A stretch of DNA of 64,000 bases from positions 16,940,974 to 17,004,973 of the forward strand of contig OX419757.1 of the NCBI GenBank assembly GCA_948567375.1. Reading direction: 5' to 3'. The first letter of the stretch is position 1, and every line of letters begins with the position of its first letter. Both the position numbers and the translations under genes were made by a program. Shown piece after piece: positions 1 through 64,000 of this stretch. The notes under the pieces are model-generated. The model saw nothing but the letters and a program-made list of their open reading frames with translations, was not told where the DNA came from and did no database searches. This stretch comes from Lunularia cruciata (lineage: Eukaryota > Streptophyta > Marchantiopsida > Lunulariales > Lunulariaceae).

Positions 1-1375
1 GAGTGCTGAAGTCAAAGTCTCCTAAGACTCCTCTTCCCCATCTCTCCTCTCTCTTTTGGTATTCTGACTCATACCATGTAAGTGTTGCATCCTCAAAGAA
101 ATCTGGTAATAATGAGGCCCACTCGTTCTTCCTCCTCTCATTTTTTCCTATGCAAGCTCTCTTGAAGTCTCTCACAAAGGCCTCCACATCTTCTCCATCC
201 TTGCCAAAGAAAACCAGAAGTTTCTCCATCTTAACCTCTCTCTATCTTTCTCTTCTCTCAATTTTTCTTTTTCTCTTTTCTTTTCTCTCACTCTATTACT
301 AATAGAGTATATACATGACTAACACCATTTGAGAGTAATCCACCCTAGGGAACACAAAAGGTTCAGGTTGCTCCAAGATTTCTATAGCAACATCAAATCC
401 TAGAGTGCATATTAATCAAACCCTCATGGATAGTTTATCCATAAGTTGAAGGATTATCTCCATCACTAATCTTGAGAACTAGCTGATGAAGGTGGTAGTA
501 TTTCCGTAGCTGTACTAAGACTCTCTCCAAGATCCTTCACCAAAGTCTCCAAAAGTGATTTTACTCCACTACACTCATGTCCTTTTGGAAGTCCTTCAAC
601 TCCACAAACCTCACACAACTCCTTGGTCTTAGATCTTCACCCTCCCAATCTTGGTGAAGAAGGTCCAACATGCAAACCCAAGTCAAGTAAACCTTTCCTT
701 TCCCTCAATCTCTTGCTCTCAAAGGTCAATGGACATGAACTTGCCTTATGTCCCTTCTCTCCACACAGAAAGCACTTAGACTCACTCTTTCCTCCAAATG
801 GTGTAGGTTTTTGGATCCTCTCAACACTCTCTTCAAATTGTATTGTAAACTTTCTTTTCCTCAAATCCACCCCTACAATCACCTCAAACCCTTGGGGAAC
901 CTTTCATAATCTCAATTTTCACTCTTGATGACCCTCCATGTTCCCAAGATGAATCTAAACACTCAAACATGTTTTTTGTTGATCTCAAACTCCTCATGCA
1001 TGAGATCTCCACTCTGCAGAATTGACCCTTGTGAGAACCAGTATGTCACAATCCTTTGAAATTTTCCACGCTTTATCACAACTCTAGGGCGTCCTTCCTT
1101 GCAAAATTTCAGATCTTTTCATCTAGCCATTTGGCCTAGACACCTTTCTATTCAGCACACATATTTCAGATTTGGTCTGAAAACCACCCCCCTCACTTCA
1201 AAAACTCATAACTCCACGTGAAAGAACGATCTCTCCCTAATTTTTGTGGCAGCAGGTAGGATACAATGCACTGAATTTTCTTGGAAATTTTCAAGACAAT
1301 TCACTGGAAATTGAAGAAATGGCACTCTGTACAATTTTCCAGAGAGCATGCAGTTGCGGGAGCACTTTACCCTAT
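1..1375 (-). pseudogene. Family 1 gypsy copy a: decayed leader ORF and gag start (minus)
   Basis: Minus-strand remains of the 5' internal part of the family 1 Ty3/gypsy element. The frame at 637-882 keeps an intact CX2CX4HX4C zinc knuckle (CFLCGEKGHKASSC), followed by a segment rich in Arg, Lys and Glu. The frame at 1206-1424 matches the leader of the plus copy at 4930-5055. Bases 1-300 on the plus strand are the complement of the gag start, which in the plus copy reads MVKLPVFFGKDGED. No frame is complete: stops and shifts are scattered. The element runs off the left edge of the window, so its pol part, if any, is not visible. Confidence 0.8.
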
Positions 1376-2316
1376 CATTCACATAGGCATATTCCCCTAA
1401 GCATGTGGTCTTATCTTGACCCAACCACTTAGTTAAGGATTACTTCACATGGGCTATCCTTGGATTAAAGAAGAATCCAAAACAAAAAGGCTTGCGGGCC
1501 CAAGAGTTCTCAACTCTTTCCTCAAAGCCAAACACCTAGGAATAATACCAAGTCAATACACTAGAATTCAAAATAGTGGTGCTAATCTTTTCTACTTCCT
1601 CTAAAGTAAGGTCCCCTCTATCTTAGCTATGACTAAATTTAGCTAACCATGACTAATATAGAACCATCCTTTATCTCTATATAAATAATATCTCTTAAGT
1701 ACTTGTAATACCAAGCTAAATATCACAATACCACACACATGCACAAATTGGTGTTACAGCTCACTAGAGAACTCAATGAGAGAGAGATAGTTGCAAATGA
1801 AAGGATGATGAGTACCTCCTTACTCCTTTTTTATATAGTTGTGAAATAGTTACGTACCAAAGTTACTAATTACCGTAGTAAATCAAGTTACTAGACTAAA
1901 AGTCAAGTAAAGTAAAAAAGTAGAAAGGAATATCCATTCACATGGGCATATTCTACTAGCATGTGATATTATCTTGACCTAACCACTAAGTCAAGGATTC
2001 TTTCACATGGGCTATCCTTGGACTATAGAAGAATCCAAAACAAAAAGGCTTACGGGCCCAAGATTTCTCAACTCTTTCCTCAAAGCCAAACACCTAAGAA
2101 TAATACCAAGTCAACACACTAGAATCCAAAATAGTGGTGCTCATCTTTTTCATCTCCTCTAAAGTAAGGTCCCTTCTATCTTAGCTATGACTAACTCTTG
2201 CTAATCATGACTAATGTAGAACCATCCTTTATCTCTATATAAATAATATCTCTCAAGTACTTGTACTACCAAGCTAAATATCACAATACCACACACATGC
2301 ACAAATGGGTGTTACA
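1376..2316 (-). repeat. Two tandem truncated family 1 LTRs (minus)
   Basis: Two head-to-tail LTR pieces, 1376-1758 and 1759-2316, each ending in GTGTTACA, the reverse complement of the LTR start TGTAACAC. Both share the block around CACATGGGCTATCCTTGG. The first joins directly to leader sequence at about 1375, so the LTR end, the primer site and some 400 bp of leader present in the plus copy are missing. That points to a deletion or unequal recombination. Confidence 0.8.
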
Positions 2317-3593
2317 AATCATAGAGGTCCTCATTGCACCTTCCTCAATACAAAATCTAGTTCATGATTACAAAGGCAATTGCAAATTGATCAAACACAA
2401 AAATGTGAACAAAAAAATAATGAAACTTAGAATTTTGCATAGGTTTAAACTTATATTATGTTGAAGTGCTCTCCTATATACATTCTACTAGAAAACAATG
2501 GGGTGTATCCATGGTTGTGTGATGTCATGATCCTTGAGTTAATGCTCAATAAGACTAACCTTGATGTACTTACTCTAAGTACCAAATGAATGTCATGATG
2601 GCACCACCTACAAGAAATGCCCACTATACACTCTACCTGTCACAAGACTCTAGCTAGATATAGGGAGAATGGTCTTGTTGACATGGTGCTAGCAAAATTA
2701 TCCTACTATATATGACCATCATCATCCTTTAGATTATATATGCATCATTGCACCAGAGTGGTGCCACTCGGTCAACATCCTATCCTCGATAGCAGGCCAT
2801 CATGATGAGGCTTGAATTCAATGGTCTCCCACCATGATGAGATCAGACTCCAATGATATGATGACTCTATGGCCATGATATGACAAGTGCACCCTATACA
2901 TTTGTAATTACATGGCCAATCTACTTCCTTGACCCACTTGGCTTTCTTGATGAATCTTCTCCCTTGCATCTTCTAATCAATTCATCAACATGCTTGCCAT
3001 ACTCGTCTAGTTCTTAGCTGACCTTAGTTAAGATGCTCTCAAATTTGTTGTAATATGCTTTTGTAGCTTCTTATCCACTTTGGCCAAGTTTTTGGTTGAG
3101 TAATTCTTTGCCTCCAAAGCATGTACCTCCAACTTCAACTCTCAGAGTATCACAACATGAACTTGAGTCAACATCACCACTCCTACTTGGATCTTCAACT
3201 GATTTGTGGTATCCTCCACTATTATGATTTCCATGTCTGCTCCTCATCTAAAGCATCCCGGATGGTTTGCAACTCTATGTCCACCTCTTGCCTGACCTGC
3301 ACATAGAGGATTTGCTCACAGTTTTTGTGGTTGATGACAACTGTGGTTAGATCCTCAATGCTCATTTGGGCCTTTTCAACATCTATATTGAGGGTTTGCT
3401 TGACCTCTACGCTCTAGAGAGGAAGAATCTTTAATTCTTGCTTGAGAAATACTACCTCTTCATCCTTTGCACACAACTATAACTTGCGCTTCTTCTTCAC
3501 CTCCTCCACATGATGCTTAGACTTCCCCTTAATGATTAGTAAATTGGAGTCCAATTGGGAGATCCATTGTAATGCTCTTGATATCTATCACAA
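2317..3593 (-). pseudogene. Degraded coding-like stretch of unknown origin
   Basis: I recognise no gene here. Read on the minus strand, about 3650 down to 2770 has a coding-like composition rich in Lys, Glu, Val and Gln, interrupted by stops, as if a long coiled-coil protein had decayed. A start-like ATG lies near 3652 on the minus strand, where the frame begins MTANTTTPRSKQSSFG. It sits between family 1 LTRs and a family 3 LTR fragment, so a transposon-borne or captured ORF is the likely source. I cannot name a family. Bases 2317-2740 show nothing I can assign. Confidence 0.3.
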
Positions 3594-3833
3594 CATTTGT
3601 AGCACCAAAGCTAGATTGCTTGGATCTGGGAGTGGTAGTGTTGGCTGTCATACATATTTTGGTAGTTACTCATGGACTGCTTGATGGTAGCCACATTTCA
3701 TGTTGAGGCTATTGATCACATAGTAGGACCCACTGTCACTTGCACCATTCACATTTTCAAATGAGCCATCAATAATGTTGTTAAGGTAAGAGACGTGTTT
3801 GTTGCCAAACAAGAATGAGTGCAACGCCTTTGT
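3594..3833 (+). repeat. Family 3 LTR fragment, left part
   Basis: Matches the family 3 LTR at 52640-52830 and 63085-63270, with shared blocks around CATTTGTAG, CTAGATTGCTTGGA and GACCCACTGTCAC. The same LTR resumes at 8642, so the family 1 element at 3834-8641 was inserted into it. Confidence 0.7.
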
Positions 3834-4524
3834 TGGTAACACCCATTTGTGCATGTGTGTGGCATTGTGATATTTAGTTTGGTATTACAAGTACTTGAGA
3901 GATGTTATTTATATAGAGATAAAAAATGGTTCTACATTAGTCATGATTAGCTAAAGTTAGTCATAGTTAAAGTAGAAGGGACCTTACTTTAGAGGAAGTG
4001 GAAAAGATGAGCACCATTATTTTGGATTCTAATGTGTTGACTTGGTATTATTCCTAGGCGTTTGGCTTTGAGGAAAGAGGTTAGAACTCTTGGGCCCGCA
4101 AGCCTTTTTGTTTTGGATTCTTCTATAGTCCAAGGATAGCCCATGTGAAGAAATCCTTGACTTAGTGGTTGGGTCAAGATAAGATCACATGCTAGGGGAA
4201 TATGCTCATGTGAATGGATATTCCTTTCTACTTTTGGACTTTACTTGACTTTTAGTCTAGTAACTTGAGTTACTATGGTAACTAGTAACTTTGGTATGTA
4301 ACTATTTCACAGGTATATAAACAAGGAGTGAGGAGGTATTCATCATCCTTTCATTTGCAACTATCTCTCTCATTTGAGTTCTCTAGTGAGCAATGTCTTG
4401 AGTCTTGGAGTGTTAGCCTTGGAGGAGTATGATGGAGTTGGGGTTCCTTGCCTTCTTAGTCCATGGTGTGCTACCAAAATAGCCATCAAAGGTTCATCCT
4501 GAGTGAGAAACATGCCGGCTCACA
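3834..4524 (+). repeat. 5' LTR of family 1 copy b
   Basis: Starts near TGGTAACACCC, one base different from the 3' LTR start TGTAACACCC, and ends GGCTCACA. It carries a TATA-like GTATATAAACAAGG near 4312, the probable promoter. The copies at 7952-8641, 13698-14377 (minus) and 17766-18155 belong to the same family. Confidence 0.9.
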
Positions 4525-4550
4525 TTTTTGGTTCCATTGTCGGGACCTCT
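4525..4550 (+). other. Primer binding site of family 1 copy b
   Basis: TGGTTCCATTGTCGGGACC lies a few bases after the LTR end. The pattern TGGnnCCnnTnnCGGG resembles the primer sites of plant gypsy elements primed by Asp-type tRNAs. The assignment to a tRNA is from memory of the class. Confidence 0.6.
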
Positions 4551-4555
4551 CTAGA

Positions 4556-5850
4556 AAGCAAGATAATGTTACACGTATAATTCTAGACAGAAGGAGGCTA
4601 TGAGAGCTCACTTGGAGAGAACTTTAGGGGAGGAGAGGGCTGAACTTATTTTAGAGAATTTGGACCTATTTGCATAGCTTGTAGTTCATTATGATGTCTT
4701 TGAGGTGGTTTTGTACATCTTGTACACTTGAGAGGATTTGGAGAGATTGTGTGAGGTGGATTGCAGATTTTTGGGATTTAAGGTGATTTTGGATAAAATC
4801 TCAAGTTTGGAATCTGGACTTGAAATTTCTACATATGATAGCTTGGGTTACTTTTCAGTTAGAAAACTTGAAATTATTGTGAGAATTGTTATGCACATTG
4901 GGTAAGAATTTTTGAAAGTTGATAGGATAAACTGCTCTCGTAATTGCATGCTCTCTAGAAAATTGTGCAGAGTCTGCAATTTCTTCAATTTTCAGTGGAT
5001 TATAATGAAACCTTTGAAGAAAATTAAGTGCATCATATCCTATCTTTTGACACAAAAATTAGATAGAGATCATTCTTGAGCAAAGAGTTATAAGTTTTCA
5101 AAGTGAGGGGGGTGGTTTTCAAACCAAATTTGAAATATTTGTGCTGAATAGAAAGGTGCCTAGGCCAAATACCTCAATGACAAGATCTGAAATTTTGCAG
5201 GGAGAGATGCCCTGAAGTTGTGATCAAGTGGGATAAATTTAAGAGGACTGTGACATACCAATTGTGAGATTTGATTGACATTGTGAGGAAGGGTCAATTT
5301 TACAGAGTTTTGATTTCATGCATGAAGAGTGTGAGAGCAACAAAAAATATGTTTGAGTGTTTAGACTCATCTTGGGAACATAGAGGGTCACTAAGAGTGG
5401 AAATTAAGGCTATGCAAGGTCCGCCAAGGGTTTGAGATGTTTATAGGGGTGGATTTGAGGAGAAGAGAGTTTAGAATGGAATTTGAAGAGAGTGTTGAGA
5501 GGATCCAAAAACCTACATTACTTGGAGGAAAGAGTGAGTCTAAGTGCTTTTTATGTAGAGAGAAAAGACATAAGGCAAGTTCATGTCCATTGACTTTTGA
5601 GAGCAAGAGATTGAGAGAAAGGAGAGGCTTACTTGACTTGGGTTTGCATGTTGGACCTTCTTCACCAAGATTAGGAGAGAAAAGATCTAAGACCAAGGAG
5701 TTGTAGAAGGTTTGTGGAGTGGAAGGACTTCCAAATGGACATGAGTGTAGTGGAGTAAAAGCACTTTTGGAGACTTTGGTGAAGGATCTTGGAGAGAGTC
5801 TTAGTACAGCTACAGAAATATTACCACCTTTATCAACTAGTTCTCAAGAT
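4556..5850 (+). pseudogene. Family 1 leader ORF with zinc knuckle, upstream of gag
   Basis: An extra coding region between the LTR and gag. Its start (EAMRAHLERTLGEE) is acidic and helical-looking. Its later part (5437-5706) carries a zinc knuckle, CFLCREKRHKASSC, fitting CX2CX4HX4C, then a basic segment and LGLHVGPSSPRLG. Copy c adds a second Cys/His cluster, CEICGVEGLPKGHEC (12480-12530, minus). The same order recurs in copies a and c, so this is a family property and not chance. Stops and shifts disrupt it here. Its function is unknown; nucleic-acid binding is an inference from the knuckle. Confidence 0.6.
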
Positions 5851-6084
5851 TAGTGATGGAGATAATCTTTCAACTTATGGATAAACTATCCATGAGAGTT
5901 AGATTAATATGCACTCTAGGATTTGATGTTACTATAGAAATCTTGGAGCAAATTGAACCTTTTGTGTTCCCTAGAATAGATTATTCTCAGATGGTGTTAG
6001 TCATATATATATCTATTAGTTATAGAGTGAGAGAAAAAAAAGAGAAAAAAAAATTGAGAGAAAAGAAGATAATGAAGGGTTAAG

Positions 6085-7245
6085 ATGGTGAAACTTCCGG
6101 TTTTCTTTGGCAAGGATGGAGAAGATGTGCAGGCCTTTCTGAGAGACTTCAAGAGAGCTTTCATAGGAAACAATGAGAGGAGGAAGAGTGAGTGGGCCTC
6201 ATTATTACCAGATTTCTTTGAGGATGCAACACTTACATGGTATGAGTTAGAATACCAAAAGAGAGATAGGAGAGATGGGGAAGAAGAGTCTGATTGAGTC
6301 TGAGTTTGACTTTAGCACTCATTAAGAACTTTCTTCCAGATGAGAGTTATGAGAGATTGAGTGAGGTTACCTTTCTCAAACAAGGAGATGGATAGAAAGT
6401 GAGTCTTTGTGAAAAGTGTGGAAAGTTAGAGTCCAGATTTTGCATAGTGTTGAGGAAGGGTAGGGATGATGTGGAGACTACTATGATTGGCATAGGAGCC
6501 ATGCTCACCAAGAATTGTGTGGGAGGATTGAGAACAAAATTAGAAGCAAGGTGAGATATGAGAAACCTTCTTCCAAGCTTGAAGCTATCAAGATTGCAAT
6601 TCGTATGGAAGAGAGTTTGGAAGGGAATGAGAGTGATTTGGTGGTGAAGAAGGTTGTGCATCCTCCTCAAGGTTACAAGTATGGTGGAAATCTTGATACT
6701 TTGGTGGCAAGGGTGCACCATAAGTAGTAGTTGATCCAGTTCTTTCACCTCCACCAAAGGAACCACTTCAAACCATCACAAAACAACTTGCAGATCTCAA
6801 GATCAATGTGGTGCAACTATGAGAGAAGAGTAAGGTGGATCGGAATGTAGGGAGAGGGCCTAGGAGTTATGGAAACTATCCATATAGAGGAGGCCAACCA
6901 GCCAAAAATTTCAATGAGAGAAATCATTTTGGTTGTGGAGGAAGAGGCCATATCCAAAGGAATTGCCCAAATTCCATTTACCATGGAGGAAGAGGTTGTG
7001 AGGAAGCCAATAGAGAGAAAGAGGGAGGTAGTGAAACCCAAGTGGCTCCTAATCCAGACAAAGGTAAGAGGATAGCATCCATGGATGTGGTTGAGAGCAA
7101 GTATGAGAAGGGAAAGTGCTCAAACTCCCAAGGTCTTAATTTAGAGCTTTTGGCACAAGAGAAGAAGAGAGCTCATTTTGCAGAGGATGTTCACTCTTCT
7201 CAAGGATTTACTCCAAGCAAGGATAGAGGAGGAGATTTTACATGA
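6085..7245 (+). pseudogene. Family 1 gag
   Basis: Begins with an open frame MVKLPVFFGKDGED at 6085 and shows the retrotransposon gag pattern of FLRDFKRAF, then about 30 residues later ATLTWYELE. After a stop at 6295 the frame breaks several times. A knuckle remnant NHFGCGGRGHIQRNC lies near 6925; the first Cys of the CX2C pair is not seen. The following basic, Ser/Lys-rich tail ends at about 7230 where sequence passes directly into integrase. Capsid and nucleocapsid roles follow from the family. Confidence 0.8.
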
Positions 7246-7951
7246 AGCATTACTACAGCCATGCTATGACATTTCTCTATCACACATAGAGTAACTACAT
7301 CCTATAAGCTAAATTCCAATGGCTTGGCAGAGAGAACCAATCAGACCTTGTGCATGATGTTGGCCAAAGATGCAAAAATGGAGGGGGCTAAACATCATTG
7401 GGACATGAGGATTCATGCAGTTTTGTGGGAGTATAGGACAACCATGAAGACTTCCACAGGATATTCTCTATTTCAATTGGTATATATTATTGAGTGTACC
7501 CTTCCTATTCACTTTGATCTTCCTACCTTCCAAAGCATTCATAAGAGATTGAAGAAAGCACAAGGAGGTGATGCATAGAAGTCAAGGAAGGAATAACTCA
7601 TGGAGTTGGAAGAGGCAAGAGTAGTTGCTATGGTTTGAGTGGAGCAGGCCCAAAGGAAACAAAAGGAGAGCTATGACAAGAGGCAAGGCAAGAAGAAGGT
7701 GGAGCCTTTCAAAGAAGGTGATTGGGTAATGTTGTTTGATTCTATTTGATTCAAGAGAGTGCAAAAGAAGATTTTGCCTAAGTACTTTGGACCTTTCATA
7801 ATGGAGAAGGTGTGGAGCAATTACACCTATGATCTCAAGGAGTTGGGAGGAAGACACTTTGATAGGATTAACCATGATAAGTTAAAGATATATCATAGAA
7901 GGTCTCTACCTTCACTTTGAGGACAAAGTGAAAACTTAGTCCGGGAGTAAA
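7236..7951 (+). pseudogene. Family 1 integrase C-terminal remnant
   Basis: From about 7236 the sequence aligns with the integrase of copy d at 17030-17760. Recognisable pieces are the post-catalytic stretch NGLAERTNQTLCMMLAK, where the Glu of AER fits the third residue of the D,D-35-E triad, and the basic C-terminal domain around 7680-7900. Stops interrupt it. It directly follows gag sequence, so everything from protease to the integrase core was deleted. Confidence 0.8.
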
Positions 7952-8641
7952 TGTAACACCCATTTGTGCATGTGTGTGGTATTGTGCCATTTAGCTTGGT
8001 ATTACAAGTACTTGAGAGATATTATTTATATAGAGATAAAAAATGGTTCTACATTAATCATGATTAGCTAAAGTTAGTCATAGTTAAAGTAGAAGGGACC
8101 TTACTTTAGAGGAAGTAGAGAAGATGAGCACCATTATTTTGGATTCTAGTGTGTTGACTTGGTATTATTCCTAGGTGTTTGGCTTTGAGGAAAGAGGTTA
8201 GAACTCTTGGGCCCGCAAGCCTTTTTGTTTTGGATTCTTTTATAGTCCAAGGATAGCCCATGTGAAGGAATTCTTGACTTAGTGGTTGGGTCAAGATCAG
8301 ATCACATGCTAGTGGAATATGCCCATGTGAATGGATATTCCTTTCTACTTTTTGACTTTACTTGAATTTTAGTCTAGTAACTTGAGTTACTATGGTAATT
8401 AGTAACTTTGGTACGTAACTATTTCACAAGTATATAAACAAGGGGTGAGAAGGTACTTATCATCCTTTCATTTGCAACTATCTCTCTCATTTGAGTTCTC
8501 TAGTGAGCAATTTACTGAGTCTTGGAGTGTTAGCCTTGGAGGAGTATGATGGAGTTGAGGTTCCTTGCCTTCTTAGTCCATGGTGTGCTTCCATAATAGC
8601 CATCAAAGGTTCATCTTGAGTGAGAGACAGGCCGGCTCACA
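7952..8641 (+). repeat. 3' LTR of family 1 copy b
   Basis: 690 bp, TGTAACACCC to GGCTCACA, the partner of the LTR at 3834-4524. Confidence 0.9.
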
Positions 8642-10345
8642 AGACAAGCAAAGGGATATACTTTCAAGTGTAACTCCTAAGAGCTCATGTCTTTGATGTT
8701 GAGCCTTTGAGTTCTTGGTTAGGATGGACAAAGATCAACAAGAGTCACCTTGCATCTCTTTGCTAGAGTGAATGTGGCTTGACTATAATTAGTGCCCAAT
8801 TGTTGGTAGATTGTTGAGTGTAAGATCAAATAATTGGAAGTACAGATCTAATTTGACTACGATACAAGTGGAAGAGTGAACTGATTATATTAGAGAAGTG
8901 AGAATCAAAGGGATATTAGGTGTAGGAATTGAGAGCATTGGGTAGTATCTCCAAGCTTGGTGGATGATTGGTACATTTGATCATGGTCCTAAATTTCTAT
9001 GAGAGTGATGGTGTGCAAAAGCCTTATTTGAGTTGAAGTAGATTTGGCAATGGAGTAGATGATGTGCAGAAGTGCTTCCCAATATTGACTCAAAATTGAG
9101 GTCAATTTTGAGTCTATGGATGTCAATGTGACTGCAAGAGAGTGAAATCAAAGGCCTTGGTGTTACAAATTGGACTAAGAAGCAAAATTGGATGTGGATT
9201 TGGGAATCCATCTCCTCAAATTAGGGATTTGGAGATCCCCATCTTCTTAATTTGGCTTGAGTTGATAGTTAGCAGAGGATTTGGCAATCAACCAACTTTG
9301 GAGAGGGTTCAAATTGCCAAGAAAAAAAATCTCATTTGGCATTTAGAGGTATAGGGCTATGGGCTATAGATGCTACAAAGGCTTAGAAGAGCTAGCTTGT
9401 TGGCATGAGGTTAGTTAATTTAGATGAGGTTTTGGTAGTTGTTAGGCAAAATCTGCCCAACCTTTTAGATTGTGTGCAACAAAGTTTGAACCATAGATCA
9501 TTGGTTTTAGATTGGTGCCATAGCATTTGGTCCACCCTAATTTTTGTCCTAGTGGTTGGTCAACTGATACCTATACACATGTAGCTTTGGCTAAGAGAGA
9601 TAATTCAATTTCATCCTTGGTGATCTTGGTAGCTTAGGAGTAGGTAGACACTCCTACTATGTCAAGTGCCAAATGGAGATAGAGTCAATCCAATGAAATG
9701 GAGGATTTTTGTTTAGATTTCTTGTGATTGGACCCCCTCCATTCTCTACTTCTTGTTTGTGCACCATGTTTGTCTGAGATATCTTGATTTTAGAGCATTG
9801 CTACTCTTGTGTGCTCTTGATAGTGAAGCTGGAATGATGGCCAATCAAAGTCCTACCTATGTTTCTCACCAATGAGGCAAGAACTGATGACTTGCAGACC
9901 ATGACAATGCATGTTTCAATGTCAAATTACATGTCACCTTTCCCCTAGTGTAGTTGTCATAGTTAGAGGCTACATTAGTGAGTGGTGTTCAATTGGTGGT
10001 GGCAATTGGTGGTGATCCTTGGTAGGATACTTGTGGTGGTTATGGTTGCGGTTTGAGTTACATTGTCACAATAGAGTTGTTTAGGGATTCTAGAGGAGAT
10101 ATAATTACATTACATAGTGGCACTTGGTATTAGCTTGTATCTCAAATTCCACTTAGGAAGGATATTGACTCTAATTTGGAGTTTGATATAGGAGCTGATT
10201 AGTTGAGAATGCACCTGGTGTGTCTACACCATTGTTGTGAGATATGGATGAGATTTAGGAGGCCTCCAAAGGCCCCAAGTGTTACTCTGGTACAATGCAT
10301 ACCATTAAGTTGGATGACTTCATCCAAGAGTTTGATAATTGATGC
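8642..10345 (+). repeat. Family 3 LTR right part plus start of its gag
   Basis: Continues the LTR broken at 3833. It is collinear with 52855-54509 of the complete element, through the block ending AGTGGCA, then a primer-like TTGGTATTAG at about 10123, then gag sequence matching 54539-54730 until about 10345. There it meets minus-strand family 1 sequence. The small frames in it (8981-9354) are not genes. Confidence 0.8.
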
Positions 10346-13300
10346 TCACCACAAATGTTGAAGGTCTAGAAGGTATCATACCCAACTTCTTCATCAACCT
10401 CTCTATTATGGCATTCATTGTAGGTCCTCCATCAATAGGTGCATCCTTGATGTTGTAACCATTCACTCTTACATCAATCTTGGAAGTATATTCACAAGCC
10501 TTTCATGGTGTTGATTTGGCATCCACCATCCCCATTGATATTGAAGTTTTCTCTTTTGTTTTCTTCATCATCTTGTTCCTTGTAGAGATCCAACCCCCTC
10601 TAAGCTCCCTTCTTAAGGTAGGGTTCAAAGCAATCAGTTAAACATTGTGATGTTAGCCTTATGACTACCAACATTCTCCAACACAATGTAGTTCTATTGT
10701 TGCTTTCAGATCAAGAAGTCCTCCATCCTCAACTTCTACCTTGTAGTCTTTGTTGTTGATGGTGTTGAGGTGCTAGTGTGAGTGCTCCTAGTAGGCATAA
10801 GATTATCCTTGCTAGGAGTAAATCTTTGCAAAGAGTGTATATCCTTTGCAAAATGAGCTCTCTTCTTTGCTTGTGCCAAAAGATCCAAATTAAGACCTTT
10901 GGAGTTTGAGCACTCCCCCTTCTCATACTTGCTCTCAACCACATCTACAGATGTTATCCTCTTACCTTTATTTGGATTAGGAGCCACTGGGGTTTCACTA
11001 CCTCCCTCTTTCTCTCTATTTTCTCCCTCATAACCCTTTCTTCCATGGTAAGTAGAATTTGGGCAATTCTTTTGGATGTGACCTCTTCCTCCACAATAAA
11101 ATAACTTTTATCATTGAATTTTTTGGTTGGTTGGCCTCTTCTACATTGATAGCTTCCATAATTCCTAGGCACTCTCCCCAAATATTGATCCACTTCTCTA
11201 TTCTCCCATAGTTACACTATATTGATCTTGAGATCTGTAAGTTGTTCTATGATGGTTTGAAGTGGATCTTTGGTAGAGGTGCAAGAACTGGAACAACTAC
11301 TACTTGTGATGCAACCCTTGCCACCAAAGTATCAAAATTTCCATCATACTTGTAGCCTTGAGAAGGATGCACAACCTCCTACATCACCAAATCACTCTCA
11401 TCCCCTTCCAAACCCTCTTCCATATATATATTACAATCTTGATAGTTTCAACCTTGGAAGATGGTTTCTCATATCTTACCTTACTTTTAATCTATACTCT
11501 CAACACTCCCACCAAATTCTTGGTGAGCATGGTTCCTATGCCAATCATAGTAGTCTCCACATCATCTCCACTCTTCCTTAACACTATGTGAAACTTGGAT
11601 TCTAACTTCTCCACTCTTTTTGCATTAACTCTCACTTTCTCTCTATCTCCTTGCTTATGAAAGGTAATTTGACACATCAATCTCTCATAACACTAATATG
11701 GAAGAAGGTTCTCAATGAGTGCTACAGTCAAACTCTCCCAAGACTCTTCTTGCCCATCTCTCCTCTCTCACTTTGTTAGGAGTTAACTCAAGTTTGGAGT
11801 AACTCCAATTGGCCTGATTGTGATAGTAAGTCTAGGGTTGGACTACTATATGTGCGGGCTAGTAGGAGCTCTTAGTGACACATTATTTGGATAATCAAAA
11901 ATGGGATTTTCATGTGTTTTTGTGGATGTAACCTCAATGAGATGAACCACATATTTTCTTGTGTAGGCCATGGTGAATGCTTAACCTGCATATTATTGAA
12001 TTGGATTTGCACATTTTTGGTATTTTGACTCATACTATGTAAGGGTTGCATCCTTAGACAAATTTGGTAATAATGAGATCCAATCATTCTTCCTCCTCTC
12101 ATTTTTTCCTATGCAAGCTCTCTTTAAGTCTCTCACAAAGGCCTTCATATCCTCTCCATCTTTGCCAAAGAAAACCTGAATTTTCTTCATCTCCTTACTA
12201 TCTTTCTCTTTTCTCTAAAAACATTTCTTTTCTCTCATTCTATAACTAATAGATTATGTACATGACTAACACTATTTGAGAGTAATCCAATCTAGGGAAC
12301 ACAAAAGGCTCAAGTCTCTTCAAGATTTCTATAGCAAGATCAAATCCTATAGTGCATATTAAGTTGAAAGATTATTGTCATTACTAATCTTGAGAACTAG
12401 CTGATAAGGTGATAGTTTCTCTATAGTTGTATTAATACTCTCTCTAAGATCTTTCACCAAAAAAATTTTTAGTCCACTACATTCATGTCCTTTTGGAAGT
12501 CCTTCCACTCCACAAATCTCACACAACTCCTTGGTCTTAGATCTCTTCCCTCCCAATCTTGGTGAAGAAGGTCCAACATGCAATCCCAAGTCAAGTAAGC
12601 CTCTCCTTTCCCTAAATCTCTTGCTTCAAAGGTCAATGGACATGAGCTTGCCTTATGTCCCTTCTTTCCACATTAAAAGCACTAAGAATCACTCTTTCCT
12701 CCAAGAAGTATATGTTTTGGATCCTCTCAACACTCTCTTCAAACTCTATCTAAACTCTCTTTTCCTTAAATCAACCCTTTGAATCACCTCATAATATTGG
12801 GGAACTTTGCATAGCCTCAACTTCCACTCTTTGTGACCCTCTATGCTCCTAAGATGAGTTTAAACACTCAAACATGCTTGTGGTTGTTTTCACACTCCTC
12901 ATGCATGAGATCTCAACTCTCCAGAATTGACCCTTCACAATGTCATTCAATTCTCTCAATTGGTATGTCATAGTTCTTTGAAATTTTCAGATTTGAGCAA
13001 CACATTAGGGAATCTTCCCTTGCAAAATTTCAGATATTTTCATCCAACCATTTGGCCTAGACACCTTTCTATTCAGCACACATCTTCTAGATTTGGTTTG
13101 AAAACCACCTCCCTCACTTCAAAACTTTATAAATCTTTCTACATAAATGATATCTCTCTAATTTTTAACCCAAGAGGTCACTTATCTACCACTAACTTTT
13201 CTTGGAAAGTTTCAAAGCAATCAAATTCAAGATGTAGAAATGGTAAACTTTGTGAAAATTCCTATATAGCATGCAATTTCAAGAGTCATTTACACTATCA

Positions 13301-14377
13301 ACTTCCAAAAATTCTAGTTTATTGTATGTACTAGCTCTCATAATAATTTCAAGTGTGATAATTGAAAAATAGCTCAAGCTATCATGTGTATGAATTCCAA
13401 GTCTAAATAATAAACTTTAAGTTTTGCCCAAATTGACCATAATCTCCAAAACTTTGCACTCCGTCTCCCACAATGTCTCCAAATCCTCTCATGTGTATAA
13501 GATGTATAAAATTATCTCAAAGACATCAAAATGAACTACAAGGTACACAAATGGGTCTTGGTTCTCCAACATAATTTTAGCACTCTCCTCCTCTAATTTT
13601 CTCTCCAAGAGAGCTCTCATAGCCTCTTTTTGAATATAGAATTGAATGCAAAACATTTTCTTACTTTCTAGAGAGATCTTGGCAATGGAATCAAAAATGT
13701 GAGCCACCCTATCTCTCACTCAGGAAAAAACTCTGATGGCTATTATGGGTAGTGCACCATGGACTAAGAAGGTAAGGAACACCAACTCCATCATACTCCT
13801 CCAAGGCTAACACTCCAAGATTTAAACCATTACTCACTAGAGAACTCAATGAAAGAGAGATAGTTATAAATGAAAGGATGATGAGTACTTCCTCACCCCT
13901 AGTTTATATATTTGTGAAATAGTTACACATCAAAGTTACTAATTATTATAGTAACTCAAGTTACTAGGCTAAAAGTCAAAACTCTAAAATAGTATCTATA
14001 CTCATGAGAATATTCCCCTAAGCATATGGTCTTATCTTGACCCAATCACTAAATCAAGGATTCCTTCACATAGGCTATCCTTGGACTATAGAAGAATCTG
14101 AAGCAAAAAGACTTGTGGGTCCAAGAGTTCTCAACTCTTTCCTCAAAGCCAAACATCTAGAAATAATACCAAGTCAATACATTAGAATTCAAAATAGTGG
14201 TGTTCATCTTTTCTACTTTCTCTAAAGTAAGGTCCCCTCTATCTTAATGATGACTAAATTTAGCTAATCATGACTAACATAGAACCATCCTTTATATCTA
14301 TATAAATAATATCTCTCAAATACTTGTACTACCAAACTAAATATCACCATAGCACATACACGCACAAATAGTGTTAT
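10346..14377 (-). mobile_element. Family 1 copy c: 5' half (LTR, leader ORF, gag, protease start), minus
   Basis: Read on the minus strand: LTR 14377-13698, leader ORF with acidic start at 13719-13489, zinc knuckle segment about 12710-12359, gag about 12180-10740, then a retropepsin start at about 10500-10360 (VNGYNIKDAPIDGGP; the usual D-T/S-G is degraded to D-G-G). It stops at 10346 against family 3 gag. All frames carry stops. Gag shows the SGGF-like loss of its knuckle by frameshift near 11100. The truncation point lies in protease, close to where the neighbouring plus copy begins. Confidence 0.85.
13698..14377 (-). repeat. LTR of family 1 copy c
   Basis: Reverse complement of the family 1 LTR, from TGTGAGCC at 13698 to GTGTTATG at 14377. 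A primer-like site (GGCAATGGAATCAAAAA on the plus strand) abuts its low end, so it is the 5' LTR of a minus-strand element. Confidence 0.85.
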
Positions 14378-14435
14378 GGAACAACCTATTCTTACCAATT
14401 ATACTATTAGTACATTGACACGGGGTTGTCACAAA

Positions 14436-15920
14436 GAGGTTGATGAAAAAGTTCAGTATTATACAATCTAGATCTGCAAGATTTATGGTGCGCATGGCAA
14501 AGAAGCAACAAGTTCAGATGGTGGGTGTGATGGACAAGGTGATAGTATTAGTTATGGGAGTTCAAAATCTCATGACTTTCCAATTCTTGAAAGATTCAAG
14601 CTATGATTTGCTACTTGAGAAGTCATGGTTGAGAGTAGCTTGTACAAATGATTGGTGGCACATATTGTACTTGAGAAGTGGGCTATCAAAACATTGAGTT
14701 ACAGTTCCTATAATTAACACCACACACACTTCATCTTCAAATATGCCATCTTCTGATTATAGAGAATCAGATTCAAAAGAAGGAGCTTTGGGTATGAATA
14801 AAAGCATGAAGGAAGAGACCTCATTAGAGAAGGATGACTTTAAATTTGATTCAGATATGTATTCCTTGTGTGCCATGGATTTTTTACCTAAGGTAGGGGT
14901 TTTGAGGGACCTTGATAAATCCCCATTGAAACTTCAAAAGATAGAGAGAAGACTATTTACCTTCAAGTATAGTCCAAATGTTACCAAGGAGGAGAAGGTA
15001 AGAGATGAGGAGATTTTATGCAAGTTCATCCATGTATTTGATTTTGACTACAAGGATCTCAAGAAAGTAACCTTGGAGGAACACTAGAGAGAGGTAAAAA
15101 TCACATGCAAGACCTATTCACCAAAAGCAACATGGCATTAGCCAACCAATAGCTTTGATTGTGAAGGAGGAGATTGATAAACTCAAGGAGACTAGGTTTA
15201 TCTTTGAGATGGAGAATTCAGAATATGTATCTCTAATTGTGATTGTGAAGAAGAATGGTAAGCTTTGGGTATGTCTTGATTACAAGAAGCTCAATGTTAT
15301 TACCAAGAGGTACTACTACTCTTTACCATTTATTGATGAGATCTTGGAGAAGGTTGTGACTCATGAGAGATACAATTTGGAGAGGGTCATAATGAGTATA
15401 ACCAAATCAAGATTTCACTAAAGCATCAACAACTCACCACATTCAATATACCTTGGGAGACTTATGCTTTCAAAGTTATACCTTTTGGACTTTATAATGC
15501 TCCAACCACATTTCAGTGGTTCATGAACAAGGTATTTGAACCTTTGATTAAGAAATTTATGAGAGACTTCATTGATGACTTTTATGTTTATGGGAGCAAG
15601 GAGGAACACTTTGAGCACCTGATCAAGGTCTTGCAACACTTGGATGAGGTAAATTCATCACTCAACCCAAAGAAGTGCATCTTTGGTTATGGAAAATAAT
15701 TTTGGGGCATATCATTTCCAAGGATGGAATAGGAGTGGATCTTGATAACATAAGAAAAATCTCAAAGATTCTGTTCCCTTCAAGCTTGACAAAGTTACAC
15801 CAATTTTTAGGGATGTTTGGGTATTATAGAAAATTCATCTTCTTATTTACCAATAAGACTTATGCATTGAACATTCACATGAAGAAGGATGAGGATACAT
15901 GGTGATTTTGGGACAAGGAG
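14436..15920 (+). pseudogene. Family 1 protease remnant and reverse transcriptase
   Basis: 14436-14700 is the back half of the aspartic protease (FLKDSSYDLLLEKSWLR is the typical DLLLG.W.. end). 14743-15087 is an acidic linker. Reverse transcriptase starts near 15150: KEEIDKLKETRFIFEM, then KKNGKLWVCLDYKKLNVIT, and the catalytic-site box reads FIDDF at 15568-15582, keeping both Asp. Stops and frameshifts occur around 15419, 15640 and 15900. Order and motifs are those of Ty3/gypsy pol. Confidence 0.85.
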
Positions 15921-17765
15921 GCTCTTGCAACCTTTGAAGAGCTCCAAAAATCCCTTATTATGGCTCCAATTCTTGCTAAACTTGATTGGAGTAAGCCTTT
16001 CATCCTTTATATTGATATTTTCAATGTAGCTATAAGATGCACTCTTATTCAACTAGACCTATATGTGCATGATCATCTTATAGCTTATGCTAGTAGAAAA
16101 ATGGTCTCAATGGAGAAAAAAATATTCAATCATAGAAAGAGAACGGTTTGTAGTGAGTTTTGGTCTCAAGAAGTTTCAACACTAATTAATTGGAGGAAAA
16201 GCCACACTTTCCATAGATTACAAGGCTTTGAAGTACATCTTGAACAAGCCTAATGTGGAAGAGAGTCTAGGTAAGTGGATAATACTCTTGTTTGAGTATG
16301 ATTATGCTATTATTATATTACTAGGATAGACCAAGGAAGAAACATACAAATGTTGATTTGTTATCTAGAGCTTATGACCATGATGGAGTTGAACTAGTGG
16401 ATGATTCCTTCTTGAATAAAGAGCTCATGACAATCTCAATCACTCAAGAAGTTCCAATGGAGTACAAAGAGATCATGGACTTTATTACAAAAGGTAACTA
16501 TCCAAATGGGACGCATGTTAAGGAGAGGAGTGCTCTTGCAACAAGACATAAAATAGTGGAGGATATATTTTTTCACCAAGCAGCAGATGTTCTACTTCAA
16601 AGAGGAATGGATAAGGAGGAGTCTATCCTACTCATGAAGGATTTTCATGATGGTTTGTTGTGTAGAGGTCACTTTGCATGAAAGATGATTGCTTTCAAGA
16701 TTCTAGATATATAGGTTATCACTGGACGGGGATTTTCAAATATGGTCTTGATTATTGTAAACCTTGTAATTTTTATCAAGCCTTTTCTAGAAATTCTACC
16801 TCCATTCTACCTCTTAGGTCAATTCCATTACTATAACCTGTTGAGAAATAGAGAATTGACTTTGTAGATCCTCTCAATAGAACCTCAAGGAACAATTGAT
16901 ATATTTTGGTAGTTATTGATTACCTTACCAAGTGGGTTGAGTGTAAACCATTGAGAGGCAAGAATAAAGATGAAGTTGGTAAATTTCTTTATGAATGCAT
17001 CATTTCTAGGTTTGTTTATCTTTTGGAGTTTTGGATAGAGGAGGAAATTTCACAAAAATCATCATTATAGCCATGCTACAACATTTCTCTATCACACATA
17101 GAGTGATAATATCCTTTAAGCCAAAATTCAATGGCTTGGCTGAGAGAAAAAATCAAACCTTGTGCATGATGTTGGCCAAATATGCAAAAATAGAAAATGC
17201 TAAACATCACTAAGATAAGAAGATTTATGCAGTTCTATGGGAGAATAGGACAACCATGAAGACATCCACTAGATACTCTCCATTTCCTTTGGTATATGGT
17301 ATTGCATCTACTTTAGCTATTCACTTTGATCTTTCTACTTTTTAAACCGTTCATAGGAAATTGTAGAAGGCACAATGAAGTGATGCAAAGAATTCTAGAA
17401 AGGATCAACTCATGGAATTGGAAGGGGCAAGAGCAATTGCTATGGTTTGATTGAAACAACTCCAAAGGAAACAAAAAGGAGAGCTATGACAAGAGGCAAG
17501 GCAAGAACAAGATAGAGCACTTCAAGGAGGTGATTGGGTAATGTTGTTTTGATTCTATTTGATTCAAGAGATTGCAAAAGAAGTTCTTGCTTAAGTATCT
17601 TGGACCTTTCATTGTAAAGAAGGTATGCGGAAATTACACCTATGATCTCAAGGAATTGGGACGAAGACATTTTGATAAGATTAACTATGATAAGTTGAAG
17701 TTGTATCATAGAAGGTAAAGGGACCTTCACTTTGAGGACAAAGTGAAATCTCAATCCATGGTAAA
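15921..17765 (+). pseudogene. Family 1 RNase H and integrase
   Basis: The RNase H start is at about 15960 (KPFILYIDIFNVAIRCTLIQ). The integrase zinc-binding part is at about 16690-16800 and its core at about 16860-17180, including DRGGNFTKIIII and HRVIISFKPKFNGLAER, which hold the second Asp and the Glu of the triad. A basic tail runs to about 17740. Many stops. A GAGG-rich stretch before 17766 may be the remnant polypurine tract. Confidence 0.8.
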
Positions 17766-18155
17766 TGTAACATCCATTGGTACATGTATACTTTATTCAA
17801 GTATTTAGTTTGGTATTTTAAGTAATTGAAATTATTTTTTATATGCAATTTAAATAAGCTTCTATATTAGTCATGTTACTAATTACTCTATACTATGGTA
17901 ATTAGTAACTTTGGTGTGTAACTATTTCACAAGTATATAAACTTGGGGTGAGGAAGTATTCATTATCCTTTCATTTGCAACTCTTTCTCTCACAATAAAA
18001 TCTCTATTGAGTTATGGTTCAATTCTTGGAGGTGCTTTGGAGTTCTAGCCTTGAAAGAGAGTGATGGAATTTGGTTCTTTGCCTTCTTATTCCACGGTGC
18101 ACTACTCTAATAACCATCAGAGGTTCATCTTGAGTGAGAGATAGACCAAATCACA
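17766..18155 (+). repeat. 3' LTR of family 1 copy d, shortened
   Basis: TGTAACATCC to AATCACA. It keeps the LTR ends and the TATA-like GTATATAAACTTGG (17933) but lacks about 300 bp of the middle compared with 7952-8641. Confidence 0.8.
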
Positions 18156-18362
18156 ATACTACAACAAAATATCCTCTAGAACTCCCAGAGAACTCCATCA
18201 GGATGATGTACTCCAAACCGTAACCGTAACCACCAAATACCACCACCAACCAAACACCACTCACTAATGTAACTCTAACAATGACAACTACACTAGGGGA
18301 AAGGGTTGCTGGGTTTTAGGGTTTATGGTTTTACCTAAACCCTAACATGCACCCTCATGGTC
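18156..18362 (-). repeat. Family 3 LTR fragment (minus), left of the DNA transposon
   Basis: Reverse complement matches the family 3 LTR at 9900-10100 and 54240-54470 (for example CCTTTCCCCTAGTGTAG and ACATTAGTGAGTGGTG). It ends at CATGGTCT; the same LTR continues at about 27640. Confidence 0.7.
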
Positions 18363-18789
18363 TATAAATAGACCTCTTTATTTGTGGCTTTTTTAGTAGA
18401 AATGTCACATTTAGCTACATATAACTTTGATGCGATGCAACATTTAAGTGAAACATCCTACATAGAAAATTAAAGTAGCACATCCTAATATGTTTTTTAT
18501 CACAATCCCAAAACCCCAAACCCTGCTCCAAAATTTTCTTTTCTTTAAAATAGTAGAAATACACTTGGTTATTGATCATTCTCCTGTAATATTGTGCTCC
18601 ACTCCATTCAAGAAGGAACATTGTTTGTAGTTTGGCGTCAAAATCTATGAGCTTGATATTGAGACAAAGGTAATGATGTTAATCTCTTTCATGTTTTGCA
18701 TTCATTTTGGCCGTGAGGAGATAATTGGCAAAAAATACGGTTGGACAACAAACATCATGTATTTTAAGAAACCATTTTGTGCGGACATA

Positions 18790-20733
18790 TATTGTAAACA
18801 CATGGAGACCCAACATCCCTAACATTGGAAGGACTATTTGGCACTCAAAAATTGCAAGAAGGAAATTTTTTTGATGAAAATGCTCTTGCTGTTTTCCACA
18901 ACACCATCAAATTGCACTTTGGTGGTTCACATGCTTCCATTCATTTGTTTGTGGACAAGGATATTATCAATGTTATCATTGGCAAATTGTTTTATGAGCA
19001 AGATGATGGTAATAACACTAGTAAGAAGCATGCTCTTAGTATCTTTGAAGATGTCTTAGATGAATTGGAAGCCATGGACGGAAATGGAGCTGATGTCACT
19101 GTATTGAGATACTGGATTAGATTGATGAATCTTGTTCAATTTTACCTCATTTCTAATTATATCAACATGGGAGTGTCCTTTCAAATGGCTGCACAAATTC
19201 TGAGGATGACGAAAGAGCAAATTGGCTTAGCATCTCTTGGCTCTCTCTCTGATGGAAAATTGTTGCGTATGCCAGATATGTGTGTGCCTTAAACCTTCAA
19301 TCAATGTTGGATCTGCTCAAACGGGTGTGGACATTTCCCATTGCGAAGGACATGTCTACTCACATGACCACCTAATACCTTGATGTTCACATCAGATTGC
19401 AATGGAAAGGTGATATCTTTAACTACCATTGCTTGCAATCCTGATGCTCACTCAACATGCATTAGAGAATATATATTTGCATGTTGTCAAAGCTCTGAAT
19501 GTGATCATACCGGGCTGGAAGAATATGATGGTTTCAATTTCTACTGATGGAAAATGCAAGATGAAAAGGTGCATCCAAGGTGTGGCGACTCACTTTGAGC
19601 ACGCTACTTTACTTGGTTTTACCACATTTGGTGTGGTTTGCACCAGCTTGACCTTCAACGTCAATGATTCTTCATGTTTTTGATAGGAAAGGAGTTCTAT
19701 TGCAAGCTCACAATGTTGATCACATATTTTCACAAGCAGAAAAAGATACTGGGAGTTGAAATTGGAGCCCCCAACTATTGCTAAAACTTGCTAGGAGTCT
19801 ATGAGGAAGGTTGCATCCTGGTTCAAGAAGTATTGCATGGAGGTTATGGGATATTTGGATGGAAGAAGCCTGCCATGGTGCCCAATTCATCTTGGTGGAT
19901 TGTGATGATATTCATTGAGAAAATCTCATCTGAGGTGATAGTAACATTTTGCAACCTCAAAGGGCTTACAACCTTAGTGTCACAGCAGCATAAAGCATTG
20001 CAAAATTTGCATCGTACTTATATATGTTGGTTCAATGCGGTTGCCACTATTTGCTATAGAGGCAAACACGGCCGATTTAGAAGTTTCCATTGTCTTCAAT
20101 GATCATGTGTATTCATTGCTACTTTCCCCTATCAAGGCAATGCTCAAAGACCTTGGTGGGCTTGTGATCAACAAGTTGGAAGCAATTGACAATGAAACCA
20201 TGGTGGCACTTCTACAAGATCTTGTTGACTACATAGTCAATCTGATCGTAGGCATGATTTCTAATGTTCTTGAGCGTGACTTGTCAAATGATGCTGCCAA
20301 AGAGATGCCTCTTGTACTTCCACATCAATTGGTACCACTTTGAGTTCAAGAATTTGCTAATATTGTGAAGGTTCACATCTGTTGCTTGTAGCATAACTGG
20401 TTGTTGGCAAAGATTGATGAGATCTAGCAAGAGTTCCAAAACCTTTAGGCGGCATACCATTGTGATAGCAGCTTTAAGGTTGTCTTGGATAAGTGTGATC
20501 ATCAAACCTCTTTTGAAGGCATTTGGAAGCTGGCCCAAGATTGTTTCTTGCAACTATGTGAGTTTTGCGGTGGGCTTGCAATAGCATTTTTTGGCACGTC
20601 TACTATTAAGAGCAATTTCTCAATTGTCAAGTGGGAGAAAGATGATGCTCTAGCCTCTTTAAGTGACTTCTTGCTTGAAGGCATTCTTCATTCAAAACAG
20701 TTCAAGAAGTTGCAGGCCATTGAGTTTTATTAA
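18790..20733 (+). pseudogene. hAT-like transposase, broken
   Basis: An open frame of 155 codons at 18825-19292 (no family motif I recognise), then pieces in shifting frames: HIWCGLHQLDL at 19622-19656, a Tyr-Lys rich stretch near 19700, and a C-terminal segment 20485-20733 with FFGTSTIKSNFSIVKWEKDD followed by LSDFLLEGILHSKQFKKL. The WCGLHQLDL box and the S-x-S...FS pattern near the end resemble hAT-superfamily transposases, the latter their dimerisation region. At least five stops or shifts. Assignment to hAT is from memory of motif style, not from a search. Confidence 0.55.
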
Positions 20734-20904
20734 AAAAATATATGAATGTATGTGTCATTTTCTATGACTATCACATTTAACCGCATTTAAGTTTCCTTTG
20801 GGGCCACAATTAACTTATCCCTTGGGGTTTTAATGGGGATTTTGTTCTCATAGATTTTTGGTTTGGCAAGGAATGTCTTTGGGTTGTCATTGGTAGATAT
20901 CCTC

Positions 20905-21290
20905 TGTAACAATATGGAGTTTAACAACAAAGTTAGTAGGGCTAACGAAGTAGCAAATAAGACAAATTAGCCTAGAATATTCTGGAAGTATCTAGGAAGC
21001 TTCCTAGCTAGCTTAGCTTACATCTCAAGTCAGTAGCTTCTAGAAGCTTCCAACTAGCTTAGCTTGCATGCCAAGTAGGCGGCTTCTTGCAAAGCTTCTT
21101 GGTTAACTTGGCTTGCACTCTAAGAAAGCGGCTCAAGGAAGCTTCTTGAGAAGCTTCTCAAGGGCCTTGTATGCTACCTATAAATACCAAAGCCAAAGGT
21201 CATACTAGGCATTTGGAGTTTTCACTCATTCAAGTGTCCTAATGTGAGCTTCCATTCTCCTATTTCTCTCCTTGATCATGGTCTTTTATA
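20905..21290 (+). repeat. 5' LTR of the chromovirus
   Basis: 386 bp. Contains a cluster of AAGCTTC/GAAGCTT inverted motifs (for example near 20995 and 21045) and a TATA-like CTATAAATACC at about 21178. Highly similar to 26093-26492. Confidence 0.9.
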
Positions 21291-21306
21291 TTGGTATCAA
21301 AGCAGG
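21291..21306 (+). other. Primer binding site (initiator-Met type)
   Basis: TTGGTATCAAAGCAGG directly after the LTR. TGGTATCA is the standard complement of the plant initiator Met-tRNA 3' end. Confidence 0.85.
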
Positions 21307-21659
21307 AATGGGATGGATGGAATTCATGGACCACCAAATCCACTTTTGCCAAACCATTGGGATCTTTATGTCTAGATCTTACCCAAGCATCATTTCACAC
21401 AATTCATCACCTTGCGCTTTGGGCCGGATTTTTTGCATATGATCACCTTGTCTGAGGAACCCTTGATACTTCTGGTTGTAACTTATGGAGAACGGTGGAC
21501 ATGCTACATCTATGTGTTGATCAATTAGATAAATTGGGAGTAGTGGGATAGAGTAGTAGCTATGGTGGCAATACCAAATGTTATCCTTGTAATGCAACAA
21601 CAAATTGATTGTTGGATCACCTTACTCGATTGTTGGATGAATGAGACCAGCAACGACGA

Positions 21660-22480
21660 GAACATATAGAGAGAGCGCCAATTCAAGATGGAGAAGATCG
21701 CATTTGATTTCCAAGACCCAAGTTGTTTGAAGGCAAGAATCTTCTATGCACAATGGAGAATTTTTTTTTTGACTGCAAACGTTACTTTGAAGCCACCAAT
21801 CTTCAAGATGAACGGAAATAGATTCTCTTGGCTTCTAGCCAATTGGATGGTGTGGCAAAACTTTGGTGGCAATTCCAAGTGGAGCGAGCTGAACGACAGA
21901 TTGTTGCACCAATTTTGACATGGGCAGAATTCAAGGATGTAATACTTGGTCAATTTCAAACTATAAATGCCACACGAGCCGCATGAGATAAATTGGCGGA
22001 GTTGAAGCAGATTGGCTCAATAAAGAGCTACATCACACAATTTTAGAACCTTGTCATGCAAATTCTAGATATACAAGAAGGTGAAGTTCTAGATCAATTT
22101 GTGTGGGGATTAAAGTCACGAACCAAATTGGAGGTAACCATGCGGGAACCACAAAACATTGAAGAAGCCATGCGATTGGCTGAGTGCTTTGATTCCTTGG
22201 TTGTGACAACTTGGTCTTGACCTCGACCTACACAAAGCTTACCAGTACACTACACAAGAGTTGAAGAACCAACACCAATGGAGATTGATGCTATCCAACA
22301 AAGACCACTTGGTATAGTAGATAAAGAAAGGTTGTGATAAAATGGAGGTTGTTTTTATTATCGCCAAGTTGGACATCACATAGCTGAATGTCCACTTAGG
22401 AATAGACAACCTCGACAAGTTGTCCAGATAGAGTTTGTGGAACAAAATGAACATGGAAACAAGGAATCATAGTAGGAGAT
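21660..22480 (+). pseudogene. Chromovirus gag
   Basis: Frame at 21688-21918 shows the gag core in shifted frames (FQDPSCLKAR, then KMNGNRFSWLLANWMVWQNF). Further on come the WAEFK and LKQIGSIKSY pieces. The zinc knuckle at about 22346-22390 reads CFYYRQVGHHIAECPL: the second Cys is Tyr, a single TGT to TAT change. At least three stops (21918, 21985, 22046). Confidence 0.85.
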
Positions 22481-22514
22481 TTTGAGCTACCTATTGGGAG
22501 CTTGATTAGTTCCA

Positions 22515-22870
22515 ATGGGATTGAAAGCTCGACCTATGCAAGTTTGCTTGCAAGGTACAATATTTAATTGGGGTTGTAGGATTTTGGTTGATTCTAGAAT
22601 TTCAAAGAATTGCATGTCTATGCAAGTAGCAAAGGAATTGGGTATTCTTATCAAGCCAATGATTGGAAGAAGATTGATGACGGGGATGGTAGAAAGTGTT
22701 CTGCATTCCGTACCTCACATCTTGTTACTTTTAAGATTGGGAAGGAGTGTTGGAGTGTATGAGGTTTGAATTGGCACCTCTATACTATGATGTCATTCTA
22801 GGACTACCTTGGCTTGAACGTCATAAGGTTCAATTTGATTGGACCCAATGACAAATTCAAGTACAACACC
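22515..22870 (+). pseudogene. Chromovirus protease
   Basis: MGLKARPMQVCLQGTI leads to ILVDSRISKNCMS: the active-site D-S-G is D-S-R here, a loss of the catalytic Gly. Frame shifts at about 22770 into LAPLYYDVILGLPWLERHKV, the standard protease end. Confidence 0.85.
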
Positions 22871-24180
22871 AAGGTAGGAATTCCGATTAGGTTGTCTTGC
22901 ACCTCTTAGTAAGACACCTAAGAATAGTCAGTCCCAGGATGGGAAGTTTGTTGAGAAGGTAGCCATAGAGCATGCCTTGAAGAGAGAAGAGCCCCAAGAT
23001 GGGAAGTTTTCCAAGAAGGCAACCATGGAGCAAGCTTTGAAGAGAAATGAGTCCCTAGATGGGAAGTTTGTTAGTGAAGCAACCATAGAGCAAGTTTTTG
23101 GAGGAAGATAAGTCTATTTTTGCAATGTAGATCAAGCCAATTTCACAAGGACAATCTAAGGAGAGCCAAGAGCCTCATCAAGCAGTGGTTGATCAAATAG
23201 TTCAGGAGTTCACGAGCTTGTTTCCAGATGATCTGCCAGATGCCGAAGGGATTACACTCTGATCGTGTTGTGCCCTTCAAGATTGAGTTATTGCCATGGA
23301 GTACTCCAATGAGTAGACCAATTTATCGGCTCTCACCAAAGGAGTTGGAGGAGTTGCGAACAACACTTATGGAGTTGTTGGAGAAGGATTTCATACGAAA
23401 GAGTACCTCTCTTTGGGGAGCATTGGTACTATTTGTTCCAAAGAAAGATAGAGGATTTTGTTTCTATATTCATTATCATGGGCTCAATAAGCAAACAATG
23501 AAGAATGCATATCTCTTGCCTTAGATTCATGACTTGCTTGATCAATTGATTGGATCACAATACTTTTCCAAGCTGGATCTTCACAGTGGCTATTGGCAAA
23601 TTCCCATTGATAGGAAGGATGTGGAAAAGACGGCCTTTTGCACAAGGTATGGGCATTTTGAGTAGAGAGTTTTACCTCTCGGGCTCACTAATGCTCTAGC
23701 AGTCATCATGGATCATATGCATTGGCTGTTGGATGGACTATTGGATTGGTACATGGTGGTGTTCTTGGATGATATCTTAATCTATAGCAAGATAGAGGCA
23801 AAATATGTGAACATGTGTGAAAAGTCCTAAGATGACTACCACAATTATATTGCAAGAAGTCAAAGTGTGCCTTTTGGCAAAAGGAAGTTACCTTCTTGGG
23901 GTACAAGATCTCATCAAAGGAGATCAAGATGGAAGAGGAGAAAATCAAGGCCATTACTGATTGGCCTACTCCAAAGGATGCTATAGAAGTACATGCATTT
24001 AATAGATTGGCCAATTTTCACTGACGGTTCATCCATTATTATACTCATGTGGCTGCATCATTGACTGATCTCTTGGGGAAGGACTTGAGCTTCTAGTGGA
24101 CCACCAAGCACAAAGAAGCATTCCAAAAGTTGAAACATATGGTGTGTTCAAGGCCCATTCTTCAACCGCATGATCCTTAG
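22871..24180 (+). pseudogene. Chromovirus reverse transcriptase
   Basis: After a repetitive linker with three copies of a GATGGGAAGTTT phrase (22937-23068), RT starts near 23180. Visible blocks: [53 protein letters not shown] and the active site VVFLDDIL at 23755-23778, both Asp kept. Stops at 23523, 23662 and 23827. Confidence 0.9.
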
Positions 24181-24550
24181 CTACCCTGTATGGTTGATTT
24201 TGATGCTTCTAACTTTGCAATTAGAGTTGTGTTGCAACAAGAATTCCCAGATGGACTACATCCATTGCCTTTGTGTCTCACCAACTCAATACGGCTTAAA
24301 GAAACTACTTTGCTTGAGATCAAGAACAAATTGCAATGGTATATGCCACCAAGGTCTGGAGGCATTACCTCTTGGGGAAACAAGTGATCATGCAAACTGA
24401 TCACAAACCATTGTTGCAGACCTTACACTTGGAACACATGAAGAGTCGACATCATCAATGGGAGGAACAACTCCAATTGTTTGACATCAAACTTGAGTAC
24501 AAACCAGATTGGTTCTACATCATCCTTGATGCTTTATCACGATGACCTGA
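24181..24550 (+). pseudogene. Chromovirus RNase H
   Basis: MVDFDASNFAIRVVLQQEF gives the D-A-S-N start of gypsy RNase H. Further on, WRHYLLGKQVIMQTDHKPLL is the usual TDH box. The protein ends with YIILDALSR. One shift occurs at about 24335. Confidence 0.9.
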
Positions 24551-25850
24551 TTTGAAGTCTCTTCCTCTCATCACAATGGCAATTACGACAGTGTCAATTG
24601 ACTCCAAGATCCAAAACAAGTTTCAATCAGCTCTACAAAAAGACCCCTTCTTCCAAATGGTACATGGTTGCCTTGTAGCATGCAACAAGGAGGACAACAC
24701 CTTCTCCGTCAAGGAGGGCCTTCTATTCCATGAGGACCGGATTTGTGTTCCAACCAAAGGTGATCTTCGACTTGTGTGCCTTCAAGAAGCCCATAATTTA
24801 CCCATAGCTGGTCACATGGGTGTGGAAAAGACCTTGGGTACCCTCCAAAACCAATGGTGATGGCCCAACATGACACAAGATGTTCAAGAATTTTTCCAAT
24901 TGTGTGAGAGCTGCCAACACAACAAGGCTAGCAACCAAAACCCAAGTGGACTCCCTTAACCACTTGCCATTCCATCCACGCGATGGAAGCATGTGAGCTT
25001 GGATCTCATCACTTCCTTGCCCAAGACAAAGCAAGGACACACAACAATCGTGGTGTTTGTGGATAAGCTTAGTAAGAAAATCCACTTGGCATCAACCTGT
25101 GATACCGTGGATGCTCCAACCTTAGCACAAATATACTTCAACAATGTCTTCAAGCATCATGGGATGCCATGTGTACTAATCTCTGACCATGATCCTTGAT
25201 TTACTGGGAAATTTTGGCAAACACTCTTCTAGATACTCGGCACCAAGCTTGCTTTGTCCACGGCCTATCATCCTCAACCGATGGACAAACCAAATGTGCA
25301 AATCATACATTGGAGGATATGGTACATGCCTTCATCAATATCCACCATACCAATTGGGATGAATGTCTTGCAGCTACAGAATTTGCCTACAACAATTCCA
25401 AACAGGCAAGCACCGGATTTTCTCCTTTCTTTCTCCAATTTGGCCAAGATCTGCTTGTTCCAAATTCTATTCTTGCTCCTCTTCCATCTTAAGTTCCTCA
25501 TACTTCAACATTCTTGACCACTATTTCCCAGTCTTTCCAACAAGCCAAATCTTACCTCCTTGTTGCTCAAAATTGTCAAAAACAATATGCGAACCACCAT
25601 CGTCATGATCTCATCTTTGAAGTCAATGATAAAGTCATGTTGTCCTCTAGTAACCTCCCTCTCTCCCTTGATACCCAAGTTTATAAACTTACCTCTAATT
25701 GGATAGGACCCTTTGATGTCACCCAAATTGTCTCTCCTATTGCTTATCGACTTGCCTTGCCTTGTCATATGCGTATCCATCCTATCTATCATGTTTCCAA
25801 GTTGAAACTCTTTGTTCCTAAACCCTCTTCCTTTTCCTCTTAAGTCCAAC
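24551..25850 (+). pseudogene. Chromovirus integrase
   Basis: The zinc-binding part has HNLPIAGHMGVEKT (two His) and CESCQHN (two Cys). In the core, SLDLITSLPK carries the first Asp and LISDHDP the second; the third is hidden in the frameshifted YHPQPMDKPN segment, where Glu is expected later. The GPY/F-like tail is at 25690-25840 (SNWIGPFDV, then KLKLFVPKP). Stops at 24857, 24958, 25197 and 25491. Confidence 0.9.
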
Positions 25851-25874
25851 CTCCCCTTCCTCTTGTCCCTATCA

Positions 25875-26055
25875 ATGATCATGAGGAGTACAAAGTTGAT
25901 CGTATCTTTGCACGTCATCATATTCAACAAGGTCGTCGACAACATATGGAGTACAAGGTCCTTTGGAAAGAGTATCCCCTTCATGTTGCTATATGGGAAC
26001 CTCTTTCTCACCTCCTGAATGCACAAACGGCCATCCAGGAGTTTGAAGCTTCACT
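25875..26055 (+). pseudogene. Chromovirus chromodomain
   Basis: At the polyprotein C-terminus: YKVDRIFARHHI, then MEYKVLWKEYPLHVAIWEPL, then NAQTAIQEFE. The spacing Y-x-V-L-W-K-x-Y-P...W-E-P is that of integrase chromodomains. The pattern suggests targeting to methylated-histone chromatin, as known for chromoviruses. Confidence 0.9.
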
Positions 26056-26078
26056 TGCGACAAGGACGTCACCAACTA

Positions 26079-26092
26079 GTAGTGGGGGAATA
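26079..26092 (+). other. Polypurine tract of the chromovirus
   Basis: AGTAGTGGGGGAATA just before the 3' LTR, the expected plus-strand primer. Confidence 0.75.
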
Positions 26093-26492
26093 TGTAACAA
26101 TATGGAGTTTAGCAACAAAGTTAATAGGGCTAACAAAGTAGCAAATAAGACAAATCAGCCTAGAATATTCTGGAAGTATCTAGGAAGCTTCCTAGCTAGC
26201 TTAGCTTGCACTTCAAGTAAGTAGCTTCTAGAAGCTTCCAACTAGCTTAGCTTGCATGCCAAGTAGGCGGCTTCTAGAAGGAAACTTCTTGAGAAGCTTC
26301 CTAGTTAACTTGGCTTTCACTCTAAGAAAGTGGCTCGAGGAAGCTTCTTAAGAAGCTTCTCAAGGGCCTGTATGCTACCTATAAATGCCAAAGCCAAAGC
26401 TTATGCTAGGCATTTGTAGTTTTCCCTCATTCAAGTGTCTCCAATGTGAGCTTCTATTCTCCTATTTCTCTCCTCGATCATGGTCTTTTACA
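26093..26492 (+). repeat. 3' LTR of the chromovirus
   Basis: 400 bp, TGTAACAATATGG to CTTTTACA, followed by the duplicated target TCCTC. Confidence 0.9.
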
Positions 26493-26497
26493 TCCTC

Positions 26498-27602
26498 CAA
26501 TCCTAACAATGTCCAAATTAACCAAACGGTTTAGAAGATATTATTCTGAGCACTATTGCATTATGCAGGCAAGCTCAAAAAAGTTGAGCATTTCTCTTCA
26601 AACCAGACTTGAAAAACTATTGTAGAACTTCAGTAATTTAAATCTTTACTAAGAGAAGAGGCTCAAATGACCAGATAACTTGACAACCAGGTGAACTTCT
26701 AATGATCTCATTGTAATCATTCTTTATTCATTAACTGCCACTATCTTGTAAGTTGATCCTATCCACTTCTCCCAATTTCTAGTCATGGAGGCTGCAAAAG
26801 TTTTGTGTCTACATCCCATAGAGTTAATGCAGTAGAACTTAATACCTCAAAGCTAATCGGAGTGGGGAAAGAAAGTGGGATGCGGTGAGGTTGCTTGTTT
26901 GCTTGCTTGCAGCTTTGGTATGTTGGAAAGGTGTTTTGGGTTGTTCTTCTCTTTCATCTTGTGGACCTAGTTGGACTTTTGGTAAATTTTTGACTCTTGA
27001 ACACCGGTGAGAGATGATTGGTTGTAGGTTTTTAATCTTTTGAGATAATGCGGTGTTGGATGTGAAGGATCGGGGAAGGTTTGGAGATTAAGGGTTTTAA
27101 ATTGAGAGGGAGGTTGGAATTGGTGAAGTACAATTTGGTCAAGGGTGCAAGAGAAGCACAAAGTGAATCGGAAGAACCTTGTGAGAGAGAGAGAGCACGG
27201 ACTCATAGATTCAACAATTGTGAAGCAAAGCGAGTTTGTGTGGTTTTTGAAGTGTCCAATTGAATGGAGCCCTATGTTGTGAGTTGGGCTCAAGAAAGTT
27301 GAGGTTGAGAGGAATGAAGAGTTACTAATTGTTTTAGAAGATAGGGCAAGAGGTGCCAGGAATTGGCCACGGTGTGGATTTGTGCACTACAACTTGTAAA
27401 ACTTGTATATCCAAATCAAGTTTTGAGACTCAAGGAGGGAGAAGATGAGATTTTTGTGACGGCTAGTATATATTGAGAGAGAGAGAGAGTTTTATTAAGA
27501 AAATATATGAATGTATGTGTCATTTTCTATGATTGCCACATTTAACCGCATTTAATTTTCCTTGGACACCGTAATTAGCTTATTTGTGGTATTTGTAGCC
27601 CA
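26498..27602. other. Non-coding remainder of the DNA transposon
   Basis: I find no protein motif. There is a GAGAGAGA microsatellite at about 27475-27490. The block 27487-27560 repeats 20727-20795 nearly base for base. Short frames at 26967-27293 have no coding character. Confidence 0.5.
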
Positions 27603-27639
27603 CACCACAAATAAAGAGGCATGTCTATAAACCATATCT

Positions 27640-29032
27640 TCCTACCTCATTGGAGAGAAACATAAGTAGTCTAATAAATCATCACTCCATCTTCACTCAA
27701 GAGCACACTAGATCACCAACGCTCTAAATATTAGAGCACCTCACACAAACATGGTGCACAAACAAGAAGTAGCAAATAGAGAGGGTTCAATCATAAGAAA
27801 TCAAAATTATAACCATTCATCTCACAAATCAAAATTGGATTGACTCTACCACCATTTAGCAATTGACATAATATGAGTTTCTATCTACCCCTATGCTACC
27901 AAGATCACAAAAAACCGGATCAAACATCCTTTCCTAGCCAAAGCTACATAAGTATATGTACCAGTCTACCAATCACTTGGACAACAAGTAAAGGTGGACT
28001 AGTTGACTAGGGCACCAATCCAAGAACCAAAGATCTAGGGTTCAAACCTTGTTGTGTACAATCCTTAAAGGTGGGTAGAGTTTTCCAAAACACTACAATC
28101 AAACCGTCTAAACAAGCTAGTTTACACTTGCAAGCTTGTTTTTTAGCCTCTCTAGCCCATATCCCTTTACCCCTAAATGCCAAATAAGTCCTTTCTTCTT
28201 GTCAAATTAAACCCTCTCCAATTTGGCTAACCTCCACCAACTTGAGCACTAGCTAGTGCAAACCTCTACCAAACTTAGGCACCTCCAACTTTGGATAACC
28301 TTTGCCAACTTGACCTCCAAATCTAGACAACCTTTGCCAATCCGACAGACCTTTGCTAAAGTTTGATGATCTTCAAATTCTCTCCAATTATCAACTTGAG
28401 TAGATAGGAACATCCAAATCCCTAATTTGATGGATGGATTTTCAAATCTACCTCCAATTTTGCCTCTTGGGATGAATTCACACTACTCAACCCTGATTTT
28501 ATCTACTTGTGCTCAAATCAAACCCAACTTTAGTGCAAGTGAACACCCATTGTCTTGATTTGTGAAAATTTGGCAGCACTTCTCCAGCAAGTCCAACAAA
28601 TCTATCAAATCAATAAGAAATCAATTAGGGATTTTGTACACAACTAAAACAAACACACAGCTGACACAAACAACGATCAAGTAACCATGATCAAAGATAC
28701 CATTAATTCATAAAGCTTGAAGATACCACCAACATCCTCAATTCTTGTACCCAATTTTCCCATGACTTCACTTCTCTAAATGTAATCAATTCAGTTCACT
28801 GTCAAATTGGATAAAAAGTTAGATCACTCAATCTGATATAAAAAATATAAAATTGGATCACTCAACTCAAGAAACTGCTAACAATGGGCACTAATTACAT
28901 TATCGAGTCACATCCACTCTAGCTAAAAGACTCTAGGAGATGCTCACCAGCCTTTGTCACCATAGCCAAGAATTCAAAAGCTCAACATCGAAGAAGTGAA
29001 CCTTTTGGAGCTACACTTCATTACTAATCATT
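27640..29032 (-). repeat. Family 3 LTR fragment (minus), right of the DNA transposon
   Basis: Reverse complement is collinear with the family 3 LTR from about 9880 down to 8680 (and 54180 to 52880). Shared blocks include CTCACCAATGAGG, CATTTGGCA and TGTGGCTTGACTATAAT. It continues the piece at 18156-18362. Confidence 0.75.
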
Positions 29033-32000
29033 TCAAAATATTTACTCCATGTGCCACCAAGTAGGTGATAATGTAATTGAACTTTTTTCTCTTCTCTACA
29101 TACTCTTGCATAGCCCTCAACATAATAATATAAATTAATTTAGAATCTGTTTATTATCTCTTTGATTTGCTAGTAACCTTACAAATAGAAGTAACCCTTG
29201 GTCCCAATGACATCATATTAAGCTCTTGGAATTAACGGCTTAATTTAGAGGGGATTGCTTGACTATAGATATGAAAGTAGTGAGCTAATGAAGTGAATTC
29301 ATAAGTTTCTCTATACTTTTAATCATGACAAGCTTCAATGCATTTGAGTTTATTTTCAAAAGTGAGCATAATTAAAAATTCCAATATTGGTGCATAATAG
29401 TAATATTAAATTCAACATTTGTAATGAAAGAAACTAACAATAAGACTCAATATAATATTGAAGAGAAAGAATTTAATAGAGAACAAAGGATTTCAATAGA
29501 AAGACTAAGCAACTTTGAGCTAAGTCCAAAGCTTTGTACATGAAACAAAACTCTATTTTTGGCTTAAGAGCTTCTAATACCTATCCTCTTCAAATTACAC
29601 TAGTCATAGTTTTATTATGAGTACATTCATGTACATATAATATAAATGCCCCATACAAATATCTGAATATGATGTTTTGTGAAACTAGCTCTTCTATACA
29701 TAGTACTCCCGATGTATGCACATGTAAAATCCACTTATATAAATTCAAAGTCCCTGACCATCCTGCTTCACTAGTATGAAGCATTATTTGCAAACTATAC
29801 ATAGACCTATAACGAGCTGGGATTTAAAGATACACATGTTCTTATTAAATCAAAGAATCTAAATATCACTCCATTGTATAGGATGTTCAGGTCTATGTGG
29901 CTCTAGTTGAATCTTAACTTAATTCCTCTAATGAACCTAATCAGAAAACGATTCTCTTTATAATTCTTATTTGTAGAGTTTCTCAATAGTAAAAATATGA
30001 GCAATTGAAGACTTATTCGTAAAGCACATGATAACTTGGCCAGAAGACTTACCTATACCCTGTCTATTGTGAAAAGGCTTGATAGTATGATATACCATCC
30101 CAACTCATCAGGACGTATGGGTGTTACAAGGTGACATGAGAGTGTTCTGGTCTTTGAATCCAATGACTCATTTGGCCCCTTCTGATTTTTTCACCTCAAT
30201 TATGGTGTGTCAATACGAGATCAATAGTAGGAACATATATCTAAGTTTTCCAGTAAACTTGTGGTCTTCATAAGGTGGAATGCAAACCTATGCAGCATGA
30301 GTAAATCTTTAAAAGTAAAAGTTAGGGAAATATTGAAATATGTACACTTTCTGGAATCCAAACTGACAGATATTGGATGGAAAAAGATCATATCTATGTA
30401 TAACATAATTAGTAAAATATGGTTAATTGAATACAGCACGGAGGCCCAAGGGACGTTCATATGAAGAATGAATAGAACACAAGAGCTCTGCAGTCTTTCT
30501 CAACCCGAAGTCAAAGGAAAGGCTCGTGCTTTCAATGGAAGCCCAACCGAGAAATGAAGATGTTAGTATGAGTGTTTCCTATATTAAAATCTAGAGAAAG
30601 GCTAGTTTACTAGACCTCATCCTGAAAGCCCCAGTTAAATCCAAAATGCGATACGAGTGAGTAAGAAAAGAGATATGAATAGAGTAAGCAGTCAAATCCT
30701 AGTCACACACACATCCTCGGAAGTCAAGATAATCTTAGTGACTATGCATGTCTTTACTATCCAAGTCGAAGAAAGTCAAATGGGTAATCTGGGTTGAATA
30801 AGGAGTCAATCCTCCTCAGTCTTAAGTCCATAAAGCAGCCTGAAGGGAACAGTGGGGTGTAATTCCCTCCATAAAAGTCACCGTAGATAAAAACAAGGCA
30901 TTCGTTGGTAACAGGAAGAAAGTCTTTGACTAAACCGAACAAGGTCATGTCAGGATCGTCGTCCTAAATAAAAGTGACAGTGTTGACCAGAGATCTTAAT
31001 CTGTCATATAGTTCTTGTAGTCACCTGGAGCCAAACACCTCAGAAATGTGTGCGGAACTGAAGCCATCAACAATGTGCATGTTTCAACAGTCAATCAATC
31101 AATCGTAGCGTTGGAACACATGAAGATCGCAACGAACGGAAGGGCATCTGTTCCTAAGGGCTTGGTTGTAAATGACTACGCACCTCGAGCAGTGGCAAAG
31201 ACCATCTATCAATTACTGCCTTGACTATTGGGAACGAGTGACTTTTGAGGTAAAAGTGTGTAATCCGGAAAAGATTTGATTTTGTTGATGATCAGGGACC
31301 TGATCCTGTACAAAATTGCTTACATAATCATGAATTCACCATATGCTTTACATCTAGTGACACAACAGCTGTACGATAGAATCGAACCACTATACGGTAC
31401 GAATTGTAGGAAGAGGGAGCTGCAGACTCAGGTGCGAAGATAAGATTCCACCACGAATAGGAAGTTCTTAGTACTCAGGAAAATGCGAGAGACCAAATAG
31501 CCGTCAATATACGAGCCCTGACGGCAAGACGACAGAAGGGTCCAGTGTGGCTGATGCTTGGGATTCCTAAGCTCCCTCATGCGCATAGGTCATGGCAGAT
31601 GGGCTAACGAGCCAAACAACTAGCAAGCATTTACTTCAGTCTGCATACTCTTCAAGGAGGATAACCTTTTCTTACATAACCGGACTTCTACAGGAGGTTA
31701 TGATTTCTACTAGCCTAACATCCATTTTGCGGCGTTTTAATGACTCAGTGCTCTTCATTGCCGTAACCAATCAAAAAGTACACGGGACTCAGTTGAAGAG
31801 AAGTGAAGCCGGAAAGTACTCAACTATTACACATAATGACAATATAAAACCGGAAGATCCTTCCTTCTTCTTCCATGTTGCAACTCTCTTTAGAGTTGAT
31901 CCCCCGATTCCTCTTTCTTACTAGATCCAGAATTAGGAACCACCGCCTGTCTGTTAGTCTCAGATTGCTACAAAACAAATTCGCCTGACCTATAATATAC

Positions 32001-32285
32001 CTTCGAGCAATGTGAAGATTCTACCTATGTTCACAATCCCAAATAAAACCGCAATCGTCTGACAATGTTCAGCAGTACGGTTGTTACCGCAGGTCCACTG
32101 CTACAGCCAAGACTTCTGGAAAAGTAGTGACATCGAATATAACAGCTGAAACGGAAAAGGCTAGTGAGCTCGAACACAGCTAAGAAGCTTGAGCTTTAGG
32201 TCCTTAAACCGACGACAATGTGTGTACATGCATGCCGTCGATCAACTTGAGGGAAATAGAGCACAAGCGGCAGTTCCTCGTGACT
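29033..32285. other. No gene recognised
   Basis: About 3.2 kb with AT-rich sequence up to about 30200 and more balanced sequence after it. Frames at 30221-30464 and 31592-31924 show no motif, and their codon pattern is not convincing. The part close to 32285 probably holds the 3' UTR of the kinase gene on the minus strand. No transposon protein is evident. Confidence 0.5.
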
Positions 32286-34897
32286 CTATGCAGAGGGTGA
32301 CAATTCTGGAATCAAGCTTGCCAAGTTAACCTCCTCCTTTTCGTATTTCCTCAAGAAGGGATGATTCTGCGCATAACAATTTTTGCAGTATCAGCAAAAA
32401 GTGACTACTTGGCTGACGTCAGCCTGTAATTCTGTAGTACTGCACGTCAGATTTGTCGTCATCATGTGGAAAAACTATGTTCAGACATCTAATCTCTCTT
32501 AAAGGGAACATTGTCGACATCCGCATTTGTTCCATGAGTCTTGTATCGTAATGAAGTTAATATCCTTGTAAAAAGCGAAACCAAAGCCGGGATCAGGAGA
32601 GCCTAACCAGAAGGTCTGCTGCTGACATTCGCTGTCGCGGCTCCTTCTGCATGCTGGACAAAGCCAACATCCGATAGATAAGCAGTTTGACACCTTCTCA
32701 TCGCAATGTATTAACAAATTTACTCTCCAAAACTTCCAAGGGTAAGGACAACGTCTAGCGAGATTTCAGATTATCTGATCAGCACAATCAGTATCACCGT
32801 CATAACCTCAAAGGACAAGAAGCTCTGAAATCGAAGTTGTGATGAACAATGAACTTCAAAATTTGGATATATCCAGCGTCCAGCAACAGTTCAATGTTCC
32901 TGCTCTGCTAATTGCAGTTGTCAAAGGTAAAGAGTTTGGAATGGACTGTGCTCCTTGAAGATCCTGATGAAGTCTAGAAGGTAAACCAAGATTCTCACCA
33001 GGAAGCAATGAACGAGCAGAATTCAGGAGAAAACCGACCAGCCGGGGCAACGGGTGGTGGTTGCTCAACAATTGTTTCTAGAAGCTCGTAAAAGTTACTC
33101 CAACCCTCCTCGTTGCCGGGAGGCTGGTAAGGGAATCGACCAAGAGCACACTCCAAAAGTGTCAAACCTAAGCTCCATATATCACTATCGAATCCATACG
33201 TGCTTCCACTGATCCGTTCTGGCTGAAAATATCATCACAAGCGAACACTTGTCATTTTGTTACTAGGGGAAAACAATTGTAAAATGCATATATGAACTGC
33301 ATACGCTGGAAAGTTGCATAGATATACATACTCACTTCTGCAGGACGGGTGGCACTCATCAACGCCCCACATCTCATGAAAATGTATATGCAATCAGAGA
33401 ATAAGCCTTAAAGACGTACCGACATGTAGGTACATGTTCCCACAAAGGTGTCTCGCTGTCCCATGGAGTTGGCCAAATCGGCACTCACGCCAAAATCAGA
33501 GATCTTGACGTCCCCATTATGATTGACAAGAAGGTTAGATGGCTTGATATCTCGATGAATAATGTGACGATTGTGGTGCAGATAAATCAAGCCTTGAAGT
33601 ACCTAATGCCATGGCGGAAGAACACTATAATCAGTACAGGCTACTCTGCAACCGTTTGTCAATGTTCCCTGAGACCCAACCACAGTCCAACATTGCATTT
33701 CAGGGTTAAACAAGAATTTACTCTTTGTTAACATCTGAGGATTCGATCCCCACCTGTTTACTGATAACTGCCAGGTAGGGTTCTGGAACTTGAGAAACTC
33801 TCTTCACTATATCTGCCAAAGATCCCCCATCCATGTATTCTAACAAAATAGAGATAACTCCATTGTTGTAAAACGCATCATAGTACACCACGATGTATTG
33901 ACACTGCGCAGCCTGGTTGATTTTGAGCTCCTGCACAATCTGTCGGCGAACAGTCTCTTGAATGGCCATCTGAATGACCTGCAGTCAGAACCATCGTTTT
34001 TTTGAGTCATCAACCTCCAGATTCGTTGGTCGAAGAACGTGAGATTATTATAACTGCGCATGTGAATTTCAGCCTTCGACTGACCTGAAGTGATGGACTA
34101 AAATTTCACTCCCTTGTTGAATGTGCTATAGTACATTGAGGGCCAAGACGGAACCGTTTCCTCCTGTCCTTTAATTTTCAATTTTCATACGTAGAATTTG
34201 ACTTGAATCAAATAACGACAAAACACTTGTCCAGTACATTCGACGTCCGCACCATATCTACTTCCTACCAGGACAAAGCGAGATTCAAGCACATCTTCAC
34301 AGCATGCTGGTAGATAGACTCAGTTTGAAGTCAAGATGTAGGCCCACAGTGTGTAACTCCAGATTGCCTACCTTCAAGGCAAAGATCTGGTTCGTCCATT
34401 TGTGCCGTACTAGCTGCACGACCCCACTGCTTCCCTTCCCGATAACTTTGACAGTCTCCAGATCTTCCAGTAACATTTGGCCATCTGAAGCAGACTGTTG
34501 AAAGTGATACTCATGAATTACTACGGTGGCAAGACTCAAGAAACAAGTAAGAGTTCTCTAAGGGGACTTAACTGCTTAGACTGGCGTGTACAAAGTCGCA
34601 TTAAATATGAGCTGTAGAGTCTGAAGAAGATCATCGGAATAAGGAAGCAGGAAAGAAGCTGCTCAGTGTATATGTATGTGTCTTAAGGATACATAGAGTA
34701 CAGAAACCTGAGCAAGTAGCATCAATCCAAAGAAAAAAGAGACTCGCGAGAATGGATGAGTACGATGTTGCAAGTAGAAGGAAAAAGCTAACGAGTATAC
34801 CTCGGTCCTAGGAGTAGGTTCCACGGCAGCGTTGGCCAACCGCAGTCCTTGCCGATTCAACAATATATCACCATCTTGAAAAGTTCCGCTGGCCGTT
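32286..34897 (-). CDS. MKK6: MAP kinase kinase, MKK6-type (group A); first exon not located
   Basis: Dual-specificity kinase that phosphorylates MAP kinases; in Arabidopsis MKK6 links ANP-type kinases to MPK4 in cytokinesis. Minus-strand exons, highest first: 34897-34801, 34494-34372 (or from 34509), 33978-33754, 33602-33420, 33222-32999, 32653-32608, 32366-32286. All joins keep frame and follow GT-AG. The 326 codons cover [10 protein letters not shown], the Gly loop [29 protein letters not shown], an activation segment with the plant S/T-x5-S/T spacing (SMGQRDT), MSPERI, and the C-lobe ending SPSA. A first exon of about 30 codons with the MAPK docking site should lie upstream and must end two bases into a Leu-like codon; I could not find it. 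Assignment to the MKK6 branch rests on remembered sequence. Confidence 0.93.
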
Positions 34898-37115
34898 CTG
34901 TCACAAAGGGGAAGTCCATACGTAAATACAAGTGTTTGGAGGAAGTCCTTGTAATAAAACTTTGAGCTAAAGAATGAGATACTCAAGGATATTCACATTC
35001 CAAAACATGAGCAGGTGCCAAAAGCTGACAGGACCACCGGACTTCTACTTCCTTCGACTACATGGCCACTTCTACCTCAGTAATTTTCACCGGCTTCCAT
35101 CTTTGCATATAAGGAGTAGTTTTTGTGAGCGGTAATGGTCTCTATTGTTTCGAACGAGACATTTCTGTTCAGAGCATCAGACTCAGAAAAATCGTCGATT
35201 TGTGCAGAATTTCCTGGTCAGCTTGACTCATTACAGATTTAATGCAGAAGAGGCCCCAAGGTCCTGAGAACGCAATGCTGCAGGAGTACTTCGAAAGATG
35301 AACACTTAGAAACCTGGCTCTGAGCTGTTATACTTTCAACGTCCAGTGGCTTTGAGAGGAGAGAATATTCCATGAGGCTTCCTCAGACGGTAGTAGTCAT
35401 CGAGCTGACGTGAACTACATTTAAATGAACTGAGTAGCGGACACTAGCAGAAAACCGGCCAGGTTACCAGCATATCATCTGCAAAAAATTTGTTGGTGAA
35501 TTATGAATGGTAGCGAGAAGCTGACAGAGATATTAAAACTTCACCCAACCAACGGCAATCGGACACTCATGTCGCGTGGCAGTTGTGAACGGCATCCCAC
35601 GTTATATAGCTACAAGCTCCACATTTACAAATGCAATTATTTCCTCTCCACATCGACAAGAAGGGAAAGGGTTCTTCATACAGTACAAAAGATCTACCAC
35701 CCTAGAGATCATGAAATGGTGAAGCATCGGCATTGTAGGTAATCCTAGATTCGTATTCGCCGCGTGCAGTCAAACCCTGGTGCCTTAATACGACGCCGAA
35801 ACGGCCTCCTTCCTGACAAATACATTCGGTAATCGCTTGCTTCACTACCCCCCGAGTTGATACATCATATCGTGTCACCGGCTTCGATTTGCAGCTCACA
35901 TAGTACATAAGGAGGTACCAAGAGATGACGGACAAAAATCATCCCATACACTGTCGACCAAAACCATGGAACTTTCATGCAGCTCACAGTGATAAAATAT
36001 GACCTTGACGATCTCAGAGGTTCAGCAAGTCCAACACATTGGTGTCAGGTCCGAAACCTAAAGACTCATCAATTCGTCACGTAATATCAAACATAAGTTG
36101 GAGTGGTAAAGCTCTTACAAAAAATCAGAGATTTGCGTCTCCTGTCTCGGAACGGTCACTCGAAGCTGGCTCCGAATGTTCCTCGTCATTTGGCCCGCTT
36201 CGAAGTTCACCTACAGCCAATACCGGTCCCGATCATTCACATACCGTCTCTCGTCATGAGCCAGCAGCGCAGCTTCAACTCTTCTATACTTCAACAAACG
36301 CGCTCCACTCTTCGTCACCTCTTCCTCTTCCTCCCGGACGACCTGAATGATATCGTCTGGTCTGGTCTGGTCAGACTTCTCGCTCTCACACGCGCTCCTG
36401 CTCAGACGTCCTCTCCAAAGACAGCGAGCTTCTCCTTCAATTCGCCCACTGCCCGTGCTAACAGATCATCACCCGGACGCTCCTGGACTTCTCAATCGAT
36501 CCTCGACAACAATTTCCAGGTCTCTCCTTCACTCGGCATGCTCGCTCGCACTCCTTCCTCTCCGCTCCTCCTCATGGACTCTTCGGGACTTTCTCTCCCC
36601 TCCCCCTCCTCTCCCCCTCTTCCCCGCTTCAACAAGCTCCAAAAAGCAGGACTTTCTCTCCCGTCCCCTCCTCTACCCCTCTTCCTCGCACCCTCCCTCG
36701 CTTCAACAAGCTCCAAAAAGCTGCACCACTATTCTGCAGCACCGTCCCCGGCCCCTGCCTAAAAGCTTTTCCTCTCCCATATTCAGAGCAGTCAAACTCC
36801 TCAGTCAAAGCGCTCCCGCCTGCCTGCTGCTGTTACTGTGGAGAGTTAGGCACACTAATCTGCCGCGACACTACAGTCTTGGACTGATTGCGCTTTTCGG
36901 ACTCCTCTTTGGCTCTACCCTGAGACTAGTAGTCTCGTCGTACATGTAAATTGGAAACACTTGCTTGTAAGTTTAAGTCTAAGCCGCGCTGCTTGGACTT
37001 AGACGACTAGGTTCGCGGTGAGTGCCACCCCAACTTTACCGGATGCATGCGAGAAGTTGCGAGTGGCGCCAGATTCTTCCCCGGTGGCGCCGTTTTAGGT
37101 CACGCTAAAGGAAAT
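34898..37115. other. Upstream region of the kinase gene, including a CT-rich tract
   Basis: Should contain the first kinase exon, 5' UTR and promoter. 36200-36760 is strongly CT-rich and C+G-rich on the plus strand, keeping frames open in several registers (219 and 200 codons), which I read as composition and not genes. A minus frame at 35702-35935 looks protein-like but resembles no family I know. Confidence 0.4.
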
Positions 37116-37198
37116 GGTGACCGCGCAGGATAACAAGAAGGATGGGAAGACCCCCTCGTCAATCAAGCAGAACAACAAGGATAAGACATAAAGTGGAA
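37116..37198 (+). repeat. Dispersed repeat R, copy 1
   Basis: Shares GGTGACCGCG, AAGGATGGGAAGACCCC and ATCAAGC in order with the copies at 38918, 40620, 43850 and 50759. Confidence 0.55.
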
Positions 37199-38917
37199 TG
37201 CTTAACTCTCATGATAAGGAAGCCTTGACTACATGGAACTGAAATGTCGTCTCATGACATCTCAGAATTAACTCTCGTTTCCACGAAGAGCAGATTCTGC
37301 TAAAGCTTGACGTGCAGGTTTCTGCATCAGCAGCTATAGTAGATCCGGCCAAACAGTATGTTAATGATTCAATGGACCGTCGCTCATGGAAACTATGGAT
37401 ATAAAATTTACAAAAAGTCAATGCTGACTCTACTATTATTCAGTGCTGTAGACACTTGGGATTTGATGGTAAAAGGTTCTTGACTATGCAGGAGTCGTTT
37501 GGGTGGGTGGATGGGTGGGGTATCCCTTTTAAATTCTTTGCGTGAACGATAGCTTAATTCAGCAGGAAACGAGAAGGGGTTGAATTATGTTTTGACCGGA
37601 ACTATTGTTGATGCTATTGAGGACTTTTAATGGTTAAAATATTCAGAGTACTAAACATGAATAACATTCAATACCATCTGTGCTATGACACTGCAGCATA
37701 TATTACATCATCAACGAGACCGAATGTTGAGGACGACTCATAGTTTAACTTATTCTATACCATAAACCAGGAACCTTGAGACACGTTTGGCATATCAAAG
37801 GTTGCAAGCTTGAGAATGATGGATCCAAATTCTTGAGACTCGAGTAGACTGTGACAATTGTTGGCTGCATGGCAAGAGTCTACAGATGCTAATGCGACTT
37901 GTAATATAGTAAAGTTAAAGTGCATCAAATCTGTCACCTATAGGACTACCTGTGTTGCGACTTTGAAATCTACGGAAGACCTCAAGATGCTTTGTTTTCT
38001 ATCTAGAAAGTGCACCACTTGGTTAAGGTTATGTCTTCCGGAGACAGGCTCTAGAAGTATTGAATATCGATCTGTTACGGTTCCTTCCAATGATAAGATA
38101 TGCTGTTTGTTATAAGGAGGTAAGGGTTGGTAAATAGGACAACGAAAGCGGTATATTTTCCTCTTAACCTTTTAACCTTGGGTTGTCCTTATCCCATGAC
38201 TTCCGAGACGTAAGAGATTCGCCATGACAATAATTTCAACTTAACTTACTAACAGAGCTTTATTTTGTGTGTGTAAAAGATCGGAGATAAGTCCTTTTCT
38301 TACCAAAAAGAACACACGAGGTCATATTCTTAGAGTCACCATATTTATTTCCCTATTTATTATTGTTTCCTTTTAGGTTTTGTCGTCAGATACAAATTAG
38401 TTAGATTGCCCGTGAATCAGTGCGTCAACTCAAACATTTACAGTCCCAACCACGTAGTTGATGTTGATAACGTTGATAAAGTAGTTGATGTTCACACGTA
38501 GCTCATAATTTAGATTTCAGCAAATATTTTACCGGGTCGTTATTGTCATTTAATTGTTTCTATTGTTGAACATACCAAGTTTTCAAAAGAATTACGAGTT
38601 ATTGAAAGATTAACTCTAAAAATTATCATCACTCCTCAAATTTGCCTCACGACGATGGATCACGTGGAACTGCAAAAGGAGACGAGCTCCAGCCCCTTCT
38701 TATCCAAGTAAATGTTTATAGTCCATAACATCACATATGCCATGGAACGTCGTTGAGTAGTAGAACTACTATCAACACCTTGTTGAAAATATGAATAACA
38801 AAGGAAATTGTAAATGCAACTTATTCATATTCACAAGTTTGTAAAAAGTTCATGGACATTTTGTATTGCTGATGAAGCATCGATACCTCACCTCCGTTAG
38901 ACAAGAGGAAAAATTGA

Positions 38918-39052
38918 TCACGTGTGAAGAGAAGAAGACCCCATCAAGCAGTACAAGAAAAAGATATAGAAGTAAAATGGGGCTAAGCCCCAATATTTTT
39001 GGAATTTTGTGGAATTTGCTCCACAACACCTAAGATATCCCTGTTATGTAAG
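38918..39052 (+). repeat. Dispersed repeat R, copy 2
   Basis: Contains AAGACCCCATCAAGC, GTAAAATGGGGCTAAGCCCC and CACCTAAGATATCC. The last two blocks are also in the 50759 copy. Confidence 0.65.
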
Positions 39053-39162
39053 TTGTATGATCTAGAAATAACATGAGCTTCTAGAGAAGCATCACCTAGT
39101 GTGGTTGTTCTCCTATGGATTGGACCAGCCTTTGCTCTCTATAGAACAATGAACACACACTG
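39053..39162. other. Spacer, nothing recognised
   Basis: Short stretch between repeat R and the coding-like segment; no feature seen. Confidence 0.4.
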
Positions 39163-39615
39163 TCAAAATATATAATGAGAATGAGAATGATACTTTTGAT
39201 GCCTAAAATGATCAGCTCTTGTGTACTCCTTAACAAATATGTCAAATACCTCTTCCATTGCTCCATATAATTCCAAGGCTAGAGGAACAAAGAGGTGACC
39301 TTGTTGCATACCCCTATACTTGGAGACCATGTCTATTACTGCTCTGCTAGCTGCCCATCCAAGAGGATGGATGATCACTCCCTTTGACATTGTATCACGT
39401 GTAAGGTGTGTAATCACTCTATTATCACCTGATGATCTCAGACAAATTATCTTGACTTGTGTATTCTGCAAAGCATAGAAACGCTCTCTCCAAGCAGCAA
39501 GATATTTAGGTATCCTTGGTTCTCCAAAAGGACACCATGTCATATGGACAACTATTGTATTTAGTATAGAACTACACTCACAAAGTGAGTAATGAAGATG
39601 TAGATTGGTGGACAA
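39163..39615 (-). pseudogene. 150-codon coding-like fragment, possibly transposon-derived
   Basis: An open frame of 150 codons in AT-rich DNA. The central part, HLTRDTMSKGVIIHPLGWAA then FVPLALELYGAMEEVFDIF, has a conserved-protein look. FVPLALELYG resembles phrases from transposon-encoded proteins of lower plants, but this is a weak memory. There is no start context or neighbouring exon. It lies among dispersed repeats, so I take it for a transposon remnant. Function unknown. Confidence 0.35.
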
Positions 39616-39972
39616 AACCTAGGTGGAACCTCATTGTCGTAGAGAAAGTCATTGGTATGAGCTAAAATGCTATAATATATGGTTGAGCTAGATCCAAAAG
39701 TTGCACCCTTGCCATAGCAAGAGTAAAGATTTACTTTAGTAGCACCGAGAATGAATGAATCAACTAAGAGAGAATGTAATGTATGTTAAAGTTGTTGCTC
39801 CATCAAGGAATAATACAAAGTCTAGTCCAATCTGATGGTAGAGAAACATGGGATGGAAAATATTCTCGTGCTTGTGAAGATATGTCATCTTTTGTCTTCC
39901 ACAATAACACCAAGCGAAAAAAAATCCCTCCTACACCTCCAAATTGGAAAATACAATACCACGTATGATATG

Positions 39973-40066
39973 ATAGTCAAATTATCTATTTGCGTGTCTC
40001 CGATAAAAGATCATCAATTGATAGTCAAATTGATTATTTGCGTGTCTCCTATAAAAGATCATTGAT
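39973..40066 (+). repeat. Tandem repeat, 48-bp unit, two copies
   Basis: ATAGTCAAATT...TTTGCGTGTCTCC...ATAAAAGATCAT occurs at 39973-40020 and 40021-40066 with few differences. Confidence 0.8.
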
Positions 40067-40220
40067 TTCCTCCATCTACCAAGAGAATTGTAGATCAAGG
40101 AATTTGGATAAAATTTTATAAATGTATTCTAACATGCGTTTAAAACAACTAACCCTACATTGACTACAGGCAGCAATAACGATGAACTTGCTTGAAGGAA
40201 AAACCTAACAACCAGTATAG

Positions 40221-40500
40221 ATGTTGATCCAAAGTATAATTTCAAACAATATTTGGGATGAGGATCCACAATTACCAGAATATGATGAAATTACAATTGG
40301 TGAACAAAATTAGCATTGAACTTGCCGAGGGGAAAACCCAGCAATGGACAAGGTCTGTTTGTGGTGAAATTACAATAGATGAACAACATTACCATTGCAT
40401 TTACAAAAATAAACCAGCAATGAACAGAAGATAGGTGTTGATCCAGAGTATGATCTCAACAACATTTTCAATGAGGATGACGCCCGCACACTTACTTGAT
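40221..40500 (+). repeat. Degenerate tandem repeat, unit about 216 bp
   Basis: GTTGATCCAAAGTAT at 40221 recurs as GTTGATCCAGAGTAT at about 40437. GAAATTACAATTGGTGAACA recurs about 90 bp later as GAAATTACAATAGATGAACA, and AACCCAGCAATGGA as AACCAGCAATGAA. Confidence 0.6.
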
Positions 40501-40619
40501 AGTGCATAAAAACTGGTGATCACTCAAAGTTGAATGGATGAAACTAGAATAAGTAATCTTGCTTAAATTAGAACGGACAAAAGTATTGTTCATATCATCT
40601 TATCATACTGAAAGAAATA

Positions 40620-40705
40620 GGCGACCGCAGAGGATAACAAGAAGAGGGTAAGACCCATTAAACCCTACAAGGATGGGACAAAAAGATAAAATGGAGCTGA
40701 GCTAT
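40620..40705 (+). repeat. Dispersed repeat R, copy 3
   Basis: GCGACCGCAGAGGATAACAAG, GTAAGACCCAT and GATAAAATGGAGCTGAGC follow the order of the other copies. Confidence 0.6.
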
Positions 40706-42096
40706 CGGTATGAGAAATCACTTTACCGTACTTATGTGCACATTCGGTTCAAGTACCCGTTGGTATATGGCGATATTGGTAAATCTCTTGGCCAAAATTC
40801 TGGATTATTGACTGATAATGCGAAAGATTGGAGATGAATAAATATTTTACCTCATAAAACAAAACAACTATCGTATGCACACTACCTATGCAGGAGAAGG
40901 ACCTAACATATATATTCATCAACCGCTTGAAAGAAAGTCACAAGCTGAGATTTGCAAATTTTTGATAACTTCTCGGTGGATCCATATCTTCTTGGAACCC
41001 GCGATCAGACATGCTAGATGACCTGCAGATTCTGGGATGAAATGGAGAAAACAAGGTACACCGTCAACAGGTTACGTCCATAGAAACAACATACAGATCT
41101 CATCTCAGCTGCACAATCCTGGACAATTTTCGAATCAAACAAATCCGTTGGACTACTACCGGTAGTTTGCTCGTTCGTTCATTGCAGTGCACAGTACATA
41201 CTGCTCTCTCCGCTACCTCCTTGTATGCTTGATGAAGTGAGCGTCAGCCAGCTACATTTGCCGACGCAGTTCTCCGCCAGAGTCCTCCACATTCTTGAAC
41301 ACAGTAGAGGCGGACGTCATTTCCTCATTGAACCCGATCCCATCAGACTACTCAGAAACAAAAGAGTCCAAGTGATTCTCGAGAGAAATTCTCTTAAAAG
41401 AGTGAAGAGCGTGAGTCCCGTTCCTGCGACGTCTCCTTGGTGAGATTATGCTCTTTGCGCGACTCCTCCGCCATTCGTGCCGTAGTCCCTGTGACGTAAC
41501 AGTGACAGCCAGGGAATAGTGTCCCCTCTGCCGGTTGGATTAGGACCAGAATAGTCTCTCCCGCTGAAAAACCAGGTGGGTTTTCACCGAGAAAACCAGA
41601 CAATATTAAAGGATATTCTCTGGTTTTCTTGTTGAAAGGTATGCTTTTACTGTCCGGGAAGTGTATGCATTCCGCCGTTTTCTGGAAAGGTCCCGGGGAA
41701 AACCTCTCAAAACAGTGCGTCATACTCTACTGTCAATAAGCTCTCCCGGATTGTACCGTGCTTTGCTGATAGAGCGCAGCTCGTCACACATACACCTGCG
41801 ACTTCCAGTCGTCGGAGAGAGTGAGCCAGAGTCAATCCCGATGGGGCTCTATGATCTTGATTTCGAGGTGGCGCATCTAATCTGTGAAAGCTGATCGAAC
41901 AGGAGAAGTATACTTAACGTTCGTAGCGCGATGCTCAAGAAAATGGTGGTAGTTCGGATTTTGTGTATCCAGTGGATGGTAGGAGAATATGAGGTAACGT
42001 GCACAGCTCTGACGAAAAATTCTGGTCTGAATGCTACAACGGAGAGGATATTGTTGCGGTGATTCTAGTGCTGGATTTTGCGGCCCGATCTGAACC
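40706..42096. other. Upstream region of WASH1
   Basis: No gene recognised. It should hold the promoter and 5' UTR of WASH1. A hairpin-forming inverted repeat lies at 41590-41629 (AGAAAACCAG and CTGGTTTTCT, with inner AATAT and ATATT). Frames at 41225-41894 have no motif. Confidence 0.5.
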
Positions 42097-45000
42097 ATGG
42101 GACGGAGCAGCAAGCAATCCAATGATACATTTGCAGCACTGAGTGAGAGCCTTTTGCAGCTTGAAGATGCAGCGGACAAGATTTTCACGTCCATTATTGA
42201 TCGAGTAAGCTTTTCCTCAAATTGATGTCAGGTTTTGGTGCTCAAGCAATGCCGTTGTTTCGCCAAGTTCTTTGATTAAAATTTTCTTATTTTAATGAGG
42301 AGCGGCTTGATCCATTCTAGCCTGGAAATTCTCCTAAGTAGAGAATTGAAGGATCGTTGCTATAGATTTGAATAATTGTCTACGGAGGAGTCATCACGTA
42401 ATATCTTTCGACAGGAGAAAATGACCAAAGCACCGAAATAATAATTGGAGAAAGTCCATCATAGGAGGCCATCTCGAAGGTCTTAGACGAAGAGCATGTA
42501 GGTGCTGATGCAGACATTGAGCGATTCGTGACCTAGAGGAGAGTATTTGCTAATGTTTTCATTGTAGTGGGACCTATTCTGCTGGCTGTGCGCTTTCCTA
42601 GAGAAGACAGTGAGATCAACCATTATCATAATTTTTTTTCCAAAACTATATCCAAGGGTTCCCTGCATACACAACTCAGACATGTGGCTCGAAAGCTGCC
42701 GAGGTTATTTGGCTGAATGCATGTGAAGATTAATCTAGCACCGCTTTGGCATCCTTCTGAATTGATATCAGGTTCGATTAGAGCGTCTACAACTGAAAGG
42801 CCTTTCAACCAGGATTCAAGCTGCTCAGGTGGGGTGCAAGGAATATGTGTTGATTCATGATCCTTTGTTGTGAAACTTCCGGTTTGCTTACCAACATGTA
42901 TGTCTATCTGGAAATACTTAAACTTGTATATTAATGTAAAATGGGAGTCAGATCTCCACAAACTTACTGTCCCAATGTACGTGAGATGAGTTCAGAGGAA
43001 CATGAGACTTATTTTGAGATAAGAAATGAAGAAGTCGTCTTTGTATATAGAAACCGGTTTTTTGCCCCGCTGACGGTAGGTGTTGCTTGATTTCGATTCA
43101 AGACATTTTTGCTCCTAAGAGTCAATGCTTTTCGTGGTCTACCTCTCATCAGCATCATCGTCCTGTTCAGGCAAAAGTAGATGCAATCTCGGGGACAAAG
43201 CGGGCTACATCCATCTTTTCAAGTGCAAAGTATCCAGAAATCGATCCGTCTTTAACTGATTATGTCCCAATATTTGAGGGGAAGGGAGACGAACAAAGCA
43301 AGCCCTCTACCGTGACTTTGTCACTGAATACTGGGCAATGGCAGGTGATCCATTTTCGGAGTGAACTTTGCAGCTCCACCCTACAGAAAATGGATTTTCT
43401 GCAACTTAGACGGTACAGCCAGATCATCTATAAACAATGACATAGAAGGTTCTGAATTTCTAACAAGCCATAATTTTCTTCCAGAATGGTGAAGAAGGCA
43501 CCCTGGAGCTTTTCCAATTTTTCTCGGAGACAAGTCACGAGCACTGGCTGAAGGATCACAAACGGAAGGTGAACGATCGGTGCATTGACTCAAACTAAGA
43601 ACAAGAATATGCTGGTTGAGCTCTGAGATCATGTGAGGTGTCCACAATGAGTTGAGAAGCAAACTAGGCTGATCAAAGACTCTTGGAGAAAATAGCTAAG
43701 AGGGAATCGTACATAGCTGAATCCTCTTATTGGTTTTACAGGAAGGCATTGGCAGGGTTCCATCTCGAGTAAAATCCGTTGCAGACGTTCTCCTCTTCAA
43801 CACTGCGGAACTTCCTTATCAGAAGTTCGTATTATAACTAATCACTTCACATTTTACCTCTTTTGTCCCTCCCTTGTACGGCTTGATGGGGTCTTCCCAT
43901 CCTTCATGTGTTCTACGTGGTCGCCTTTTTTCTTTTTTTTCACTAATCACTTCACTTAGCGCTGGCCTTCTATTCGCTGTTCTTAATTCAAATCCATTTC
44001 TGGTTCAGATGCTTAGTGTGGTTTCGACTCCGTTCGCAGTTATTTTCAACTGACTCTTCCCCAAATAGAGATGAATTTGTTTGTCCAATAGTTTGCGAAC
44101 CTGTAGTATCTCGCAAAGTCTACGGGGTGCCTCCATACTGCTTTCCTGGAGATGTTTGCACTCTCCCATTCACAAATTTGCCGATTGTCAGTAGGGAGTT
44201 CGGAGGACCATGCAAACAATGACTTCATGAGCTGAAAATTTCAGAACTAACAAGTTTTATGGTTCGAGGTCATGCGTTTCACTCACATGATCTATTGCAA
44301 ATTTGCAGTTATAGGATTGTCGACACTCTAGCGGGAGCTGACCAACCGCCTGAACAGGAGATGGAAACAAAACCTGCTGCTTTGCCGGCCCCTCCTCGAA
44401 GTGTCCTTGGAGGCGATGATTTGGTATGCAAACTGCTTCCGTTGTGGAGGTGCTGTGACGCACAAGATTTGTGGCGCACGCACTATGGTCTGTCAACTAT
44501 ATCGTAACAAGAGGGTACTTGATCAACAAGGAGTGTGTCCATAGATGAAGTTTTCTTCTCAATTGCTTAAACATCAAAATTCACGAAAACTCTCTCCTCT
44601 GTCCCAGGCGCTCCTGCTTCCATTCATGGATATGGATTGTTTGTGAGAACTGTAGTAGAGGACCTTTTTCATATCCTTGATAACTAGCTGTATAGTCATC
44701 ATCCCTCTCTTTGCTCTATTTCAGCCGAGACAAGGAGCAGAAGAATACGGCTTCAGACCAGTTCTCCGACAAGTGCCAACTTTCAGTTTACCATCTGTCC
44801 TGCCTGATCTTCCGATGGTAGCAGATTTGAGCTGGAGTGGTCTGTCTTTCTACCGTTTCCGCTTATTGCATTTTCAACATAGTAGTTTCTGTTAAGGGCC
44901 TACATGCATATCGCACGGATTCCCAGACTTCTCTAGGGTATTAAAACTCATAGCAAGTTTAGCCTCTAGAATGCTACTTTACCTGACTTTGCGAGGAAGA

Positions 45001-48000
45001 ATTTTGCCGTTTTCTGGAGAGGAAACTGGTTACCTTGAGAGGTCAACTATGTTCCATAGGTAGAGTATCTTAATTCACCGTCACAGCAAAGAGGGTAGAG
45101 AGCAATTGATGATTTGCTGAACTTTTTTGCAGGTTCAACTGGTGATTATGACCAGCTACCTTCCATTGCTCCCTCTGCTCTGCACTCTGCCCCATATTCT
45201 CCAAGCGCGCGCAGTAGTTCGTCAAGATTTGACTCTAGCTCAACATCAACAAGATTCGATCCAGCTTTTACTTCGTCAAAATTCGACTATGCTCCCGTAG
45301 ATGGTACGTCTGGCAAGAATTTTATGTCTTGCACATTTCCTTTTCAGAGTATGATCCTTGGTATCGTGCTAGATATTGTACAAGTCTGGTACAGTTATGT
45401 CTATGCAAATGAATTCAGACGTTAGTACGGCAACTTGGGAGATTAACGATTTTAGTACGTACCTTGACGTGTCGTCCTAGATGTCACTAGCAGGATGCTT
45501 TACAGTAGTATCCAGATGTAACATAGTAATCTGGTATGAGATTAGAGCTCAAAACTGGACCCTGTTTGGTAAGAAAATGTTTCGTCACCCTCGTGGTTTC
45601 ACTGAATGAGGCCTAAAGACTGTCTCAAATATTACTCATACAGGTTTGATGCAAGAAGCATCCTCCAGGGGACTACCACCCATACGTGTGGGTCAAGCAC
45701 CACCTCAAGAAGGACGGTTGCGCAGAAAATCAAGTCGAAGTAGCACTGGCACTCAGCCGTCATCTGCTCGCTCTCAAGAGGGTAAGTAGAATACTGTCTT
45801 TTAGATGCAGTATGTATATTGCGGCTTTGTGTTCTAAGCTCACTGCGTCAGCCCTGTGGGTTTGTTGCCAACATGTAGTAATTCGTGGTACAAGGATGTA
45901 CTAACTCAGTTTTGTGTCTAGTACCAGTTCTCACCTATCTCATACCAGTGGCTTTCATAACGTTTTACATGCAGGCACACAGACGGTACCTGAAAGAGGC
46001 AGAACTCTACCACCGCCGCCACCACCACCACCACCACCACCTCCTCCGGCCCCGCCACCACCGGTTCCCAGTGGTCAAGCCGGCCCTTCTGCTGGCTCTT
46101 CACAGTTGATGACTAATACAAGAGACAGTGGGAAATCAAACCCTCTTTCAAAGGCTGTAAGCAACCGTGCAAATGCCATGGTTCAAGATACAGCAAATTC
46201 GTCAACATCTCAACAACGTCCTGCAGTTGGTAAGTTTGTTCACTTTCACGTTTCCGGAGCATGTGCACTGATTAAATTGTTGGAAGTCGGACGCTGGACC
46301 ACTATCCACTGTCAAATTTTGGATTTGCTATCACAAGAGTTTTCTTCTCGTCTACCCGCATGTAAAGGGTTTCGCTGAAAAATCTCGACTCTGAAGCACA
46401 AAACCCGTTTGCGCATGCGCATGATGCTACCCAAAGTTACGCTTAGAAAAAGAATTCTTAATGAGGACTATACGCTTCCAATGATATATTATCACTTAGC
46501 ATGCAGAAAGCATCAGAAGGGGAGGACAAGAGTATATGGGACGCGCACTTAGTATAGGGGGACCACCCGGGTGTATGCTAGTATCGATTGGCATTAGCGT
46601 GGGGAGTTATATATCCCGGATCTACACAGTTGTTTCACTTACCTCTCACTTTATGTCACTGGTCGAATTTCAGATACTCAGCGAGCGGCGCTGATGGCAT
46701 CCATTCGTGATTCTGGGTTGAACGTCCTTCGTAAGGTATGAATGAATCACCTGAATTCAGAAATACCGTCGTCTGAACCATTGTGTGAACTTTATGTCAC
46801 GGTAACAAAGTTCGATAGGATAATGCACTTGAGAGATCTGATGAGGGTCATGATCTGTACCAGTCTATACCAAGGGTTTAGCCTGTCGTGATCTGTATCA
46901 ATCTAGCACCTGCCTTAACAATTTTGCAACTTACCAACTTTTTATCGTCCGAATTGGCCCTTTGATTCACAGACTGCTCGTGACGAGACCCATATGCCAT
47001 CCCTGGATACTTCTGGAAGGCAAGTCATTACAGGCAATCATGACAGTCAACTTCCCAATAAAATTATTTCTCCTGGAGCAAAACAGGTGAATTTTGACTC
47101 AGCCCTTGAGTCAACATATCCGATTTGTGCATGCATTGATTTGCTGGTTAAAATCTTCAAAAAACAAGAGAAATTTTCACTAGCTGTCGTTGTGACGTAC
47201 AATCTTGGGCAGTTCCTTATTCCTTTCAATTATCCTGTGTGAAGGCCTGAAAGCCTGAACACAAATTTACAATAAAGTTCCCTCCGATAGTCAGTCCTTG
47301 ACCTTAACTCTTCGTTGGAAGTATGCAGCCGCTTAATGTTCTTGCTGAAATGGCGAAAAGCCTAACTCTACGTAGGCTCTCCATGCGTGGTGCTTCTCAT
47401 GATCAGGTTTTCCTGCCTTTAACTCTATACAAAGTCACATATACTCCAGTTTGCATGCACTGGATTTCTTTTGGGTAAAGGACTGTCGAACGTTTGTTTG
47501 GGATCATGTGAACGGAGTTTCTATTTCAAACAGAGTTGCTTGGTGCGTATTGAACAACTTCTAGGTTACCAACGAAGGTTAGATCTGCAAGTTGAACTTC
47601 AATATTCTTCGGTTGTGCAGACGTCAGAAAAAGGTGACAACCGACCAGCTGCAATACAAGAGGAGGAGCGTGCCAGTGGATCAGGAGACAGCAGGTACTC
47701 GGCTGCTTCATGTGCTTGAGCGAAGTAAAAGGAATCTTTAGTTTGTTTGTACAGAGGATTACTAGGTTTTGGAGGTATCCGCTGTATATGTAAGTCTCAG
47801 GGAGTTGGCATCAGAAATTCAAAATCTTTTCCCAATGTTGAGCTGCAACTGAATTCCTCGTGATTGTCTCACAAACACTATGTCCAACCATGGATGGCGT
47901 CTAATGCAGCCGGATTGCAATGCCTGTAAGTAATTATACTCTGAAGGTTCAGCACACAATTTTAGTGATCTCGGAACCTGTGCTGTTTAGCTGTCTCACT

Positions 48001-48260
48001 TTCGATGCTATAGATGAAGGGAACTTGTTACGATTCTTATTACATAGCTGTCATTTCCAAGCTATATTATTAGACACCATTCACACAAACTTGCTTTTAT
48101 TTGTGACCTTGTGACCGTTTCCGGGCCACAGGAGCACCAACGGAAGGGAAAGGTGTTATACAGTACTGAAAATCGGGTCTGCCTGCAGAGTTTGAATGCA
48201 TACACGGCGGCACAGAGGACTGACGAACTCAGTGATGATGACGATGATTGGGAGGAGTAA
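42097..48260 (+). CDS. WASHC1: WASH complex subunit 1 (WASHC1 homologue), 15 exons
   Basis: Arp2/3 activator that builds branched actin on endosomes as part of the WASH complex. Exons: 42097-42204, 42772-42828, 43171-43344, 43485-43568, 43742-43824, 44309-44423, 44725-44839, 45133-45303, 45644-45781, 45975-46229, 46674-46735, 46973-47086, 47329-47406, 47621-47694, 48164-48260. All joins are GT-AG and in frame: 1725 nt, 574 aa (human about 465). An in-frame TGA precedes the ATG. Diagnostic stretches: IFSSAKYPEIDP, SVADVLLFNTAELPYQ, LAGADQ, SLPSVLPDLPMVADL, a run of 13 Pro (exon 10), a WH2-like RAALMASIRDSGLNVLRK (exon 11), EMAKSLTLRRLSMRG (exon 13) and the acidic end DDDDDWEE with its conserved Trp. 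The donor GTTCGT (exon 5) and the acceptor of exon 15 are the weakest calls. Nothing in it is broken, so it looks functional. Confidence 0.92.
43850..43926 (-). repeat. Dispersed repeat R, copy 4, in WASH1 intron 5
   Basis: Reverse complement contains GCGACCACGTAGAACACATG, AAGGATGGGAAGACCCCATC and GAGGTAAAATG. It lies wholly inside the intron 43825-44308, where a decoy frame at 44016-44222 does not match WASH. Confidence 0.65.
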
Positions 48261-49083
48261 TCGCTAAACAAGGATTCGACTCTATGAATGCCTAGCATCC
48301 TATAACTGGTGGCTGCTATTTGTCTCCATCTGTGTCCTGTCCTTGAGTACCTTATGGAAGTGATTTCCGTCTGCGTACAACTGCCAGGGACTGCTTTTTC
48401 TGAGAGTAATCAGCTTCTGACGTATCCATCGTCGTCCCTCTCGCCCTGACACAATATCCTACCTCCGCGCCAACTCCTCACTTAAAGAGTAAAGTTAAAA
48501 TCGAGAACATCCGTCATCTCCTGTGGGGTTTGAGTTTGTTTTCTCATCAAACTAACTTGAGAAAGCCTGGTCAGTCCGTCTGTTGAACTTCAACGATGAG
48601 TCTTAGACTGCAGCCTTTGTCTTACCAGAGTTATTCAAAGCCAATTTGTTAATATGTGATACACATAAGTTAGTAATGAGTTCTTATTCTTAGCGCCAGT
48701 GTGTGCCTCCAAGGTGGTGGTGGATAAATGAGATTTGTGCAAAGGCTTGTGACTTTTCTCGCTAACAACATGAGGAATACTGTATGTGTCATGCAGAGAT
48801 CACGGCGAAGACGCCTGAAAGTGAATAAACGATGGCAATGCGCCAAGTACTTGTACCAATTTCTAAATGTTACATATGTTGTGTGAAAGTCAAACAACTC
48901 ATTTCCTGGGTAAATCAGAATTTTGCGACGTGTTTGGAGCCTTTTCTCAGGTGCAATCGTAAGACTTCTTTCACTTCGAATCCCCTCGAGGTTCAATCTT
49001 CCGATTTCGAGACTGATTGTCTGAACTTCCTGCTTCCTGACATGACTTACAAGTTCCCATCTTATCAACTTTCCCGAAAAGCT
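48261..49083. other. Convergent intergenic region
   Basis: Between the WASH1 stop and the stop of the minus-strand frame at 49084. It should hold the 3' UTR of WASH1. A minus frame at 48670-49068 (132 codons) shows no motif and could equally be a downstream exon of the next gene. Confidence 0.45.
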
Positions 49084-49851
49084 TTACTCAGGCACAGGTT
49101 GCAGCCTGCCACCAGATGCAGCAGTCATCAATGGACTACCTGATGCGGACCAAACTTTGGAATCTTTGGCGCCCCCTTCAGTTCCTTGCGATTCTCCACC
49201 GCACTCAGAAGCCTGTGTTGACCCAGGTCTTGATCCGTGTCTCAAAGGAGGAGGCAGCATTGGCACTGATTCTGCAGGTTTTAGTGGTGAAGACGCAGTG
49301 GCTCGTCTTGAGACAACTGATGCAGGTTTACTGCATAAGCTCACTGTAGAGACATTAGTTGCGGATAGTTTCTTCATCTCGCCCGAGGGAGCTGTGTCTG
49401 GTCTTATGTTTTCTCTGCAAGCCTCTCGATTGCTCCTGCTCTCGCGGGTCTCCCAACGACTGGGTGGACGAGCTGGGTGGAAGGAACCTCGGATATCCCC
49501 CACTTCTTTCTTACAGTTACTGTTATTCCTTGGTGTAGCTTGAGATTGCCCATTGGTGGTCGATGGCTGAAATGCATGACTCGGAACCACACGCTCCAGA
49601 TACCGTGTGATGTCCGTCTTCCTCAAGCCGTAAGGTTGGTCGGGGGGCACATGACACGTTCGGTCTTCGACCAAAAATATCCTTGTTATATCGGTGTGCT
49701 TCATGCCGTAATTCCGTCTCTCTCTGTGAGGATCATGCTGCTTCACTATCTGCTCCTCGCAATCATTTGAGACTAATTCTCTCCTTCTCTGATGCCCCAA
49801 GATGGGTTTAGGCCGAGGGCCAACTTTCGGCTTCGGCTTTGAGCACCACAT
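49084..49851 (-). CDS. Unrecognised 255-aa protein
   Basis: The longest open frame in the window; I do not recognise the family. From the ATG at 49851 the protein starts MWCSKPKPKVGPRPKPILG, a Lys/Pro-rich basic segment. It has two similar phrases, GMKHTDITRIFL and GLRKTDITRYLE, about 27 residues apart, then a long low-complexity part rich in Ser, Arg, Pro and Gly, ending GGRLQPVPE. There are no membrane segments and no signal peptide. The frame stays open to an upstream in-frame TAA, with an AG just before GTGAAC, so it could also be an exon of a larger gene. The complementary strand is open too (49157-49543), which lowers certainty. The repeated TDITR phrase is the best argument that it is real. 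Confidence 0.45.
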   Translation of the reverse strand: MWCSKPKPKVGPRPKPILGHQRRRELVSNDCEEQIVKQHDPHRERRNYGMKHTDITRIFLVEDRTCHVPPDQPYGLRKTDITRYLERVVPSHAFQPSTTNGQSQATPRNNSNCKKEVGDIRGSFHPARPPSRWETRESRSNREACRENIRPDTAPSGEMKKLSATNVSTVSLCSKPASVVSRRATASSPLKPAESVPMLPPPLRHGSRPGSTQASECGGESQGTEGGAKDSKVWSASGSPLMTAASGGRLQPVPE

Positions 49852-50758
49852 TCTCAAATCCTGGTCCTGACTTTCATCACCTTTTAAGTTCACGTCTTAT
49901 TTTTTAGGTCCTTGGCGTTATAGCCCAGGGCTGCATTCAAACACTAAGAGAGCAATTTCAAATCCCATCTGCTCTCTTCTCTTAGTATAAAACAATCTCA
50001 ACAGTAAATCGTCCGTCCTGCCTCGTAGTCGCAGGTTTGTACCGAGAGTGGTTCCGAACCCTTTTTTCCTCATTTCAGCTTTTGCTTATATTTGCCACTG
50101 ATTGCTCTTCTTGGGCCTTCATTTTTCGGAAGTAAAGGCAATTGGTATTGATCTTCAGGAGTTTCAGAGAAGTACGGAGTACTAGAGCTCCTTCTGAGCC
50201 TCCTCCTTCGTCACTCCCAAATTCTATTCTGTTCAAGGAGCTTCCTCTTTGCCTCCGTGGATACCCCACCGTCCGACTCGACAGTCGGCGGTTGGAACAA
50301 ACGAACTCCTTCACCTTCTGTGGATGTCGCACAGGTACAATCCCGGAGAACTGGGAGGGTCGAGATTCACTTTCCCTCCTCGGCTCGCTGGGCGTTGCAG
50401 GCCCGGACTGTACAGTCCAGCCTCGTTGTAGTTAGTTCGACATAGTTAGAAACGTTTTATATTCACAATCTCCACGTGGACAGGGCCTTTCTTTGCGAAG
50501 AAGTTCTCGTCGTGTAACACCCAGGGTTTGTGATTCTAATGGTATAATCCTGATATTTTGGTCTTATTATATGTCTGATCGAGAGAGCATTGCTAAATTT
50601 TCGTTTCAGTTATTATGACATTGGTAATTTTCGGTTAGCATTACATTGTGTTGATAGTGGGATCGACCGTAACAGTTCAGTCCAATTTTATTTTCTATAT
50701 AGAAATTAACCTCTTTTCCTAAGTTTCCTATTTTCTCAATCTGGTATTATCCCTAATA
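49852..50758. other. No gene recognised
   Basis: Probably the promoter and leader of the minus-strand frame. Short plus frames at 50142-50445 overlap in all three registers and have no motif. Confidence 0.4.
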
Positions 50759-50882
50759 ACTAGGATATCTTAGGTGCAGTATTTCATACAGATACTGTTG
50801 GGCTTAGCTCCATTTTACCTCTTTTGTGTCACCCTTGTGCTTGATGGGTCCTCCCATCCTTAGTGTTTTCCACGCGGTCACT
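50759..50882 (-). repeat. Dispersed repeat R, copy 5
   Basis: Reverse complement has GGATGGGAGGACCCATCAAGC-like sequence, then GAGGTAAAATGGAGCTAAGC and CACCTAAGATATCC, the best match to copy 2. Confidence 0.7.
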
Positions 50883-52629
50883 TTTGTCTACTATAATCTG
50901 TCAATATTTGTCTCCCATCATAAGTGCTTTCTATGGAATTTCAATGTTTCCAATATAAACTGGATTCCACAAAATTCGGTGGTGTTATTCTACGAATCAA
51001 ATTAGTTGTTCTAAACAAAGATCCTTTGATTTACTGAACATGGACGAACATGTTCCTTTCATGGTCTTACTTTGCCAAGTGGATATAGAGAGATGACGAT
51101 AAATTCGATCGGTGAATGGGAGATCCAGAACTCATTGATTGCACATGAGATGCAAGATAGGTAATGTATACAAGATAGTGAACATTTGAACATTTGATAG
51201 CATAACTTGGGAAACATATCAAGAGTAATATATGTATAAAAAGAGAGTGCATCCAACAAGCATACATAGAACAACAGTGCATGTAGAGAAAAACGTCAAC
51301 CGAATAAGTGACAAGACTTGACGAGCTAAATGAGAAAGATTAAAATAAACCTAAATCGGGAATCAATGTATAAACTTGGAAATCGAAAGCTGTGGAAGAT
51401 CATTGAGTTAGCCCGAGAGTTTGAAATCGCTCAGAAAACGAATGAAGTGGAGCGAAACATTAGAGTAGTGGATATAAATTATATTGCACCATGTGCTATG
51501 AACACATAAATCCTAAAACACAAAGGGAAGCAGAAAGGCTATCATAGTATACCTCCATGAAAACACATACGGCTTCATTTGTCCATTAGTGCCAAGTGGA
51601 TATGTTATATTTCCTTGCTTTGACTTCATTGGTGCAAAACTCAATGCAAAATCGATTTGTTATATTTCCTTGCTTTACGTGATCTGACATCGTCGCTAAA
51701 ACTTTCTTTATTTTGGTGTACTTCTTGTCTATTTGACAATTTAAAAGTCTGAAAGGACCATGGTTTTTAGTGAGGTTGCAACCACCGCTATTGTTTTTTA
51801 GCAAAGATCTTTAAAGCAAAAGGAAATATCTAAAGATAATTGTCAGTTTTATTCTAATGATGAATTGATGGACTAAAATTACATAATAATTTTCATATTA
51901 ATCAATTTTCTTAAGTTATAAAAAGAAGTACACTTTCATCTATAGTTAGATAATCAAAATAATACATCAATTTCTATAAAATAAAAACCATCAAATCTTC
52001 ACTTTCATAAAATATTTATTTAAAAATGTAAATTTTCATCTCTTAAATTAGCAAAATTTACTCTGAGCTGAGATTAATATATTAAAATCAAGAAAGTACT
52101 ATATCAAAATCAATTCCATATTTTGATAGTTGATGTATCAAGCACGGAATGAATGTATCAAAATCCAGGTTTGATTCTATTTTGAGTATCTCCTTCTACT
52201 TTGAGAGAACTTGCTCTTCTAATCTCTTTGTCGTTGTCTATCTAGGTTGCAATCTCTTGCTCGTGAAAATTACATACTCTTAGATTTGAATCTTATTTAT
52301 TTATTTTTCATTATAAAATCTTTAGTCCTTATAATAAATCAATAATCTTTATATGAATAAATTTTATGAAATACATGAACATCGAACACTCTTTTATGTA
52401 ATTTTTATCTCTCTAAACATGAGGAATATCCAACACAATTAAAAGAGATATTATATTAATATGCTTGTTGAGATATGGTTCCATAATTCATATGCCTCTA
52501 TTCTCATATATAATCTAGATTTTAAACACTTTTTATGGTACATTTCTTTCTTTTGTATATAAAATTTGTTCTAGATTTGATCACTTTTTTTAATATCTTA
52601 CTAACCTTTAAAACATTATTGTTGTACTA
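50883..52629. other. AT-rich stretch without genes
   Basis: Small frames only. From about 51830 to 52630 the sequence is extremely AT-rich with no sign of coding. A 24-bp phrase around GATTTGTTATATTTCCTTGCTTT is repeated at 51602 and 51654. No transposon protein seen. Confidence 0.5.
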
Positions 52630-54509
52630 TTGTCTTGTCATTTGTAGTGTTGTATCTAGATTGCTCGGACACGGGAGGTGCAGTGATAGTAGTTAGAGGT
52701 ATTTCAATAATTTCCTATAGACTACTTTCCGATGGTCAGATTTTGTGTTTGGTGTATTGACTTCACGGTGAGACCCACCGTCACTTTGCACCGTTCACAC
52801 TGTTGGGTGTGTCGTCAATGGGACCGATAGGGTTCAGACCTAACTCAAGTCTAGAGGTGTACTTTCAAAGTGCAGCTCTAGATAGCTCACTTCTCTGATG
52901 TTGAGCCTTCAAGTTCCTGGCTATGGTGGACAGAGGCCGGCGAGCATCACCTGAATTCTCTTAGCTAGAGTGGGTGTGGCTTGACTATAATCAGTGCACA
53001 GTTGTTGGTAGTTTATAGAGTGATAGATCAAGTATTGATCTGAGTTGAGTTGATTCAAGAGTTTGTAAATTAACTGATTACATCAGAGAAGTGAGGTGAG
53101 GGGGAAATTGGGTGCAGAAACTGCAAGTGTTTGTGGTATCTCCAAGTGTAGTGGATCATTGGTAGCTCGATTGAAGTTCAAGTTTTCCTTGGTGTGCAAA
53201 AGCTCGTTGCTTGATGCAAATTTGGCAATAAGGCAGGCGGTGTGCGGAAGCGCTTGCCAATTTTTGAGCAAAGAAGAAGCAATTTTCAAGCAATGGTTAT
53301 GATTTTGAGCTTAGGAGGTGAAGGTAGGACCAATTTGTTTGTGAGTTTGGCTCAAAAAGTAAAATTGAAGGTGGATTTGGGAACCTATTCTTGTGAACTT
53401 GTGAACTTGTGATTTGGAAAAATCCGTTAATTCAGTTTGGCTTGAATGGAGAGTGAGCAAACGATTTGGCTGTCAGCCAAATTTAGGGTTTATATCAAAT
53501 TTTATGTCAGATTTTTGTTGGAGTTTACATAAGATTTTGGCTAGATTTGGAGGAGTTTTGCTAGATGTGGAGGAGTTTTGAAGTTGCAGATTTTGGCTAA
53601 AGTTGGTGGAGTTTTTGCTAGATTTGGAAGAGTTTCACCAAATTGGGAGGAGGTTCAAAGTGGCAAGAAGAAAGGCCTCATTTGGCTGAATTTCCGCATT
53701 TAGAGGCTTCAAGGCAGAGTGTTGTGGGTTATGAGAGGCTACAAAGGTCTAGAAGGGCCAGCAAGCCAACTTGTTGGCGTGAGGCTAGCTAGTTTACAGT
53801 AGATCTTTGTCATTGTTTGGCAAAATCTGCCCATCCTGCTAGATTGTGCTCAATAGGGTTTGGCCCCTAGATCTCTTGTTCCTATACTGGTGCCCTAGCT
53901 AATTGGTCCACTATTATCTATACACTTGTAGTTTTGGCTAGGAGAGGCAGTTTGATCCCATTCTTGGTGATCTTGGTAGCTTAGGACGTAGATAGGATCT
54001 CCTATTGTGTCAAATGCCAAATGGTGGTAGAGTCAATCTTGTGTTGCTTTATGAGATGGAGGGTTTTTGTTTAGATTTCTTGTGATTGGACCCCCTCCAC
54101 TCTATGGTTCCTATTTGTGCACCACGTTTGTGTGAGGTGCCTTGACTTTTGAGCATTGGTGCTATGGTGTGCTCTTGGTAGAGAGGTTGGAGTGATGGCC
54201 AATCAGACTACCTTTGTTTCTCTCCAATGAGACTAGAAGTGATGACTTGTAGACCGTGAGAGTGCTTGTTATGATGGCAAGTTATAGTTTGCACTTTCTC
54301 CTAATGTACTTATCTCAATTAGAGTTACATTAGTGGGTGGTGTTCCATGGGTATTGGCACTTGGTCGGGTACTTGCGGTTGCGATTTGTGGTTGCAATTT
54401 GTGGTTTTGGTTTGCAATTGCAGTTGTTGTTACTTTGTCACAACGGAGTTCTTTGGGGATTCCAGAAGAGTTAGCCCTATAGTATGCATTGGATTTTCTT
54501 GGAGTGGCA
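52630..54509 (+). repeat. 5' LTR of family 3 element
   Basis: About 1.9 kb, long for a plant gypsy LTR. It is collinear with 62968-63515 over the first part and with 8642-10120 over the rest. It ends AGTGGCA before CTCGGTATCAAC. About 115 bp present at the start of the 3' LTR are not found here, so the left end is truncated or replaced. The left boundary is approximate. Confidence 0.8.
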
Positions 54510-54525
54510 CTCGGTATCAACATGT
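54510..54525 (+). other. Primer-like site of family 3
   Basis: CTCGGTATCAACATG follows the LTR end. CGGTATCA differs by one base from the TGGTATCA primer site; the copy at 10120 reads TTGGTATTAG. Confidence 0.5.
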
Positions 54526-54538
54526 ATTTTAGGTTCCA

Positions 54539-55720
54539 GTGAGGAAGGAGATTGACTCTAAGTTAGAGTTTGACATAGGAGTTGATTTAGTTGAGAGTGC
54601 ACTTGGCATGTCTGCACCATTGTTGTGGGACATGGATGAGATTTATGGGGCCTCCAAAGGCCTAGGTGTTACTCTAGTACAGTGGGTACCATGGAGTTGG
54701 ATGACTTTATCCAAGAGTTTGATAGTTGGTGCAATCTGCAATAGATGTGGAACCACACCCTTCATGGCATGGAAGAGGTTGTTTCAGCATTTGGAGGATC
54801 CATCGATGGACAACTACCATGAGTTTAGGAGAGCTCATTTGGAGGAGATTGAGTTATGGAGACAATATTGGTCTCCAAACTATATCTCTATCACCTCAAG
54901 CTCGATTGCCATGAGTAGATTGGCATTGCCTACGAGTTCTAGCTCAAGTAGCATTGGTGGAACTAGTGGAGGTACACTAGCTGGAGATAGTGCTACTACG
55001 AGTGGAGGTACCGCTACAGGAGGTAGTGTGGTACCGGGGTTTAACTCCATGGTAGAGTTCTTCTAGTGTTTGAGGCAAAACTACCAAGAAGTGCAGATTG
55101 ACAAGTTGAGGAGCTTGCAGGAGTTCTAGCGGAAGGCTGGAGAGAGCCTATACAAGGCATACACTTGAATGAGGCGGCTGATCAGTTTCACTTAGGGATT
55201 TACGGGGGCCAAGGCAGTCCAATTTTGGTATAGGATATTGGACAAGGAGTTGTGACATAGATATTGTGATGTTATGTTGTTAAAGGTTACTTTGCCTACT
55301 TTGGCAGTGGTCTTTGGTTTGGCTAAGCGTATTAAGCTCAACATGGTAGAGGAGAGAGTAGTGACATTTGGATTTGGTAGGGAGACCTCATCCATAGCTG
55401 TTACTTCTTCTAGAGTGTAGCAGAGTGTACCACGCCCAATTGGTTTTTGAGGACATGGTGGACAACCCAAATCCTATGGAGCGAGTGGAGGGCCTAGTGG
55501 AGCTAGACCTTTACCTTCATTTTGGGGTTAGTAGCAGCCAGTGAGTAGTGGTGTTGCTTGTTGGACTTGTGGTGGACCTCACCATAGGAGAGGGTGTACT
55601 CAAGGTAGTGGACCTAATACCTTTGGTGCATCATAGCCAGCACAGAGGCAACATGAGCATTGCCATAGATTTGGTCACACTAGTGACGGATGCTTTGACC
55701 TACACCTTGAGTAGCAGAGT
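54539..55720 (+). pseudogene. Family 3 gag with zinc knuckle
   Basis: The opening 175-codon frame (54539-55066) ends in a Ser/Gly/Thr-rich segment. After the stop, frame pieces include KAVQFWYRILDKEL and FGLAKRIKLNMVEE. A knuckle follows at about 55550, CWTCGGPHHRRGC, fitting a CX2C-His-Cys pattern with slightly altered spacing. Gag packages RNA; here stops at 55067, 55128, 55170 and others break it. Confidence 0.75.
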
Positions 55721-56181
55721 AGTAGAGCTGCTATGGCAGGTAGTAGGGGAGCTCCAATTCATGAAGGACAAGGTGGTGATAGAGGATCTACACCTAATAG
55801 AGGTGCAGTACATACCCTTACTTCTTATATAGCTATGGCTACTCAAATTGAGCAATTGGATCAAAGATTGGTTAGTATGGCCATTGCTCATAGGAGATCA
55901 GATTTGGGTGTTGAGGCTTCCACCTCATATGTTGGTGATAGAGATGCTTTGGACTTCATGTGCGGAGCAACATAGGTGGATGCATCTACAGCAATGATTA
56001 GGAGTGCAATTTGTGCTCCAGAGCCTAGAGGAGCATCAATGGAGTTGGACCCATAGAGAGGAGAGGCTGGGAGATAGGCCAGACTTCCCCAATCTTTCAT
56101 GCTCTCTAAGGCATTACAGACAACATCCATGGCTCCTATACATCCTAGTGCAAGTGTGGTAGGTGGTGATGGGGTGCATGA

Positions 56182-56869
56182 TAGACTACCTACTAGTTAG
56201 CCACCTACTACTACACAGATTGAGTCTAGTATAATGTTGGCGGTGGCTCAACTGATTATGCGTTATCCATTATTTTCAACTAGTGACATGTTTATATTGG
56301 GAGTTGACCAAACCCTAGTGTTCCGGTTGGTTGCCATACTTTGTGAGGGAAGGGATGATGTGGTCCCTACTACTAGAGTAGAGGTGGTTGATAGTGGATT
56401 TGACTTGGTTGAGGAGCATGGGATCTACTCAATGACCAGTGGTTTATGGCAGGCAACAATGGCTAGATTAGAGGAGTTACCAACTAGACCAACCTTTGAG
56501 AGAGCATGGTTTACACCTGGTGTTGACTACCTACTAGTTAGCCACCTACTACTACACAGATTGAGTCTTGTATAATGTTGGCGGTGGCTCAACTGATTAT
56601 GCGCTATCCGTTATTTTCAACTAGTGACATGTTTATATTGGGAGTTGACCAAACCCCAGTGTTTCGGTTGGTTGCCACACTTTGTGAGGGTAGGGATGAT
56701 GTGGTTCCTACTACTAGAGTAGAGGTGGTTGATAGTGGATTTGACTTGGTTGAGGAGCATGGGATCTACTCAACGACCAGTGGTTTATGGTAGGCAACAA
56801 TGGCTAGATTGGAGGAGTTACCAACTAGACCAACCTTTGAGAGAGCACGGTTTACACCTGGTGTTGTCT
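56182..56869 (+). repeat. Tandem duplication, unit 341 bp, in the gag-protease linker
   Basis: The block from GACTACCTACTAGTTAGCC at 56182 recurs at 56523. The encoded stretch (MLAVAQLIMRYPLFSTSDMF ...) is therefore present twice, at 56234 and 56575, with a few substitutions. 341 is not a multiple of 3, so the duplication itself shifts the frame. Confidence 0.92.
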
Positions 56870-57612
56870 TATTGGATACCCAAAGGGGGATTTTCCATTT
56901 GGTGGGACCTTTAGGGAATGCCTATACACCACAAAGAGTCTTATTAGACTCTGGTGCACAACCCCTTATGTTGGAGAAGGCTGCAATTATTGATATGGAG
57001 TTACAAAAGACCAATGTGGAGAGGTGTCCATTTTAGATCCAAACATCTCTAGGTGGTGGTTTGACACAGTACATCACACATCAAGAGCTTGTTATCTAGG
57101 TTCAGCCTGGTCATCCGATTGATAGCTTGGTGGTGAGAGCTCAAGCTATTGCGACAATAGCTAAGTCATATAATGTGCTAATTGGAGGAGTAGTGTTATA
57201 CCCCATGGGTTTCAACATTGACTATTGGGAGGAGTCAACCTCTTATAGACCAGATTGGCAGTCTGGTAAGGGAAGTGTATGTTGCCTACCAGTACGCTTT
57301 AGTAGTGGAAATCTTGGCTCACTACAGTCCGAGACCATGGCCACATCAGTTTTAGCTTTTAGTGGTGCAATTACTTGGCCTAGTGACTTGTTAGAGGGGA
57401 ATGTCCATGCAGAGGATACTCAAGTACTAGAGGAGATCACTAGGATTTGGAGTGCAAGTGAGATTGTTCCATCCACCTTGGATGTTCCATTGTGGAGTTC
57501 AAAGGAGGCATTGCAACAACATGTAGATCAATTGGTGCAACAGGCTTGGAGTGGAGCCTTTGTATCATCCGGAGTGAGTGTGAGGATGAGCCTCCAAAGT
57601 CGATTATTTTGA
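56800..57612 (+). pseudogene. Family 3 aspartic protease
   Basis: The active site is VLLDSGAQPLML with Asp at 56947-56949, an intact D-S-G-A. It continues after a stop at 57034 with SYNVLIGGVVLYPMGFNIDY, the conserved back end of the protease (the expected I/L-G-G), then YRPDWQSG and LPVRF. The protein then runs into a linker leading to the methyltransferase. Confidence 0.85.
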
Positions 57613-57654
57613 CACCTCTCGATACCACTCATTGCTTGGTAGTTTCTAGTAGAA

Positions 57655-58600
57655 GAAGTATGTCTATTGGAGTTTTTTGGTGGGATTAGTACTAGACTAG
57701 CTGCGGTATTACATGTGGGTATGCGAGTACAAAGGTACTTGTATGTGGAGAGTGATGAGACTGCTAGGCAAGTCTCTCTACATCATGTGGCACACTTAGC
57801 CTACCGGTATCCTGAGTTATTACCAATATCAGCAATTAGAGGTTACCAAAAGGTCCTACCAAGAGACATTTCCTTATTGGGGGCGCATGATCTAGAGAGA
57901 CATGGGCTTGTTCTCTTGGTGATTTCTGGATGGCCATGTTAGGGACATACACGTGCTAGTTGAGGTTTGGGTCTTTAGGATCCTTGTTTTGGTGTGTTTT
58001 GGGAAATGTTACGGATAGTACGACATCTCCAAGTTCATCAATCCATTTCTTCAACTGACATTTTGAAGAACGTTCCTTTGATGGGTGATTTTCTTACTCG
58101 GGTGGTGGCAAGTACACATTAGGTCTATTCTTGGATGGGACCTATTGTATTGTTAGATGCGGCTAGAGTAGGATCATAGGCTCATCATCTTTGTCTTTGG
58201 TGGACAAACCTCTTACTTAGAGAGGTTTTATAGTGTGCTTATGATGGAATTCAACGACTTGACCACATCCTTGTTGATGACATCTTGGATGTTGGGCATC
58301 AGCCTCAGATGGTGGTAGTGGCTGATAGGTCACCTATGGCAATGGTAAACCTAGTTGGATAGCCTAGAGCCATATTTCTCACACTCATGAGTTTCTTAGG
58401 CTCTCATGCTTTTTGAGAGGGAGGACTTGGTCTGGTTTGGGACTCACAATTACAGTAGATGGTGGAGCCCAACATTGATGAGAGGGAGAGAAGGTGATGG
58501 ATTTTTGTACCAATATTACCATTGTTCCAATAATGTTAGAGGCATCCAAGCATTGGATATTAGGTCAAGCTATGGACCTAAACTATTTGACCTAGATTGT
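57655..58600 (+). pseudogene. Retrotransposon-borne C5 cytosine DNA methyltransferase
   Basis: Methylates C5 of cytosine using S-adenosylmethionine, by family knowledge. Motifs appear in order. I: LEFFGGISTRLAAVL (57664-57710). Then YLYVESDETARQV, which fits motif II. IV: SGWPC with the catalytic Cys at 57937-57939, followed by a TAG at 57940 where Gln is usual, then GHTRAS and VFWEM. VI: KNVP at 58066-58077, with Lys for the key Glu. VIII: LLDAARVGS, stop, AHHLCLWWTNL (58150-58210). IX: RAIFLTLMSFLGSHAF. Then EPNIDERER (58463-58489) and X: LGQAMDLNYLT (58560-58595) after a frameshift. The style resembles DNMT3-like enzymes; the exact clade needs a tree. At least eight stops make it inactive. 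It lies between protease and RT of one polyprotein. Confidence 0.88.
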
Positions 58601-59652
58601 GAACCTTAGCTTGGTAGAGCAACGTAGGATGTGCTTGATAGGTATCACCACTCGGACACTTGTGAGCTCTATGCCTATCAAGACAATCCAAGCACATGTT
58701 GGGGGCAATGGACCGAGTGGACATGGGATTCTTGGGACACAGCCAATAGCTACTAGGGAGAGTGGTCTACTTGGAGTCCATCCAAGTGAACGTAGTCTCC
58801 TTGGATTACACTTTTGGTCTACTTGGGATGCAGCTAGAGGACGTGTGGAGCTTGCAACCAAAGTGGAGTGAGTTTTTCACACAAAGGTTGGGACTTCTAG
58901 TGATCAGAGGCATGACACTACTACTCCCCAGTGCAGCAGCCAGTCTATACGTCTTCCACACTTGTGATGGTTATAGAGGATACTTGGGAGCCAGATCTTG
59001 GATCCAAGCTTATAGGAGAGGAAAGACAAAGGGTTTGGAGGTTCTTGAGGAGCTACACGAGTTGTTTTCCTTCATTTTGAAGGATTTGGGTGCTCTAAAA
59101 GGACTTGGTATACAGATTGAGCTGACTAGCGATAGACCAGTTTTTTGACATACTCATTGCTATAGTGACATGGAGAGGACATTGATTCAAAGCCGGAGTA
59201 GAGACCTTTTTGAGGCTGGTTTGGTGGAGATCTCACATGGAGAGTATGCATCAGCTACAATGATGCTAGCTAAGAAGGATATGCATAGCAACTACACAAA
59301 TAGGCAAATGGGTGGAGATTACCATCCTATCAACCAACAGACCAAGGCTGATTGGTATGCCATGCCTACACCAAAGGAGATTTTTTTATGTGATTGAGCA
59401 TGCAAAGGTCTTCAGTACTTTGGATCTTCAAGCGAGATATCATCAGTTGCCGATCAGAGAGGAGGACAAGTCCAAGACAACATTTTGGGCTATTGATCCT
59501 CACAACAAGGATGTGTTATATTAGTGGAAGTTCTTACTATTTGGGTTGAAGAACGCTCTTGCCAAGTTCTAGAGGGTCATGGATAGGATCCTAGCTGGAA
59601 TGGATTTTTCTTGGTGCTATATTGATGACATTTTGGTCTATAACACTACTAT
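58601..59652 (+). pseudogene. Family 3 RT, first part, with linker
   Basis: After a linker (58600-59140) with SYVFHTCDGYRGY-like text, RT begins around 59170: RDLFEAGLVEISHGEYASA, MPTPKEIF, FSTLDLQARYHQLPI and the active site YIDDIL at 59618-59635, both Asp kept. Stops at 59146, 59396 and 59521. The frame is interrupted right after the active site by a solo LTR. Confidence 0.88.
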
Positions 59653-60388
59653 TGTAATACCAAGAGCTAGCCATATGATCTAGATGTGAAATTTGGTTTG
59701 GTAACATCTAGAATGATGTTACACATGATGGTCAAAATAGATCAGATAGAAGTATCACCAAAAAAGTACTTCTACTAATAGAGTAGAAACCAAAATAGAC
59801 TTGAGAACCTTAGAACCAATAGCTAGACATATGATTTAAAGGTGAGAATTGGTTTGGTGACATATGGAAGGATGTTACACATGATGGACTTAACAGATCA
59901 GAAAGAGGTATCACCAAAAGGGGACTTTTACTAATAGAGTAGGAACCAAAATATGCCTGAAATCTTTGAAGGCAATTTTGGAGGCCTAAACGGATGAATT
60001 AGGCCTCAAAAATGTGCACAGTTTCCCCCCAATAGAAGAAGGGTTGGCCTTTCCTCCCCTTGGTTTTTCTTGTCGAGAGCTTTCCAATGGTACCTTACTC
60101 GCGTGATTTTGAGACTCCTACAAGAAGATTCCCTAAAATATTCTCTCTGATCAAAGCTTGTTTGACCAACCAGATAGGACCTAGACCGACATGTCACCCA
60201 TCCAAGTAAGTAATCCAAGGGTGGAGCTTGCTGACATGTCACCTATCTGTGTGCCTAATCCTATGGTAGAGCTTCCTTGGAGGAGATCCTCTTTGTCTAT
60301 ATAATAAAGAGAAGGTGCTCCTTTGGGGCACCGAATGTTGAGTGTATAATCTGTGTTTTCTCTCTTCTCTTGTCCTCAGAGTATTACA
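59653..60388 (+). mobile_element. Solo LTR of a third LTR family, inside RT
   Basis: 736 bp, TGTAATAC at one end and GTATTACA at the other (8-bp perfect inverted ends), flanked by the 5-bp target duplication ACTAT (59648-59652 and 60389-60393). RT sequence is continuous across it. A TATA-like CTATATAATAAAG is at about 60297. Within it, two blocks of about 152 bp are repeated (59661-59812 and 59815-59965; shared AGGATGTTACACATGATGG-like text). Confidence 0.95.
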
Positions 60389-60393
60389 ACTAT

Positions 60394-61170
60394 GGAGGAG
60401 CATGAGAGACATTTGTTGGAGGTGTTTGAGAGGTTGAGATCTCATGGACTCAAATTACATCTTGGGAAGTTTAGGTTCTTCCATGAGCAGGTTGAGTATT
60501 TGGATCACACTATCTACCTCAGAAGACTTGGTGTTCAGCAGACCAAGGTGGTGGCTATTGCACAAAATCCTTGGTCTACAAATGTGAGCAGAGTGCAAGC
60601 ATTCCTTGGGTTGGCAAACTTCTATTGCCATTATGTTAGAGGATTTATTGCCATTGCCAAGGCTTGACAAAGCTGACCAAGCTTACACATGAGCGGTGTT
60701 GAGTAGGAAAGAGCTTTTGTAGAGCTCAAGGAGAGGTTGACACCTGCTCTTATTTTGAAGAGACCGATCAGAGGATGACCATTTCAGGTTCACACTAATT
60801 GGAGTATGTTGGGGCTTGGAGCAATGCTCACCCAACATGATGATGAGGGGAAGGAGTTTATGGTGGCCTATGCTAGTTGCTCTAACAATTCAGCAGAGGC
60901 AAAATATAGTTCTCATGAGGGAGAGTGCTTGGTAGCAGTTTGGGCAATAGCACATTTCCAATTTTACCTATTTGGTAACCCCTTCATTCTCATCACTGAT
61001 CATCAGCCATTGAAGTGGTTGATGGAGTCCAACAAGCTTTTAGGAAAGCTTGCACAACGGGCTCTAATTTCATAGGAGTATAATTTCATGGTTATTCACA
61101 AACATGGAGTGGTGAACCATGATGCAGATGGGTTGAGTAGAAACCCATGTCCTAGCCAGTAGGATCAGAC
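60394..61170 (+). pseudogene. Family 3 RT second part and RNase H
   Basis: RT resumes with MEEHERHLLEVFERL and HLGKFRFFHEQVEYL, then LGLANFYCHYVRGF. RNase H is at about 60780-61130: WSMLGLGAMLTQHDDEG, the SHEGECLVAVWAI box (Glu kept), TDHQPLKWL, and the terminal NHDADGLSR-like piece at about 61120. Stops at 60665, 60777 and 61075. Confidence 0.85.
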
Positions 61171-61360
61171 CAGAGCACATTGGCATGGTGAGACAAATGA
61201 GGAGATGGTGTCAAGTTGGCATGCATTGGCCTTTCTTTGTATATTTTCTGAGGCTTTGGTGGTATCTCTCTTAATGCATATAGGAGGAGTTATTGAGGTC
61301 ACAGATCTAGAGAGTGAAGATATTGGTTAAGTTTAGTGAGACATTCATGATGATGTATTA

Positions 61361-62460
61361 GTGATGGACTATCTTTGCACTGGTGTTGTGGGTGGCACAA
61401 TTGGGGCCAAGGAGAGAGACTGTGTGCTTCAGCAAGCCATACGGTTCAGATTGGAGTGTAGATACCTTTTGCGTGTATGGGAGGATGGTAGTGTGAGAGT
61501 AGTACCACTTCCATCTCAAAGACTACAGTTGATTTGTCATGCTCATGAGGAGCTAGGACATTTTGGAGTAAAGTATACATATAGCTTACTCCAGAGTCAT
61601 TATTGGTGGTACGATATGCAGATCGATGTACAATAGTTTGTTGTCAAATGTGTGGTTTGTGATCGAGGTAGAGCATCATTCAATGCTCCTATGTCCTAGT
61701 TGCACCCATTACCTATCAAGGGATTGGGTTACCGTTGGAGTTTGGACTTTGCTAGACCTTTACCGCTAACTGTGAGACATCATTGGTATGTTTTGGTGAT
61801 GGTGTAGCACTTCCCTAAGTGGATTGAGTTGGTGGCACTTCTTGACAAGTCCGGTGAAGGGATGGCTTACTCGTTCCTAGACCAAGTTCTTAGTCATTTT
61901 GGTGCACCAACTGAGGTGTTGACCGATCAAGGTATACAATTCTTAGGGGAGTTTCAGGTCTTGTGTGACAAGGCTTTGATTGACCATCATACTACCTCTT
62001 GAGATCACCCTGAGGCAGATGGCAAGGCAAATGGCTTAGCAGAGAGAGTGGTCTAGATGGTGAAAAGAGGATTGCAAAAGTATGGTTTGTAGAGAGGCCA
62101 CTTGGGAGATTGGGATCTCTAGTTACCTTGGTTGGCCATGGGCTATCAATTCAGTTGGCAAGCTTCCTTAGTATCCTTCTCTGCTTACTTTCTACTCTAT
62201 GGATGAGATCCAAATTTACCTGTAGCCATTCATCAAGATGTTACTATAGTTTTGGACTTGGATGATCTAGATGTATGGATAAGTGCATGTTCTCAACGTG
62301 CAGGGATCTTTTGGAGAGTGATGCCGATGGCCTTTGAGAACTTGGCAATTTCTTAGCATAGAGATACCTTATGCTATGCTACCATTTGAGGAGGAGGTTA
62401 TAGACACTCAATCCATCAATTTCATCCAAGAGACTATGTATATCTACAATAGACAATAGT
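61361..62460 (+). pseudogene. Family 3 integrase
   Basis: HHCC zinc-binding part: HEELGH (two His) at about 61546 and CVVC at about 61650. Core: LDFARPL (first Asp), LTDQG (second Asp, about 61920) and GLAERVV (Glu, about 62040). Stops at 61634, 61807 and 62055. Everything needed for the D,D-35-E triad can still be read. Confidence 0.85.
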
Positions 62461-62794
62461 GACGACACTTGATGTTTCGACAGGCCGCACTATCTTGAGA
62501 ATGTGTGAGGTTTTGCCATCTGGAGTCCTTGTGTTAGAAGGAGGTGATGGTGTTGTTTGGAAGGATCATGTGCACAATTGTGTGCCATGCCACCTCTCTA
62601 ACATTGATGGTACTATGGACCCAAGCTTAGCACTTTTACGTGTAGGCTTGAGGTGTATGTTATGTGGCTCTTCTGGTGGAGCTGATACTATGTTAGTGTG
62701 TGATAGTTGTTTGGGAGGATGGCATATGGCATGTATGACTCCTCCCCTCACGGTGGTTCCTCAAGGATAGTGGTTATGTCTTAGATGTACTTGA
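62459..62794 (+). pseudogene. C-terminal PHD finger of family 3 polyprotein
   Basis: After a linker (VWKDHVHNCVPCHLSNIDGT), a full C4HC3 set: Cys at 62654 and 62663, Cys at 62699 and 62708, His at 62723, Cys at 62732, Cys at 62777 and 62786. Order is CMLC, CDSC, HMAC, CLRC. TPPLTVVPQG, stop, W is the standard PHD phrase before the last pair, with the TAG at 62768-62770 in place of the usual acidic or Asn residue. The reading ends at TGA 62792-62794. PHD fingers bind histone H3 tails; here it sits where other gypsy elements carry a chromodomain. Confidence 0.9.
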
Positions 62795-62949
62795 TTTTTA
62801 GCTAGTTCATTCTTTATATGGTATAGATTACAGACAGGCAACTAACAATGGGGCTCCATAGCACTTGACCTTCTGATCTTTGCCCATCATAGGGTATACC
62901 ATATACTTGGAGTAAATGGCTATCTAGAGTTAGGGAGACCTAACCACCA

Positions 62950-62966
62950 GCTAGGGGGGGAGGCGA
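62950..62966 (+). other. Polypurine tract of family 3
   Basis: AGCTAGGGGGGGAGGCGA directly before TTGTAGCAC, the plus-strand primer that fixes the 3' LTR start. Confidence 0.8.
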
Positions 62967-62967
62967 T

Positions 62968-63515
62968 TGTAGCACTTTAGAGTCTATGTATGACTTATGT
63001 GTGAGTTGTGCTTCTATAGTGTATGATGTTTACAGTGATGTATGTTGTGTGGCAATGTATATATGCACAACAACTATCACGTCATTTGTAGTGTTGCATC
63101 TAGAGTTCTTGGACACTAGAGTTGTAGTGATAGTAGTTAGAGGTATTTTAGCAATTTCCCATAGACTACTTTTTGATGGTCAAATTTTGTGTTTGGGGTA
63201 TTGACTTCATGGTGAGGCCCACCATCACTTTGCATTGTTCACACCATTGGGTGTGTCATCAATGGGACCATTAGGGTTTCAGACCTAGCTTAAGTCCAAG
63301 GGTATAATTTCAAAGTGCAGCTTCAGAGAGCTCACTTCTCTTATGTTGAGCCTTTGAGTTCCTAGCTATGGTGGACAACCAGCAAGCATCACTTGGATTC
63401 TATTAGCTAGAGTGGGTGTGGCTTGACTATAATCAGTGCCTAGTTGTTGGCAGTTTCTAGAGTGATAGATCAAGTACTGATCTGAATTGAGTTGATTCAA
63501 GAGTTGTAAACGATC
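62968..63515 (+). repeat. 3' LTR of family 3 element, truncated
   Basis: Starts TGTAGCACTTTAGAGTC. It is collinear with 52640-53070 from about 63085. The remaining 1.4 kb of LTR is missing. Confidence 0.8.
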
Positions 63516-63525
63516 TCATTGTTAT

Positions 63526-63615
63526 GGCACCTTAGAGCCTATGTATGACTTATGTGTGAGTTGTGCTTCTATAGTGTATGATGTTGATAGCGATGTATAT
63601 ACACATGACATTATC
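63526..63615 (+). repeat. Second copy of the family 3 LTR start
   Basis: GCACCTTAGAGCCTATG and following sequence repeat 62970-63060 with few changes, placed right after the truncated 3' LTR. Confidence 0.75.
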
Positions 63616-64000
63616 TATAGTAAAAATGTAGATAGGAGTTTCATTTTTGTCATTCTAGCTTTTCCATGAAAGTTTTGGAAAATTTACATTAAAGAAAGGA
63701 GGAATATTATTGTCTTCATTATTTCAGTGGTGTTCTTGGTAGCTTTCCAAAAAGAAGTGATAGTAGACGGTTGTGTCCTTTGCTTCACTTCCCCATCAAT
63801 AGTTGCATGATAATCTTGTTGGGACAATGGATAGGAACAAGAACAACAATGGATAGAATTACCTCTAGGGATTGGGATGATGAGTAGAGATGACGGATAG
63901 AATTGCATCTGGGGTTAGGGATAACTTATTGTCCTCCCCCTTTGGTATCTTACTAGATATTTTCTTTTATTTGAAGTCCTTGATGTTTTTTCTTTATCAT
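63616..64000. other. No gene recognised
   Basis: AT-rich end of the window. ATGGATAGAATTACCTC and ACGGATAGAATTGCATC (63850-63912) form a short imperfect repeat. Confidence 0.4.

Follow-up and report, generated by a model that had tools for sequence, protein, structure and literature searches.

Retrotransposons that carry a DNA methyltransferase (MT) have been published from dinoflagellates and from the charophyte alga Klebsormidium, whereas land plants were said to lack them (de Mendoza et al., 2018, PMC5890265). Another paper mentions DNMT3 in streptophyte retrotransposons and cites the 2018 work (PMC12344493). Two of the described kinds are relevant here. The SymbioDIRS-Dnmt3 elements combine a DNMT3-type MT with a tyrosine recombinase and with repeats arranged as A-coding-B-A-B, and two domain orders coexist among them (PMC5890265). 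KnitGypsy-Dnmt3, from Klebsormidium nitens, is described as a Ty3/gypsy element with a DNMT3-related, unrearranged and intronless MT in its Pol ORF, and with repeats arranged like those of DIRS elements. When tested in yeast, the Klebsormidium enzyme produced no methylation, a result that the authors regard as inconclusive (PMC5890265). Our literature search of openly licensed PMC papers pointed to no report of such elements in bryophytes or other land plants.

The locus described here lies in a stretch of 64,000 nucleotides (hereafter, the window) from Lunularia cruciata. The element, which spans 52631 to 63610 (Table 1), almost certainly belongs, as a decayed copy, to a Ty3/gypsy family that bears an MT, is abundant and was active recently. 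This host being a land plant, the published picture of dinoflagellates and Klebsormidium is extended, as a sequence-only reading of the window had anticipated for such a host. Compared by description, KnitGypsy-Dnmt3 is the closest known kind: gypsy domains, an unrearranged, intronless DNMT3-like MT and DIRS-like repeats occur together in our element also. Since the repeats of KnitGypsy-Dnmt3 are described as of the DIRS type, the two have in common this rare combination of split repeats with gypsy domains. They differ in the host (alga versus land plant), in the PHD finger that follows the integrase here (the word PHD is absent from the main text of PMC5890265), and in the position of the MT, which lies in the Pol ORF of KnitGypsy-Dnmt3, whereas in young copies of our family a conserved UAG stands between MT and reverse transcriptase (RT). 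SymbioDIRS-Dnmt3 resembles the family in its MT type, its repeats and its two domain orders, but has a tyrosine recombinase where we find an rve-type integrase and 4-bp target duplications.

Table 1. Features of the decayed element (window positions) and four matches elsewhere in the host genome (contig positions).
Feature	Position	Strand	Evidence or remark
Left target-site duplication CTAT	52627..52630	.	right partner TTAT at 63611-63614, 3 of 4 bases equal
5' terminal repeat A1	52631..53080	+	52637-53069 is 87% identical to 63081-63510; ends by alignment to young copies, which start TGTC
gag-like region, broken	54652..56530	+	tblastn with Marchantia P0054 and P0025
Aspartic protease region, LLDSGAQ	56866..57280	+	motif by eye in ORF 56794-57036; homologous to P0028 and P0034
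DNMT3-like C5 cytosine methyltransferase domain, decayed	57640..58620	+	catalytic Cys codon 57937-57939 still present; motifs, PDB and protein searches, tblastn
Site of the UAG conserved in young copies	58934..58936	+	not a stop in the window copy
Reverse transcriptase, broken by about 740 bp between 59653 and 60392	59065..60667	+	tblastn; RVT_1 3e-05 on 60350-60664, below Pfam cut-off
RNase H	60779..61240	+	RT_RNaseH 4.3e-28; tblastn
Integrase, H2C2 zinc domain and core	61340..62452	+	Integrase_H2C2 1.2e-10; tblastn 61340-62791
C-terminal PHD finger	62654..62788	+	PF00628 6.5e-07; C4HC3 signature complete save for one stop
Repeat B1	62967..63072	+	repeat comparison, young copies
Internal repeat A2	63075..63521	+	match to A1
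Terminal repeat B2	63522..63610	+	repeat comparison, young copies
PF00145 matches L091-L094	C7:31989837-31990154; C1:48270096-48270446; C8:50013591-50013866; C1:51668693-51668857		profile match

The order protease, RT, RNase H (RH) and integrase (IN), with an integrase of the rve type, is that of Ty3/gypsy elements; the rve domain itself was matched by Pfam in relatives, and the protease pieces of the window element gave no Pfam match. Two tandem duplications were observed within the decayed element, at 56184-56866 (about 341 bp, 96%) and 59659-59970 (about 156 bp, 81%). Elsewhere in the window, two fragments of the same family (8651-10363 and 27639-29018) match only the LTR, the leader and the first part of gag, and are therefore uninformative on the MT. 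Two further decayed Gypsy pol regions, at 15397-17315 and 23129-25636, contain RT, RH and integrase but no MT, and the second has abundant relatives elsewhere in the genome.

In frame +1 of the window, 57640-58620 encodes a decayed DNMT3-like C5 MT. Motif I (LLEFFGGIST, from 57664) lies within a frame read from 57643 onward, and the Pro-Cys of motif IV (57934-57939), motif VI in the form KNVP, and motifs VIII and IX follow in the same frame; motif X is read in a different one, with a frameshift near 58490. All six motifs are thus located where the sequence-only reading had placed them, in canonical order. Nine stops interrupt the frame between 57643 and 58480, and the Glu of motif VI and both Arg of motif VIII are altered. 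That reading had also made its case depend on a match to a C5 methyltransferase model. Taken alone, the window copy had no Pfam match at E<=1 and only weak scores elsewhere (NCBIfam dcm E 0.12; PDB DNMT3A E 0.12), with DNMT3 chains making up 14 of the 16 PDB matches listed at E<=10; the assignment is secured through its relatives.

A search of 5.8 billion proteins (493 candidates) returned 22 such relatives, with E values from 2.3e-39 to 1.5e-92, the best of them 60% identical to the window MT. A longer query gave 31 relatives out of 6602 candidates, and a Marchantia query gave 40 out of 6772. Four species are named among them, Marchantia polymorpha, Calypogeia fissa, Sphagnum troendelagicum and Sphagnum fallax, and no Klebsormidium sequence; the remaining relatives carry no species name, and many come from metagenomes. 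On sequence comparison, the resemblance of the window MT to these proteins is far above chance level. A chance match of motifs is ruled out by the E values of the relatives and by the match of the family profile to DNMT3A (1e-16). Of the 20 members aligned, 18 matched PF00145; the two that did not include the window copy. A scan of IMG/VR with the MT profile yielded 28 stretches that fitted a pattern, none of which was confirmed.

Among the DNMT classes with solved structures, DNMT3 is closest to the family in the profile search of the PDB. After DNMT3A came the entry 4onj, labeled 'DNA methyltransferase', which we take to be a DRM (2e-9), DRM2 chains (1.2e-7), a tRNA-C38 methyltransferase of the DNMT2 type (6e-5) and HhaI (1.3e-4); no DNMT1, CMT or MET chain was named among the profile matches (52 at E<=1, 57 at E<=10). 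In a fold search, all 50 matches listed were DNMT3 entries, which is supporting evidence only, because the predicted model used, that of the relative P0002, is weak (mean pLDDT 53.5) and fair in its core alone. Family members have motifs I, IV (PC), VI (ENV), VIII, IX and X in the canonical order of C5 methyltransferases, and the rearranged order that defines DRM enzymes is absent; an origin from DRM is therefore ruled out by the order I-IV-VI-VIII, together with the profile ranking. The catalytic Cys is kept in 41 of 44 members, the Glu of motif VI in 43 and each Arg of motif VIII in 41. The predicted enzyme is DNMT3-like, with an unrearranged motif order. DNMT3A and DNMT3B, the nearest solved catalytic domains, nevertheless differ from it: the MT belongs to a retroelement protein, and motif IV reads Pro-Cys-Asn in DNMT3A versus Pro-Cys-Gln in most members (Q after the Cys in 37/44, E in 4/44, K in 1/44, a gap in 2/44).

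The host assembly comprises 565,766,749 bases in 74 contigs, of which eight are 60-85 Mb long and together make up 558 Mb. One plastid stretch has the gene order rps12-rps7-ndhB-trnL(CAA)-psbM-petN-trnC-rpoB-rpoC1. This ancestral order, which lacks the 30-kb inversion, rules out ferns and seed plants and leaves bryophytes and lycophytes. A 191-kb contig with trnR(acg), trnR(tct) and trnR(tcg) resembles the mitochondrial genome of a liverwort, and eight chromosomes would also agree with a liverwort host. With a relative of the MT as query, this genome gives at least 111 scored matches, a lower bound since only the best of 13,363 first-look candidates were scored; 66 of them have no stop within the match. 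A search for intact copies had been proposed; those with an unbroken MT frame are common. Four top PF00145 matches (L091-L094; Table 1) may be exons of host methyltransferase genes. Among the 12 matches listed for window positions 57101-59400, identity to the genome copies was 86.8-86.9%. The 30 best MT copies are much closer to each other, with a median pairwise identity of 98.2% over 4.1 kb (minimum 67%, where flanks differ); 21 of them have no stop in the MT, and all 30 keep WPCQGH and ENV. In this set (one copy, L081, excluded, and pairs below 85% identity skipped), pooled dN/dS was 0.36 in the MT versus 0.45 in the following 1.5 kb (406 pairs), values that are biased low by the choice of copies on protein score. 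Gypsy elements that lack the MT are abundant as well (at least 41 matches listed, 40 of them scored out of 10,004 candidates), and no MT match was found in the nine such loci read.

The young copies also define the ends of the element. The four examined start with TGTC and end with GACA, and all four are flanked by perfect 4-bp target duplications (ACTT, CCTA, ACTT and GTGC). Instead of two plain identical LTRs, which were not found, three of the four have DIRS-like split direct repeats, in the layout A1-coding-B1-GC-A2-B2. A1 and A2 differ at 7/449, 4/449 and 4/446 positions in these three copies, and at 67/449 in the window. The fourth copy (L104, C2:70838550-70839850) has the form A-coding-B, without A2-B2 and with its target duplication intact; it is either a product of recombination between B1 and B2 or a second insertion form. 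The GC consists of two extra bases at the B1-A2 junction in the three copies read (L106, L108 and L110), where the arrangement resembles a circle junction of two ends. A 17-base sequence across the B-GC-A junction occurs at 1208 places in the genome with at most one mismatch, and its reversed control at none. DIRS elements are known for a tyrosine recombinase and for insertion without target duplication; here, the integrase is of the rve type and the duplications are present in 4/4 copies. The combination of split repeats, rve-type integrase and target duplications raises a separate question, namely how the ends of the element replicate.

A second peculiarity concerns the coding region. It had been claimed that the MT lies between protease and RT. 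The order holds, with one refinement: in young copies an in-frame UAG intervenes between MT and RT, such that the MT is on the Gag side, apart from RT and integrase. The TAG lies 316 bases 3' of the MT match in all 24 collinear copies and in 28 of the 30 overall; the two exceptions read CAG and TCG, and one or both are perhaps out of register. For 6 of the 30 copies no other stop occurs in 4.1 kb; others have scattered extra stops. The codons that follow are CAG CCA in 20 of the 22 copies with printed context and CAG CTA in the other two. A stop codon followed by CAR-YYA is a leaky context known from tobamoviruses, and by analogy UAG CAG CCA would fit this type. Reading frames of three Marchantia proteins (P0031, P0053 and P0054) and of the Calypogeia protein P0027 likewise stop 76-78 residues past the MT. 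However, in the Marchantia proteins P0028, P0034, P0055 and P0056, and also in P0059, the MT runs into the RT without a stop, which means either that the UAG is not universal or that the gene models of some Marchantia proteins skip it.

Downstream, RH, integrase and PHD finger form a reading frame that is open for 645 codons in the one young copy read. The integrase thus ends in a PHD finger, and the complete C4HC3 signature is found in 12/12 PHD-matching proteins and, with one internal stop, in the window. In this the family recalls the chromoviruses, which also have a chromatin-reader module at the C-terminus of the integrase; theirs is a chromodomain instead of a PHD finger, and the MT is an addition here. 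The PHD finger of the Marchantia protein P0050 is most like those of CHD4, PHF12, ubi-d4/DPF2, ATXR5 and KDM5B, which makes chromatin contact by the element likely. Several of these chromatin-protein fingers are readers of the histone H3 tail.

Two domain layouts are distinguished among the 77 relatives examined: (i) MT before RT, in seven proteins (P0028, P0034, P0052, P0055, P0056, P0059 and P0060), and (ii) RT and RH before MT, in 14; the other 56 have no RT match. Marchantia and Sphagnum relatives belong to the first kind, and in Marchantia MT and RT share one protein. In the second kind, the MT lies between RH and integrase wherever the integrase is present, and RT-RH-MT-IN is continuous in one frame. 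This layout, RT-RH-MT-IN(-PHD), was observed in P0061, P0062, P0064-P0071, P0073, P0075, P0076 and P0078, mostly from metagenome sources. When P0072 and P0074, which have the same order, are included, 11 of 16 RT-first proteins possess the PHD finger; P0066, P0075 and P0078 end ahead of the integrase, and P0070 and P0076 have an integrase without a PHD match. For the MT-first kind, three cases of the PHD finger were found: the window, one young host copy and the Marchantia protein P0050, which is shortened internally.

In the 17 elements that have both domains, the MT and RT trees have a common split, with support of at least 98, between 13 RT-first members and the other four (the window, P0028, P0034 and P0059). 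When an outgroup was added, P0059 became unresolved; the MT-first kind is thus a layout group whose status as a single clade is unsupported, and the long, decayed branch of the window copy leaves its position relative to close relatives uncertain. MT and RT patristic distances are correlated (r 0.906; none of 5000 Mantel permutations reached this value), and the two domains diverge at similar rates (slope 0.93, median ratio 1.30). The MT is part of the element and is inherited together with the RT. The principal claim of the sequence-only reading, a C5 methyltransferase within a Ty3/gypsy element, is in this way borne out by relatives, genome copies and co-inheritance.

Base composition is consistent with methylation. 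Over 1523 columns around the MT, the window is 86.8% identical to the young copy L062. Changes of C>T or G>A, in the direction from young copy to window, account for 137 of the 196 differences (70%), a bias that is the decay expected for methylated DNA. Observed/expected CpG and CHG are 0.22 and 0.58 in the window element, 0.28 and 0.38 in its MT, and 0.15 and 0.32 in the first 30 kb of the window; loss of both in the element is as expected for plant-type CG and CHG methylation. Window positions 36-52 kb are not depleted (0.71 and 1.09), and 30000-52000 (0.70 and 1.11 for 30-52 kb) is probably an unmethylated gene region. Six long minus-strand frames at 37-52.5 kb had no Pfam match, ten ORFs of the window gave two weak Pfam matches below cut-off, and tRNA and Rfam searches of the window had no match. 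In the MT of the 30 young copies, CpG is 0.48 and CHG 1.31. Low CpG with CHG kept would be compatible with an active lineage marked at CG sites alone, and coding constraint could have the same effect; the MT-less Gypsy copies available for comparison are all old (9/9 read, with 3-16 stops each and pairwise identity of 0.887-0.920).

From these sequence features we infer enzyme activity, packaging, readthrough, PHD binding and methylation of the element's own cDNA, in the following scheme. A young member would have the layout A1 - gag-PR-MT - UAG - RT-RH-IN-PHD - B1-GC-A2-B2. Most ribosomes would halt at the UAG and produce Gag-PR-MT, by which the MT would enter the particle in Gag-like amounts, and rare readthrough would add the RT-IN-PHD extension. 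Ahead of integration or during it, the MT may then methylate CpG sites in the cDNA of the element itself. The integrase, through its PHD finger, may read the histone H3 tail and so help in the choice of site, and the split repeats would allow reverse transcription to rebuild both ends. That the window holds the MT domain of an old decayed Ty3/gypsy copy, in a family that keeps a DNMT3-like MT as a standing part of its protein and works as proposed, seems to us reasonably probable. For the particular role of the enzyme, particle-borne CpG methylation of the element's own cDNA is our best guess, held at somewhat less than even confidence, with action on host chromatin next.

The bryophyte elements and KnitGypsy-Dnmt3 may have taken their MTs separately, with the common layout reached by convergence: two layouts exist, KnitGypsy is known here by description and not by sequence, and independent acquisition in the K. 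nitens lineage has been argued, in that case relative to the dinoflagellate elements (PMC5890265). However, the tree of the RT and that of the MT are concordant for both layouts, and the unusual DIRS-like repeats are common to our element and to KnitGypsy as described in that paper; we regard separate capture as possible but on the unlikely side. A further alternative accepts an active MT and directs it at host chromatin or other DNA, where it would silence rival elements or mark the insertion site, in place of the element's own cDNA. The likeness of the P0050 PHD finger to those of chromatin proteins speaks for this, as does the report that two SymbioDIRS enzymes tested methylated the yeast genome and a plasmid (PMC5890265). 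Against it stands the position of the MT, which lies with Gag and is separated by the UAG from the integrase-PHD part; we regard this alternative as unlikely. It is quite improbable that the MT is a passenger, captured in ancient times and kept through linkage without benefit to the element; the abundance of MT-less Gypsy elements would agree with this, but the idea is already under strain from catalytic residues retained across two deep groups, from an MT that evolves at about the pace of the RT, and from the dN/dS of 0.36, a value biased low. Finally, the single decayed window copy without a Pfam call might have suggested a host DNMT fragment landed by chance in one element and absent from others, an origin refuted by the shared layouts and the one protein with RT in Marchantia, by relatives in Marchantia, Calypogeia and Sphagnum, by the number of genome copies, and by the constant distance of the B-GC-A junction, 3699-3701 bases downstream in 12 of 17 scored copies on contig C1 (8982 in one, none within 12 kb in four).

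A wider reading of the preferred scheme is tentative and, at present, rather doubtful: one streptophyte-wide lineage of split-repeat Ty3/gypsy elements may have taken up a DNMT3-type MT a single time, retained it from before the split of mosses and liverworts onward, relocated it on one occasion in the coding region and paired it with a PHD finger. Such elements would be self-contained, with both a writer, the MT, produced in Gag-like quantity upstream of a leaky UAG, and a reader, the PHD finger of the integrase, and new copies would arrive CpG-methylated at a chosen chromatin state.

Bryophytes, the model liverwort Marchantia polymorpha among them, have MT-bearing elements. The domain is already present in public proteins of Marchantia and Sphagnum, annotated as hypothetical or, automatically, as DNA (cytosine-5-)-methyltransferase, and the finding seems unreported in openly licensed PMC papers. 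DNA methylation is the main weapon of the host against such elements. An element that carries a methylation writer itself is therefore relevant to the question of why elements under silencing put up with methylation or even seek it. Because many copies keep an unbroken MT and a model plant has relatives of the family, the self-methylating retrotransposon, an idea already published, becomes testable in a land plant.
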